Below, one piece after another: positions 1-45,312 of a DNA stretch of 45,312 nucleotides (within the stretch, counting starts at the first letter, position 1; each line of letters begins with the position of its first letter). The notes below the pieces were generated by a model. The model was not told the origin of the DNA and searched no databases. It saw only the letters and a list, made by a program, of their open reading frames with translations. The position numbers and the translations under genes are program-made. This stretch comes from Sedimentisphaerales bacterium (GTDB taxonomy: Bacteria > Planctomycetota > Phycisphaerae > Sedimentisphaerales > Anaerobacaceae): assembly GCA_016934255.1 (NCBI GenBank), contig JAFGTG010000002.1:1-45312 (forward strand). Reading direction: 5' to 3'.

Positions 1-62
1 ATATTCCACGGTCCGAATGAAAAACGATATTCTCCTGGCATTCTTATTCTCCTTGAATTGAG

Positions 63-3000
63 TTAGTTTGTTCGTTTAAGCACGGCAGAAGCATGACGCG
101 CGTAGTGAGCGCGAAGATCATTGGCATATTCATTGAGTATCGTTTCGCCGATGCCGTTATAATCGCCGCAACGATAGAGCGCCCGCGCCAGAATCAGCTC
201 ACGCAGCGACTTATTTCTGGTGGACGTATCCACCGGATTATCCGGCGTTTCGCTCTTGGCCTTATTAATATTAGTGAAAGCATGGCCTCGTATACCGGGC
301 TTAGCCAGAAACCGCGCCAAGGGTTCGACCGCCGCGGCATTATTTAAGCTTTCAAGGGCCATCGCCACCGCCCGAGAGTGTGAGAACTCACTGCTAACGT
401 CAAGTAACTCGACCTTTTCCAGAATCGGCTCCAATACCCGTTTATCGCGTGTTCGACCGAGTGCCACAATTAGACTATCCAACTCGCTCATGCTCATACC
501 GAACTGGCCCATCCCGGTGAAGTTCCAACCTTTGTCCCAATCGCGGGATTTCACCTCTTGGATGAGCGTACTAACCCCCATCGGATCGCCCAACATTCCA
601 AGAATATGAGCATAAGCCAGTCGATGCGAATGAGATTGAGCATTCTGATACGCTTCTTTTAACAGAGGTATCGCCGTCTCAGGTTGAGTCAGAATGATCT
701 CAAGGCCGTCGTAGTTATTGACCACCCGATCCACGGCCTCTTTGATCTTCTCGATGGGTAATGGGAACGAATCTTCATCCGTCAGGACGCGTTCGGGCAA
801 ATTGCCTTTTTCAACGAGGTGTTTTTGAAGCGCTTTAAGATCGATATCGCGCACGGATTTTCCGCTTTCCGCAGCCATCGCCGCTGCGACACCCGCGGCA
901 TAGCCCTGGTTCTGAATATCCGGCTGCATTCGTATAACGGGCATCGCATCACGGTGGGCGCTGACGCCAAGCCCCGTGACCAGGATTCCATCGAGCCTCT
1001 TCGGCAACAAACAACGATAGGGAACGTTAACGAAAATCTCTTCACGATCCGGCGGTTTAATCATGAAAACCGGATGTTCCGTGAATCCGTGCGTATCGAA
1101 ATTGCTCCGGGAAATCACGATGGTATCGGGATAGGTGCGCCCGGCGGTAATATCCATCGGCGACATTGTAAAATCACCCACGATCCGCCGCCGCTCGCGC
1201 GTATCCAGTAATTGTCCCAGATCATATGCATCCGTGTATTTTTTCTTGGCGGTGACGAATGCTCGCCAGGTATCAATAATGTCCCCATCATCGATAAACG
1301 TCCAATCCGTATTAGTATAGCCGGCTCCGAGTCGGAGTCCGGGAAGACCCGCCCCCTGAACCGCGACACTCGATCCGTCCGTATAGACAGAAGCGGCGCC
1401 CGCCGTTGCGGCAATATCCGCATTGCCCGTCGAATCGATCACGACCTTGGCGCGGATCATACCGCGTCCTTCCGGGGTGGCGACGAGAACGCCTTTGACT
1501 TTTCCATCATCAACGAACGCGCCACATCCGAGGCACCCAAACCAGATATCCGCCCCGGCTTTACGTAATTCGCTGCGATACCACTGTTTTTTCCACTGGA
1601 CATTCCACCGGCCGCTCTTGGGCCAGCCATAGCCCCCGTAACGGGCAACGCCCTCGTCCACTTCCGCCGTGAATCCCTTAATGTACCCGTAATAGTAATT
1701 GCTGATATACCCCATCGTCCCGACGCCGCCGAGACCATGGAGATATTCCACCACAAGCGTCTTCGCTCCCTGACGCGCCGCGGCGATCCCAGCCGGCGCC
1801 CCGCCCGTTCCACCGCCGACCACGACCACGTCGTACTCTCCAAGCTCAGGGACGGCACGCTGATCCACAGGAACGTTGCCGAGTTCTTTTTCCGTCGAGC
1901 GTATTCCACCGAGATTCTCACGGACCTGCCCATTCATAGCGGCGCGTTTGAGTTTGCCGGGAAGTCCCACGTCCCGTGATGGCGTGATTCTTTTAGCTTC
2001 GGCAGCCGCCGTCCTACCGATACGAGTGCCCATCTCCATATATTCCAGCGGTCGAAGCAGCTTTTCAGCGGCAGAACGTGATATATCCGCACAGCCACCC
2101 AGCACAAACAACCGATCAACGCCTTCAGGCTTAAACGTGTCCAAATTCACCTTTCCGGCGCCGATCCAGGCGCCCGGTACACTTGTTTTACCTTTGATCG
2201 GATCAGGTGGAATCTGGAAGAGCGTCTCGGAGGCATCCACGACGGTCGGATCCCATGTTTTATCACGAGCAATCTGTTCGGCTTTCGCAAAAGAGGCAAA
2301 GGAACCGTCCTTCATGGGTATCTTGAGCGTATATTCTATTGCATTACGAGGCGGTCCTGTTTCGACCTGTATCGGTGAAGGCATCTTTCGCGCCTGGATA
2401 TCTTCGTCAGGGACTTTTTCCTCACTGACAACGATACGTTTGAAGGCCTGGGGCCCGGCGGGATAGGGCCTTACAGATGCCCCTGCGATTCTCGCTATGC
2501 TTGCACGCTCCGTTGCATCGACAATAATTTTGGCTTTGACGGCTTGCCTACCGGAACGATTGGCCATCACGATGCCCGCGGGCTGGCCTTCCCCATCACG
2601 AAGAACATCGGTGGCATAACTGCTATATAAAAAGTGAACGCCCGCTTCGAGCAAAGCATTATCCAACTCACGCTTCACCTGCATCGGCGTCGGAGGGATT
2701 CGCCAACGTTCAGCCGGTTTAGGGGAAGAATCCTCATCTTCAACCAATATCTCCCCCAGCAATATTCGACCCACATTCGGGCTTTTTTCAACGAAAAATC
2801 GAACATAGCGAGCTTCTTCGTTCACGGACGCCGAAAGGGTAATCGGCCCCCACGGCTCAGAAAGTGCTTCGCCGGCTTTTTTATTAGGAATAACGGCAAC
2901 CTGTTTCCATTCTCGTCTGTTATCGCTAACAGAGACTGTTACGCTTTTGACCTCGAAATCGTCATCGCTTCCCGGATTGCGACGTTGATAAGCCATGACG

Positions 3001-3551
3001 TGAGCTTTTCCGACCGAACGTTCTTTGCCTATATCAGCGACGACAGTGACATTACCATCATACTGAACGCTCTGACTGGATGCGCTGTGCCACTTACCAT
3101 CGGTTAACTTCGATGGCGGATCGGTATCCTTGTGAACAGGGGCGGAAGGCTTGTCGGCTTGATAGGTCAAAGGTAGTCGATTTTGGAAAAGTGACGAACC
3201 GGCAGGTTCGGCAAAAACGTTCTTAGCCAACGGTGAAGTCGGCGTCTCCCCCGGCTCCAGCCACAGCCGGTATGTGCCGCAAATGTCCTCACCCAAATAA
3301 GGACGCGGGGCAGCGAGAAAGACGGTAGCCCCCCGTCTGGCGGCTTCAACCGCAGCGGCTACGCCGCCGGACGTTCCTCCGACGACCACAACATCGACGT
3401 CATACGCCACGGGAATGTCTCTCGCCGACTCCGTGACGACTTTTCCCGACGAGCCGATTCCAGATTCTCGAGCATCGAGCATCGAATATCGGCTATCGAA
3501 CATTAGGCATGATAGTATCATCAATGGCAGGATTTTCAGTGTTTTCTTCAT
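63..3551 (-). CDS. Secreted double FAD-dependent oxidoreductase with inserted discoidin-like domain and C-terminal HEAT repeats
   Basis: 1162 residues. A signal peptide (about 1-17 core) is followed by a Rossmann FAD site (DVVVVGGTSGG, about 52-62), then an inserted beta-sandwich of the F5/8 type C (discoidin) kind at about 135-275. The first FAD_oxidored domain resumes to about 530. A second complete dinucleotide-binding motif (VVVVGGGTGG, about 575-584) opens a second FAD_oxidored domain, and the last 230 residues look like alpha-helical HEAT repeats. The substrate is unknown; in planctomycetes such proteins often sit among polysaccharide-degradation genes (family knowledge). The start is ATG with AGAAGG seven bases upstream. 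The segment right after the signal core (about residues 18-31) is encoded by an ATCGA-type short repeat that is also found just upstream of the start. Oxidoreductase call firm, exact role unknown. Confidence 0.85.
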   Translation of the reverse strand: MKKTLKILPLMILSCLMFDSRYSMLDARESGIGSSGKVVTESARDIPVAYDVDVVVVGGTSGGVAAAVEAARRGATVFLAAPRPYLGEDICGTYRLWLEPGETPTSPLAKNVFAEPAGSSLFQNRLPLTYQADKPSAPVHKDTDPPSKLTDGKWHSASSQSVQYDGNVTVVADIGKERSVGKAHVMAYQRRNPGSDDDFEVKSVTVSVSDNRREWKQVAVIPNKKAGEALSEPWGPITLSASVNEEARYVRFFVEKSPNVGRILLGEILVEDEDSSPKPAERWRIPPTPMQVKRELDNALLEAGVHFLYSSYATDVLRDGEGQPAGIVMANRSGRQAVKAKIIVDATERASIARIAGASVRPYPAGPQAFKRIVVSEEKVPDEDIQARKMPSPIQVETGPPRNAIEYTLKIPMKDGSFASFAKAEQIARDKTWDPTVVDASETLFQIPPDPIKGKTSVPGAWIGAGKVNLDTFKPEGVDRLFVLGGCADISRSAAEKLLRPLEYMEMGTRIGRTAAAEAKRITPSRDVGLPGKLKRAAMNGQVRENLGGIRSTEKELGNVPVDQRAVPELGEYDVVVVGGGTGGAPAGIAAARQGAKTLVVEYLHGLGGVGTMGYISNYYYGYIKGFTAEVDEGVARYGGYGWPKSGRWNVQWKKQWYRSELRKAGADIWFGCLGCGAFVDDGKVKGVLVATPEGRGMIRAKVVIDSTGNADIAATAGAASVYTDGSSVAVQGAGLPGLRLGAGYTNTDWTFIDDGDIIDTWRAFVTAKKKYTDAYDLGQLLDTRERRRIVGDFTMSPMDITAGRTYPDTIVISRSNFDTHGFTEHPVFMIKPPDREEIFVNVPYRCLLPKRLDGILVTGLGVSAHRDAMPVIRMQPDIQNQGYAAGVAAAMAAESGKSVRDIDLKALQKHLVEKGNLPERVLTDEDSFPLPIEKIKEAVDRVVNNYDGLEIILTQPETAIPLLKEAYQNAQSHSHRLAYAHILGMLGDPMGVSTLIQEVKSRDWDKGWNFTGMGQFGMSMSELDSLIVALGRTRDKRVLEPILEKVELLDVSSEFSHSRAVAMALESLNNAAAVEPLARFLAKPGIRGHAFTNINKAKSETPDNPVDTSTRNKSLRELILARALYRCGDYNGIGETILNEYANDLRAHYARHASAVLKRTN

Positions 3552-3612
3552 GATTCAACCTTCTCAATTCCGAATTCTTATCGTGTATCAAGCATCGAGT
3601 ATCGAACATTAA
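3461..3612. repeat. ATCGA-type interspersed repeat, two copies flanking a start codon
   Basis: Degenerate units of the ATCGAGCAT / ATCGAACAT type occur at 3469-3505 and 3586-3612. The first copy lies inside the coding region for the N-terminus of the FAD-oxidoreductase, the second in its 5' untranslated region. In other frames they read as SSIEYR/SSIEH strings, a translation often seen from planctomycete interspersed repeats. Confidence 0.6.
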
Positions 3613-3627
3613 GGGCCAAAAATCAAG

Positions 3628-4575
3628 CTAAGTTTTTTCTCTTTCATCCCGCGGCCGATGTTTCCAGCGGCGATGGAGCCACCAATATTGACTCGGATCT
3701 TCCCGTATGAAATCCTCAATGGCCTTGGTATATTCCGCCGTCACCCATCTCAACGGATCGTCCTTGTCCGCCCATTCTTCGGGAAAGATGATGCGATTCA
3801 CGCGCATCTCGAAGAAAAAACGGTTCCCGACTCGCCTGCTGCATCCGACTCCGATAGGAATATTTTGGGTCAGTGCGAGAAGGCCGATACTCTTATACGT
3901 GCTGGCCTTACGACCGAAGAAATCAACAAATATCCCCTTTCGTCCGGCATCCTGATCGGCGATAAAGCATAACGTCGAGCCGTCTGCGACCAATTTCTCC
4001 ATAATCCCGGCGGCGCCTTTTTTATCGATGATTTTCTGCCCGACTCTCCGGCGAACACCATACAAGTACTTGTTGATATATTTATTGTCCAACGGCCGGG
4101 CAATACTATAGATGTTGAAACCAAATAAACTAAAGAGATAGCCAATGATCTCAAAGTTGGCGTAATGGGCGGTCACCAGCAACAGCCCGCGTTCTTCATG
4201 AATCAACCATTTGATCCTTTCGGCGTTGACATACCGGGAATAACAGCGCCAATTGTATTTATTAACCAGACGGGGCGTGAAAAGGATATCGACCGTCAGC
4301 ATGACAAGATGTTCGAAGCTCCGCTGACCCGTCCGCCAGATCCACTCCTCGCTTTTTTCGGGAAAGCTCGCTCGAAGATTATCCAAGGCCCTCTGTCGTC
4401 CGCGATGATAATGCTTCCAGAGCGATCGACCGAGGAAGCACGCCGTCCCAAGATTGGTCTCGATATCGAACAGGTTAAGAAACACCATAAAAATCCGCAA
4501 CACCAGATACGCCATCCAATCTGTGAATGGATGGTGTTTCTTCTTTTTCTTTTTTCGTGGACGAGACTCGGTCAT
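3628..4575 (-). CDS. Lysophospholipid / lipid A acyltransferase (LpxL/HtrB family)
   Basis: 315 residues from the ATG at 4575. It transfers an acyl chain to a lipid A precursor at the cytoplasmic face of the inner membrane (family knowledge). An N-terminal hydrophobic segment follows a lysine run. The catalytic HX4E motif is HYANFE, 137-142 in this numbering, and the family C-terminal signature reads QYWWLHRRWKHRP. Length fits LpxL/LpxM (about 300). An in-frame GTG at 4623 would add 16 residues, but neither start has a good ribosome site; the only G-rich stretch (AGGGG) is about 28 nt upstream of the ATG. The KKKKKKHH stretch comes from an A-rich tract. It lies 76 bp upstream of the FAD-oxidoreductase on the same strand. 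Its presence implies a lipid A-containing outer membrane. Confidence 0.85.
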   Translation of the reverse strand: MTESRPRKKKKKKHHPFTDWMAYLVLRIFMVFLNLFDIETNLGTACFLGRSLWKHYHRGRQRALDNLRASFPEKSEEWIWRTGQRSFEHLVMLTVDILFTPRLVNKYNWRCYSRYVNAERIKWLIHEERGLLLVTAHYANFEIIGYLFSLFGFNIYSIARPLDNKYINKYLYGVRRRVGQKIIDKKGAAGIMEKLVADGSTLCFIADQDAGRKGIFVDFFGRKASTYKSIGLLALTQNIPIGVGCSRRVGNRFFFEMRVNRIIFPEEWADKDDPLRWVTAEYTKAIEDFIREDPSQYWWLHRRWKHRPRDEREKT

Positions 4576-4749
4576 AGGCCGTGATTGTAGGGCCAAAATC
4601 ACCCCTGTCAAGTTTAAGACCACCTAACAAACAGCGTACGATGCCCTTTCCAACACCCTGCTTTTAAGTAATATCGTATTAATATCCGAAATTCAACAGG
4701 GGATTCTTTGAATGATTTGAGAATTTCTTAATGAACGAGGTATTTTTTA

Positions 4750-4779
4750 TTGCAATTCAGATGGATGATTTGGTATAAA
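4750..4779 (+). promoter_or_regulatory. Sigma-70-type promoter of the first LamG protein gene
   Basis: TTGCAA (4750-4755), 18-base spacer, TATAAA (4774-4779). The surrounding bases (AATTC after the -35; ATTTGGTATAAATAA around the -10) recur upstream of the paralogue at 7376-7405 with the same spacing. The predicted transcript starts near 4786, leaving about 300 nt of 5' leader. The stretch 4576-4749 shows no gene. Confidence 0.6.
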
Positions 4780-4810
4780 TAATAGTGGTGAAGTTCGGGT
4801 TTTTATCAAA

Positions 4811-4873
4811 CGGCATCTATGGGATGTCCGCTCTCGAACGGGCAGGATTTCTGTCGTTTTTAGAAGTTCCTGC
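4811..4873 (+). other. Two consecutive hairpins in the long 5' leader
   Basis: CGGCATC pairs with GATGTCCG (4811-4830, one bulge). Next, GCAGGATTTCT (4842-4852) pairs with AGAAGTTCCTGC (4862-4873) as an 11-bp stem with one bulged U and a nine-base loop. No U-run follows directly, so these do not look like terminators. They have no obvious counterpart in the leader of the paralogue. Confidence 0.4.
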
Positions 4874-4970
4874 AGAAGGTACGGGATGACGAACATAAGC
4901 AACAACCAACGATTCCCTATGATTTGAAGTACACAATCTCCATCTTTCTGTTGAGTGTCGGTGTCTGAAG

Positions 4971-5028
4971 AAAGGAGGTGATATCACATCGTAAAGACTC
5001 GTCTATAACCGACACGGGTGGAATGTAA
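4971..5028 (+). other. Perfect anti-SD match fused to a 16-codon leader reading frame
   Basis: AAAGGAGGTG (4971-4980) is complementary to the 3' end of 16S rRNA. Its last three bases (GTG, 4978-4980) open a 16-codon frame ending in TAA at 5026-5028, 59 bases before the downstream start codon. The same arrangement, with the same codon count, occurs at 7491-7548. Spacing is too tight for normal use of this GTG by the same SD, so it may be a ribosome standby or binding site rather than a translated peptide. Confidence 0.4.
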
Positions 5029-5087
5029 AAAAGGCAACAATGATGAATTACACGATTATCAATTTTGTTCTTTGAAGGAGGTTTGTT

Positions 5088-7208
5088 ATGTACCAGAAAG
5101 TATTATTGTCCGCTTCTTTTATTTTCGTACTGGGTCTCATGCTAACAAGTTCGGCTCATGCAGACCTTATTGGCTGGTGGATGTTTGAGGAAGGTTCAGG
5201 AAATACCGCCTATGATTCATCGGACTATGGCAACGACGGTACTCTTAACGGCGATCCGCAGTGGGTAGAAGGGTATTTTGGCGGCGGATTGGAACTGAGT
5301 AGTGATTACGTTGAGATCAACGGTATTGCCGATGACCTCACCGAAAACAATTTCGCGGTCAGTGCATGGATCAAAACCACATCAGGTGAAGGCAACGTGA
5401 TTGGAGCTAACGATACAGCCAGCGGTCACGAATTCATTTGGGGAGTTAGCTCGAGCGGTAATCACCTGGTGGAGGCGTCATCCACTGCTCGTGAGTACCC
5501 TCCCGTCATTAACGACGACGTATGGCATTTCATCGCATACGTAAGAGATGGAACCACCGCATACGTCTATACGGATGGAGAACTGGTAGGGACAGAGACA
5601 CCTGATGGAAATCCAGCCGGGCAAGCACGATGGTCGATCGGCCAGGAATACGATAGCGGTGGCCCGAGCGACTTTTACAACGGCATCGTGGATGATGTCC
5701 ACTTCTTTAATCACTCTTTATCAGCCGCGGAGATTCAGGCCGTTATGCTCGGTGAAGGATTTTCCATTGCCTCCAGTCCAAATCCGCCAGACGGATCTTT
5801 CATCGATGCTACCTGGGTGAGCATGACCTGGAGACCGGGAGATTTCGCCGTCTCACACGATGTCTATTTCGGTGAAAATGCCGACGAAGTGAGTAACGGC
5901 ACCGGCGACACATTTCGAGGCAACCAAACGACAACAGATTTCCTTGCCGGCTTCCCTGGATTTCCCTATCCGGACGGCCTGGTACCGGGAACGACGTATT
6001 ATTGGCGCATTGACGAGGTCAATGACGCGGACCCCAATAGTCCATGGAAAGGGAATGTCTGGAGTTTTAGCGTTCCTCCCAAAACAGCATATAATCCCGA
6101 TCCATCGGACGGAGCGGAGTCCATCGGTCCGGATAATGTCATTTTAAGCTGGACGCCTGGATTTGCCGCCAAGCTGCACACGGTTTTCTTTGGTGATAGC
6201 TATGATGAGGTGAACCATGCGACCACAGGTACCATGTCGGGGACCGCAACGTATAACGCCGGCTCACTCGAACCGGCCAAAGTCTATTACTGGCGCGTCG
6301 ATGAGTTTGATCCACCTTCAACGTATAAAGGGAACGTCTGGAGTTTCACGACACCAGGCGCTGTTGGTAATCCCAAACCGGCATTCAATACGACGAATGT
6401 ACCGTTGAACGTGACTCTAACGTGGACTCCGTCCGATAGCGCTGCCTCGCATGAGCTTTATTTCGGTATGGACCAAGACGCCGTGCGTAATGCCGATACC
6501 AGTGCGCCCGAATACGTCGGCTCCAAAGCGCTGGGGTCCGAGAGTCACGATCTCGGCCTGCTTGAAACGGATACGACTTACTACTGGCGTGTGGACGAAG
6601 TCGATGGTCAGAACAATACCTCGAAAGGACCCCTCTGGATTTTCACGACGGGTAGTTCTCTTCTCGTGGATGACTTCGAGAGTTATACCGATGATGATAT
6701 CGCCGGCGAAGCGATATGGCAAACATGGATCGATGGCTACGGGATCGCCGACAACGGCGCTCAGGTTGGTTATTTACTCCCCCCGTATGCCGAGCAAACA
6801 ACCGTTCATGGAGGTTCGCAGTCGATGCCGCTGATGTACCTCAACGAAGCCGGCGTTACGAATTCGGAAGCCTCGATGACGTTATCAGCACTGCGCGACT
6901 GGACTCTGGCGGGCGTTGCGGAGTTGTCACTCTGGTTCCGTGGTGCCTCGGCGAATGCGGCCGATCCGCTGTATGTAGCGCTTTCCAACAGTGCCGGCGC
7001 TCCAGCCACGGTGATCCATGATGATGCGGCCGCCGCGACGAACAGAAGGTGGACCGAATGGCGTATCCCACTGCATGCCTTTGCCGACCAGGGCATTACT
7101 CTGACGAATGTGGATAAGATTGCGATTGGCCTGGGTAGTAAGGGCGGTGCACCGGTCGGTGGTTCGGGAACGATATACATTGACGATATCTGGCTAAATC
7201 GGCCGTAA
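5088..7208 (+). CDS. Secreted LamG / Fn3-like repeat protein
   Basis: 706 residues. Signal peptide about 1-25. The LamG/concanavalin-like domain (about 27-222) starts with the typical LIGWWMFEEGSGNTAYDSS and ends with the YNGIVDDVHFFN signature. Three tandem beta-sandwich repeats of about 95 residues follow (about 227-332, 333-425, 426-522), each with an LxW core, an xxYFG strand and a TYYWRVDE strand, resembling fibronectin type III. The C-terminal jelly-roll-like domain (523-706) begins LLVDDFESYTDDD and ends YIDDIWLNRP. No catalytic motif is visible, so a carbohydrate-binding or adhesive role is inferred. The strong ribosome site GAAGGAGG precedes ATG. The last three repeats and C-terminal domain are closely shared with the next gene, whereas the N-terminal domain is different. 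Confidence 0.85.
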   Translation: MYQKVLLSASFIFVLGLMLTSSAHADLIGWWMFEEGSGNTAYDSSDYGNDGTLNGDPQWVEGYFGGGLELSSDYVEINGIADDLTENNFAVSAWIKTTSGEGNVIGANDTASGHEFIWGVSSSGNHLVEASSTAREYPPVINDDVWHFIAYVRDGTTAYVYTDGELVGTETPDGNPAGQARWSIGQEYDSGGPSDFYNGIVDDVHFFNHSLSAAEIQAVMLGEGFSIASSPNPPDGSFIDATWVSMTWRPGDFAVSHDVYFGENADEVSNGTGDTFRGNQTTTDFLAGFPGFPYPDGLVPGTTYYWRIDEVNDADPNSPWKGNVWSFSVPPKTAYNPDPSDGAESIGPDNVILSWTPGFAAKLHTVFFGDSYDEVNHATTGTMSGTATYNAGSLEPAKVYYWRVDEFDPPSTYKGNVWSFTTPGAVGNPKPAFNTTNVPLNVTLTWTPSDSAASHELYFGMDQDAVRNADTSAPEYVGSKALGSESHDLGLLETDTTYYWRVDEVDGQNNTSKGPLWIFTTGSSLLVDDFESYTDDDIAGEAIWQTWIDGYGIADNGAQVGYLLPPYAEQTTVHGGSQSMPLMYLNEAGVTNSEASMTLSALRDWTLAGVAELSLWFRGASANAADPLYVALSNSAGAPATVIHDDAAAATNRRWTEWRIPLHAFADQGITLTNVDKIAIGLGSKGGAPVGGSGTIYIDDIWLNRP

Positions 7209-7262
7209 GTTGCACGTGAACAGTTAACCTACTCTCTTGAAAACGATAGAATTGCATTTATT

Positions 7263-7297
7263 CGGGGCCTGTACCAAGGAATTAGGGATAGGTCCCG
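7263..7297 (+). terminator. Possible hairpin terminator after the first LamG protein gene
   Basis: CGGGGCCT (7263-7270) pairs with AGGTCCCG (7290-7297), 8 bp with one G-U, followed by ATTGGTTTT. The loop is long (19 nt) and the U-run broken, so this is only a moderate candidate. Confidence 0.4.
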
Positions 7298-7375
7298 ATT
7301 GGTTTTAATGCAATAAGATTGTAAAGAACAAAAGTGGGAATCAGTTAATTACGATGTCCGCACCATATTTTTTCC

Positions 7376-7405
7376 TTGAAATTCGAACGGTAAATTTGGT
7401 ATAAA
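7376..7405 (+). promoter_or_regulatory. Sigma-70-type promoter of the second secreted protein gene
   Basis: TTGAAA (7376-7381), 18-base spacer, TATAAA (7400-7405). It shares AATTC after the -35 and ATTTGGTATAAATAA with the promoter at 4750-4779. Predicted transcription start is near 7412, giving about 180 nt of leader. Confidence 0.6.
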
Positions 7406-7490
7406 TAAGAATGATCGAGTAATACCAAGAAAATTTGTATAATTCGAACAAATGGCTTTTAACTTATCATTTCTGTGTAGAGGTTTGAAG

Positions 7491-7548
7491 AAAGGAGGTG
7501 CTACCGAATCGAAAGAACTTATACCGAGCCAATGCAGTTGCAAAATAG
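7491..7548 (+). other. Second copy of the anti-SD / 16-codon leader frame
   Basis: AAAGGAGGTG (7491-7500), preceded by TTTGAAG much as in the first copy, opens a GTG frame of 16 codons ending in TAG at 7546-7548, 45 bases before the downstream ATG. The peptide would share only an Arg-Lys at codons 5-6 with the first copy (HRK versus NRK context), while its length is identical. Confidence 0.4.
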
Positions 7549-7593
7549 GGAAAGCAGAAATCATTAATTCTCTTTTTTTGAAGGAGGACGAAT

Positions 7594-9648
7594 ATGTTTA
7601 AAAAGTTGGTTTTACTAATATCTGTTGTTCTCACGCTGGCGCTGAGTGGCGGTAACACAGCCCTTGGCGGTTCAGTCGAAGCCCAATGCAGTGAGAGCTT
7701 AGAAGAGCATCTCGATACCGGAGCCTTAGATACAGGCAGTTCCGACCTGGAAATGCCCTATGAAGATGCCGGAGATTACCAATTAGTAGGTCTTCGCTTT
7801 CTGAATGTCGATGTCCCCAACCATGCGATCATAACGAGTGCCTGGGTGCAATTCACTGCGGATAATGAGAAATTGACAGGAGAACCTGTTAATCTTGCCA
7901 TCTGGGGTCGGTTGGAGCCGAATCCCGGCACCTTCACAGGCACAGGAGCTGTGTCATCGGCTCCAAAGACATCGGTTTACGCCAAGTGGAGTAATATACC
8001 CGCTTGGGCGAGCGGGGACCGCGGTCCCGACCAACAGACGTCGGACATCTCTATTGTCATCGATGAATTGGTCAATCAGGACGGCTGGGCTATGGGTAAT
8101 GCGTTGGCGCTACTCATCGGGGATGATCCAGATGCTCCTTCCAATAGTAATCGAAGCGTTGTTTCAACTGCGAACACGATTATCCTGCACGTCGAATATA
8201 CGAGCTTTTTTGCTCACAGACCCAATCCGGCGAATGGATCTATGATTAATGATACGTGGGTGAGCCTCAGTTGGCTGCCGGGACAGACGGCGGCTTCGCA
8301 CGATGTGTACTTCAGCGACAATTACAGCGACGTAAAGGATGGCACTGCGGATGTATTTCAAGGTAATCAAACCTCGACGGATTTGCTTGCCGGCTTTCCT
8401 GGATTCCCTTATCCGGAAGGTCTGATTCCGGGTACGACGTATTACTGGCGAATCGATGAAATTGAGGCCGATGGAACGACGAAACACACGGGTTCCGTCT
8501 GGCGCTTTAGTATTCCCCCCAAGACAGCTTATAACCCCGATCCGGCCGATGGGGCAGGATCTGTTGGTCCGGATGATGTAACGTTGACTTGGACGCCGGG
8601 CTTTAAAGCCAAATTGCACACGATATATCTCGGTACGGATTTTGACGTCGTTGATAATGCTTCAGGAGGAATTCCCCAGGGATTGAAAACCTATAATCCC
8701 GGCCCGCTCGAATCGGCGAGCGTTTATTACTGGCGAGTTGATGAATTTGATCCCCCGAATACGTACAAAGGGAATGTCTGGAGCTTCACAACGCCGGGCG
8801 CCGTCGGGGATCCGCAGCCAGCTTATGATGCTACGGATATCCCGATGAATGTGATTTTGAGCTGGACAGCAGCCGATAGTGCGGCGTCTCATCGGCTTTA
8901 CTTCGGAACGGACAAAGAAATGGTACGCAATGCCAATATAGGCTCGTCGGAAGACAAAGGCTCCAAAACACTCGGCGATGAGAATTACGATCCCGGATTG
9001 CTCGAACCGGAAACGACGTACTATTGGCGCGTTGACGAAGTCGATGGCCAGAGCAACGTATCGAAAGGCCCCGTCTGGATCTTCACAACGGGGACATCGC
9101 TTCTGATCGATGACTTCGAAGGTTATACGGACGACGATACCGCAGGCGAAGCTATCTGGCAAACGTGGATCGACGGTTACGGCATTGCCGATAACGGCGC
9201 ACAAGTCGGTTATTTACTACCCCCGTATGCCGAGCAAACGATCGTTCACGGTGGTTTGCAGTCGATGCCGCTCCTTTATATCAATGAAGCCGGTGTCACC
9301 AACTCCGAGGCCGTTATGTCGTTGACGTTTCCGAGGGATTGGACCCTGGCCGGGGTGGCCGAATTGTCAATTTGGTTCCGGGGTAATTCAGCGAATGCGG
9401 CCGAGCCGCTTTATGCCGCTATCTCCAATAGCAGCGGCTCTCCCGGTATAGCAGCCCATGATAATCCGAGTGCGGCTCAAATCGGCGCCTGGACAAATTG
9501 GACAATCCCATTACAAACTTTTTCCGATCAAGGGATCAACCTGACGGACGTGGATAAAATTGCGATTGGTCTCGGCAGCGAAGCAGGAGTAACCGCCGGT
9601 GGTACGGGCACGATTTATGTCGATGATATCCGGCTCTCTCAGCCGTAA
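7594..9648 (+). CDS. Secreted DNRLRE-like / Fn3-like repeat protein, paralogue of the preceding gene
   Basis: 684 residues. Signal peptide about 1-26. The N-terminal domain (about 27-205) looks like the DNRLRE / CBM96-type beta-sandwich: a QLVGLRF strand, AWVQFTAD, and a closing IILHVEYTS strand. It replaces the LamG of the upstream paralogue. From about 208 onward the same three Fn3-like repeats and the LLIDDFEGYTDDD C-terminal domain follow, with most residues identical to the paralogue. Strong ribosome site GAAGGAGG. Its own promoter and leader match those of the first gene, so the pair arose by duplication with exchange of the N-terminal module. Function is inferred to be adhesion or carbohydrate binding; no catalytic residues recognised. 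Confidence 0.85.
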   Translation: MFKKLVLLISVVLTLALSGGNTALGGSVEAQCSESLEEHLDTGALDTGSSDLEMPYEDAGDYQLVGLRFLNVDVPNHAIITSAWVQFTADNEKLTGEPVNLAIWGRLEPNPGTFTGTGAVSSAPKTSVYAKWSNIPAWASGDRGPDQQTSDISIVIDELVNQDGWAMGNALALLIGDDPDAPSNSNRSVVSTANTIILHVEYTSFFAHRPNPANGSMINDTWVSLSWLPGQTAASHDVYFSDNYSDVKDGTADVFQGNQTSTDLLAGFPGFPYPEGLIPGTTYYWRIDEIEADGTTKHTGSVWRFSIPPKTAYNPDPADGAGSVGPDDVTLTWTPGFKAKLHTIYLGTDFDVVDNASGGIPQGLKTYNPGPLESASVYYWRVDEFDPPNTYKGNVWSFTTPGAVGDPQPAYDATDIPMNVILSWTAADSAASHRLYFGTDKEMVRNANIGSSEDKGSKTLGDENYDPGLLEPETTYYWRVDEVDGQSNVSKGPVWIFTTGTSLLIDDFEGYTDDDTAGEAIWQTWIDGYGIADNGAQVGYLLPPYAEQTIVHGGLQSMPLLYINEAGVTNSEAVMSLTFPRDWTLAGVAELSIWFRGNSANAAEPLYAAISNSSGSPGIAAHDNPSAAQIGAWTNWTIPLQTFSDQGINLTDVDKIAIGLGSEAGVTAGGTGTIYVDDIRLSQP

Positions 9649-9692
9649 TAAAGCTATTAACGAGTCAATCTGACTGGCGTTATATTAGGATT

Positions 9693-9735
9693 TCGGGGTC
9701 GATATGAATTCTGGGGTTATCGGCCCCGATCGTTT
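9693..9735 (+). terminator. Strong hairpin terminator between convergent genes
   Basis: TCGGGGTCGATA (9693-9704) pairs over 12 bp (one G-U) with TATCGGCCCCGA (9718-9729), followed by TCGTTTATC. It lies between the secreted protein gene and the convergent gspF and could serve both directions. Confidence 0.65.
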
Positions 9736-9741
9736 ATCAAC

Positions 9742-11001
9742 TTAATGTGCGATAACGCTGGAGATCCGGAATACCGGCAGGAGCAAGGCGATAGCAATCG
9801 TGCCAATAATGGCTCCCATGATAGTGATCATAATCGGTTCGATCAAAGTCATAACACTGCGAATCGACGCTTCGAGTTTCTTCTCGTAGAAGACCGAGAC
9901 CTTGTCACACACCTTACCCAGCTTTCCGCTTTTTTCGCCCGCCCGAAGCATCTGGATGATTCCGGGCGCAATTAAATCGCCGCCCGGGGAGATGGTGATC
10001 GATTCCGAAAGCTGGTAACCATCTCGAATCTTTGCATCCACTCCCGCCCAAAGCTCTTGAAAATAGTAGTTACGGCACGCACCCTGGATTACCTGAATCG
10101 AATCCAACAAACTAACCCCTGTATTGATCATAGTCGCCATGATGCGCATACTGCGCGTGACCACGGTGTCAATAAACATGGTCCCCACAATTGGCGTACG
10201 GATTTTGAAATAGTCGATCACCCGCCGGCCCATGACGGTTTTGGCCCAGTAATACAATCCGAATGAAATCAGAATAATCCCGGTCACGATGCCGGTCATG
10301 GCCTGCATATTACCCAACAATTTACTGAATCCGACGATGACCTGCGTTAGTTTCGGCAATGCCGCTCCCCGGGTCTCATAGATCTTCATAAAACGTGGTA
10401 ATACGAAGAACATTAAGGTCCCGGTCGCCGCCACGGCCATGAGCGCCATGATAAAAGGATAGGTCAGGGCACCCTTGATTCGTTTTCGAATATCGGATTC
10501 GAACTCAAGGTAACCGCTCAGCACATTCAGCATTTCCGCCATTTTACCGGAGGCTTCGGAGGCTTTGACCATGCTGATAAACATTTCATTGAAAGTCCTC
10601 GGATATTTATCCAGAGCATTTGAAAAATTTTCCCCCCCCTTCACTTTCTCGGCAATGTCTGCAATGATCATTTTAAATGAACCGTGCTCCGCCTGTTCTG
10701 CGATTGCGTCCATGGCGTCACTAAGCACAACGCCGCTGTCCAGCATTACCGACAATTGCGTCGTGAACAGAATCAGTTCCGCCTGCTTGACCTTCGCCTT
10801 GTATAAGCCGGGTGCGACAACATCTTCATCCTGGGACCACGTGTGATCGCCATATCGTTGTGAAGTCGGAGCGTTTTCGATACTCCGCAAAAAATCAGAG
10901 TCGTCCCGATCATGCCCCCGCCGACCTTCACTGAGTGACGAATCACTGTTTCTGGTGGCTGAATGAAATTTTTCCGAAACTTTTGATATCGGAACCGCCA
11001 T
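9742..11001 (-). CDS. gspF: Type II secretion / type IV pilus inner-membrane platform protein GspF/PilC
   Basis: 419 residues, usual family length about 400. It anchors the assembly ATPase and helps extract pseudopilins from the inner membrane (family knowledge). A non-conserved polar N-terminus (1-65) precedes two GspF domains: FTTQLSVMLDSGVVLSDAMD (about 79-98) and a second copy starting RSMRIMATMINTGVSLLDSI. Three transmembrane segments are visible (about 170-195, 220-245, 385-410). It is the last gene of the cluster, 49 bp after gspE, and ends just before the terminator at 9693-9735. Confidence 0.93.
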   Translation of the reverse strand: MAVPISKVSEKFHSATRNSDSSLSEGRRGHDRDDSDFLRSIENAPTSQRYGDHTWSQDEDVVAPGLYKAKVKQAELILFTTQLSVMLDSGVVLSDAMDAIAEQAEHGSFKMIIADIAEKVKGGENFSNALDKYPRTFNEMFISMVKASEASGKMAEMLNVLSGYLEFESDIRKRIKGALTYPFIMALMAVAATGTLMFFVLPRFMKIYETRGAALPKLTQVIVGFSKLLGNMQAMTGIVTGIILISFGLYYWAKTVMGRRVIDYFKIRTPIVGTMFIDTVVTRSMRIMATMINTGVSLLDSIQVIQGACRNYYFQELWAGVDAKIRDGYQLSESITISPGGDLIAPGIIQMLRAGEKSGKLGKVCDKVSVFYEKKLEASIRSVMTLIEPIMITIMGAIIGTIAIALLLPVFRISSVIAH

Positions 11002-11050
11002 AAACCTTCATCCCGAATGAACCTGACTGTCTTCTATAACATCACACACA

Positions 11051-12769
11051 TTAGACGATCATTTGCGCCGTTCTCAACACTTCCTCGATTGAAAGAATGC
11101 CGGCCTCTACCTTTCCAATCCCATCGGATTGCAGGGAAACCATTCCACCTTGCAGTGCCTTGGCCCGAATCTTTTTTAAGTTCGCTCCCTCATTAATCAT
11201 CTCTTTAATCTCATCATCCGGTACAAAGAGTTCGTGGATGGCAATTCTCCCGGCATATCCGGTATTGCGGCATTTCTTACATCCCACGCCCCGGTAAAAT
11301 GTCTCGACCTTGCCACCGGCCTTTTCGACGAGCTTGCGCAGACTCACCGGCGGTTCATACTCCGTTTTGCAATTCGCACAAATCTTGCGTACCAATCGTT
11401 GGGCCAGGACGGCAATCAAAGACGCCCCGACCAGATAAGGAGCCACGCCCAAATCAAGTAAACGTGTCACTGCCCCCGGGGCGTCGTTCGTATGCAGAGT
11501 CGAGAGGACCAGATGCCCCGTGAGCGCCGCCTGTACGGCGATATTGGCCGTCGCCTGGTCACGAATTTCACCCACCATTATGATATCAGGATCCTGCCTC
11601 AACAGGCTTCTCAAGGCCGTTGAAAACTCAAAACCCGCCGTCTGGTTCACCTGAAACTGATTGATGCCGGTAATATTGCACTCCACCGGATCCTCGACCG
11701 TGCAGATGTTGACTTCCTCGCTGTTCATCTCCGTCAGCGCGGCATAGAGGGTTGTATTCTTTCCCGAACCGGTCGGCCCGGTCACTAATACGATGCCGTT
11801 CGGCGCCTGGATGACCTGTCTGAATAATTGCAGATTCTCAACGGTGAATCCCAGGGACTCGAGACTATAAAGCATTTTGTGAGGATCAATCACTCGAATA
11901 ACGACTTTCTCGCCGAAATTACCCGGCATCACCGAGACGCGTAAGTCGATCGGCCGACCTTCCATGAGGACGTGAATCCCGCCGTCTTGGGGTAAACGCC
12001 GTTGTGCGATGTCAAGCTCCGACATAATCTTGATACGGGAAACCAGCGCCGAATGCATCTGATGGGGCGGACACATCTTCTCATACAATTTCCCGTCCAC
12101 ACGATAACGCACGCGAAGCTTTTTGTCATCCGGCTCGATATGGATATCACTGGCATTCTCACGCACGGCGTTATACAGCAGATAATTAACGAGCTTGACC
12201 ACCGGCGACTGGCCGGCGATCTCTTCGAGATTGCTGATGTCCTGCGTGATACTTTCGATCAACGTAAAATCTTCCAATCCCTCTTCGTCGATAATGTCGT
12301 CGATGACAAAAACATTCGCAGCGGGCAGGTACGTCTGGAGCGTTGCCTTAATATCCTTGTTCGTTGAACAGACGATCTGGACGCTACAGCCGCTGATACG
12401 CTCGATCTCATCCAGTAAAAATACATTCGTCGGCTCACTGACGGCCACGGTCAGCATGTCGTGAACCTTGAACAACGGCAGAACGACGTGCTCTTCGAGA
12501 AATTCCCTGGGGAGAATCTCCAAGACCTTCGGATCGCAGATCTTCGGGCCGACCTGCGCATACGGCACCCCGTAGGTATGGGCGAGCGCCGAGACAATCT
12601 GGTTCTCCGTACAATACCCCATCTCCACCAGAAGCTCGCCAAGAAGCTTACGATGGCCTTTGTCTTTTTGCTCGGCCAGCGCCGTTTCAATTTGCTCGGC
12701 GGTGACAATCTCCCGTTCAATCAGAAGCTCGCCAAGCGGCATTTTATTGCCTATTGCTATCCGGCTCAT
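11051..12769 (-). CDS. gspE: Assembly ATPase GspE/PilB with an atypical Walker A
   Basis: 572 residues. Cytoplasmic hexameric ATPase that drives pseudopilus or pilus assembly. The N-terminal MshEN/GspE-II-type domain (about 10-150) is followed by the catalytic core. Walker A is GPTGSGKNTT (331-340), Asp box NASDIHIEP, Walker B DPDIIMVGEIRD, His box STLHTNDA, and a zinc-binding tetracysteine CANC...CKKC near the end. Asn338 occupies the position normally Ser or Thr in GKS/T; the codon is AAT in the given sequence. The gene is 42 bp after the STAS gene and 49 bp before gspF. All other motifs are intact, so it is probably active. Confidence 0.93.
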   Translation of the reverse strand: MSRIAIGNKMPLGELLIEREIVTAEQIETALAEQKDKGHRKLLGELLVEMGYCTENQIVSALAHTYGVPYAQVGPKICDPKVLEILPREFLEEHVVLPLFKVHDMLTVAVSEPTNVFLLDEIERISGCSVQIVCSTNKDIKATLQTYLPAANVFVIDDIIDEEGLEDFTLIESITQDISNLEEIAGQSPVVKLVNYLLYNAVRENASDIHIEPDDKKLRVRYRVDGKLYEKMCPPHQMHSALVSRIKIMSELDIAQRRLPQDGGIHVLMEGRPIDLRVSVMPGNFGEKVVIRVIDPHKMLYSLESLGFTVENLQLFRQVIQAPNGIVLVTGPTGSGKNTTLYAALTEMNSEEVNICTVEDPVECNITGINQFQVNQTAGFEFSTALRSLLRQDPDIIMVGEIRDQATANIAVQAALTGHLVLSTLHTNDAPGAVTRLLDLGVAPYLVGASLIAVLAQRLVRKICANCKTEYEPPVSLRKLVEKAGGKVETFYRGVGCKKCRNTGYAGRIAIHELFVPDDEIKEMINEGANLKKIRAKALQGGMVSLQSDGIGKVEAGILSIEEVLRTAQMIV

Positions 12770-12811
12770 CTGTCGTCTTTCCGCTCAGGTGGGGTCAAGA
12801 TTCCATCGTTC

Positions 12812-13147
12812 CTACGCAAAACTCATCACGGCCTCTGCAAGCTCCATGTAATGGTCGAACTCGCTCTCAAGCCGCGTCACCTCCAGAATTTTCAAGCAGT
12901 TCTCATCGAGTCCCGCCAATCGTAACTGTTGTTTGACGTCGCCGCACTGATCGCGCGCCCATAACAACAATTCCAATCCCTGGCTGTCAATAAACCCGAT
13001 ACCACTCATATCCAGTACGATCCCGCTCTTACGTTTCGCGAGGATGTCGGTGATCGTATTCTTGAAGGCCTCACTAAAATCGCCGTCAAGCTCACCCTGC
13101 AACTCAACAACGGTGACATCGTTATATTCCTGTGTTTTGATTTTCAT
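12812..13147 (-). CDS. STAS-domain protein (anti-sigma factor antagonist type)
   Basis: 111 residues, a single STAS domain. The conserved strand-helix GIGFIDSQGLELLLWA contains the Ser (about 54) that is phosphorylated in SpoIIAA-type proteins. Partner-switch proteins of this kind bind anti-sigma kinases or regulate other proteins. No RsbW-type kinase gene is nearby. Its ATG overlaps the stop of the HD-GYP gene by four bases (ATGA), which implies translational coupling, so the HD-GYP protein is the most likely partner. Confidence 0.88.
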   Translation of the reverse strand: MKIKTQEYNDVTVVELQGELDGDFSEAFKNTITDILAKRKSGIVLDMSGIGFIDSQGLELLLWARDQCGDVKQQLRLAGLDENCLKILEVTRLESEFDHYMELAEAVMSFA

Positions 13148-14856
13148 CGGATGAGCGTCCCCACGGCAGCCGCACCATATTCCTGCGTCTTGCCGTCGCC
13201 ATAAATTTCACTGAAATCATCTCGGATAATGTTCCAGAGCTGGTCGATGTCGCTATCGAGGAAGAGACGACCGATCTTCTCATCGAACTGTGTCCCCAAC
13301 CCTTTCTCGATCTGTTCGAGGGCGATCTCCACACTCATGGCATCCCGATAGGTTCGCTTGGATGTCATGGCATCGAAGCTGTCCGCCAGGCAAACAATTC
13401 GACCGCTTAAAGGCACTTGCTCACCGGACAGACCGTTCGGATACCCCTTGCCGTCAAGGCGTTCGTGATGACATAACACACCCGGGACGATATCGCGCAT
13501 CTGTTTGATTTCACGCAGGATACTCGCCCCAATCAAGGGATGCTTTCTGACGCGTTCAAATTCCTCATCCGTCAATCCGCCTGTCTTACGTAATACGGCT
13601 TCATCGATGCCTATTTTCCCTATATCGTGCAACAAACCCGCCAAATAGATCTTGTGGATTTGTTCCTCGTCCATCGGCTCAACCTCGGCCAATCGTTCCG
13701 CAATCCACCGCGAGATAAACGCCACCCGCTCCGAATGGCCGTGCGTATATTTATCTTTGGCGTCAATGCTGCTCGTCAGGGCCTTCAGCGAACCGATAAA
13801 CAATTCTTTGAGGTCTTTGAATAATCTGCCGTTCTCAATAAATACGGCGCAACCGCCCGCGACCGAATTGAACAACTTGATATCCGTGCTATCGAAATCC
13901 TGTTTGCCGAGCCGATTGACGGCAACCATCATACCCATAATACTTTGGTTATTGTTCGTTCGGTCCGCTAAATGAGATTCCGATTTTTCCTTTCCGAAGA
14001 AAGGCACGGCAATGATATTCTTAATACGACCCGGCCATTCGTATTTAAAGTCGGAGTACGCATCGCTGTCCAACAGGGCTTCCTGACCGAGGTTGATTTC
14101 CTCCGTTAACCGACTATGGAGAATCGCGGCCATTTGCTCATCGATATCGATCAGTCCCGAGCCTGCGGAGATAACCCACCGGGGCGCGTCGTTAATCGTC
14201 TTTTCCAATAAAATGGCAATCCCCTCGACAAAAACAATTTCCGTCAAGCAATCACACGCCATCTGGAGGAAATTCGAGTCCGCCTCCGTTACTCTCATAT
14301 TGGTGCTGAGCCGGTGAAGCAGCACGAGTTCTTCATAGGTTTGCGACAGTTCGGTACTGACCTTATCGATTTGTTGTTCTGCTTTCGTCTCGGCTTTGAA
14401 TTTCGCGGCCAGAAGCTCAAGCATCTCGGCATAGTACTCAATATCCGGCGGAATCGGACCGGCAGAACTCAACGGATACGACACAATCTGCCCGCCTGCG
14501 GACGTTTCGCTCCCCAGATCAATGAGGGCTGTGCCTACGATTTCCTGGCGAGCGGCACACGGTTGTGCGGACTTTAAGACAACCGCCAGGACCGTACTCG
14601 TATCGAAAAATCGCCAGACCGATATGTCTTTTCCCTCAGCATCCGTCACCCGGTTGCATTGCTCTATCGCCTGCCGACTGCATTCGATCCATTGCTCCGC
14701 ATCGCTTTTGAAACCATCACATTCGCACTGCAAGACAATTTCATCTTCGACGTTGCAGACGGCGAAATTGACGCCGAATCGGTTGATTCGACTCCCAAAC
14801 TTTTCCAGCTCGCGGAGTTGAGATCGATTCATTTGATTTGTCAAGGTATCCAACAT
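13144..14856 (-). CDS. GAF-HD-GYP protein, probable cyclic di-GMP phosphodiesterase
   Basis: 570 residues. The N-terminal region (1-130) is unassigned. A coiled-coil-like stretch (about 140-180) and a GAF domain (about 185-345) follow. The HD-GYP domain (about 355-535) has an intact HD pair (LLHDIGK, 409-415) and HHERLDGKGYP (463-473). HD-GYP proteins hydrolyse c-di-GMP (family knowledge). No transmembrane segment, so cytoplasmic. It is 17 bp after the receiver gene and overlaps the STAS gene. Placement inside a pseudopilus operon suggests control of assembly by c-di-GMP, an inference. Confidence 0.9.
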   Translation of the reverse strand: MLDTLTNQMNRSQLRELEKFGSRINRFGVNFAVCNVEDEIVLQCECDGFKSDAEQWIECSRQAIEQCNRVTDAEGKDISVWRFFDTSTVLAVVLKSAQPCAARQEIVGTALIDLGSETSAGGQIVSYPLSSAGPIPPDIEYYAEMLELLAAKFKAETKAEQQIDKVSTELSQTYEELVLLHRLSTNMRVTEADSNFLQMACDCLTEIVFVEGIAILLEKTINDAPRWVISAGSGLIDIDEQMAAILHSRLTEEINLGQEALLDSDAYSDFKYEWPGRIKNIIAVPFFGKEKSESHLADRTNNNQSIMGMMVAVNRLGKQDFDSTDIKLFNSVAGGCAVFIENGRLFKDLKELFIGSLKALTSSIDAKDKYTHGHSERVAFISRWIAERLAEVEPMDEEQIHKIYLAGLLHDIGKIGIDEAVLRKTGGLTDEEFERVRKHPLIGASILREIKQMRDIVPGVLCHHERLDGKGYPNGLSGEQVPLSGRIVCLADSFDAMTSKRTYRDAMSVEIALEQIEKGLGTQFDEKIGRLFLDSDIDQLWNIIRDDFSEIYGDGKTQEYGAAAVGTLIR

Positions 14857-14873
14857 AATGTCTCACGGATTAT

Positions 14874-15284
14874 TCAACTATGTGCCTGTTTCGACTGTTC
14901 ACCGACTAATTCTTTTTGATACAGAATGTCCTCGATGTGGCCCAATAATTCCTTCGGGCTGAACGGCTTGCTCAAACATCCCGATATGCGCAATTCCTCC
15001 TGCTGTTCCTGTGGAACGGCAAAGCTTCTGGCCGTCAGCATAATCACGGGAATGTCTTTTGTTTCGTCGTTCTGTCGAAGTTTCTCGATCAGTTCCATGC
15101 CCGACATAATCGGCATCTGGAAATCCGTCACAATAATATCCGGCTTGTCCTTCAGCGCCAGATCGTATGCCTCGGCCCCATTGTCGGCCGAGATGACTTC
15201 GTAACCGTTATTACGAAGCTTGATCGCCACCACATGAACGATATGAATCTCGTCGTCCACCACCAACACTCTTTTGTCCGCCAT
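14874..15284 (-). CDS. Single-domain response regulator (CheY-like)
   Basis: 136 residues, receiver domain only. Acidic pocket VVDDE (9-13), phospho-acceptor Asp54 in IVTDFQMP, Thr in MLTARS, and Lys in CLSKPFSP. No output domain, so it must act by protein contact, perhaps on the HD-GYP protein encoded 17 bp downstream. The kinase partner is probably the histidine kinase 74 bp upstream. Ribosome site GGAGGA six bases before ATG. Confidence 0.9.
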   Translation of the reverse strand: MADKRVLVVDDEIHIVHVVAIKLRNNGYEVISADNGAEAYDLALKDKPDIIVTDFQMPIMSGMELIEKLRQNDETKDIPVIMLTARSFAVPQEQQEELRISGCLSKPFSPKELLGHIEDILYQKELVGEQSKQAHS

Positions 15285-15358
15285 TGTTTATCCTCCAGTA
15301 GAATCTAATATGTCGGGGCTAAAAAGATACACCCGACGCTCATATTGCTAAGCTTTCC

Positions 15359-16918
15359 TTATACGACCCCCACCGATCGTCGCGTCGCCAAAGGCAACTC
15401 AAAACCAAAGGTGCTGCCCACGCCGACCTGGCTGGTCACGAACACCTTTCCGTCGTGGATCTTTTCAACGATCTGTTTTACAAGGTTGAGACCCAGCCCC
15501 GTTCCCTTGGCCTGTTTGTTGTTGGCGCCCACGCGATAAAACTTGTCAAAGACATGCTCGATTTCATCCGCGGGGATACCAACGCCCGTATCCGTGACCG
15601 TGACTCTCGCCAACGAAGCACTTTCATCAACCATGGTTTCCACACGCACCGATCCTCCGGCCGGTGTGTATTTCACCGCGTTACTGAGCAAATTCACGAT
15701 CACCTGGGACATCATGTCTTTATCCACATACACCTGGTCGAAGACAATCGGCTTTTGTCCGGAGACCTCGATGTTCTTTTCCTCCGCAAAACCTTTGATC
15801 ATTTGCATTTGTTCTTCAATCAGCAGTGTCAGACTCATCGGCTCTTTTTGCACTTTAATTAAGCCCGATTCGATACGCGACGTATTTAAAATATCTTCGA
15901 TTAAACGACTCAGCCTGTTAGCCTGATTTTGGATGACCGAATAAAATTCCCTTCTCGTGCGTTCATCATTGGCTTCCCCATCGGCCAGCATTTCGGAATA
16001 GGCCGTGATGGACGCCAGCGGCGTTTTCAATTCGTGCGAGACATGACTGACAAAGTCCGTTTTCATTTGCTGAATCTGCTTTTCACGCGTAATGTCATGC
16101 ATCACGGCGACGACGCCGGTCACCTTCTGGTTCCGGTCGTAAACACATGAGACGATACAATCATACGTTTTACGCTCGTCCTGTTCCTGAAATTCGATCT
16201 CTCGCCGAGTCGCCTGTCCCTTGCTCTTTCTGCTGTGACTGAGAAATTCCGAGAATTCACTTCGGTCCGCACTAATGAGTTCTTCAATTGGTTTACGTTG
16301 TGATTCCTTAAAATCAAAACTGAAAAGACGACCGGCTGCTTCGTTGGCGATTAACAGCCTGTCGTACTCGTCGGTCACAATCACCGCGTCTCGAATGCTA
16401 TAGATGATCGCTTCGATGTTCCTGCCCCGATTATGGGCGAGTTGCAACTGAAGCTGCAATTCCTTAATCTGCTTTTCATACTCGCCAATGCGCCCGGCGT
16501 ACTGATCGTAATGCTCAGAGATCGTTCGGCAAAGCGCATTGATTTGATGGATTCTGAGCGGTGAGAAAAAGCTCTCTTTTACAGAATTTTTCGCTTTTTC
16601 ATCGTTCCGAATAAATCGGGCTATGGACGCGATCGCCCTGGCCAGCTTAAGCCAGTGCCAGCCGAGCGGTATCGCGGCCATAGCCATCAGTATGCAGCAC
16701 CCCAGTAAGACCGGGCCGTGCTGCATGACAGCGACAACAGGTCCACCTTCATCGACGCCGTAGTTATGACCTTCGACGACAGGCCCAACAAACAACCACC
16801 ATGCGCCGACGCATAGAACCGTAATGTAAAAGTTTCTTTCGCGTTTCAAAACTATACCCTGAGGAATTAGATATCGTTTTTTGACTATCGCTTCAGACTC
16901 CCAACGGCCTCCTCTCAA
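15359..16918 (-). CDS. Membrane sensor histidine kinase with PAS domain
   Basis: 519 residues. Two transmembrane segments (about 30-46 and 68-90), a coiled coil (about 140-160), PAS domain (about 165-280), HisKA with phospho-acceptor His295 in SHVSHELKTPL, and HATPase with an N box (NLLSNAVKYTP), DTGVGIP, and GTGLGLNLV. No large periplasmic sensor; the short loop (about 47-67) may sense. The start is uncertain: the only upstream in-frame start is TTG at 16918, with no ribosome site before it, while AGAGGAGG lies just inside the reading frame. A TTG at residue 24 follows an AGGG. It is 32 bp after the secretin gene. Confidence 0.9.
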   Translation of the reverse strand: MRGGRWESEAIVKKRYLIPQGIVLKRERNFYITVLCVGAWWLFVGPVVEGHNYGVDEGGPVVAVMQHGPVLLGCCILMAMAAIPLGWHWLKLARAIASIARFIRNDEKAKNSVKESFFSPLRIHQINALCRTISEHYDQYAGRIGEYEKQIKELQLQLQLAHNRGRNIEAIIYSIRDAVIVTDEYDRLLIANEAAGRLFSFDFKESQRKPIEELISADRSEFSEFLSHSRKSKGQATRREIEFQEQDERKTYDCIVSCVYDRNQKVTGVVAVMHDITREKQIQQMKTDFVSHVSHELKTPLASITAYSEMLADGEANDERTRREFYSVIQNQANRLSRLIEDILNTSRIESGLIKVQKEPMSLTLLIEEQMQMIKGFAEEKNIEVSGQKPIVFDQVYVDKDMMSQVIVNLLSNAVKYTPAGGSVRVETMVDESASLARVTVTDTGVGIPADEIEHVFDKFYRVGANNKQAKGTGLGLNLVKQIVEKIHDGKVFVTSQVGVGSTFGFELPLATRRSVGVV

Positions 16919-16945
16919 TAGTCAATATTTTCTTGTCAATACTCA
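16915..16945. repeat. TCAATAGTC-type short repeats between secretin and kinase genes
   Basis: TCAATAGTCAATATT and GTCAATACTC follow each other over 16915-16945. The unit (GACTATTGA on the minus strand) also occurs twice around the palindrome at 24567-24606. Confidence 0.35.
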
Positions 16946-16950
16946 CTTGC

Positions 16951-18645
16951 TTACCTTCTGAGCCAACTCGGCGCCTCCTGGTGATCCCTTTTCTCAGACA
17001 TTTTTCGTTCCAGCCTCTTCAAGGCTTCATGGCCGTCCCTTTCGGCGATGATTCGCTCTTTGAGCCGAATCGCCTCGAGATAAGACGGGCGCAGCTCAAT
17101 CGCATATTCCACTTCCGTCATGGCATCTTCTAATTGACCGGACTCATAGTACACGATGGCCGTCGTATAATGTTCCTCGGCCAATCGGGCCCGACTGATC
17201 TGCTGCAATTCATCTTTGGCGCCAAATCGCTTTCGCTTAATATCATCTTTCCTGGCTTCACCGTCCGTTTCATTCGGCTCATTGATGATATGCGGGGTCA
17301 GCAGGATAATCACTTCCTCACGTTTGACCTGGTCGTTGACGCCCCTGAAGACGCCGCCCACGATCGGCAAATCACCCAGGATCGGAATCTGCGTCTTATT
17401 GGACGTGATCGTATCCCGGAACAAGCCGCCGATAACAACCGTCTCACCGTCCTTGACGATGATATTACTCAGCAATTCCGCGGAGGTTTCGTCCGGGATG
17501 TTGTTTTCCTTTAAATTACCCGAACTATCCTTCGGATGGATATCCATTCGGATGTATCCATCGTTGCCGATGTACGCTCTGAACGACAACTTCGTACCGG
17601 TATCGAGAAACTCGACCTGGGACGTTAATTGCGTATCCATCGATACGGTCGTCTGAGATTCATAGCCGACCTTGGTGCCGATATAAACCTGGCCAAGCTG
17701 CTTGTTGACGGCCAAAATCTTGGGATTCGCCAAGATCGTTACATCGCTAACGCTCTCAATCGCCTTGATAATGCTGGCGATGTTATCATGGGCAAAACCA
17801 ATCGCGAAGCCCCCACTTTTTGTGACGACTTGCGAGAGATTCGTCGACGTTATAAAATCTTTCGTTTTGCTTCCAATAAACGTTTGACCGGCGGTATTTG
17901 CATTTCCGAGCAGAAGCTGCCAGTCCACACCGAATTGCGTATCTTCGGTCAGCGTCGCGCTCAGAATGGTCGCCTCAATCAAAACCTGCAGAGGCCGGAT
18001 ATCAATATCTCCCAGCATTTCGCCTACCATCTCGATATTTTCAGGATAGTCGAACACAACGATCGTATCGTTCATCGCCGTCGCGTCCCCGCCGCCGCTG
18101 GCCGAACTGATCGACTCGCCGGTCGGAAAGTCCGTGATCGCCGCGGTGGTGGTTTCGATCGCACCGGTACCGCTGAGCACCGGCGTCAAAAGCTTCTTCG
18201 CCTCGGCCGCGGAAATATAATACAGAGTGAAGATTTTAAAAATCCGCCGCTCCGGCGCTTCCATCAATTTTTTGTATTCTTCCTTGGTGTACACTTTAAT
18301 GAGATTGCCCTGCACCTCATACATCGCGTTGTCACCCAGAATCGCTTCCATGGCCTCTTCGAATGTGACATTCGTCAGACGCCGGAACGCCAGAGAACCA
18401 TTGACACTCGCCGAAGGCACAATGTTCTTCTGGCATTGACTGCCCAGCATCGCCAACGCTTTGCGTACATCAAAATCTTCTTCCACCTCAAACTTCTCAA
18501 TAATATTGGGCCCGTTGCTTTGAGCAACATCTCTATCTCCGGCGTCGGCAACGGCGGTTGTCGTCGCCAAGATCAGGATAGAGCTCCACACGAGCACGCC
18601 CCATGGGATTTTCAGATTGTATTGTAATCTTTTATTACGACACAT
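16951..18645 (-). CDS. gspD: Secretin (GspD/PilQ family) with C-terminal TPR-like tail
   Basis: 564 residues. Outer-membrane channel of the machine. Signal peptide about 1-34. One short N-terminal domain of the STN/N0 type (about 50-120), one N1-type domain (about 133-215) interrupted by a Gly/Ser/Thr-rich loop, then the secretin core (about 220-455) with the signature TQIPILGDLPIVGGVFR and the closing ILLTPHII. After it come about 110 charged residues including one or two TPR-like helical pairs (about 485-535). It has fewer N-domains than classical GspD. Ribosome site AGAGGAG before ATG. It lies 43 bp after the PilP/GspC-like gene. Confidence 0.9.
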   Translation of the reverse strand: MCRNKRLQYNLKIPWGVLVWSSILILATTTAVADAGDRDVAQSNGPNIIEKFEVEEDFDVRKALAMLGSQCQKNIVPSASVNGSLAFRRLTNVTFEEAMEAILGDNAMYEVQGNLIKVYTKEEYKKLMEAPERRIFKIFTLYYISAAEAKKLLTPVLSGTGAIETTTAAITDFPTGESISSASGGGDATAMNDTIVVFDYPENIEMVGEMLGDIDIRPLQVLIEATILSATLTEDTQFGVDWQLLLGNANTAGQTFIGSKTKDFITSTNLSQVVTKSGGFAIGFAHDNIASIIKAIESVSDVTILANPKILAVNKQLGQVYIGTKVGYESQTTVSMDTQLTSQVEFLDTGTKLSFRAYIGNDGYIRMDIHPKDSSGNLKENNIPDETSAELLSNIIVKDGETVVIGGLFRDTITSNKTQIPILGDLPIVGGVFRGVNDQVKREEVIILLTPHIINEPNETDGEARKDDIKRKRFGAKDELQQISRARLAEEHYTTAIVYYESGQLEDAMTEVEYAIELRPSYLEAIRLKERIIAERDGHEALKRLERKMSEKRDHQEAPSWLRR

Positions 18646-18688
18646 ATTTGGACTCCTCTTCTATCGTTTTATCTTAAGTACTCACTCA

Positions 18689-19294
18689 TCAATTGTTTGT
18701 CGTTGATTCCTTTTCAAGTTTCAAAATGATCTCCGCTTCCTTGCACTTCATTACTACCGTATTTTCTTTAATCAACACTACTTCACATTCAAACTTATCC
18801 GCACCTTCCCCAATAATCATTTTACTCCCCACCCAGATCACGTTACCGTTCAGACACGCCTGGGGATTTTCACTCACCATCACGGCTTCAAGTTTCAGCT
18901 TCTCGGTCAATTTTTTGATCACTTCTTCACTAACATCTTGTGAAAAATTATTTACTTCTTCAAAACCATTGCGTTGACGTTGTCTATCTAAAAAATGACG
19001 CCAATTCTCTGAAGCAAAGACATCTCGGGTGATGACGTCATGCCGTCCGGCGACCTTGGGTAACTCTATAAACGTTATTTTTAATTCCAGATTCGACGGT
19101 TCGCTCGTACTCGACGGCTCGGCGATGATTTCCGCCCCGGCGGCTTCCGGCGATTTCTTCGTCAGCACTCGCATCCACATGAAGGCCATCACGCCCATTA
19201 AACAGAGAGCCATCACGACCTTTTTCTTCTCAGCCGCCAATTGACCGACCAGGCCTTTCGCCCGGTGACCGTTATGTCTGACGTTGCGTCTCAT
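18689..19294 (-). CDS. Bitopic inner-membrane protein, PilP/GspC-like by position
   Basis: 201 residues. A basic cytoplasmic N-terminus (1-25) is followed by one transmembrane segment (VVMALCLMGVMAFMWMRVL, about 26-44) and a periplasmic part. The last 70 residues (ACLNGNVIWVGSKMIIGEGADKF onward) resemble the small beta domain of GspC/PilP 'HR' proteins that bridge the inner-membrane platform and the secretin. Position between pilO and the secretin gene is that of pilP in type IV pilus operons. Sequence similarity to either family is weak by eye, so the name rests mostly on context. Confidence 0.6.
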   Translation of the reverse strand: MRRNVRHNGHRAKGLVGQLAAEKKKVVMALCLMGVMAFMWMRVLTKKSPEAAGAEIIAEPSSTSEPSNLELKITFIELPKVAGRHDVITRDVFASENWRHFLDRQRQRNGFEEVNNFSQDVSEEVIKKLTEKLKLEAVMVSENPQACLNGNVIWVGSKMIIGEGADKFECEVVLIKENTVVMKCKEAEIILKLEKESTTNN

Positions 19295-19310
19295 TCAGCC
19301 TTCTGCTTTC

Positions 19311-19847
19311 TTACCCTTGCGCCCTATAATAGATAACCGCCTTTGTTTCCATACTGATCTGTCCGCCGTAACCGGCGTCATTCATGAGCTTGACCTGCTC
19401 GATGCGGACAAGTCGGTCCAGGTCCTGCAAACGATCATAAAAATTAAATAGCTGAGTTAGCCGGCCTTTGCATTGCATACTCACCGGTATGCAGTGAAAC
19501 CTATCGGCAGCCAACACCTCCCCCGGCTCGATGCTCTGTTCCTGGAGATGGTGCTCATTCATCAGTTCCGTAATCCTGCTCAAAAAGGAGCCAAAATCCC
19601 TTTGATCCGGTATCTTGGATTCATAGTTTTCAAGCTCGACCTGCAATTTTTGTAACTGCTCCTTCAGAACGGGCACCTGCTCGGCATCCGCCATCCCCTT
19701 GGCAATCGTGACGACCTGCTCGGCCTTCGTCAGTTTGACAAGCCTCATTTTTTTACGAAGAGGCAAATACCAAAAGATGACGAATACGCATATAATCGCC
19801 CCGGCTACGCCGAATATCACTATTTGTTGACTTCTCCCGTACAACAT
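19311..19847 (-). CDS. pilO: PilO-like pilus/pseudopilus platform protein
   Basis: 178 residues. A single N-terminal transmembrane segment (about 9-28), then a coiled coil (about 45-80, EQLQKLQVELENYESKIP) and a ferredoxin-like C-terminal domain with the PVSMQCKGRLTQLFNFYDRL strand-helix typical of PilO. PilO pairs with PilN in the periplasm (family knowledge). 16 bp upstream of the PilP/GspC-like gene and 17 bp downstream of pilN. Confidence 0.8.
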   Translation of the reverse strand: MLYGRSQQIVIFGVAGAIICVFVIFWYLPLRKKMRLVKLTKAEQVVTIAKGMADAEQVPVLKEQLQKLQVELENYESKIPDQRDFGSFLSRITELMNEHHLQEQSIEPGEVLAADRFHCIPVSMQCKGRLTQLFNFYDRLQDLDRLVRIEQVKLMNDAGYGGQISMETKAVIYYRAQG

Positions 19848-19864
19848 TTTGTATTATTCACCTT

Positions 19865-20608
19865 TCAAAGCTCTCGATAATTGCCTAAATAACAATTAAT
19901 CTGAAACTCACTGACTTGAAGTTTCACTGCGGCCCCAGCACGCCCCTCCGTATCGCCCGCAAGAACATCCACATCGCGAAGGAATGGTGTGTTACGACTC
20001 CCAACCTGACCGTTGCGTGAAAAAGACAACACGACATGGCGAAAATACGGGGACGTTTCCAAACGACTCACCAATTCCGCCATATAGCTGGCATCCGCCG
20101 CTACGCCGGCGATCAAAACCTTAAATCGCACGTCCCCAAGCGGTACGTTCTTCTTACCTAACTGAGCCGGTGCGACCCTCACGACGGTACTCGGACGCCC
20201 CGATCCGTCCCCACCGCCTTTTCCGGGTTTTTCCGCAATGAATTCGATTTTGTTCAGAACAACCATTTCGTCCACCAACGAACTTATTTCCGCTAAAACG
20301 CTTGCCACATCAATTTTGGAATCAATTTCCTCAACGGATTGAATTTTTTCCTGTAACGTCTTCAATTCAGTCTTAATCCCCGTCAATTCCAAAGAGGCCT
20401 TTTCCGCCTGGTCACACTGAGTCGTCATTTGAGCTAATCCGGCTTTGGCGTTTGAAATCGAGCGGCTGGTGGCCAAACTCCAGACGATCATCACCAGAAG
20501 TACACCGCCTAACACGATGCACTGCATGCGATAATTCACCTGGCGTCTTCGCCCGGTCTTATACCAATCTGGAAGAAAATCAATTTCTTTCATACTCTCA
20601 TGACCCAC
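19865..20608 (-). CDS. pilN: PilN-like fimbrial assembly protein
   Basis: 247 residues. The N-terminal EIDFLPDWYKTGRRRQ is the cytoplasmic motif that docks in PilM (compare INLLP in PilN proteins). One transmembrane segment (about 28-45), coiled coil (about 50-95), then a ferredoxin-like periplasmic domain. A Gly-rich insert GKGGGDGSGRPS lies within the domain. Its start overlaps the end of pilM by 11 bp. Confidence 0.82.
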   Translation of the reverse strand: MGHESMKEIDFLPDWYKTGRRRQVNYRMQCIVLGGVLLVMIVWSLATSRSISNAKAGLAQMTTQCDQAEKASLELTGIKTELKTLQEKIQSVEEIDSKIDVASVLAEISSLVDEMVVLNKIEFIAEKPGKGGGDGSGRPSTVVRVAPAQLGKKNVPLGDVRFKVLIAGVAADASYMAELVSRLETSPYFRHVVLSFSRNGQVGSRNTPFLRDVDVLAGDTEGRAGAAVKLQVSEFQINCYLGNYREL

Positions 20609-21776
20609 TTCGCACGGGTGACCTCTGGTTCTCGATACCGTTCCAGCCCTTCAGGCTGAGTCCCACAGCGACCGCCCATTCACAGAGCATCCCTCGCCGA
20701 TCGTTCTGAAAATTCAATCCCGTTCTTCGACTCGATAAATCAAATCCCCTCAATGGCTCAGCGATTTCAATTTCGACGACTAACTGCCGCTTCAAAACAT
20801 CAATGAGAATGTCTTCGTAAGCCCCGCCGCCCGTAAAAATCGCCCGTTCCACACGGGCGCCTCTGAACGTTACCGTATAATACCTCAGACACAGCGATAT
20901 CTCTCTGGCCAGATCCTCCGCCACCGAACTCGCAACGTCCGTAATCAGATTTCGCGTCGAAGAGTCAATCGTGTCTTTTTCCTCAGCCATCTGAGATTCC
21001 GGCTCATCCGCAAACGTTTCTTTTTTCACCCGTAATGACTCTCGCAACGTCTCAGCCTCATCGACGCTCACACCCAATTTCGCCGCGATGTCCTGGACGA
21101 ATCGTTCTCCTCCGATCCCTATTTGTTTGACGAGACTGATGTCCCGCCCGTGACCAAAGACGACCGTTGTGAAACGGCGTCCAACATCGACAAAAACAAC
21201 CGTCCGCTCCAAATCCTCCTGGCGCCTGAGCGACCGGCCAAAACTGCGAAACAACGCACATGGAATCGGATCAATGGCCACGGGACATAATCCCGCCTCT
21301 TCCAGCATCTCTATGTGATCCTTGATTGTTTCACTGTCCGTGGCAAACAAAATCAATTCATTCTTCACCTCGTCGCCCTGGCGAACACTACCGGCCACGA
21401 GATAATCCATCGGATCCTTCTCAGGATCCAATCCGAAGCGCTGAGCCGCTTCTTTTCTGAGGGACCGTTCAATGGCCTCCGGATCCGTCTCGGCCAATCG
21501 GACGCTCGTGATTTTCAGCTTGCCGCTCGGTAAACACGAGACAACATCTTTCCCGACAAAATTACCTTTCGCAAGAATCCGCTTGATCGCCGAGATCACC
21601 GCCTTTCTTCGGGCCTGCTCATCCCCGTCCGAATCCGTCTCAATCCGGATCTCATCGGCGGCATGGATGGACATTTGCCCGTCATCGATCAAAAGTTGAA
21701 TCATTTTGATCGACCCGTGACCAATGTCTAATCCAATCGGTCGTAAACTTCGCTTTTTCAGCCCCCAGCCTACCAT
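20598..21776 (-). CDS. pilM: PilM, actin-like type IV pilus assembly ATPase
   Basis: 392 residues. Cytoplasmic FtsA/actin-fold protein that binds the PilN N-terminus. Phosphate-1-type motif PIGLDIGHGSIKMIQL (13-28), VVFVDVGRRFTTVVFGHGRD (phosphate 2) and AIFTGGGAYEDIL (adenosine motif) are visible. An insert rich in Glu/Asp (about 255-275) is not typical. PilM belongs to type IV pilus systems, whereas the pseudopilins here are type II secretion-like, so the machine is a hybrid. 107 bp after gspH. Confidence 0.9.
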   Translation of the reverse strand: MVGWGLKKRSLRPIGLDIGHGSIKMIQLLIDDGQMSIHAADEIRIETDSDGDEQARRKAVISAIKRILAKGNFVGKDVVSCLPSGKLKITSVRLAETDPEAIERSLRKEAAQRFGLDPEKDPMDYLVAGSVRQGDEVKNELILFATDSETIKDHIEMLEEAGLCPVAIDPIPCALFRSFGRSLRRQEDLERTVVFVDVGRRFTTVVFGHGRDISLVKQIGIGGERFVQDIAAKLGVSVDEAETLRESLRVKKETFADEPESQMAEEKDTIDSSTRNLITDVASSVAEDLAREISLCLRYYTVTFRGARVERAIFTGGGAYEDILIDVLKRQLVVEIEIAEPLRGFDLSSRRTGLNFQNDRRGMLCEWAVAVGLSLKGWNGIENQRSPVRSGS

Positions 21777-21883
21777 TGCCTTCTCTTTCTCATTGACTCA
21801 CTTTACATCGCGACCCGATAAAACGTTTTCTTCTCTCTGAAAAAACGTTGAAAAATCCATCTTGTCCGGATTCATCTTTAATT

Positions 21884-22429
21884 TCATTGCGACGAAATAA
21901 ATCCGGTCACCGGCTCAACCGTAATGGTGGCCGTCGTACCACCCGCCTGAAGACTTACTGTCCCTCCATTATCGGGACTCCCCAAACAATCGAATTGAAC
22001 GCTTTGGGTTGAATTGAAATTAACACTCGTGATATTGACCCTGCTTAATCGACTGTCATTCGGAAAACTGACAACATAGTTGAATCCCTTCTTCACGGGA
22101 TGTGGTATGACGACACTATCTTGATCCTCAATTTGATAGCTGTCCGCACTCACATCAAAAACTACGGAATAATTCTGACCACGGGTGATGGCCATACTTT
22201 TGGCATATTCCAGATCCGCCATAATAAGATTCGCCGCAGACCGGATCTGCATACTCGATGCCGAACTCATCATGGGAACCGCCGTCAGCGCCGCAATCGC
22301 AAGGATCACGACCACAACCATCAGCTCAATGACAGTGAAACCTCTCATCGAACCTCGCCGCTCATACCCAGAGCGTTCCTGACCATCCTGGTGATATGCC
22401 GCTACCCGAAGATATGTTAAGTCCGACAT
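21884..22429 (-). CDS. gspH: GspH-type minor pseudopilin with a long leader
   Basis: 181 residues. Prepilin motif MRG|FTVIELMVVVVILAIAALTAVPM has Glu5 of the mature form (FTVIE). The C-terminal GspH domain ends with a VEPVTGFISSQ strand. The start at 22429 is backed by AGAGGAGG eight bases upstream, giving a 30-residue leader before the cleavage site; a second ATG at 22348 with GAGG would give a conventional three-residue leader. Preceded by a small reading frame at 22434-22466 whose end overlaps the ribosome site. Confidence 0.85.
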   Translation of the reverse strand: MSDLTYLRVAAYHQDGQERSGYERRGSMRGFTVIELMVVVVILAIAALTAVPMMSSASSMQIRSAANLIMADLEYAKSMAITRGQNYSVVFDVSADSYQIEDQDSVVIPHPVKKGFNYVVSFPNDSRLSRVNITSVNFNSTQSVQFDCLGSPDNGGTVSLQAGGTTATITVEPVTGFISSQ

Positions 22430-22814
22430 TTCGTCAAACCTCCTCTCTATCTTGATATATCATCACCCTCCTCCGATCTTCTTTCGACTTCTCAGAGACG
22501 TATCTTTAACAACTTAACCACCAGTCAAAAAGGCTCGCAATCCCCTTTATATAGCCTAAACCCTCCAATCGACATAATCGGGAATTCGCCATCCAATCAT
22601 TGACGCCCTTCTCCTGCAAACCGCGCGATACACATGTCATTTACCTCATCCTCGACCCCAATGGCTGGTACAATTGACACAATCGTCAATTTAAGACGTA
22701 AAAAACCGGCGCCCTAACTTAATAGCTCACGAATAGATAGGTACACCCAAGGGTGTAGCCGCCTCATTGAAATTTTTATTCTCATCATCTATAAAGGCCG
22801 ATAAGCCTCATTCT
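22430..22814. other. Intergenic region between gspK and gspH
   Basis: 385 bp. On the minus strand it contains GGAGGAGG followed by GTGATG (22461-22474) opening an 11-codon frame that ends TGA at 22434-22436, right at the gspH ribosome site. Two dyads are present: AATTGAC-6-GTCAATT (22672-22691) and TACACCCAAGGGTGTA (22742-22757). A TTGACT with weak -10 choices lies about 90 nt upstream of the gspH start, so an internal promoter is possible but not convincing. Confidence 0.45.
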
Positions 22815-24623
22815 TTATTTTCTTTTAATACTCTTGAAGAAAGCGCCGGCCGCCTGCCCCCACTTCTGAGTGTCACCGGTTTGAGACCATACCTCGACGG
22901 CCGCTTTCGCCGGCGCCGCGGTGATCGCAACAGTGCTGCCGCTCTCGTCCAACCTCCAATGACAGATCAGCCCGGTCACGGTCCCGCCGGCTCTGATCAC
23001 ATTGATCTCACCGGCATCCAAAGAACGGTTGTAAAGACGAACATCATCGATATAACCGTCCCAATAGCAATTTTTTGTTCCGCATCCAACCATCAATTTT
23101 TGCACGCCCGTAATCGTTCCAAAGACGGGTCCCATGTCGTACCGCAGCGGCGTATCTTGTACACCGTCAATATATAGCTTCAACAGAGAATCATTCGGAT
23201 CGTTCTCCCACGTCAAAGCGAGATGTTGCCAGCTTGTCGTCTGAACGTAGGAACTGCTTTCAATTTGCGTAAATCCCGACGTCGTGCGAATGGACGCTTT
23301 GATGCCTTGAACGCCTCCTCCGAAAGCCCCGTTGCGATCATATCGGATGCCCAATTCCTGATCGACGCCCGAAGGATCACGAGTATATACAATATCGCGA
23401 TCTTGATTAACGACATCCGATTTAATCCAGACCGAGAACGTGATACCGGATAAGCCGTTGATATAACTGCCGGCGGTGGCATCCTGGACGACATCATTCA
23501 CTCCGTCAAAAGATAAGGCCCCATTGAGCCGCCCCCCGGAAGGCTGCCATGTCGGATTACCGTCTATCACCCCTGTGTTACCATAGCCCGATGCATCTCC
23601 GACCGCCTGGACGAGCTCGTCTTGGACAAACAATCCACCCAGAACACTGAGATTGCCGGCCCCGGCATTTATCTGGACGTCCTCATCAATGACGGCAAGA
23701 CCGTTTACATGTAGATCACTGCCGCTCCCCACCATCAAATCGCCCGTAACTAAAAGAGCGGGGCATTTCTTCGCCGCCGTGATAATGTTCCGATTGCCCC
23801 GTACGAGCAGATTGCCGTTAACAATCAGCATTCCCTCGATACGAACGTCGCCCGCTAAGATCAGGCTGCCGTTGCAATAACAGATGCAAACAGGATTAGA
23901 CGATCCAAACGTCTGGCTGGAAACGGTACCGGAGCTAATGGATTGAGTCGCATAGTTTGTAATGAAGTCTGCTACGGTCACTCGAGGCCAAACCAATGAC
24001 AAATCCGCGACCGATTTCAATTGTCCCGTAATACCATTCCCACTGAGAGCGTCGGCGAAGGCATCGCCGTCAAGGGCTCCGCTGTTTGTCAATGTACCGT
24101 TACACAAAACATCACCATTGATTGTCATTCCATTCCAAACCGTCGCATCCGTTCCAATCCAGAGTGCGATACAGGGATCGAGTCGCAATTCCGCCGTCAC
24201 TTCACTCCGGCCGATCTTCTCGCCCCCTTCCATCCAGTATGCATTACAATCTATTGTATAATTACAGCGATCCGTCGGATCCGAATCATCGCGCACAATG
24301 TCAAGATCATAATACTCGTCGCTTCCGGCAACCAACTGCTGACCGGTATCTCCCGTCCAATAATCCGTCGCCACGTCCTGAGGATTGAGAATGAGTCCCC
24401 GGGCATGCTCCAATCCCGATTCGGCCAGATAGTCGATCTCTGTGCGAAGAGTCATGTTCCGTCCGCAGGCCAGTTCGACATCGCTTCGCGACAAGAAACC
24501 CAACGACAAGACCGTAATGGCCATCACGATAAAGAGCACGACAAGTAACGCCGCACCTTTACGATGGACTATTGATCCGCCAAAGGCGGAATGATTGACT
24601 ATTGATTTCATTTTAATCATCAT
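22815..24623 (-). CDS. GspK/PilX-like pseudopilin carrying a LamG domain
   Basis: 602 residues, much longer than GspK (about 320). N-terminal leader to G23, then the hydrophobic stem AALLVVLFIVMAITVLSLG without Glu5, as is normal for GspK. PilX-type segment to about 150. The middle region (about 155-335) is rich in short beta repeats (INGDVLCNGTL, VNGNLLVRG), suggesting a beta-helix. LamG/concanavalin-like domain about 338-545 ending DGYIDDVRLYN. A LamG-opening motif CHWRLDESGS (554-563) appears after it, at the wrong end. GspK caps the pseudopilus tip in type II systems, so this would be a carbohydrate-binding-type tip (inference). Residues 7-20 are encoded by the palindromic repeat at 24567-24606. 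Its start overlaps the end of gspJ by 11 bp. Confidence 0.8.
   Translation of the reverse strand: MMIKMKSIVNHSAFGGSIVHRKGAALLVVLFIVMAITVLSLGFLSRSDVELACGRNMTLRTEIDYLAESGLEHARGLILNPQDVATDYWTGDTGQQLVAGSDEYYDLDIVRDDSDPTDRCNYTIDCNAYWMEGGEKIGRSEVTAELRLDPCIALWIGTDATVWNGMTINGDVLCNGTLTNSGALDGDAFADALSGNGITGQLKSVADLSLVWPRVTVADFITNYATQSISSGTVSSQTFGSSNPVCICYCNGSLILAGDVRIEGMLIVNGNLLVRGNRNIITAAKKCPALLVTGDLMVGSGSDLHVNGLAVIDEDVQINAGAGNLSVLGGLFVQDELVQAVGDASGYGNTGVIDGNPTWQPSGGRLNGALSFDGVNDVVQDATAGSYINGLSGITFSVWIKSDVVNQDRDIVYTRDPSGVDQELGIRYDRNGAFGGGVQGIKASIRTTSGFTQIESSSYVQTTSWQHLALTWENDPNDSLLKLYIDGVQDTPLRYDMGPVFGTITGVQKLMVGCGTKNCYWDGYIDDVRLYNRSLDAGEINVIRAGGTVTGLICHWRLDESGSTVAITAAPAKAAVEVWSQTGDTQKWGQAAGAFFKSIKRK
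24567..24606. repeat. Palindrome flanked by 10-bp direct repeats inside the gspK leader
   Basis: GACTATTGAT (24567-24576) and GACTATTGAT (24597-24606) flank TCCGCC-AAA-GGCGGA (24576-24590). It is translated in frame as part of the N-terminal leader (SIVNHSAFGGSIVH) before the prepilin cleavage site. Confidence 0.6.
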
Positions 24624-25251
24624 CAGGGATAAGATCCGTTCCCGCCGTGTTGACCTGATGCCCCGCCCAACATCGAAGCGAACTATCTATATCATATAGC
24701 CGCACCTTATTATTTTCCGTCAGATTGAATGAGATATTGACAAATTGGCTCTGCGGCGGCGATGCGTCGAATTGAAACCGCACATTGCTGCATTCCGGAA
24801 TCATCACCACATAGTCTTCGTCACAATTATCCATAAGCGTCGTCTTAATCCAGTCATATTTAAGCCAATCCAGACGGATTGAAAATGTTTTGAGCCATGT
24901 CGGACAATTTGAAAATTCCATGATTTGAATGTGATTATTATCCGTCTCAATATAAACCAGCTCCTCGGCATTGATCCAGCCTTCTCCGCCGGGAACGTCA
25001 TCATCCCGCCAGATCACTAAATCCGTTCCGTTCACGCCGCAGACCAATTTACAATGTCGTATCAGCTCGGTGATTCTCAGCGAAGCATAACGGATCTGGG
25101 CCTGTTTGCGGTCCGTATCGTCGCTCGCGTCGTTGGCCGTGCTGAAGGCGAAAGCCAGCGTCGCCACCGCACTCATGATGATGCCCGTAACGATCAGGGC
25201 CACCATTAGTTCGACCAGCGTAAATCCTTTTTTAGGTTTTGTCTTTCGCAT
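24613..25251 (-). CDS. gspJ: GspJ/PilW-like minor pseudopilin
   Basis: 212 residues. Prepilin leader MRKTKPKKG followed by FTLVELMVALIVTGIIMSAV, with Glu5. The rest is a GspJ-like domain (residues about 45-200) with two cysteine-containing loops. GspJ joins GspI and GspK in the pseudopilus tip complex. The stop overlaps the gspK start; a 132-bp gap that contains a small inverted-repeat element separates it from gspI upstream. Confidence 0.82.
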   Translation of the reverse strand: MRKTKPKKGFTLVELMVALIVTGIIMSAVATLAFAFSTANDASDDTDRKQAQIRYASLRITELIRHCKLVCGVNGTDLVIWRDDDVPGGEGWINAEELVYIETDNNHIQIMEFSNCPTWLKTFSIRLDWLKYDWIKTTLMDNCDEDYVVMIPECSNVRFQFDASPPQSQFVNISFNLTENNKVRLYDIDSSLRCWAGHQVNTAGTDLIPDDD

Positions 25252-25287
25252 ATTGATCGGCTCGATAAATAACCAGTTTTTTCAATC

Positions 25288-25354
25288 TGTCATTCCTGCG
25301 AAAGCAGGAATCCATTTGTATCGCTTCTGGACTCCTGCTTTCACAGGGGTGACA
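25288..25354. mobile_element. 67-bp MITE/REP-like inverted-repeat element
   Basis: Terminal arms of 27 bp (25288-25314 and 25328-25354) are inverted copies with four mismatches. The left arm holds its own hairpin ATTCCTGC-GAAA-GCAGGAAT (25292-25311). The TGTCATTCC(T/C)GCGAAAGC type is a widespread non-coding palindromic repeat in many bacteria (general knowledge). It lies between gspI and gspJ. Confidence 0.7.
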
Positions 25355-25383
25355 TTCATAGGAATTATTTTCCACAATATGAT

Positions 25384-25878
25384 CTATTTACTCACCAGTC
25401 TATTGATCGTAACGATAGTCTCGCCGTCCCAGTTCACACGCACCGTCACGCGGATAAAAATCGGTTCTGCAGCCCCCCCTTCCTGGGGAACGTAAACATA
25501 ACTGCAATCGGCCTCCCTGCTGAATTTGGCATAGTGTAAATCGGAATAGGTTCCCCCGGCCGCGTTCCGAACTTGCCCTTCCGGCTCGATATATCCATCA
25601 TAATCCATGATGTCCACAAACGATGTATGAACGATCTGCTCCATCAAATGACTCGCCAGCTTGGCCCCTAACGTCCTGTGCATTCCCTCGGAGCGCAACT
25701 GGGCGCCGCTGGTAAACGGAAGCAACAATCCCGCCGCGGCAATTCCAAGCACAACGACGGCCATCATCGCCTCCGCCAGCGAGAAGCCGCGATACATATA
25801 CCGGTAGGGTGCGCCACCACCGTCCTTCGTATGACATACAGAGCGCACCCTACCTGTTTTCTCGATCTTAATAGTCAT
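25384..25878 (-). CDS. gspI: GspI/PilV-like minor pseudopilin with repeat-bearing leader
   Basis: 165 residues from the ATG at 25878, which overlaps the stop of the upstream gspG-like gene. Prepilin motif YRG|FSLAEAMMAVVVLGIAAAGLLLPF has the Glu of the mature form at position 5. The leader of 31 residues is unusually long and mostly encoded by an inverted repeat (25803-25854). The alternative start ATG at 25797 gives a three-residue leader; a longer frame to 25998 exists but lies within the neighbour. C-terminal domain (about 60-165) fits GspI/PilV. Minor pseudopilin of the tip complex. Confidence 0.78.
   Translation of the reverse strand: MTIKIEKTGRVRSVCHTKDGGGAPYRYMYRGFSLAEAMMAVVVLGIAAAGLLLPFTSGAQLRSEGMHRTLGAKLASHLMEQIVHTSFVDIMDYDGYIEPEGQVRNAAGGTYSDLHYAKFSREADCSYVYVPQEGGAAEPIFIRVTVRVNWDGETIVTINRLVSK
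25803..25854. repeat. REP-like perfect 12-bp inverted repeat
   Basis: GGTAGGGTGCGC (25803-25814) and GCGCACCCTACC (25843-25854) are exact inverse copies 28 bases apart. They lie in the region encoding the gspI leader or, if the downstream ATG is used, just upstream of it. Confidence 0.6.
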
Positions 25879-26377
25879 AGTAACTTTTTCCGGCGTCGTC
25901 GGTCCCCGTGCTATCGCTCCGCAATTCCGACGTCGCGGGTTTATACACCCAGCCGTGACTGTCGTCGGCATTCGCCGGGAAATTTTCCGCGTCCCCAAGA
26001 ATCTGAATCGTCGCTTTATTGTTTAGAGGATTATCAGGTATCTTCATCATGTACGGGCCCCGCTCGAAGCCCGGCGTTCCTACCGGCGCCGTCTGACCGC
26101 TTGCATTGCTCGACAGGATCATCTGGTCAATGAAAACCTGCTCGGTCGGCGCTAAGGTGGTGTCGCCATTGGGATAACCGGGCGCCACTTCCAAGTGCTG
26201 CCCTTTGTAAATCAAAACGAATCTTCGCAGCATCTGTAATTCCAGCGCCAGAGCGCTCTCTTTAGCAGAGATGGCGCCAGATGCAACTAACGGAAGAACC
26301 ACTCCTGCAAGAATCCCCAGCAAGACAACGACAACCAGGATCTCGATAAGTGTAAACCCTCTTGTCGCTTTCATCAT
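25868..26377 (-). CDS. Second GspG-like pseudopilin
   Basis: 169 residues. Leader MMKATRG then FTLIEILVVVVLLGILAGVVLPLV, with Glu5. The C-terminal part keeps the GspG layout: long helix with ALELQMLRRFVLIYKGQH, the GPYMMKIPDNPLN loop, and HGWVYKP. Calcium-loop residues typical of GspG are not obvious. It resembles the upstream major pseudopilin in the GPY-IP-NPLN/NQFN segment, so the two are paralogues. Ribosome site AAAGGAA before ATG. It lies beyond a terminator-like hairpin (26414-26453), which should lower its expression relative to the first pseudopilin. Confidence 0.85.
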   Translation of the reverse strand: MMKATRGFTLIEILVVVVLLGILAGVVLPLVASGAISAKESALALELQMLRRFVLIYKGQHLEVAPGYPNGDTTLAPTEQVFIDQMILSSNASGQTAPVGTPGFERGPYMMKIPDNPLNNKATIQILGDAENFPANADDSHGWVYKPATSELRSDSTGTDDAGKSYYDY

Positions 26378-26413
26378 TATTCCTTTCAGACTATTCGTCT
26401 TTGCCCCCTTACT

Positions 26414-26453
26414 AAAAAAGGCTGACCCGCTTTCTTGTCAGCAAGGCCAGCCC
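26414..26453 (-). terminator. Attenuating terminator after the major pseudopilin
   Basis: On the minus strand GGGCTGGCC pairs with GGTCAGCC (8 bp, one G-U), followed by six U. It lies 82 bp after the major pseudopilin stop and before the second GspG-like gene, so it should let only part of the transcripts continue. Confidence 0.65.
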
Positions 26454-26535
26454 GGTTGCCTTCTTGTCCTTCTCTGATAGTCATGCCCGAACGCGCGGAC
26501 CGCATATCGATAGCATGACAGAATCTTTCTGGTTC

Positions 26536-26982
26536 CTAAAGAGCCGCATGTGCCGCAGAGTCATCCGCCTGGAAAGCGCCGCTATCACTATTAAATACCC
26601 AGCCATGCGTATTTGCACCAGCCGTGTTCACACCTGCTCCCTCAATACGAATCGTTTTAAAGTTGTTGAACTGATTCGTCGGTATCTGCTGGATATATGG
26701 ACCGTAATCGGTTCCGGCAGCGCCGGCGATGTTGGTCTGCCCAGTCATATCCGAAACAAAGTCGGCCTCCGTGTTAACACCAGCCGCAGGTAAATCATCA
26801 TTATGCTGAATCTTGTACAGTTCGATTTGTGAACGCATCGTCTGCAAATCGGTGCACAGACTCGACGTCTTGGCCTCCGTGCTGGCCTCGGTGAATTGAG
26901 GGATCACGATGGCCGCCAGGATACCCAGGATGACCACCACGATCAGAATTTCCACTAATGTAAAACCGCTTTGTGACTTCAT
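26536..26982 (-). CDS. gspG: Major pseudopilin GspG-like
   Basis: 148 residues from the ATG at 26982, chosen because AAAGGGG precedes it by six bases and because it gives the standard short leader MKSQSG before FTLVEILIVVVILGILAAIVIPQF (Glu5 present). A longer frame to 27096 exists but reads through the hairpin at 27055-27077. Typical GspG features follow: the helix SSLCTDLQTMRSQIELYKIQ, GPYIQQIPTNQFN and HGWVFNSDSG. First gene of the cluster with its own promoter (27251-27279) and a 260-nt leader, consistent with high expression. Confidence 0.88.
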   Translation of the reverse strand: MKSQSGFTLVEILIVVVILGILAAIVIPQFTEASTEAKTSSLCTDLQTMRSQIELYKIQHNDDLPAAGVNTEADFVSDMTGQTNIAGAAGTDYGPYIQQIPTNQFNNFKTIRIEGAGVNTAGANTHGWVFNSDSGAFQADDSAAHAAL

Positions 26983-27244
26983 TTTTTGCCCCTTTGTAAA
27001 AATAGATTTCTTTGACAGAACTTTAACATTCAATGTGCTCGCTCCGAACACATAGGGTATCGACTCAATCGATACCCAACTTAACCATACTCCCATTCTT
27101 CTTTTTGCCGCAAATCCCCCAAAAATAATGGTTCATAAAACATGACATTCATTTCAAACATCCAGCTACGGCAGCGAAAACGGCAGAATCTTGCGTCCGA
27201 AAATGACTTGCGTTGCCGCTTTTTCCAACGCCGTATAAGCGTCC
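26983..27244 (-). promoter_or_regulatory. Long structured 5' leader of the major pseudopilin, GEMM-like segment
   Basis: Between the predicted transcription start (about 27244) and the ATG lie about 260 nt. The part at about 27155-27228 contains, in order, GGAAAAAGCGGCAA, CGGACGCAAG and TGCCGTAGCTGG, reminiscent of the c-di-GMP-I (GEMM) core GGCAAACC / GGGACGCAAAGC / GGTAGCCGGG. Possible pairings are CGGCA with TGCCG, GCGTTG with CAACGC, and TACGGC with GCCGTA. The tetraloop hairpin of GEMM is not clear, so this is a candidate only. Confidence 0.35.
27055..27077 (-). promoter_or_regulatory. Perfect hairpin in the pseudopilin leader
   Basis: GGGTATCGA-5-TCGATACCC, a 9-bp perfect stem, 73 bases before the start codon. 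No U-run follows, so it is not a standard terminator; it could be part of the expression platform or an operator. Confidence 0.45.
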
Positions 27245-27250
27245 AATCAA

Positions 27251-27279
27251 AATATAGAAAACAATTTTTCCGATGCCAA
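27251..27279 (-). promoter_or_regulatory. Sigma-70-type promoter of the pseudopilus cluster
   Basis: On the minus strand TTGGCA (27274-27279), 17-base spacer, TATATT (27251-27256): five of six matches in each box. It faces the major pseudopilin gene. Confidence 0.55.
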
Positions 27280-27370
27280 ATCGGTACGCGGGAGAATATA
27301 AACTGTGCCCTGAAAAAAATTTGTTTGTCGTGTGACTATGAGAGGGTATTGATAATAGAATAAGGAGATC

Positions 27371-27511
27371 AGGTAACCAGGTTATCTGGATGCAGGATAC
27401 CAGGTTTCAGGATACCAGGAATGAGCAGGCGGAGGTGCCAGGGGCTACGATCCGACTGAACACCTGAAACCTGATAACCACTTCCTGATACCCTGATATC
27501 CCGATAACCTT
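27371..27511. repeat. Cluster of short CAGGTTTCAGG/GGATACCAGG repeats
   Basis: CAGGTTTCAGG (27401-27411) is the exact inverse of CCTGAAACCTG (27463-27473); GGTTATC (27380-27386) matches GATAACC at 27473-27479 and 27502-27508; GGATACCAGG occurs twice around the first element. They lie downstream of tsaE and could form a large hairpin at the end of that operon. No gene is visible in 27280-27520. Confidence 0.55.
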
Positions 27512-27520
27512 TCGTGCAAA

Positions 27521-27973
27521 TTAACAGACGATATATCCGGGAATGTTCTTGATGTGTATTTTTCTTTCGGTTTCGCCGGTGTGCTCAAGCTCGATGCGGA
27601 TATAATCCAACGACTGCAAGGCCGCTTCAATTTTATCGGCCCACTCAATCAGCACCACCGATCCCGGGTAACAAAAATCGTCAAAACCCAGCATATCGAA
27701 CTCGGCGATGGAATTGAGCCGATAAGCATCGATATGATAGATGTCTAATCGCCCTTTATATTCGTTGACAATGACGAACGTCGGGCTGTTCACATTCGTA
27801 TCGTCTTGCGCTCCGGCCCCGGCGGCAATCCCTTTAATCAGATGCGTCTTGCCGCTGCCGAGAGGTCCGCATAATGCAACTACCTCTCCGCCTCGTAACT
27901 GTAAGCCGAGATGACGACCGAATTCTATCGTTTCCGCTGGTGAATTTAAAATGGTAGAAAAATGTGTACTCAC
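27521..27973 (-). CDS. tsaE: tRNA threonylcarbamoyladenosine biosynthesis ATPase TsaE
   Basis: 150 residues, normal length for the family. Walker A GPLGSGKTHLIKG (36-48), SPTFVIVNEY (switch-type motif), IYHIDAYRL and VVLIEWADKI all match TsaE/YjeE. It works with TsaB and TsaD on t6A37 of ANN-decoding tRNAs. GTG start at 27973. Last gene of a four-gene minus-strand run, 10 bp after the lyase gene. Confidence 0.93.
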   Translation of the reverse strand: MSTHFSTILNSPAETIEFGRHLGLQLRGGEVVALCGPLGSGKTHLIKGIAAGAGAQDDTNVNSPTFVIVNEYKGRLDIYHIDAYRLNSIAEFDMLGFDDFCYPGSVVLIEWADKIEAALQSLDYIRIELEHTGETERKIHIKNIPGYIVC

Positions 27974-27983
27974 AAGCCAATCA

Positions 27984-29648
27984 TCATCTTCCTAATTGAG
28001 CCGGGTAATAATACCCCATCGTCTGGGCGACGATGCCTAATCGGTATTGACGATCCTGCATAAGACATACGCGCCGAGCCGAAGCGGGAATAGTCGTTGA
28101 ATAGATACGAAGCTCCCCCTTCAGACTAGTTATCACTTCTTCCCGATCATCCCCGAGACAATCGACAATCGCTACGACTCGACCTTTAAACGGCGTTATT
28201 GCCTCGCCGCCCCAATCACGAATATCTCTGGAAACAATCACTTCTTTTTGCGGATCGGCATCCCACCAGACCGGACGTGGGCTTAACGTTCCCGTTTCGT
28301 GGAACTCAATCAACTCCCCCTTTGCACTGTACAACCAGCGCTGCTTGTAATCTCTTTCGCCGGCATAAACCTCCATACCCGGCGAATCGGTAAGAACGTC
28401 ACCCAGCATTCCCTGACCGTGAACATGTTTCGTTGCTTCTTTATGAGTCCAGAGTTTCAGGCCGGTTTTGGCATCGACAACGCATAATCCATCCGTTTTT
28501 TGTCGCGTTTCGAAACCGTAAAAGATCTCCAACCCCGGATTGTCAGAATCGATATCGGCGACATGGCATACATCAGGATGTCCCATCTGAAGTGTCCAAA
28601 GGCCCTTACCATTGTCATCCAACACCGCGGCCCCAATCACCAGTTCATCCCGGCCGTCCTCGTCAACGTCGGCACTGATCAAGCCGTGCGATCCCTGCCC
28701 ATGATACTTCTTCGTCTCTTGCGGCGATTCCCAATACCATATCTCGTTCAAATCCTTATCGAGCGCTTTGGTTTTAATCAAGTTATAGGTCCCCCGCTGC
28801 ATAATCAGCGAAGGCGTTTTACCGTCGAGGTAAGCCACCGTCAGAAAATTCCGGCAATAGTAATTATACGACGGATATCCCTCCCGCGTCAGCCATGCGG
28901 TCTTAGCCACGACCCGGCCGGTCTGGCCGTCGATCTTAACTAAGTACTCCGGTCCCGCTTGTACCAGCCCTTTTTCATCCCGCGGATCGCCCTCGCCGGC
29001 CTTGCAATAGACCTCGGCTTTGCCGTCGCCATCCACATCATACACGATCCACGGCGAATACCAGATCCCCGCCTCGATCGACCAGCCCATATCGTAGCGC
29101 CACAGCATCGTGCCATCCAGACGATACGCTTCGAGCTTATACGTCGTTGTGCTCTTTTTCCAATAGCCCGGATGTTGATAGGGATCCGTATTAAAATCCG
29201 GCTGCTTGATAATGTACTCATACGCCCCATCGCCATCCAAATCGCCGACGCCGATTTTCTGGAAATCGTAATCGCCCTTTAAAGAAATGCTTAAATATGA
29301 TTTGTCAATAGCTTTCACAAAACCAAGCCTATCGGATGACTCGACTTTTCCACCTTTGTTAAATTGATAGAGCGTATAGACGGCTTCCTTTTTTTCTCCC
29401 CGATCCGTATCGACAAAACAGGTTTGCCGGTACGGCTTGCCTTGCGTCAGATTGACAGAACCACGCATTAGTGTAAATGCCATATCGGGCGCATCGTCCG
29501 CCAACAATCGCCAACTGAGAAACACGGAGCCATCTTCTTTTTCAAGAGCGACCAGCCCCCGGCCCAGCTTTTCAGACCCGAATACACCTGCGGAAAAAAC
29601 AAAGAACATCAAACCGACCATCTCAATGAGCAACCATCGACATTTCAT
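27984..29648 (-). CDS. Secreted rhamnogalacturonan lyase-like protein (PL11 family)
   Basis: 554 residues, slightly shorter than characterised PL11 enzymes. Signal peptide about 1-24. The N-terminal domain starts EKLGRGLVALEKEDGSVFLS, the classical PL11 opening, followed by a beta-propeller with repeated calcium-binding DxDGDGxxE motifs (VGDLDGDGAYEYIIK, VYDVDGDGKAEVYCK, ADVDEDGRDELVIG). PL11 enzymes cleave the rhamnogalacturonan I backbone of pectin by beta-elimination (family knowledge). Activity not proven here. 21 bp after thiL, an unrelated biosynthetic gene. Confidence 0.85.
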   Translation of the reverse strand: MKCRWLLIEMVGLMFFVFSAGVFGSEKLGRGLVALEKEDGSVFLSWRLLADDAPDMAFTLMRGSVNLTQGKPYRQTCFVDTDRGEKKEAVYTLYQFNKGGKVESSDRLGFVKAIDKSYLSISLKGDYDFQKIGVGDLDGDGAYEYIIKQPDFNTDPYQHPGYWKKSTTTYKLEAYRLDGTMLWRYDMGWSIEAGIWYSPWIVYDVDGDGKAEVYCKAGEGDPRDEKGLVQAGPEYLVKIDGQTGRVVAKTAWLTREGYPSYNYYCRNFLTVAYLDGKTPSLIMQRGTYNLIKTKALDKDLNEIWYWESPQETKKYHGQGSHGLISADVDEDGRDELVIGAAVLDDNGKGLWTLQMGHPDVCHVADIDSDNPGLEIFYGFETRQKTDGLCVVDAKTGLKLWTHKEATKHVHGQGMLGDVLTDSPGMEVYAGERDYKQRWLYSAKGELIEFHETGTLSPRPVWWDADPQKEVIVSRDIRDWGGEAITPFKGRVVAIVDCLGDDREEVITSLKGELRIYSTTIPASARRVCLMQDRQYRLGIVAQTMGYYYPAQLGR

Positions 29649-29669
29649 AATTCACACCTCTCTTTTCAG

Positions 29670-30590
29670 TCAATTTTTCAAATGATCGTACCCTCCCACC
29701 GGTAAATCACGTATCCGGCCGTCGGGCATCTTTATCTTTATCTCCTTCACATCGGTAATCTCACCGACGGCTGTAATGGGTATGGATTCTGTCCAGCTTT
29801 CCAATAACTCGTGACAATCGTTTTGCGATAAAGTGAAAAGCAATTCAAAATCCTCACCGTCATTCAGTGCCGAACTTAAAGGCTTATCATTCCTCAAAGC
29901 CTGCTCCGATATCGGAATTTGTTCCGCATCGATTATTGCTCCCACATCGCTGGCCTCGCAAATACGTTTTAAATCGCTACTCAGTCCATCGCTGATATCC
30001 ATCATCGCATGGAGCTTAACCATCCGAGCGATCTTCATCGCCTCGTTGACTCTCGGCTCGAATTCCAGATGTTTGCCGTAGTTCGATCCCCCCAGCGAGC
30101 CTGTGACGCAAATGATGTCGCCGGCCTTCGCGCCCGACCTTCTGACCGGTTCATTGTCCATCTGTCGGCTGAGCATAGCCACGCTGATAGCAAACGGATG
30201 ATCCATCTTCCAGCTTGTAATGTCCCCCCCTACAAGCGCACAACTGTATTTGTCACCGGCTCGGATAATCCCCGAATGTAACTGCTTAAGTTCTTGTCCC
30301 CCAAAACCTTTGGGCAATGCTACAGAAACCACCGCGGCCACGGGTTGAGTCGCCATGGCCGCGCAATCGCTCAGACTCACGGCCATTGCTTTATACCCGG
30401 CTTGTTCTATTGTCGCTCTCTCTAAGTCGAAGTGAACACCATCTAAAAGCATGTCCGTTGTAATAAGAATGGATGAATCACCCAGGCGAATCTGAGCCAT
30501 ATCGTCGCCGATACCAATTGGAAAATCTACCGACGATAACGAACTCTGCCGAGCAAACCAGGCGGTTATCTCATCTTCACCGAAACTCAT
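29670..30590 (-). CDS. thiL: Thiamine-monophosphate kinase ThiL
   Basis: 306 residues, family length about 320. Phosphorylates thiamine phosphate to thiamine diphosphate. Motifs: GEDEITAWF at the N-terminus, [30 protein letters not shown], and [17 protein letters not shown]-terminal [12 protein letters not shown] is typical. ATG overlaps the argH stop by four bases (ATGA). Confidence 0.94.
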
Positions 30591-31975
30591 CGCTGTCCCA
30601 ACTTCTCACACCAGTACTCAATCTGCTCTTTCGCCTGTTTTCGTCCGGCCGCACCGTCCGTTGCATATTTATCGACGGTATTTACAGCCCCGAGGTTTTC
30701 ATAAACATCTCCTTCTATCGAGGTTGTATATTTTTGGAATTCTTCCAGAGTTAGCTCGCCGAGTTTTTTATTCTGTTTTTCACAATCAGCAACGAGAGAG
30801 CCGACAATACCATGCGCCTCGCGAAAGGCAACGCCCTTACCGACTAAGTACTCCGCCAACGCGGTGGCATCCAAAAAGCCTTCATCCAGTCCGGCCGAAA
30901 TCCGCTTCGTGTTAAACGTCGTATGCGAAACAATCGCACACGCGACATCCAGACATGCCTCTACCGTATCGCCTGCAGCAAAGACGTGCACTTTATCCTC
31001 CTGCATATCGCGATTATAACCCGACGGCTGCCCTTTCAGGATCGTCAGCATAGCCATCAATGAACCATAGACATGACCGGTCTTGCCGCGAATTAATTCC
31101 AGGACATCGGGATTACGCTTTTGCGGCATCATGCTCGACGACGTGCAATAGGCGTCGTCAATCCGGATAAAATTGAATTCGTTGGACGAATAAATGATCC
31201 AATCCTCCGCCAAGCGAGATAGATGGGTCGCGATAAGCGCGCAACCGAAGATAAATTCCGCACAGAAGTCCCGGTCGCTAATCGCGTCGATGCTGTTGTA
31301 GCTGATATCTAAAAATCCCAATTGCTGAGCCGTACTCTTCCTGTCCAGAGACAACGTTGAGCCGGCAATCGCCCCACTGCCCAAGGGTGAAACATTAAGA
31401 AGATCACGACAGTTTTTCAACCGGATAAAATCCCGTTCAAGCTGCTCGACAAAACTTAACACATAGGACGCAATAACGACCGGCTGGGCACGTTGAAGAT
31501 GTGTATAACCCGGCATGATATCTTCGCTGTAACTGTTAGCTAATTTGATGAGGGCTTTTTGGAGTAGTGTGATTTTGGCCTGGATGATTTCTATCCGGTC
31601 GCGCATCCACAGCCGGATATCCGTCGCCACCTGGTCGTTCCGGCTTCGGCCCGTATGGAGCTTTTTGCCCACATCGCCGATTTTCACCACGAGCGCCGAC
31701 TCGACGGCCATGTGAATGTCCTCGACCTCTTTCTCGAATACGAACCGACCGTCTGCAATCTCTTCGCTGATTTCGATGAGCGCATTTTTAATCTGCTTGA
31801 ACTCATCTTTGGTAATTAACTTCTGCTCGGCCAGCATTTGAGCGTGAGCGATCGACCCGACAATGTCATATTTGTACAGACGCTTATCGATTGAAAGCGA
31901 CTCGACAAAATCGACCGTCAACTGGTCCGGCCCGCCCGCCAATCGCTTCTCCCAGCTTTTTTCCACCTTGGCCAT
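30587..31975 (-). CDS. argH: Argininosuccinate lyase
   Basis: 462 residues from ATG 31975, the normal length. Splits argininosuccinate into arginine and fumarate. [13 protein letters not shown] near the N-terminus, [10 protein letters not shown], and the fumarase/aspartase signature [11 protein letters not shown] are intact. The start is fixed by GGAG eight bases before the ATG and by the promoter at 32012-32040; the longer frame to 32065 would begin upstream of that promoter. First gene of the run argH-thiL-lyase-tsaE; no other arginine genes are nearby. Confidence 0.96.
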
Positions 31976-32011
31976 ATTGTGTGCTCCAGGAATTAAATCA
32001 TTTTCCCGTTC

Positions 32012-32040
32012 ATCATACGCCCGGTAGTAAAGGGTGTCAA
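32012..32040 (-). promoter_or_regulatory. Promoter of argH
   Basis: On the minus strand TTGACA (32035-32040), 17-base spacer, TATGAT (32012-32017). Transcription is expected near 32005, 30 bases before ATG 31975. Confidence 0.7.
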
Positions 32041-32059
32041 CCTTCATTGAATTCAGGTC

Positions 32060-32088
32060 TTGCAATCACCATCCATGTCGGCTATAGT
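32060..32088 (+). promoter_or_regulatory. Promoter of nagA giving a probable leaderless mRNA
   Basis: TTGCAA (32060-32065), 17-base spacer, TATAGT (32083-32088). The expected start, about seven bases downstream, coincides with the A of ATG 32095. No ribosome site is present before that ATG. Confidence 0.5.
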
Positions 32089-32094
32089 GCGGCC

Positions 32095-33252
32095 ATGAAA
32101 AAATCAAAGAAACTACTCATAACCAATTGTCGATTGTTCGATTCACCGCAAGGCGAACCCACGACAACCATTCTCATCGAAGACGGTTTGATTGCTCACA
32201 TCGGGCCCAATGCCTCCGCTTGCGAAGAAACATTCGATGCCAAGGGGAAAATGATCGCGCCAGGCTTCATCGACGTCCACATCCAGGGCGCGGGCGGCGC
32301 CGACATTCTCGATTCAACACCCGAAGCGTTACAAGCGATTTCAAACACCTGCGCTCGATTTGGCACAACCGGCTTTCTTGCGACGACAGTGTACAAGCCG
32401 GAGCAAGACAATCAGCACCTTACGCTCAGCGCAGAAAATGTTGGCCGTGACCTCGGCGGAGCGGAGATGCTCGGGATCCATCTCGAAGGGCCCTTTATAT
32501 CTCTTAAGAAAAGAGGAATGATACAGCCGGGATGTATCGGTACGCCCTCGCCAAAAATGCTCGATGATGTTCTGGATATCTGCGCGGGGCATTTGAAAAT
32601 GATGACGATTGCACCGGAATTGCCCGAGTGCTTAACGCTCATTCGCTCGCTTGTGGATTCTCAAGCCATCGCAGCCTTCGGCCACTCCAATGCGACCTAC
32701 GAACAAACCCTCGAAGGCTTCGACGCGGGCATCTCGCACGTCACGCATTTGTTTAATGCCATGCCGTCATTGCACCATCGCTCGCCCGGACCATTAACGG
32801 CGATCTTTCAGAGAGAAAACATTACGGCGCAAGTGATTACCGACGGCGTTCATATCCACCCGGGGGTATTAAAGCTCGCTTTCGACCTTCTCGGCCCGAA
32901 GCGAACGATACCGATTACCGACGGCATGCAAGCCATTGGTCTCGGCGATGGAAAATTCGTTTACAACGGCATCGATTACGAATCGAAAGACGGCGCCGCC
33001 CGATACAAAGACGGCACGCTCATCGGCACGGCGCTCGGCCTCAACCAAATGCTCCAACGATTCATCATCTTCACGGAATGCCCGCTCATCGAGGTGATCA
33101 AAAGCGTCACGGAGAATCCCGCAAAAATATTAGGGCTTGAAAACCAAAAAGGCACAATCGCTCCGGGAAAAGATGCCGATCTGGTTCTGCTCGAATCCGA
33201 CCTTTCAGTCTATGCGACAATTGTAGGTGGTAAGATTGTTTTTAGGAAATAA
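32095..33252 (+). CDS. nagA: N-acetylglucosamine-6-phosphate deacetylase
   Basis: 385 residues. Amidohydrolase that removes acetate from GlcNAc-6-phosphate in amino-sugar recycling and cell-wall or chitin use. PGFIDVHIQGAGG (first strand), LEGPFIS (metal-ligand Glu), GHSNATYE (His), THLFNAMPSLHHR (His), PITDGMQAIG (catalytic Asp) are all present. The frame is open upstream to 31891, but that part overlaps argH and lies before the promoter, so ATG 32095 is preferred. Divergent from argH; followed by a strong terminator. No nagB or transporter nearby. Confidence 0.94.
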   Translation: MKKSKKLLITNCRLFDSPQGEPTTTILIEDGLIAHIGPNASACEETFDAKGKMIAPGFIDVHIQGAGGADILDSTPEALQAISNTCARFGTTGFLATTVYKPEQDNQHLTLSAENVGRDLGGAEMLGIHLEGPFISLKKRGMIQPGCIGTPSPKMLDDVLDICAGHLKMMTIAPELPECLTLIRSLVDSQAIAAFGHSNATYEQTLEGFDAGISHVTHLFNAMPSLHHRSPGPLTAIFQRENITAQVITDGVHIHPGVLKLAFDLLGPKRTIPITDGMQAIGLGDGKFVYNGIDYESKDGAARYKDGTLIGTALGLNQMLQRFIIFTECPLIEVIKSVTENPAKILGLENQKGTIAPGKDADLVLLESDLSVYATIVGGKIVFRK

Positions 33253-33278
33253 AGAGGAAATAGTTAAACGAGAAAAAC

Positions 33279-33313
33279 GGGAGAGCCGAAAGTTAAGGCT
33301 CTCCCTTTTCTCT
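33279..33313 (+). terminator. Rho-independent terminator of nagA
   Basis: GGGAGAGCC (33279-33287) and GGCTCTCCC (33297-33305) form a perfect 9-bp stem, followed by TTTTCTCT. Confidence 0.8.
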
Positions 33314-33639
33314 ATAGCGGCTCTTTCCTTTTCTGCTATTAGCCATCCCCTATTATACTCCCATGTTTACAACCTGACGCCCACACAACGTCCTGGAAAG
33401 CATAACATGTTCAAACTAATATGGCCGAATTGGTCATTTTCCAGAGCCACCCATTATCTCAATCCACTACTATCCATCGGCACTCCCCGTCTCAAAGCTT
33501 GAGCGTTTTTCACACCTTCTTTATTAGCCTCTAACAGACCAACACTTACGGTGAAAAATCGTTTGAAACAATAGCGTCCGGCTTGTAAGATAACCCTCGT
33601 TTTAGCCGTAAACCAGACTAAATCTATCGGTTTTTAAGT
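33314..33639. other. Intergenic region without a convincing gene
   Basis: 326 bp. A 31-codon frame starting ATG at 33407 after GGAAAG ends at 33502, but shows no domain or signal. No clear promoter before the flavoprotein gene; its ATG has no ribosome site. Confidence 0.4.
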
Positions 33640-34254
33640 ATGAAAATTCTTGGCATTTCGACAAGCCCGAGGTTCCCGAGCAATAGCGACATATTGCTGC
33701 GTCAGGCGCTGGCCGGTGCGGAGTCAGCCGGACCGGAAACCGATTATATTCGGCTAAATGATTATAATATAAGCCCTTGTATAGCATGTAGCACCTGCTC
33801 TGCGACAGGCCAATGCCGCATTCAGGACGATTATCAGGAACTGCTACAAAAAATACTCGACGCCGATCGGCTGATTTTTGCCACTCCCCTTTTTTTCATG
33901 TCGGTCAGCGCCCAGGCCAAAATACTCATTGATCGAGGCCAATGCCTGTGGGCCTATAAACACATCCTCAAAAAACAACTCTTTGTCCCAAAACGGGATC
34001 GACGAGCGATGGTCATCGCTGTCGGGGGAAATAAAAGCAAAAAGCAATTCGATTGCGTCCGATTGACGATGAATTCTTATTTTGACGTGCTTGAAATGAA
34101 CTATGTAGTGAACGTGTTCGTCAGCCAAATCGATGGTCCGGGTGAAATTCAGAAACACCCTGAGATGCTTGAGGAAGCTTACCGTCTTGGTCGAGACTTT
34201 GTTACGACTGATGCACCGTGCCCGGACAAACCCATTGACGTTACCCTGGTATGA
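33640..34254 (+). CDS. Flavodoxin-fold FMN reductase, iron-sulfur flavoprotein-like
   Basis: 204 residues. The N-terminal MKILGISTSPRFPSNSDILL is the FMN phosphate loop of NADPH-dependent FMN reductase / Isf proteins. The compact cysteine motif CIACSTCSATGQC (about 47-59, CX2CX2CX5C) matches the 4Fe-4S motif of iron-sulfur flavoproteins (Isf). FATPLFFMSVSAQAKILIDRGQ is the second FMN loop. Role: electron transfer or reduction of quinones or oxygen species (family knowledge); the partner is unknown. Converges with the glycosyltransferase gene, 28 bp apart. No ribosome site before ATG. Confidence 0.82.
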   Translation: MKILGISTSPRFPSNSDILLRQALAGAESAGPETDYIRLNDYNISPCIACSTCSATGQCRIQDDYQELLQKILDADRLIFATPLFFMSVSAQAKILIDRGQCLWAYKHILKKQLFVPKRDRRAMVIAVGGNKSKKQFDCVRLTMNSYFDVLEMNYVVNVFVSQIDGPGEIQKHPEMLEEAYRLGRDFVTTDAPCPDKPIDVTLV

Positions 34255-34282
34255 AGCCATCGAGCGATTCGATATGGCATGG

Positions 34283-35365
34283 TCATCCATGTGCAGTGCG
34301 ATAGACCTGGATCATAGAAGAGATCATTTTGCTCATCGAGTGATTATGTCTGACATAATTCTGTGCGGTCTCGGCCATCTGACGCGTCAGTTCCCGGCGA
34401 TCCAATAAACGCCGCAAGGTACGCAAAATGCTCGTTTCATCATCCGGATTAAAAACGGCCGCCGTCTGATCCTCGATAATCAAATCATCCACCCCGCCTT
34501 TGCACGCCGCCACCGCCGCCCCGGCACTCATCGCCTCCAACAACTGTGGATCAAAATCATATCGCGGCCGGGGCCGAATAAATATATCTCCCGCAGCCAG
34601 TAGCGAACGCCAGGGCATTCCCCCCGGAACAAGAGTGACAATGTGTAAAAGCCCCAAAGCCGTCAATAACCTCCACAAAGAGCTATCATCTCGTCCGATC
34701 CCGACGACAACCATCATAAACTCATAACCGTCCAGGAGTAAATGTCTGATTACACTGAAGAGATTCTCATACTCATCGACATGATCGAAACGATGGGCCG
34801 TCATCAAAGTTGCCGTCTTTGAAGGTTCAGAAAAACACGTTACGGTATCCATCGGGACAGCGCCAACGTTGATCTGCTCAATCCTGTCTGCAAAACGGGA
34901 TTGCATCCTGTTCACATTCTCCGCAACGGTCGGCGTCGGAACGATAATCTTTGTACAATACGTCTGTGATATGGCCAATGAACTCCATCGTTTTTGAAGC
35001 GAATTCACCGTCAACACATAGGGAATATCGAGGCGGTGCGCCAGTCGTCTTGTTATCTGCGCCTGACTCTCACAAAGACAATGCAAAACAGTCGGTTTAA
35101 ATCGAATAAGACGTTCGGTAAGCAACCACGTATTCACCGGTCCCATGAGGGGAATGTTAAAAATGGGATGGCCGATGATCTCCGCGGCAGTCGTCACGAC
35201 GGAATCGCAGTCCCGCTTCGGAGGACAGACTAAACCAACCGGAATCGTCTCCTCCGCCAGGCCCTTGAGGAGATGCGGCAGAAGAGTCGAATACTCATAA
35301 ACCATGCGTTCTGATGCGATCAGAGCCACGCGAGGCAACTTTTCTTTAGCATGATCCGGCGCCAC
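34283..35365 (-). CDS. Glycosyltransferase, GT4-like family
   Basis: 360 residues, GT-B fold. N-terminal Rossmann domain (PRVALIASERMVYEYSTLLPHLLKGLAEE), LHCLCESQAQITRRLAHRLDIPYVLTVNS in the acceptor half, C-terminal domain with ADRIEQINVGAV, FMMVVVGIGRDDSSL, and a donor-site loop DFDPQLLEAMSAGAAVAACKGGVDDLI that resembles the GT4 EX7E motif, with the first Glu replaced by Asp. No signal or membrane segment. GTG start at 35365 after GGGGAT. Substrate unknown; possibly surface polysaccharide or glycolipid. Confidence 0.8.
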   Translation of the reverse strand: MAPDHAKEKLPRVALIASERMVYEYSTLLPHLLKGLAEETIPVGLVCPPKRDCDSVVTTAAEIIGHPIFNIPLMGPVNTWLLTERLIRFKPTVLHCLCESQAQITRRLAHRLDIPYVLTVNSLQKRWSSLAISQTYCTKIIVPTPTVAENVNRMQSRFADRIEQINVGAVPMDTVTCFSEPSKTATLMTAHRFDHVDEYENLFSVIRHLLLDGYEFMMVVVGIGRDDSSLWRLLTALGLLHIVTLVPGGMPWRSLLAAGDIFIRPRPRYDFDPQLLEAMSAGAAVAACKGGVDDLIIEDQTAAVFNPDDETSILRTLRRLLDRRELTRQMAETAQNYVRHNHSMSKMISSMIQVYRTAHG

Positions 35366-35557
35366 GTTCTGCGATCCCCAGTTATCTATTCCCTAAAACA
35401 GATGTATATTATCGGAAAAAAAAGGTTTCTGCTATCGGAAAACCTGCAATCATGTAAGACCCCGCTCACTTACAACCGACCGGAAACCACGATAATCTTT
35501 CACCCCGACAACCGGCGACATCACGTCCTCATCGTTCGAAAAGGTCTCTTTTTTACC

Positions 35558-35585
35558 TTGCGAGATACCTTGTGTTTGGTATAAA
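35558..35585 (+). promoter_or_regulatory. Promoter of the trehalose gene
   Basis: TTGCGA (35558-35563), 16-base spacer, TATAAA (35580-35585). The -10 context TTTGGTATAAA is the same as in the promoters at 4750 and 7376. Expected start near 35592, 17 bases before ATG. Confidence 0.5.
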
Positions 35586-35608
35586 CGTGGTTGATAGAAA
35601 GGACATGT

Positions 35609-37798
35609 ATGGAACGATTAGTCGTCATCGCGAACCGGTTGCCGTTTAGCTTAACAAAAACCAATGGAGAATTCCATTTTCATTCAAGCGCCGGAGGACT
35701 CGCCGTGGGTCTGTCGTCATTGCCGGAATCTTACGAGCGGCTCTGGATCGGATGGCCGGGCATCGCCAATGAAAAGCTGTCCGGCGAGGACAAAGACCAC
35801 ATCAGGGAGAAACTCGCGGCCGAACACTGTATGCCCGTCTTTCTTTCCCGAAAGCAAATTGAGCATTATTACCAGGGTTTTTGCAACGAGACGATTTGGC
35901 CTCTTTTTCACTATTTTCCCACGCGGACGATTTGGGAAAATCGGTTTTGGCAAGTGTACAAACAGGTCAACCATGCGTTTTGCCGGGAGGCACTAAAAAT
36001 TATCAAACCCGGAGACCGAGTCTGGGTGCATGATTACCAGCTCATGCTTCTTCCTCAACTCCTCCGTGAAAAAATTGCCGATCTTGAGATCGGTTTTTTT
36101 CTACATATCCCCTGGCCGTCCTTCGAGCTGTTCCGTCTATTGCCCTGGCGAGAAGACATTCTCAATGGTTTGTTGGGCGCCGATCTCATCGGCTTCCATA
36201 CCTACGACTATGTACGTCATTTTCTCAGCAGCGTCTGTCGAATCGTCGGTTTCGAGCATACATTAGGTAAACTCCACGTCAATAATCGCATCGTTCGGGT
36301 GGATGCCTTTCCGATGGGAATCGCCTACGATAAATACGCTCAGGCCGAACATGAGCCGGACGTTCGAGACGAAGTGAAAAAAATTGTCGGAACCATCGGA
36401 AAACGCAAGATTATCATCTCCATCGACCGGTTGGACTATACGAAGGGAATACCCGAACGGCTTGAGGCGTTTGACCTTTTCCTATCGGAAAATCCACAAT
36501 ATAAGGGTAAGGTGACCTTAATCCTCGTAGCCGTCCCGTCCCGGACCGATGTCCAGGATTACCAAAAGCTGCGTCAACGGCTCGAACATCTCGTCGGAAG
36601 GGTCAACGGTGAACACGGCTCTATCGGCTACGTGCCCGTATGGTATCTCTACCGTTTTCTCTCGTTCCAGGAGATTACCGCCCTGTACAATATTGGCGAC
36701 GTGGCGCTGGTGACTCCCTTGCGGGACGGAATGAATCTCATCGCCAAGGAATATATCGCCAGCAAGACGGACGGCGACGGCGTGCTGATCCTCGGGGAAA
36801 TGACCGGGGCCGCCAGCGAACTCGGTGAGGCCCTCGTCGTCAACGCGAATAGCAAACACGCCATCGTCCAGGCGATCAAAGAGGCCCTCGAAATGCCCCT
36901 CCCGGAGAAGATCGAACGAAACCAATTTATGCAGCAACGGCTCCGCCGGTACGATATCGCCCGATGGAGCCATGATTTCGTCGAGGCGATCCAGGACGTG
37001 AAAAAGGTCCAGGAGGAATTCGCCGTTCGTAAGCTTCCGAACAACACGCGAAAGGAAATGAAAACCCGATATGCCCAGGCATCGAAAAGATTGTTCATGC
37101 TTGACTACGACGGAACGCTGGTCGGATTTCGTGGCAAACCGTCACAAGCGGGACCGGATGAGGAAATACTCACGTTGCTCAAAAAACTTGCTTCAGATAA
37201 AAACAATTCCGTTGTCGTCGTCAGCGGTCGGGATAAACACACATTGGATAATTGGCTGAGTGATCTGGATATTCGGTTGATTGCCGAGCACGGGGCCTGG
37301 ATTCAACAAACCGACCGTCAATGGAAACATGTCGATCCGACGATTACAACCAAATGGAAGGACGTAATCAGACCGATTCTCGAAATCTATTCCGACCGAA
37401 CGCCGGGTTCTTTAGTGGAAGAAAAGGATTTTTCACTCGTCTGGCATTATCGGCGGGCGGAGCCGGATTTGGGCTATGTCCGAACACAAGAGCTTCGCGT
37501 GGCCATATCGGACCTCACCGCCAATCTGGACGTCGGCGTATTCGAAGGCAGCAAGATATTGGAGATTAGGCAACTGGGTATTAATAAAGGCCGGGCTGCC
37601 GAGCGCTGGCTGATAAAAGAATCATGGGATTTCATCCTCACCGCCGGTGACGATTACACGGATGAAGAGATGTTTGCAGTGATGCCGCATGACGCATACT
37701 CAATTAAAGTGGGGATCGGAATATCTAAAGCCCGTTTTAATGTGGATACTGTTGTGGAATTCAGAACGTTATTAAAAGAGCTTTTAAAGGGAGGATAA
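35609..37798 (+). CDS. Bifunctional trehalose-6-phosphate synthase/phosphatase
   Basis: 729 residues. The N-terminal GT20 domain (about 1-465) has the opening RLVVIANRLPF, SSAGGLAVGL, WVHDYQLMLLPQLLR, GFFLHIPWPSFELFRLLPWR, and RLDYTKGIPERLEAF, the OtsA signatures. The C-terminal HAD-type phosphatase (about 490-729) has DYDGTL (499-504), VVVVSGRD, and a late GDDYTDEEMF, the OtsB signatures. It makes trehalose from UDP-glucose and glucose-6-phosphate as an osmoprotectant. Start ATG 35609 after AAAGGA; an upstream in-frame TTG lies on the predicted transcription start. Confidence 0.94.
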   Translation: MERLVVIANRLPFSLTKTNGEFHFHSSAGGLAVGLSSLPESYERLWIGWPGIANEKLSGEDKDHIREKLAAEHCMPVFLSRKQIEHYYQGFCNETIWPLFHYFPTRTIWENRFWQVYKQVNHAFCREALKIIKPGDRVWVHDYQLMLLPQLLREKIADLEIGFFLHIPWPSFELFRLLPWREDILNGLLGADLIGFHTYDYVRHFLSSVCRIVGFEHTLGKLHVNNRIVRVDAFPMGIAYDKYAQAEHEPDVRDEVKKIVGTIGKRKIIISIDRLDYTKGIPERLEAFDLFLSENPQYKGKVTLILVAVPSRTDVQDYQKLRQRLEHLVGRVNGEHGSIGYVPVWYLYRFLSFQEITALYNIGDVALVTPLRDGMNLIAKEYIASKTDGDGVLILGEMTGAASELGEALVVNANSKHAIVQAIKEALEMPLPEKIERNQFMQQRLRRYDIARWSHDFVEAIQDVKKVQEEFAVRKLPNNTRKEMKTRYAQASKRLFMLDYDGTLVGFRGKPSQAGPDEEILTLLKKLASDKNNSVVVVSGRDKHTLDNWLSDLDIRLIAEHGAWIQQTDRQWKHVDPTITTKWKDVIRPILEIYSDRTPGSLVEEKDFSLVWHYRRAEPDLGYVRTQELRVAISDLTANLDVGVFEGSKILEIRQLGINKGRAAERWLIKESWDFILTAGDDYTDEEMFAVMPHDAYSIKVGIGISKARFNVDTVVEFRTLLKELLKGG

Positions 37799-37893
37799 AA
37801 ACGTCCGACTCGAGACCTCGCCCTGCTCCCTTCGCGTTTGCTTTCGGACGATCCGTCTTGAATTGATTCGGCAACACTACGAGCTCACACGTT

Positions 37894-39213
37894 TTAAGGC
37901 TGCGTACCCTGTGTGATCTGCTTGGTTAGCTCATTCAACAGGGCGTTCATTTTCGGATCGGTTTCCTTTGCCTGGTTGATTTTACCGCAGGCGTGCATAA
38001 CTGTCGTATGGTCCCGGCCACCCAGGTGGCCGCCGATCTCACCGAGGCTGTGCCGGGTCAGATTTCGGGCTAAGTACATGCAAATTTGGCGCGGTTCGGT
38101 AATGCTTTGATGGCGCTTCTTACTCTGCAAATCGGAAAGGCGAACACCGAAATACCCGGTGACGACCTCAATGATATCGGTAATGCTGACATGTTTGACG
38201 GCCATCTCGATTTGTCCATCCAACGCCGTTTGAACTAATTCCAGATCAATCGACTGACCGGTTGTATTTGCAACGGCATAAATCGTCGTCAACGCTCCTT
38301 CCAGCTCCCTGATATTCGCTTGAACTTTACGGGCGATATAACCGGCGATGTCCTCGGAAATATCGAGGCCGCGAAGATGGGCCTTTTTCTGGACGATGGC
38401 GACCCGCGTTTCATAACTTGGCGGATCGATTCGGGTCACTAATCCCCAGTTGAACCGGCTGATCAAACGCTCTTCCAGCGAGGGAATCTTGACGGGCGGG
38501 CTATCCGCACTGAGGATAATTTGCTTACCGTTGTTATACAGGGCGTTAAACGTGTGGAAGAATTCTTCCTGGCTATGCTCGCGTTCTCGCAGAAATTGGA
38601 CGTCGTCGATCACCAGCATATCCACGGTACGAAACTGGCTTTGAAAACCCGCCAAATTTCCTTCCTCGATAGCCCGGATGAACCGGTTGACGAAATCCTC
38701 ACAACTTAAAAACTGAATGACGGCGTTCTCAAGCCGCTTTTGAGCTTCGAAACAAACCGCGTGCAATAGATGCGTCTTGCCCAGCCCGGAATTGCCGTAC
38801 ACAAACAGTGGATTATACGTGTTTCCCAATGACTGGCTCACCGCCACACAACTGGCGTGAGCGAGACGGTTGCTCGGACCGACGACAAAACTGTCAAATG
38901 TATAATCCGGATGAAGCCGAAGATTGGGCTGAAGGGGCCGGCGACGGGTATCGGGTTCGCCATTATCATGAACGCTGAAATCGACGGCAACGAGATGGCC
39001 GGTGATTTGTTGGGCGGCCCGCGTAAAGCTGCTTTTACAGTTCTCTCGCAAAAATTGAACGGAAGCTTCATCGGGACAGCCGACGGCGAGAGAGCCGCCG
39101 TCCAAATGCAGAACGGTGAGTTCATCGAACCATTTTCGCGTCCCAGCCGGATCGAGCGCTTTAGCCCGTCCAAGAATATCCACAAAAATATCTTCCACTT
39201 CTTGGGTAGCCAC
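37894..39213 (-). CDS. dnaA: Chromosomal replication initiator DnaA
   Basis: 439 residues, family length about 450. Domain I about 1-70, a short domain II, then domain III AAA+ with NPLFVYGNSGLGKTHLLHA (Walker A), VDMLVIDDVQFL (Walker B), sensor 1 KQIILSADSPP, box VII ERLISRFNWGL, and domain IV with the GGRDHTTVMHA DNA-binding helix. GTG start with AAGGGA upstream. dnaN, gyrB or recF are not adjacent and no DnaA-box cluster was seen within 300 bp on either side, so this is not an obvious origin. Confidence 0.95.
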   Translation of the reverse strand: MATQEVEDIFVDILGRAKALDPAGTRKWFDELTVLHLDGGSLAVGCPDEASVQFLRENCKSSFTRAAQQITGHLVAVDFSVHDNGEPDTRRRPLQPNLRLHPDYTFDSFVVGPSNRLAHASCVAVSQSLGNTYNPLFVYGNSGLGKTHLLHAVCFEAQKRLENAVIQFLSCEDFVNRFIRAIEEGNLAGFQSQFRTVDMLVIDDVQFLREREHSQEEFFHTFNALYNNGKQIILSADSPPVKIPSLEERLISRFNWGLVTRIDPPSYETRVAIVQKKAHLRGLDISEDIAGYIARKVQANIRELEGALTTIYAVANTTGQSIDLELVQTALDGQIEMAVKHVSITDIIEVVTGYFGVRLSDLQSKKRHQSITEPRQICMYLARNLTRHSLGEIGGHLGGRDHTTVMHACGKINQAKETDPKMNALLNELTKQITQGTQP

Positions 39214-39508
39214 ACCACCGTCCCTTATGAAGCGATGTCCCTTTGAAAATTAATTTACCTGAACATCTATATCCGATGATAGTCCATAATAAGCCGTGCC
39301 ACCAAGTCTAAACCGCACCTTGAAGTGCCCCGGACGTTAACAAGAATCTAACAGGAGCCGTTCGAACTGTCAAAGATAAAAAACGAAAGATCGAAGCGGA
39401 AAGGATGAGCTTGAATTTTTTATAAATCCCGATACTATCTGTGAGATAGAAAATGTTGACCGGAACGTTAATCTTGGGAGAAATCCTTGTATCGAAAGGC
39501 AAACAAGA
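39214..39508. other. Divergent dnaA-ftsY intergenic region
   Basis: 295 bp. Toward ftsY: TTGAAT (39411-39416), 16 bases, TACTAT (39433-39438), a weak promoter. Toward dnaA: TTGACA on the minus strand at 39368-39373 with only weak -10 candidates. No TTATCCACA-type DnaA boxes were found. Confidence 0.4.
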
Positions 39509-40432
39509 ATGGGAATTTTTAGTAAAACAGCCAGTTTTTTCAAAGACCGCCTAAGCAAAACGCGAAATAAGATCAGTAGCTCGCTTTCCTCCGTCTTAAG
39601 TCTCGGTAGAAAGATCGATGAAGACCTGCTCGACGAACTGGAAGAAACGCTCATCCGCGACGATATCGGCGTCGAGACGACCGACAAACTCGTCACGGAG
39701 CTTCGAGACGCCTATCGGGCCAAGAAAATCGCCACAACGGACGATGTGATTCCTTTTCTCAAAGAGCATATTAAAAGCTACTGGCCGGACCGCGACAGGC
39801 AAATGCATCTGGCCCAATCCGGTCCGACGGTCGTCCTCGTCGCCGGCGTCAATGGAACCGGCAAGACCACGAGTATCGCCAAGCTCGCCTACATCTTCCA
39901 CCAAAACGGCAAGAAGGTCATCGTCGCGGCATGCGATACCTTCCGCGCCGCCGCCGTGGAGCAATTGAGCATCTGGGCCGAACGCATCGGTGTGCAGATC
40001 GTCAAGCACCAGACCGGCAGCGACCCGGCCGCCGTCGCGTTCGACGCCTGTGAAGCCGCCCTCGCCCGCGATGCGGATATCCTGATCCTCGATACCGCTG
40101 GACGATTGCACACCAAGAAAGACCTGATGCAACAACTCATGAAAATCCGCGATATCGTCGCTCGAAAAATCCCCGGCGCCCCCAACGAGGTCCTGCTGGT
40201 CCTCGACGGGACAACGGGCCAAAACGCCATTTCTCAGGCCAAGTTGTTTACTGAGGCCATTAACGTCACCGGCATCTTCTTAGCCAAGCTCGACGGCACG
40301 GCCCGCGGCGGCATCGTCATCGCCATCAAAGATCAGCTCGATATCCCCGTCAAATTCGTCGGCTTGGGTGAAAAGCCGGAAGACATCGCCGAGTTCGATC
40401 CCAATACGTTCGTCGAAGCCTTGTTTAGTTGA
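39509..40432 (+). CDS. ftsY: Signal recognition particle receptor FtsY
   Basis: 307 residues, the short form without a long acidic A domain. N-terminal amphipathic start MGIFSKTASFFKDRLSKTRN, then the NG domain with P-loop GVNGTGKTTSIAKLA, DTFRAAAVEQL, DTAGRLHTKKDLM, TKLDGTA-type motif AKLDGTARGG and GLGEKPEDIAEFD. It docks SRP-ribosome complexes to the membrane. Ribosome site GAAAGG nine bases upstream. 29 bp upstream of the DUF6807 gene. Confidence 0.95.
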   Translation: MGIFSKTASFFKDRLSKTRNKISSSLSSVLSLGRKIDEDLLDELEETLIRDDIGVETTDKLVTELRDAYRAKKIATTDDVIPFLKEHIKSYWPDRDRQMHLAQSGPTVVLVAGVNGTGKTTSIAKLAYIFHQNGKKVIVAACDTFRAAAVEQLSIWAERIGVQIVKHQTGSDPAAVAFDACEAALARDADILILDTAGRLHTKKDLMQQLMKIRDIVARKIPGAPNEVLLVLDGTTGQNAISQAKLFTEAINVTGIFLAKLDGTARGGIVIAIKDQLDIPVKFVGLGEKPEDIAEFDPNTFVEALFS

Positions 40433-40461
40433 TAACGGTATATTGAGCGAAAGAGGATACG

Positions 40462-41418
40462 ATGATGCTTCAGAAACAATGGCTTGTTTGCGTTCACGCA
40501 ATTCTTTTGATGTCAACTCATGGTATCGTCCAAGCATCGTCCACACCGAAAGCCGTACCCGGGATGCAGGTCATTCCGATGCCCTACGACCAGGCATCCT
40601 TCCAGCGGAACGGCGTCGAACTGACGCGCTACCACTTCGGGCCGGGATTGCATCGACCTTTCCTTTACCCGATCATCGGTCCTTCGGGACGATCCCTCAC
40701 GCGGATGGGACACCCTCACGATCCGGAATCACACAGCCATCACAATTCTGTATGGATATCACATCACGATATTCACGGAGTCAATTTTTGGGCCGATCAA
40801 GGTGATGGGAAAATCCGTCATAAGCGCATCATCGAATATGAAGACGCCGACGAGCAGGCGTCTCTGATTGCCGAGAACGAATGGGTTAAACAAGATGGCA
40901 CGGTACTGCTTCTGGAAACGCGCCGGATAACGGTGATTCCACTTCCCGATTCCGAGTGGCTGCTCATGATTGATATGGCATTCAAGGCTGCCAATGAATC
41001 CGTGACGCTTGGTAAAACACCTTTTGGAATGATTGGTGTACGCATGGCCAAGACTATCGGCGTTCATGACGGCGGGGGAACGATCCGCAACTCTGAAGGC
41101 GCCGTCAACGAGAAAGAGGTCTTCTGGAAACAAGCCAAATGGGTCGATTATTCCGGAGCGATCACAAATGACAAACTGGAAGGCATTACCCTCTTTGACC
41201 ACCCGGACAATCCGAACTTCCCCACCCTCTTCCACGTCCGCAACGATGGCTGGATGGGTGCGTCTTTAACGTTTTCCAACCCAAGGGAAATCCATCCAGG
41301 TCAACCTCTACACCTTCGCTATGGACTATACGTTCATAGCGACTTGAAATCGACAGAAGCAATTCAGGCGAAATGGCAGCAATTTTCTGAGATTCGCACA
41401 GAAAAAAAGTACAAATAA
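40462..41418 (+). CDS. Secreted DUF6807 (PmoA-like) family protein
   Basis: 318 residues. Signal peptide about 1-21. Family hallmarks: LHRPFLYPIIGPSGRSLTRMGH, HPHDPESHSHHNSVWISHHDIHGVNFW (His-rich), and the late LRYGLYVHSD. DUF6807 proteins are called 'PmoA family' in databases; the function is unknown and they are common in planctomycetes (family knowledge), often near glycosidase genes. Ribosome site AGAGGA five bases before ATG. 29 bp after ftsY but probably unrelated in function. Confidence 0.8.
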   Translation: MMLQKQWLVCVHAILLMSTHGIVQASSTPKAVPGMQVIPMPYDQASFQRNGVELTRYHFGPGLHRPFLYPIIGPSGRSLTRMGHPHDPESHSHHNSVWISHHDIHGVNFWADQGDGKIRHKRIIEYEDADEQASLIAENEWVKQDGTVLLLETRRITVIPLPDSEWLLMIDMAFKAANESVTLGKTPFGMIGVRMAKTIGVHDGGGTIRNSEGAVNEKEVFWKQAKWVDYSGAITNDKLEGITLFDHPDNPNFPTLFHVRNDGWMGASLTFSNPREIHPGQPLHLRYGLYVHSDLKSTEAIQAKWQQFSEIRTEKKYK

Positions 41419-41542
41419 TTTGTTTTTCTCATAATTTTCTCATTTTCACATTGTTATTATCACTGTTCGTTGAGCCAGTAAGATTCAGCGTGCCTGGCCG
41501 CTATGGCAGGTAGTAAATTGAATGTCTTTTGTATAAGGGGGC

Positions 41543-42097
41543 TTGAAAATGTTGAAGAAACACTGGAAATTCATTAGCCTGATGGCAATCGTATGTCTGG
41601 CACTCTGTATCGGGGCGGTAGCGACCCGACAAGCATTAGATGGAGAAAAAGAGTTTACGCTCGATGAGTTGCCCGCCGCCGTCAAGGCCACGATCCTCGC
41701 CGAGGCGAATGGAGCGCCCATTCAGGAAATTGAGATGGAAACCGAAAATGGCAAGACTGTTTATGAAGCGGAAGTTATAATAAACGGTCAGGAAGTTGAA
41801 TTCGTCGTGGCGCCCGATGGCACTTTGCTCGGTAAAGAAATCGAGGACGAGGATGACGACGATGCTGATGACGACGAAGAGGAAGTCGAAATTTCGCTCG
41901 ACGATGTGCCCGCAGCCGTGAAAGCAACTATGCTCAAAGAAGCCGCCGGCGCCGTAATCGAAGAAGTCGTTAAAGAGACCGAAAACGGCAAGGTCGTCTA
42001 TGAAGCCGAATTCGAAGCGGATGGACAAGAGGTCGAGATTGAAGTTTCGCCGGATGGAACGCTGCTCGAGCGAGAAATTGAAAAAGATGATGACTAA
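41543..42097 (+). CDS. Exported tandem PepSY-like protein with acidic linker
   Basis: 184 residues. Membrane anchor or signal about 10-30. Two PepSY-like repeats of about 60 residues: LDELPAAVKATILAEANG...GTLLGKEIE (about 37-97) and LDDVPAAVKATMLKEAAG...GTLLEREIE (about 117-180), each ending in DGTLL. They are joined by an acidic linker of about 15 Asp/Glu. Repeats are clearly duplicated. PepSY-like proteins are periplasmic and may inhibit proteases or bind metal or redox factors (family knowledge, uncertain). Encoded just upstream of a two-component system and separated from it by a terminator. Confidence 0.75.
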   Translation: MKMLKKHWKFISLMAIVCLALCIGAVATRQALDGEKEFTLDELPAAVKATILAEANGAPIQEIEMETENGKTVYEAEVIINGQEVEFVVAPDGTLLGKEIEDEDDDDADDDEEEVEISLDDVPAAVKATMLKEAAGAVIEEVVKETENGKVVYEAEFEADGQEVEIEVSPDGTLLEREIEKDDD

Positions 42098-42144
42098 TAT
42101 CGACAAGAATCGTAATCCATAAAAATTGCCAATCGGAATTGACA

Positions 42145-42183
42145 CCGTTGAGCGACAGGGAGGGCTTGCTCAGCGGTTTTTTT
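42145..42183 (+). terminator. Rho-independent terminator between the PepSY-like gene and the response regulator
   Basis: CCGTTGAGC (42145-42153) pairs with GCTCAGCGG (42168-42176), 9 bp with one G-U, followed by seven T. It ends 12 bases before the response regulator ATG. Confidence 0.75.
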
Positions 42184-42195
42184 CTGGATATTCGT

Positions 42196-42870
42196 ATGCG
42201 TCTGCTGGTTATAGAAGACTATCCACCATTGCAACGATCCCTGACTAAGGGATTGCATGAAGCCGGCTTTGCCGTGGACGCGACGCGTGACGGCAAGGAA
42301 GGATTATGGTACGCAATCAGCAACGATTACGACGTGATTATTCTCGATTTGATGCTGCCCGGTATGGACGGTCTTGAGATTCTTAAAACAATCCGAGCGA
42401 AGGATTTGAAAACGCATGTGTTGATTCTGACGGCGAAAGACACGGTCGAAGATCGCGTAGGCGGCTTGAATCTGGGCGCCGATGACTATCTCATCAAACC
42501 CTTCGCTTTCGAAGAGCTTCTGGCCCGCGTCCGTGCACTTTTACGCCGGAATTACCAGGAAAAGAATCCTATCATCCGGATCGAAGATCTTCGGATCGAC
42601 CTTGCGGCTCAGAGACTTTGGCGGGATGAAGAGGAAATTCAACTGACAGCCAGAGAATACGCCCTTCTCGAATATTTAGTCATGCGGGCGGACGAAACGA
42701 TCTCGCGTTCGGATATTTGGGAGCACCTTTACGCGTTTAATTCCTCAGCATTGAGTAACGTCGTTGACGTCTATATTGGTTATCTTCGAAAAAAAATCGA
42801 ACGACCGAATAAACCGGCCTTGATCCATACGGTTCGAGGCCGGGGCTACCGATTGGGAGCGGCCTCATGA
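42196..42870 (+). CDS. OmpR/PhoB-family response regulator
   Basis: 224 residues from ATG 42196 (MRLLVIEDY opening). Receiver with Asp51 in IILDLMLPGMDG, Thr in ILTAKD, Lys in LIKPF; winged-helix output domain with LTAREYALLEYLVMR and HTVRGRGYRLG. The upstream in-frame extension to 42139 reads through the terminator and is not used. No ribosome site before the ATG. Its end overlaps the kinase start by four bases (ATGA). The DNA targets are unknown; the adjacent PepSY-like gene is a candidate. Confidence 0.93.
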   Translation: MRLLVIEDYPPLQRSLTKGLHEAGFAVDATRDGKEGLWYAISNDYDVIILDLMLPGMDGLEILKTIRAKDLKTHVLILTAKDTVEDRVGGLNLGADDYLIKPFAFEELLARVRALLRRNYQEKNPIIRIEDLRIDLAAQRLWRDEEEIQLTAREYALLEYLVMRADETISRSDIWEHLYAFNSSALSNVVDVYIGYLRKKIERPNKPALIHTVRGRGYRLGAAS

Positions 42871-44303
42871 TACGTTCACTTCGGACTCGCCTACTGACCG
42901 GCACGATTGTCGGAATGATGCTTCTCCTTACGGTTTTTAGCCTGATCATCTACACCGTCATTCATAGCGCTGTGATTAAACAGTTCGATGGCTCACTCAT
43001 GTCCATCGCCCATATCCTCGCCGCGTCAGTCGAACTCGATAGTAATGAAATCGAACTGGAGTTCGAGGTGAAACAAATGCCGGAGTTTCATAATGTAAAG
43101 CATCCCACCTATTACCAACTCTGGACCGGGGACGGCGAAGCCGTAGCAAGATCGCCTCTGCTGGGAACGGACGACTTCTTTTTTCCGGAAAGTCTTCTTG
43201 GAAAACCCGCGTCTTACACGCAAACATTCAAATGCAAAAGAAACGGAAAATCCCTGCGGGCGGTGGCTATCATATTCCAGCCAAGAAATGATGATGCCGA
43301 TCCGACGCAGACGAACGGGCAATTATTATCTTTAATGGTCGCCCGTGACGCCGGCGATTTGTTGGGCCAGCTACAATTCCTGCGCTGGCTTCTCTTGATC
43401 GCTTCAGCGGCGGTGGCTCTTCTTTCCCTCCTGATCGCTGCGACCATCGTGCGAAATGGCCTCGCTCCTCTCAATACTATCGCCGCCGAAATCGCAACGA
43501 TCACGGAAGACAACCTCACAAAACGTATAACAACCGAACGCGTTCCCGAAGAGATCATTTCGATCCCAAACCGCCTCAATGAACTGATGTCCCGACTGGA
43601 AGCCTCCTTTAATAGAGAACGGCAATTCAACGCCGATGTTGCCCACGAATTACGCACCCCTCTGGCGGGAATACGCTCGACTATCGAGGTGACGCTTACT
43701 CGCAACCGTGACTCGAAGGAATACCAGGACGCCCTGTCCGAGTGCCTCGAAATCACGAAAACCATGCAATCCATGATCGGCAATCTGCTAATCATTGCCG
43801 GTTTGGACGCCGGACCGAACAATTTCCATAAAGAGACCGTACATCTTGCCGAAATCATCGATACCCATTGGAAAGCATTCTCAGAGCAAGCCCTCCAAAG
43901 AAACATCACGTTCAATAATTGCATTGATCACGATATGACGTGTGAAATAGACCGTCAGCATCTTTCCATTATCCTGTCGAATGTCTTGCAGAACGCGGCC
44001 CTCTATACCAATGATGGCGGGACTATTTGGGTAGCGGTATTCAAGAACAATACGACTGTTTCGATCTCCATTTCCAATACCGGCTGCGGACTTACGACCG
44101 AGCAAATCACACATGTGTTCGATAGCTTCTGGCGCGGCGATTCCTCACGCACGGACACCGGCGTTCATTGTGGTTTGGGCTTAGCCTTGGTTCAAAAGCT
44201 GACCCGAGCCTTGGGAGGCCGCGCGAACGCCGAACTCCAATCCGAAAGGATATTCGTCCTACAACTGAATCTACCTTTGAAACCAGGACAACAAGAACAC
44301 TAA
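42867..44303 (+). CDS. Membrane sensor histidine kinase
   Basis: 478 residues. Transmembrane segments about 10-32 and 172-194 frame a periplasmic sensor domain (about 33-171). HAMP (about 195-248), HisKA with His260 in DVAHELRTPLAGIRS, and HATPase with NVLQNAALYTNDGG, NTGCGL, and CGLGLALVQKL. Heavy-metal or envelope-stress kinases share this layout (CusS/QseC type). The cognate regulator is the overlapping upstream gene. Convergent with the phosphofructokinase gene. Confidence 0.93.
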   Translation: MIRSLRTRLLTGTIVGMMLLLTVFSLIIYTVIHSAVIKQFDGSLMSIAHILAASVELDSNEIELEFEVKQMPEFHNVKHPTYYQLWTGDGEAVARSPLLGTDDFFFPESLLGKPASYTQTFKCKRNGKSLRAVAIIFQPRNDDADPTQTNGQLLSLMVARDAGDLLGQLQFLRWLLLIASAAVALLSLLIAATIVRNGLAPLNTIAAEIATITEDNLTKRITTERVPEEIISIPNRLNELMSRLEASFNRERQFNADVAHELRTPLAGIRSTIEVTLTRNRDSKEYQDALSECLEITKTMQSMIGNLLIIAGLDAGPNNFHKETVHLAEIIDTHWKAFSEQALQRNITFNNCIDHDMTCEIDRQHLSIILSNVLQNAALYTNDGGTIWVAVFKNNTTVSISISNTGCGLTTEQITHVFDSFWRGDSSRTDTGVHCGLGLALVQKLTRALGGRANAELQSERIFVLQLNLPLKPGQQEH

Positions 44304-44327
44304 GCCCGGTCGGCATTTGAAATCCGC

Positions 44328-45312
44328 CTACACCCTCGGATAACCACCCAGATATTCGGTCTTGGGCAACTCACCAACGAGAGGCTTGGCGTATTCGACA
44401 AAAGCATCAGTAATACCATTGCCATCGGCGTTAATGTACTCGTCGGGCATGGATTTCGTCTTCTCCGCCACGTTGCTCAGTTCGGTGCGGAATAGCTCGA
44501 CTGCATAATCCTTCCCATTGGCAATCCGCTTGATCGCCACCGAGCCGTTATCTTCGGTCATAGCCAACCGAACCGCTTCCCGGCCGCATTCGCGTGCCTC
44601 ACTCACATCGACAGGCGACTGCATGCCCGGATAGCTTCTCTGGAGATAGCCGAACGTATCAGCCCGGACGCGCTTAACTTTGAGGCGTTCTTTGACCTGA
44701 CCGGCTAAAAAGTCCGCCAGAGCTCCCGTGCCGGACAATTGAATATTGCCGTGGGCATCCGTTTCCGCCTTTTCAGCTAACTTCTTGGCCCAGGTCACGC
44801 CGTCAGCGTCGCAAATCCCCTCACTGACTGTAACGACGCACCGACCAAGCTTCTTGAGCACGCCATCCACGTCGCTGGCGAACTTATCCATCGAAACCGG
44901 CCTTTCGGGCACATAAACAAGGTGCGGCCCGTCGTCGTCCCTTTGCTTACCCAACACAGATGCAGCGGTAAGGAAACCGGCATGCCGACCCATGATTACG
45001 TCGATCTTGACGCCGGGTAGCGCCCGGTTATCCAGATCGTCGCCCATCAGAGCGCAGGCCTCGAATTTAGCCGCGGTGCCGAAGCCCGGACAATGATCGG
45101 TGACCAGCAGATCGTTATCCACCGTCTTGGGGATATGAAACGCCCGAATATCGAAATTTGCCTTGTCGGCCATCGTATTGAGGATATGAGCCGTGTTAGC
45201 CGAATCGTTGCCGCCGATATAGAAAAAGTACCGGATGTTGCGTTTTTTGAAGATTTCGAGGATTTTCGCACAATATTCCTCATCCGGCTTATCCCGGCTG
45301 GTCCCAATCGCC
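44328..45312 (-). CDS. 6-phosphofructokinase, probably PPi-dependent (5' end outside window)
   Basis: The frame is open from the stop at 44328 through the right window edge (45312), so at least 328 residues are present and the N-terminus is missing. RNIRYFFYIGGNDSANTAHIL (about 45183-45245) is the substrate loop of the family, and PKTVDNDLL follows, with MGRHAGFLTAAS downstream. An Asp in GGND and Lys in PKTVDND are the residues associated with pyrophosphate rather than ATP use (E. coli PfkA has Gly at both positions). It phosphorylates fructose-6-phosphate reversibly if PPi-dependent. A shorter ATG start at 45173 would lose the GGND motif and is rejected. Confidence 0.88.
   Translation of the reverse strand, partial: AIGTSRDKPDEEYCAKILEIFKKRNIRYFFYIGGNDSANTAHILNTMADKANFDIRAFHIPKTVDNDLLVTDHCPGFGTAAKFEACALMGDDLDNRALPGVKIDVIMGRHAGFLTAASVLGKQRDDDGPHLVYVPERPVSMDKFASDVDGVLKKLGRCVVTVSEGICDADGVTWAKKLAEKAETDAHGNIQLSGTGALADFLAGQVKERLKVKRVRADTFGYLQRSYPGMQSPVDVSEARECGREAVRLAMTEDNGSVAIKRIANGKDYAVELFRTELSNVAEKTKSMPDEYINADGNGITDAFVEYAKPLVGELPKTEYLGGYPRV

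What the first reader, a model, noticed from the sequence alone, without database searches (positions are those of the whole stretch)
4971..7548. Two 16-codon leader frames starting on perfect anti-SD sequences
Both secreted-protein genes have GAAG AAAGGAGGTG about 100 nt before their true start. The GTG of the match opens a frame of exactly 16 codons in each (ends 5028 and 7548), although the bases in between differ. Equal length with divergent sequence may mean a translated leader peptide, a ribosome standby site, or a spacing rule. A related GGAGGAGGGTGATG small frame precedes gspH (22434-22474).
Basis: seen in the sequence. Interest (0 to 1): 0.6.

Follow-up and report, generated by a model that had tools for sequence, protein, structure and literature searches.

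The report
Start-less ribosome-binding tract in mRNA leaders
Many secreted-protein genes in one family of uncultured planctomycete bacteria carry, about 100 bases before the real gene start, an unusually strong ribosome-binding sequence that has no start codon after it, so it probably anchors a ribosomal subunit on the messenger RNA instead of starting a peptide.

Summary
The two tracts are real (GAAGAAAGGAGGTG at 4967-4980 and 7487-7500), and both GTG frames are 16 codons. The equal length is coincidence and the leader-peptide reading fails: the GTG lies inside the SD duplex, is present in only 49 of 107 non-redundant relatives, and its frames run from 4 to 386 codons. The tract itself is a recurrent element. 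I collected 117 copies from this genome and its GTDB family. It lies a median 129 nt before ATGs of secreted-type genes, in sense, each with its own normal SD. A TTGACG/GGTATAAATA promoter lies upstream of 61 of 117, so the tract is in the transcribed leader. It pairs with the 16S 3' tail far better than the genes' own SDs (mean -19.6 versus -11.1 kcal/mol; 103 of 103), yet start codons are depleted where one should follow (ATG 0 of 107, about 14 in control windows). Best reading: a start-less extended SD that tethers 30S subunits on the leader, working like the cry3A STAB-SD mRNA stabiliser. RNase J, which cry3A needs, was not found in 18 genomes tested; RNase E/G was in all 18. No Rfam match, no consistent fold. 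Function is inferred, not shown.

The parts
4967..4980 (+). copy 1 of the start-less extended SD tract GAAGAAAGGAGGTG; AGAAAGGAGGTGAT pairs with 14 nt of the 16S 3' tail of relative G101
   Evidence: model R1 match 4964-5007 E 5.6e-7, model R2 match 4958-5012 E 1.1e-8
7487..7500 (+). copy 2 of the tract; AGAAAGGAGGTG pairs with 12 nt of the 16S tail
   Evidence: R1 match 7483-7528 E 1.5e-6, R2 match 7480-7532 E 3.3e-7
4978..5028 (+). 16-codon GTG frame of copy 1; judged not translated from this tract (the GTG is part of the SD duplex)
7498..7548 (+). 16-codon GTG frame of copy 2; judged not translated from this tract
4750..4779 (+). likely promoter of gene 1: TTGCAA (4750-4755), 18 nt, TATAAA (4774-4779) in TTTGGTATAAATA; the tract would be about 180 nt into the transcript
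   Evidence: sequence; family-wide promoter consensus. The generic sigma-70 scan did not list it
7376..7405 (+). likely promoter of gene 2: TTGAAA (7376-7381), 18 nt, TATAAA (7400-7405) in TTTGGTATAAATA; the tract would be about 75 nt into the transcript
   Evidence: sequence. Not listed by the generic scan
5075..5081 (+). real SD (AAGGAGG) of gene 1
5088..7208 (+). gene 1: 706-aa secreted-type protein with LamG-like (Laminin_G_3) domain
7581..7587 (+). real SD (AAGGAGG) of gene 2
7594..9648 (+). gene 2: 684-aa secreted-type protein, no Pfam domain over its cut-off

Best explanation
The tract is a recurrent 5'-leader RNA element: an extended, almost full-length complement of the 16S rRNA 3' tail that is not followed by a start codon. 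Transcripts start at a sigma-70-type promoter 55-294 nt upstream of it. A 30S subunit (or ribosome) docks on the tract through 11-13 base pairs, cannot start because no start codon is in reach, and so sits on the leader 94-354 nt (median 129) before the true ATG. The most likely use is to shield the 5' region of these secreted-protein mRNAs from decay, and possibly to keep ribosomes near, working like the STAB-SD 5' stabiliser of Bacillus cry3A. Shown here: conservation, position, promoter, complementarity, lack of a start codon, restriction to one family. Inferred: 30S binding, mRNA stabilisation, and protection from RNase E/G in place of RNase J.
For: 117 copies collected from this genome and family relatives. 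Positions 2-12 and 14 can pair with the 16S tail in 92-100% of 107 non-redundant copies, and the frequent variation there is A/G opposite U (positions 4 and 14); register 0 pairs 0.947 of cells against 0.54-0.73 in slid registers (16S tail read from relative G101). Duplex energy mean -19.6 versus -11.1 kcal/mol for the genes' own SD, stronger in 103 of 103. Start codons 4-12 nt after GGAGG: ATG 0 of 107 (control mean 14), ATG/GTG/TTG 10 of 107 (control mean 48, range 40-63). Promoter in 61 of 117 (shuffles 2.75, reverse complement 2). Same-strand secreted-type ORF with SD within 230 nt in 87 of 104, opposite direction 0 of 104. Precedent: cry3A STAB-SD (passages of PMC4113751).
Against: RNase J, the nuclease blocked at STAB-SD, was not found: 0 of 18 genomes over the TIGR00649 cut-off, RNase E/G in 18 of 18. 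A passage of PMC3997798 says that in E. coli a stably bound 5' ribosome does not protect downstream lacZ mRNA from RNase E. The tract is slightly less accessible in predicted folds than with shuffled flanks (0.32 versus 0.36, p 0.01). The conserved CAAATC...ATCC stretch after the tract is more than 30S docking alone needs. Position 13 pairs with 16S in only half of the copies. The copies were found through the tract, so its invariance is partly ascertainment. There are no expression data.
Confidence: 0.5

Rival explanations
1. Ribosome standby or loading site: the tract holds 30S subunits near the gene so that they can slide to a hard-to-reach RBS, as at about 100 nt in E. coli tisB.
For: Distance (median 129 nt) resembles the ~100 nt of tisB (PMC7708055 abstract and passages); strong 16S complementarity.
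Against: The real RBS is not predicted to be more structured than the linker (unpaired 0.40 and 0.40) and the tract is not more open than with shuffled flanks; the tisB site works through S1 and structure rather than an SD.
Confidence: 0.2
2. Binding site of a regulatory protein such as CsrA (AAGGAGG fits the ANGGA core, which I recall), bridging the tract and the true SD to regulate a secreted-protein regulon.
For: CsrA is encoded in this genome and in 75 of 89 family genomes; conserved bases extend beyond the SD core.
Against: Carriers and non-carriers alike have CsrA, so its presence does not discriminate. The first GGA of GAAGGAAGGAGG is lost in about 40% of copies. A protein site has no reason to match 11-13 nt of the 16S tail.
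Confidence: 0.13
3. Some other trans-acting factor (small RNA, unknown RNA- or DNA-binding protein) recognises the whole approximately 50-nt element; the SD likeness is incidental.
For: CAAATC and the ATTRTCCTGGGCAGA segment are conserved though not needed for 16S pairing; weak local hairpin signals (z 3.3 upstream, 2.5 downstream).
Against: Pairing register and G-U-compatible variation; variable promoter distance argues against a promoter-linked DNA site.
Confidence: 0.12
4. Translated leader peptide starting at the GTG or at a non-canonical codon.
For: Two copies in the window share a 16-codon frame; extended SDs do drive AUU and AUA starts in S. aureus (passages of PMC13009471).
Against: GTG only in 49 of 107, lengths 4-386 codons, no frame open throughout (21, 33 and 9 of 107), start codons depleted at usable spacing; AT[CTA] at spacing 9 in 45 of 107 with lengths 1-273 and no frame longer than the others.
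Confidence: 0.03

Closest known systems
STAB-SD 5' mRNA stabiliser of Bacillus thuringiensis cry3A (Agaisse and Lereclus 1996, cited in PMC4113751; passages of the review read, original paper not read)
   Same: An SD-like sequence in the 5' leader, about 130 nt before the gene, able to pair with 16S, not used to start translation, with the primary promoter far upstream.
   Different: Here it is a multi-copy family before secreted-protein genes of planctomycetes, longer, with about 30 further conserved bases; RNase J, which trims cry3A mRNA up to the site, was not found.
Ribosome standby site of E. coli tisB (PMC7708055; abstract and passages)
   Same: 30S landing site about 100 nt upstream of the RBS.
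   Different: tisB uses a single-stranded region plus a 5' structure and protein S1, with a sequestered RBS; here an SD-type tract and no sign of a sequestered RBS.
Polypurine stabiliser of mycobacterial katG (PMC2358910; abstract and passages)
   Same: Polypurine tract with 16S complementarity that raises mRNA stability.
   Different: It lies 4 nt before the start codon, and stability also needs translation of at least 20 codons.

Membership tests
STAB-SD 5' mRNA stabiliser | SD-like sequence in the 5' leader complementary to the 16S 3' end | tested here: met
STAB-SD 5' mRNA stabiliser | does not direct translation initiation | tested here: met
   start-codon depletion and no conserved frame; by sequence only
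STAB-SD 5' mRNA stabiliser | blocks 5'-3' exonuclease RNase J1 | tested here: not met
   RNase J model TIGR00649 over cut-off in 0 of 18 genomes; several are incomplete MAGs
STAB-SD 5' mRNA stabiliser | mature mRNA 5' end just upstream of the tract; longer half-life | not testable with these tools
   no RNA data
Ribosome standby site | accessible single-stranded landing site | tested here: not met
   unpaired 0.32 versus 0.36 with shuffled flanks, 89 leaders; prediction only
Ribosome standby site | downstream RBS sequestered in structure | tested here: inconclusive
   RBS 0.40, linker 0.40 unpaired
Leader peptide (uORF) | start codon at usable distance from the SD | tested here: not met
   10 of 107 versus about 48 in control windows
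Leader peptide (uORF) | conserved frame or length | tested here: not met
CsrA-controlled leader | csrA present in carriers and GGA motif in leader | tested here: inconclusive
   csrA in own genome and 75 of 89, carriers and non-carriers alike; motif recalled
Known Rfam RNA family | covariance-model match over the leader | tested here: not met
   no leader match in 40 of the loci at E <= 1

The most novel reading that the evidence does not exclude
A dedicated 'ribosome anchor': a multi-copy, start-less, near full-length anti-16S element that marks the mRNAs of a secreted-protein regulon in one planctomycete family and controls their decay or ribosome supply without RNase J, that is, a 30S-based leader code working in an RNase E bacterium.
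Probability: 0.35. Interest if true: 0.72.

Novelty: new variant of a known kind. Interest (0 to 1): 0.55.

Why it matters
Start-less SDs that stabilise mRNA are known from a few Bacillus genes, where RNase J explains them. A conserved family of up to about 30 copies per genome, tied to secreted proteins, in bacteria that seem to lack RNase J would show that cells use the ribosomal subunit as a leader-binding factor on a regulon scale. It would also give uncultured planctomycetes a recognisable expression signal.

Tried and rejected
Leader peptide from GTG, from any start 4-12 nt on, or from AT[CTA]: rejected. Conserved RNA fold: RNAalifold gave 0 pairs on 17 copies and 3 on 115; pair-covariation scans showed no helix; local hairpins upstream and downstream of the tract gave only weak signals (z 3.3 and 2.5); the two window leaders fold no better than shuffles. 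A fourU-like hairpin (T-run pairing with GGAGGT) pairs 0.75 of cells at the right register, but all five inner pairs form in only 39 of 107, so it is not claimed. Rfam: no leader match. CsrA co-occurrence: not discriminating.

Rows dropped. Of 21 hits with up to 1 mismatch in the own genome I kept 17. L021 (coding), L012 and L013 (another sequence) were left out, and L006 too, an exact tract with a weak model match (E 0.076) although a secreted-type ORF lies about 115 nt on. From the list I fetched 100 of the hits outside the own genome, strongest first in the main, not all. 115 of 117 copies were usable for alignment and 107 remained after an 80% identity cut. ORF choice favours ATG, SD and signal-like starts; the unbiased contrast is the two-direction count. 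The signal-peptide test is a simple hydrophobicity rule, not a trained predictor.

Full report
What is in the window. GAAGAAAGGAGGTG occurs at 4967-4980 and 7487-7500. The GTG at its end opens 16-codon frames that stop at 5028 and 7548. The genes downstream start at ATG 5088 and ATG 7594 with their own SDs; both have signal-like N-termini, the first has a LamG-like domain and the second no Pfam domain over its cut-off. The window is contig C549 of a 6.3-Mb, 634-contig genome.

Recurrence in the own genome. The 14-mer is found 9 times exactly and 21 times with up to 1 mismatch, against 2 for the reversed pattern. Seventeen of the 21 share further bases and lie 94-141 nt (from the first base of the tract) before a gene with an ATG and a signal-like start. 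A sequence-only model of 16 of them (R1) finds 18 copies at E <= 0.01 in this genome.

Distribution. R1 finds the element in 26 of 89 family genomes at E <= 0.01, but in only 4 of 298 genomes sampled across the class at E <= 0.001. The second model, R2 (53 copies), finds it in 28 of 161 order genomes at E <= 0.001. All 28 listed are of the own family, with up to 30 copies in one genome. A pattern scan of named genomes gave 43 stretches where about 4 are expected by chance. Forty are labelled as planctomycetes, mostly Phycisphaerae, Phycisphaerales or Sedimentisphaerales MAGs; 3 carry other labels (Zixibacteria, Deltaproteobacteria, Archaeoglobales) and were not examined.

Anatomy. On 117 copies the consensus is GGGCTTTTGAAGRAAGGAGGTRGYGTCAAATCRYAAAGAATTRTCCTGGGCAGA (written from the column table and the alignments; the last third is the least fixed). 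AAGGAGG is 99-100% conserved, T12 91%, and C18, A19, T22 and C23 79-88%. Upstream, 61 of 117 loci have a TTGAC / GGTATAAATA promoter 55-294 nt before the tract, against 2.75 in shuffles and 2 on the reverse complement. So the tract is inside the leader, at a variable distance from the promoter. Downstream, a secreted-type ORF with SD lies within 230 nt on the same strand in 87 of 104, and on the opposite side in 0 of 104.

Pairing with 16S. No 16S was found in the own genome. Relative G101, a carrier with 10-15 copies, has one ending GGATCACCTCCTTTCT. Positions 2-14 of the tract pair with it in 94.7% of cells, other registers 54-73%. Positions opposite U vary between A and G (position 4: 59 G, 47 A; position 14: 83 G, 20 A), positions opposite C stay G, and only position 13 is free. 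Duplex energy averages -19.6 kcal/mol, against -11.1 for the same genes' own SD, stronger in 103 of 103.

No start. ATG within 4-12 nt of GGAGG: 0 of 107 (control windows in the same leaders, mean 14). Any of ATG, GTG or TTG: 10 of 107 (mean 48, range 40-63). The depletion follows from the conserved bases there, so it is one fact with the consensus, not a second independent one. Non-canonical AT[CTA] at spacing 9 occurs in 45 of 107 without a conserved length. In S. aureus extended SDs do serve AUU and AUA starts (passages of PMC13009471), which is why I tested this.

No clear fold. See Tried and rejected; predicted accessibility of the tract is not raised (0.32 versus 0.36) and the true RBS is not notably structured. 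The leader is best described as a linear sequence element.

Mechanism. The features are those of an SD that docks 30S subunits but cannot start. The nearest tested precedent is the cry3A STAB-SD, where a bound 30S stops RNase J1 (passages of PMC4113751). RNase J was over the cut-off in 0 of 18 family genomes that I tested, while RNase E/G was found in all 18. A review passage states that in E. coli a stably bound 5' ribosome does not protect lacZ from RNase E (PMC3997798). So the stabiliser reading needs a different nuclease, or the anchor serves ribosome supply. I give the 30S-anchor reading 0.5, standby 0.2, and a protein or other trans factor 0.25 together.

Novelty. Literature searches (listings) showed no description of this element in planctomycetes; most subscription papers are not held, so this is not proof of absence. 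I rate it a new variant of a known kind.

Noticed in passing
L153 leader about 90 nt after the tract; also L142, L158, L167, L192, L194 and others: An optional hairpin, gctttGGTGTGTGGCCaaagc, lies between tract and SD in at least 23 of 107 leaders, with a conserved loop and changes on both sides of several stem pairs (T-A to C-G, A-T). The search required 3 pairs, so the counts lean to pairing.
   Followed up: partly
downstream genes of 100 copies: Proteins with different domains (LamG, PA14, CBM9 and none known) share an N-terminus close to MCKKLIYLVSFV, as if promoter, leader and signal peptide spread as one module.
   Followed up: partly
window 22430-22474, minus strand: A 9-10 codon frame after GGAGGAGG ends 4 nt before the gspH ATG, an ordinary-looking uORF unrelated to the element.
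   Followed up: partly
window 9742-22429, minus strand: A type II secretion / type IV pilus cluster (T2SSF, T2SSE, secretin, PilN, PilM, GspH) next to the two secreted-protein genes; they might be its substrates.
   Followed up: no
L012 and L013 (contig C159): Two copies of another shared sequence around GGAGAAAGGAGGTGTGTGAGGGTAATGAAAAACTGATGAG, not of the element.
   Followed up: no
L222, L235, L241: Exact pattern hits in contigs labelled Zixibacteria, Deltaproteobacteria and Archaeoglobales: chance, misbinning or transfer.
   Followed up: no

Follow-up and report, generated by a model that had tools for sequence, protein, structure and literature searches.

A predicted tip-type minor pilin with a nested, apparently permuted LamG domain in a Sedimentisphaerales bacterium

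Little is known about how bacteria in the environment direct their type 4 filaments. Lectin-bearing modular pilins, including types with PF13385, have already been described (PMC8179133), as has exchange of the tip protein ComC (PMC10374093). For example, PilC, a minor pilin of Streptococcus sanguinis type 4 pili, carries a concanavalin A-like lectin module, is modelled at the tip and has been shown to bind glycans (PMC9934059). PilC has Glu5 and a short pilin moiety with modules appended C-terminally (PMC9934059), whereas the protein considered here, which likewise bears a lectin-like module, lacks Glu5, has a beta-solenoid and carries an apparently permuted LamG inside that solenoid. Pilins with a grafted Laminin_G_3, as in our protein, were named among the 15 commonest modular architectures in a survey that required the IPR012902 motif (PMC8179133). 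Proteins of the present type, having no PF07963 match, may have been missed by it, and the accessible part of that survey does not describe insertion, permutation or exchange.

Other described systems resemble the protein in different respects. In Acinetobacter baumannii, variants of the PilY1-type tip adhesin ComC are exchanged by recombination on a kept scaffold; ComC is a non-pilin adhesin with a vWA head and a cassette of several genes (PMC10374093), whereas in the present type exchange appears to fall within one domain. ComZ of Thermus thermophilus (6qvi, PMC6561018) is the best Foldseek match of the core, although no LamG has been described in it and no sequence similarity to our protein was detected. 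GspK shares the missing Glu5, the slot after I and J and similarity in the stem, but has an alpha-helical domain between other strands (PMC6561018). As far as the accessible parts of these sources show, a ComZ-type carrier, a nested permuted insertion and within-domain exchange are new relative to them (PMC9934059, PMC6561018, PMC8179133, PMC10374093).

Here, we describe this protein, a variant of the modular pilins and not a GspK, encoded in a window of 45,312 nucleotides (the whole stretch of DNA analysed) from a Sedimentisphaerales bacterium. The same operon slot occurs with and without the lectin-like module, and varied LamG cores sit on similar pilins, which makes a natural swap set. Such a set permits direct study of the role of the tip domain, and suggests that tip diversification can operate within a single domain.

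Operon and filament machine

The operon encodes two GspG-like pilins, then I, J, K and H pilins, PilM, PilN, PilO, a small protein and a secretin, followed by regulators (histidine kinase, response regulator and HD-GYP protein), an ATPase and a platform protein (Table 1). The order G-G'-I-J-K-H, with the K slot after I and J, is found in the window and its relatives. Operon order is kept in 18 loci of other genomes as far as their contigs reach, with or without LamG; certain small genes in this comparison fell below the BLAST threshold. The named relatives compared are Phycisphaerae and Sedimentisphaerales MAGs. GspG-like pilin 1 is likely the major subunit. The listed start of the I-slot pilin overlaps the upstream gene, and its true start is probably later. 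For the small membrane protein no family above cut-off was found, and the secretin shows a weak C-terminal TPR match (residues 489-521, PF07719, below the Pfam cut-off).

Table 1. Positions of the K-slot pilin, its parts and the other operon genes in the window
Feature	Coordinates	Strand	Basis
Tip-type minor pilin, K slot: pilin, beta-solenoid and LamG	22815..24623	-	602 aa, ORF
Leader peptide, residues 1-23, ending in Gly	24555..24623	-	Class III prepilin cleavage site
Stem helix, residues 24-79, no Glu5	24387..24554	-	Helix 22-79 in model
Antiparallel pilin sheet, residues 80-150	24174..24386	-	Strands 91-148 in model
Beta-solenoid, ice-binding-protein type, residues 151-333	23625..24173	-	Structure matches of LamG-free relative
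LamG insertion, residues 334-566	22926..23624	-	Alignment, insert lengths
Pfam Laminin_G_3 (PF13385), residues 388-541	23001..23462	-	70.6 bits, E 2.1e-19, cut-off 27.6
Part matching the putative exchanged tract, about residues 369-530	23034..23519	-	Mapped by alignment from L043/L078; no swap dated here
Apparent permuted strand LICHWRLDESG, residues 552-564, canonical first LamG strand at insert end	22932..22970	-	HMM
C-terminal tail, residues 567-602: last solenoid strand and last pilin-fold strand	22818..22925	-	
Minor pilin, J slot, with Glu5	24613..25251	-	PF07963, conserved order
Minor pilin, I slot, with Glu5	25384..25998	-	Pfam, sequence, conserved order
GspG-like pilin 2	25868..26377	-	TIGR01710, 45.3 bits, below cut-off
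GspG-like pilin 1	26536..27096	-	TIGR01710, 53.8 bits, below cut-off
GspH-type minor pilin	21884..22429	-	PF12019
PilM-like	20598..21776	-	PF11104
PilN-like	19865..20608	-	PF05137
PilO-like	19311..19847	-	PF04350
Small membrane protein, PilP/GspC position by place only	18689..19294	-	Conserved order
Secretin	16951..18645	-	PF00263
Assembly ATPase, PilB/GspE type	11051..12769	-	T2SSE, 443.7 bits
Platform protein, GspF/PilC type	9742..11001	-	PF00482

Component scores fit a type IV pilus about as well as a type II system, with near-equal values for the ATPase (PilB 605.8 bits, GspE 600.9), the platform protein (GspF 262, PilC 245) and the secretin (GspD 181, PilQ 180). If the machine were a type II system with a short pseudopilus, a tip LamG could recognise exported proteins or bound polysaccharide in the periplasm or secretin and help to sort LamG-bearing secreted proteins. 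The GspG-like pilins and the near-equal ATPase and platform scores are compatible with such sorting, as is the sister position of one group of tip LamGs (type I, see below) to LamGs found in large proteins whose N-termini carry signal-like stretches. However, PilM, PilN and PilO are encoded as separate proteins, as in type IV pili, the core of the K-slot protein resembles the pilus protein ComZ, and LamG-free relatives keep the machine, some of them alongside many LamG proteins (G034). We consider a sorting role unlikely.

Little weight was placed on a domain shared with a neighbouring gene. The original prediction held that neighbouring secreted proteins use the same domain class, and a LamG is indeed present in the protein at 5088-7208; it shares 26% identity with the tip LamG, however, and LamG in the neighbourhood means little because the genome (6.3 Mb) holds 108 LamG matches, part of them in large multi-domain proteins.

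Regulation may be encoded within the operon itself. The region 11051-16918 includes a PAS histidine kinase, a response regulator, an HD-GYP protein and the ATPase, which has an MshE-type c-di-GMP-binding motif (61 bits, cut-off 38). Judged from sequence, this combination is likely to provide built-in c-di-GMP control.

Pilin core, solenoid and LamG insertion

ORF calling gave a complete frame with an ATG start. The AlphaFold2 model of the product is confident (pLDDT 90.2, pTM 0.83), with low pLDDT in the leader (residues 1-23). The stem, HRKG/AALLVVLF, has Gly at the cleavage site and Val at position 5. Among 42 aligned relatives of the tip pilin, the cleavage-site Gly is invariant and position 5 is V, I, A, M, T or L and never Glu, which confirms the stem without Glu5 that had been read from the sequence. 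The K-slot pilin is the only one of the six operon pilins in this state, Glu5 being present in the other five.

The original prediction also likened the protein to GspK, the tip pseudopilin of type II systems. This held for the stem, since residues 22-83 resemble GspK, and for the tip-type character of the pilin, which lacks Glu5 and occupies the slot after I and J. It did not hold for the protein as a whole: the GspK family model NF037980 covers residues 22-83 only (21.8 bits against a cut-off of 130), and GspK membership was rejected, the core matching ComZ best. Pfam T2SSK gave no match at E 0.1 and PF07963 none in Pfam; nothing besides Laminin_G_3 scored above the Pfam cut-off.

A relative without LamG, L084, clarifies the core. 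It gave structural matches to pilins and pseudopilins at Z 7.7-8.8. In its confident model (pLDDT 91.4), the middle is a solenoid with the ice-binding-protein fold (FfIBP, Z 14.7), and the alignment to the minor pilin 7o5y extends to the C-terminus. The beta-repeat region noted earlier thus appears as a beta-solenoid in both models. The best Foldseek match of the L084 core was ComZ (E 4.8e-7); a profile search run against PDB sequences to E 10 did not list it. A class III signal peptide, a pilin module and an extra module are all present, as in modular type 4 pilins, and the predicted model of L084 has the ComZ-type layout, in which the pilin fold takes up an ice-binding-type solenoid ahead of its last strand. 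As modelled, the protein is nested, with a solenoid within the pilin and LamG within the solenoid. Related genomes also encode short K-like proteins of about 170-195 aa without solenoid or LamG (L113, L169, L170, L172 and L173), so the head of the K-slot pilin is variable.

The likeness to ComZ, a proposed tip DNA receptor (PMC6561018), raises another reading, in which the tip serves DNA uptake or binding through the solenoid, and LamG contributes no more than attachment to the biofilm matrix. Structurally, the core comes closest to ComZ, and most relatives have retained the solenoid but not LamG. On the other hand, ComZ shows no sequence-level match, some relatives have no solenoid (L113, L115) and ice-binding proteins share the same solenoid fold, which together make a DNA-binding tip quite improbable in our view.

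LamG forms a second, nested insertion, placed before the last solenoid strand. In alignments, LamG-free proteins have the strand GGLF, merely 11-20 residues at the insertion site, and then ITAAP and a C-terminal tail that is common to relatives with and without LamG. The LamG domain named in the original prediction is upheld by the Pfam match and by structure: the corresponding part of the model matches the PAPP-A LamG (Z 20.0), the arabino-oligosaccharide-binding domain of AbnA (5hon, Z 19.2) and pentraxins (Z 17-18). In the model, these matches indicate the LamG jelly-roll fold only. The model of the protein alone, proposed as a check, contains both the pilin core and the LamG fold. A PHROG match covered the LamG part only and lay in a virion protein family.

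The order of strands within the insert is unusual for a LamG. Canonical domains in the genomes compared have a first strand like LVGWWKFDEGSG, followed by DSSGNG. By contrast, the insert of the tip protein begins at the DSSGNG part, and the W.LDESG strand lies at its end, adjoining ITAAP. An HMM profile built from canonical LamG starts matched tip proteins in two pieces in this order; in the window protein, residues 341-360 matched positions 15-34 and residues 552-564 matched positions 1-14. Of 26 LamG tips, 22 carried the first-strand piece 33-48 residues before the C-terminus, whereas the same profile found it in none of 23 LamG-free tips and none of 520 shuffled controls. These sequence matches indicate that the tip LamG is circularly permuted. 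The frame is common to both main LamG types, I and II, which favours a single original insertion. Literature on permuted LamG or on LamG in planctomycete secretion yielded nothing useful.

R427, Y428, D429, E455, S456, W465 and H467 are common to tip and secreted type I LamGs. As a guess, these residues are a candidate binding site, and their conservation hints that both groups may share it.

Distribution and exchange of the LamG domain

By hand tally, another 18 genomes from two families carry the fusion intact, where it occupies the same slot of the conserved operon; the complete chromosomes CP070675 and CP070728 are among them. A search for the same fusion elsewhere had been suggested, together with the concern that a frameshift had joined two genes. 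The window genome is fragmented (634 contigs) and the relative L054 has its LamG split over two frames, as might be expected if a frameshift, misassembly or chimeric bin had joined a pilin gene with a LamG gene. Such an origin was rejected, because the intact fusion recurs in the other genomes, complete chromosomes among them, and the host tail continues after LamG; we find an artefact very hard to credit. In L054 (identical to L021; 6681-8254), the LamG of the K gene continues in another frame through either decay or an assembly error. L115 (G021; 515-1950, minus strand), in the same operon slot, lacks a solenoid: its K-like stem runs straight into LamG, after which comes a further stretch. 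It is split over two frames in the assembly, and its LamG is possibly an independent graft.

Altogether, a hand tally counted LamG in the K of 19 genomes from two families and K without LamG in 33 others, 13 of them from outside the order. Within the family and order, K proteins measure about 550-630 aa with LamG and about 360-400 aa without. The LamG-free core, spread across the class, was not found reliably outside it. Given this distribution, the LamG-free form is probably ancestral and LamG was added later. Genus g31 holds both states, with LamG in G030 and without it in G303.

LamG and core also appear to have had separate histories. In a core tree built without LamG columns, LamG-bearing proteins fall in separate parts, and a single clade of them was rejected (AU 0.0058). 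LamG data rejected the core tree (AU 6.6e-5), and core data rejected the LamG tree (AU 1.2e-11). Type I tip LamGs form a supported group in the LamG tree, as do those of type II, with one outside LamG among them. Mapped onto the core tree, types I and II require 6 changes, against a mean of 6.0 for shuffled labels, and the AU value against one clade for LamG types on the core tree was 8e-9.

A close pair illustrates this. L043 and L078 are 77% identical in the core and just 39% in LamG, while the LamG of L078 shares 67% identity with that of L052. DNA identity between L043 and L078 is about 70-90% up to codon 387, 28-52% across codons 388-543 and 65-90% thereafter, which marks a sharp swap tract at the level of sequence. 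The LamG flanks, including the permuted strand, remain with the host gene in this comparison. These comparisons show that the central 160 or so residues of the tip LamG have been exchanged among tip genes with similar cores. Two separate insertions were not favoured, and transfer by recombination is simpler, because site and permuted frame are shared by both types. The window LamG is of type I. Outside the tip proteins, it is closest to LamGs from large multi-domain proteins of the same family, one of which is encoded in the same genome (41% identity); no recent transfer is apparent.

Such mobility could also be functionally neutral, with abundant LamGs drifting in and out of exposed loops. 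The 108 LamG matches in the window genome, the two states within genus g31 and the lack of relation between LamG type and core phylogeny would all be expected under drift. Intact reading frames in 19 genomes of two families, the retention of one site and one permuted frame, and conserved residues within the domain would not, and we hold neutrality to be distinctly unlikely. We tentatively suggest, at somewhat short of an even chance, that the permuted LamG frame is fixed and that recombination routinely swaps its ligand-facing core between tip genes and, over longer range, with the LamG genes of secreted proteins, which would place different lectin specificities on the same pilus in close planctomycetes. 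The original prediction missed three things: that the ancestor probably lacked LamG, that the insertion is nested and permuted, and that the LamG core has been exchanged.

Proposed role at the filament tip

On balance, the protein is probably the minor pilin at the tip of a machine resembling a type IV pilus (or a type II system), with a conserved handle and an interchangeable LamG grip. In type II systems and type IV pili, a K subunit without Glu5 caps the H-I-J-K tip complex (PMC9934059), and it is on this ground that a tip position is proposed. The missing Glu5 and bulky head would make the protein the first subunit, and hence the filament tip. By analogy with the S. sanguinis pilin, LamG would project outward, binding a ligand on a surface or a polysaccharide; recombination would change the ligand, while the pilin and solenoid would keep the filament interface. 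Some observations weigh against a tip adhesin. The machine does not depend on LamG, which many relatives lack. Moreover, not every LamG domain binds sugars, and chance acquisition is easy in a genome so rich in LamG matches.

Other features of the genome and window are of related interest. Several type 4 filament systems coexist in this genome, as indicated by 16 T2SSE-family ATPase matches (several of PilT type) and 9 secretin matches. Just upstream of the pilus operon, 27984-29648 encodes a family 11 rhamnogalacturonan lyase (PF21348, 297.8 bits), which is weakly suggestive of a polysaccharide-using life. Finally, a 1162-aa protein at 63-3551 contains FAD-oxidoreductase pieces, a second FAD-binding start (574) and an F5/8 type C domain (142-259), possibly another case of nested insertion.
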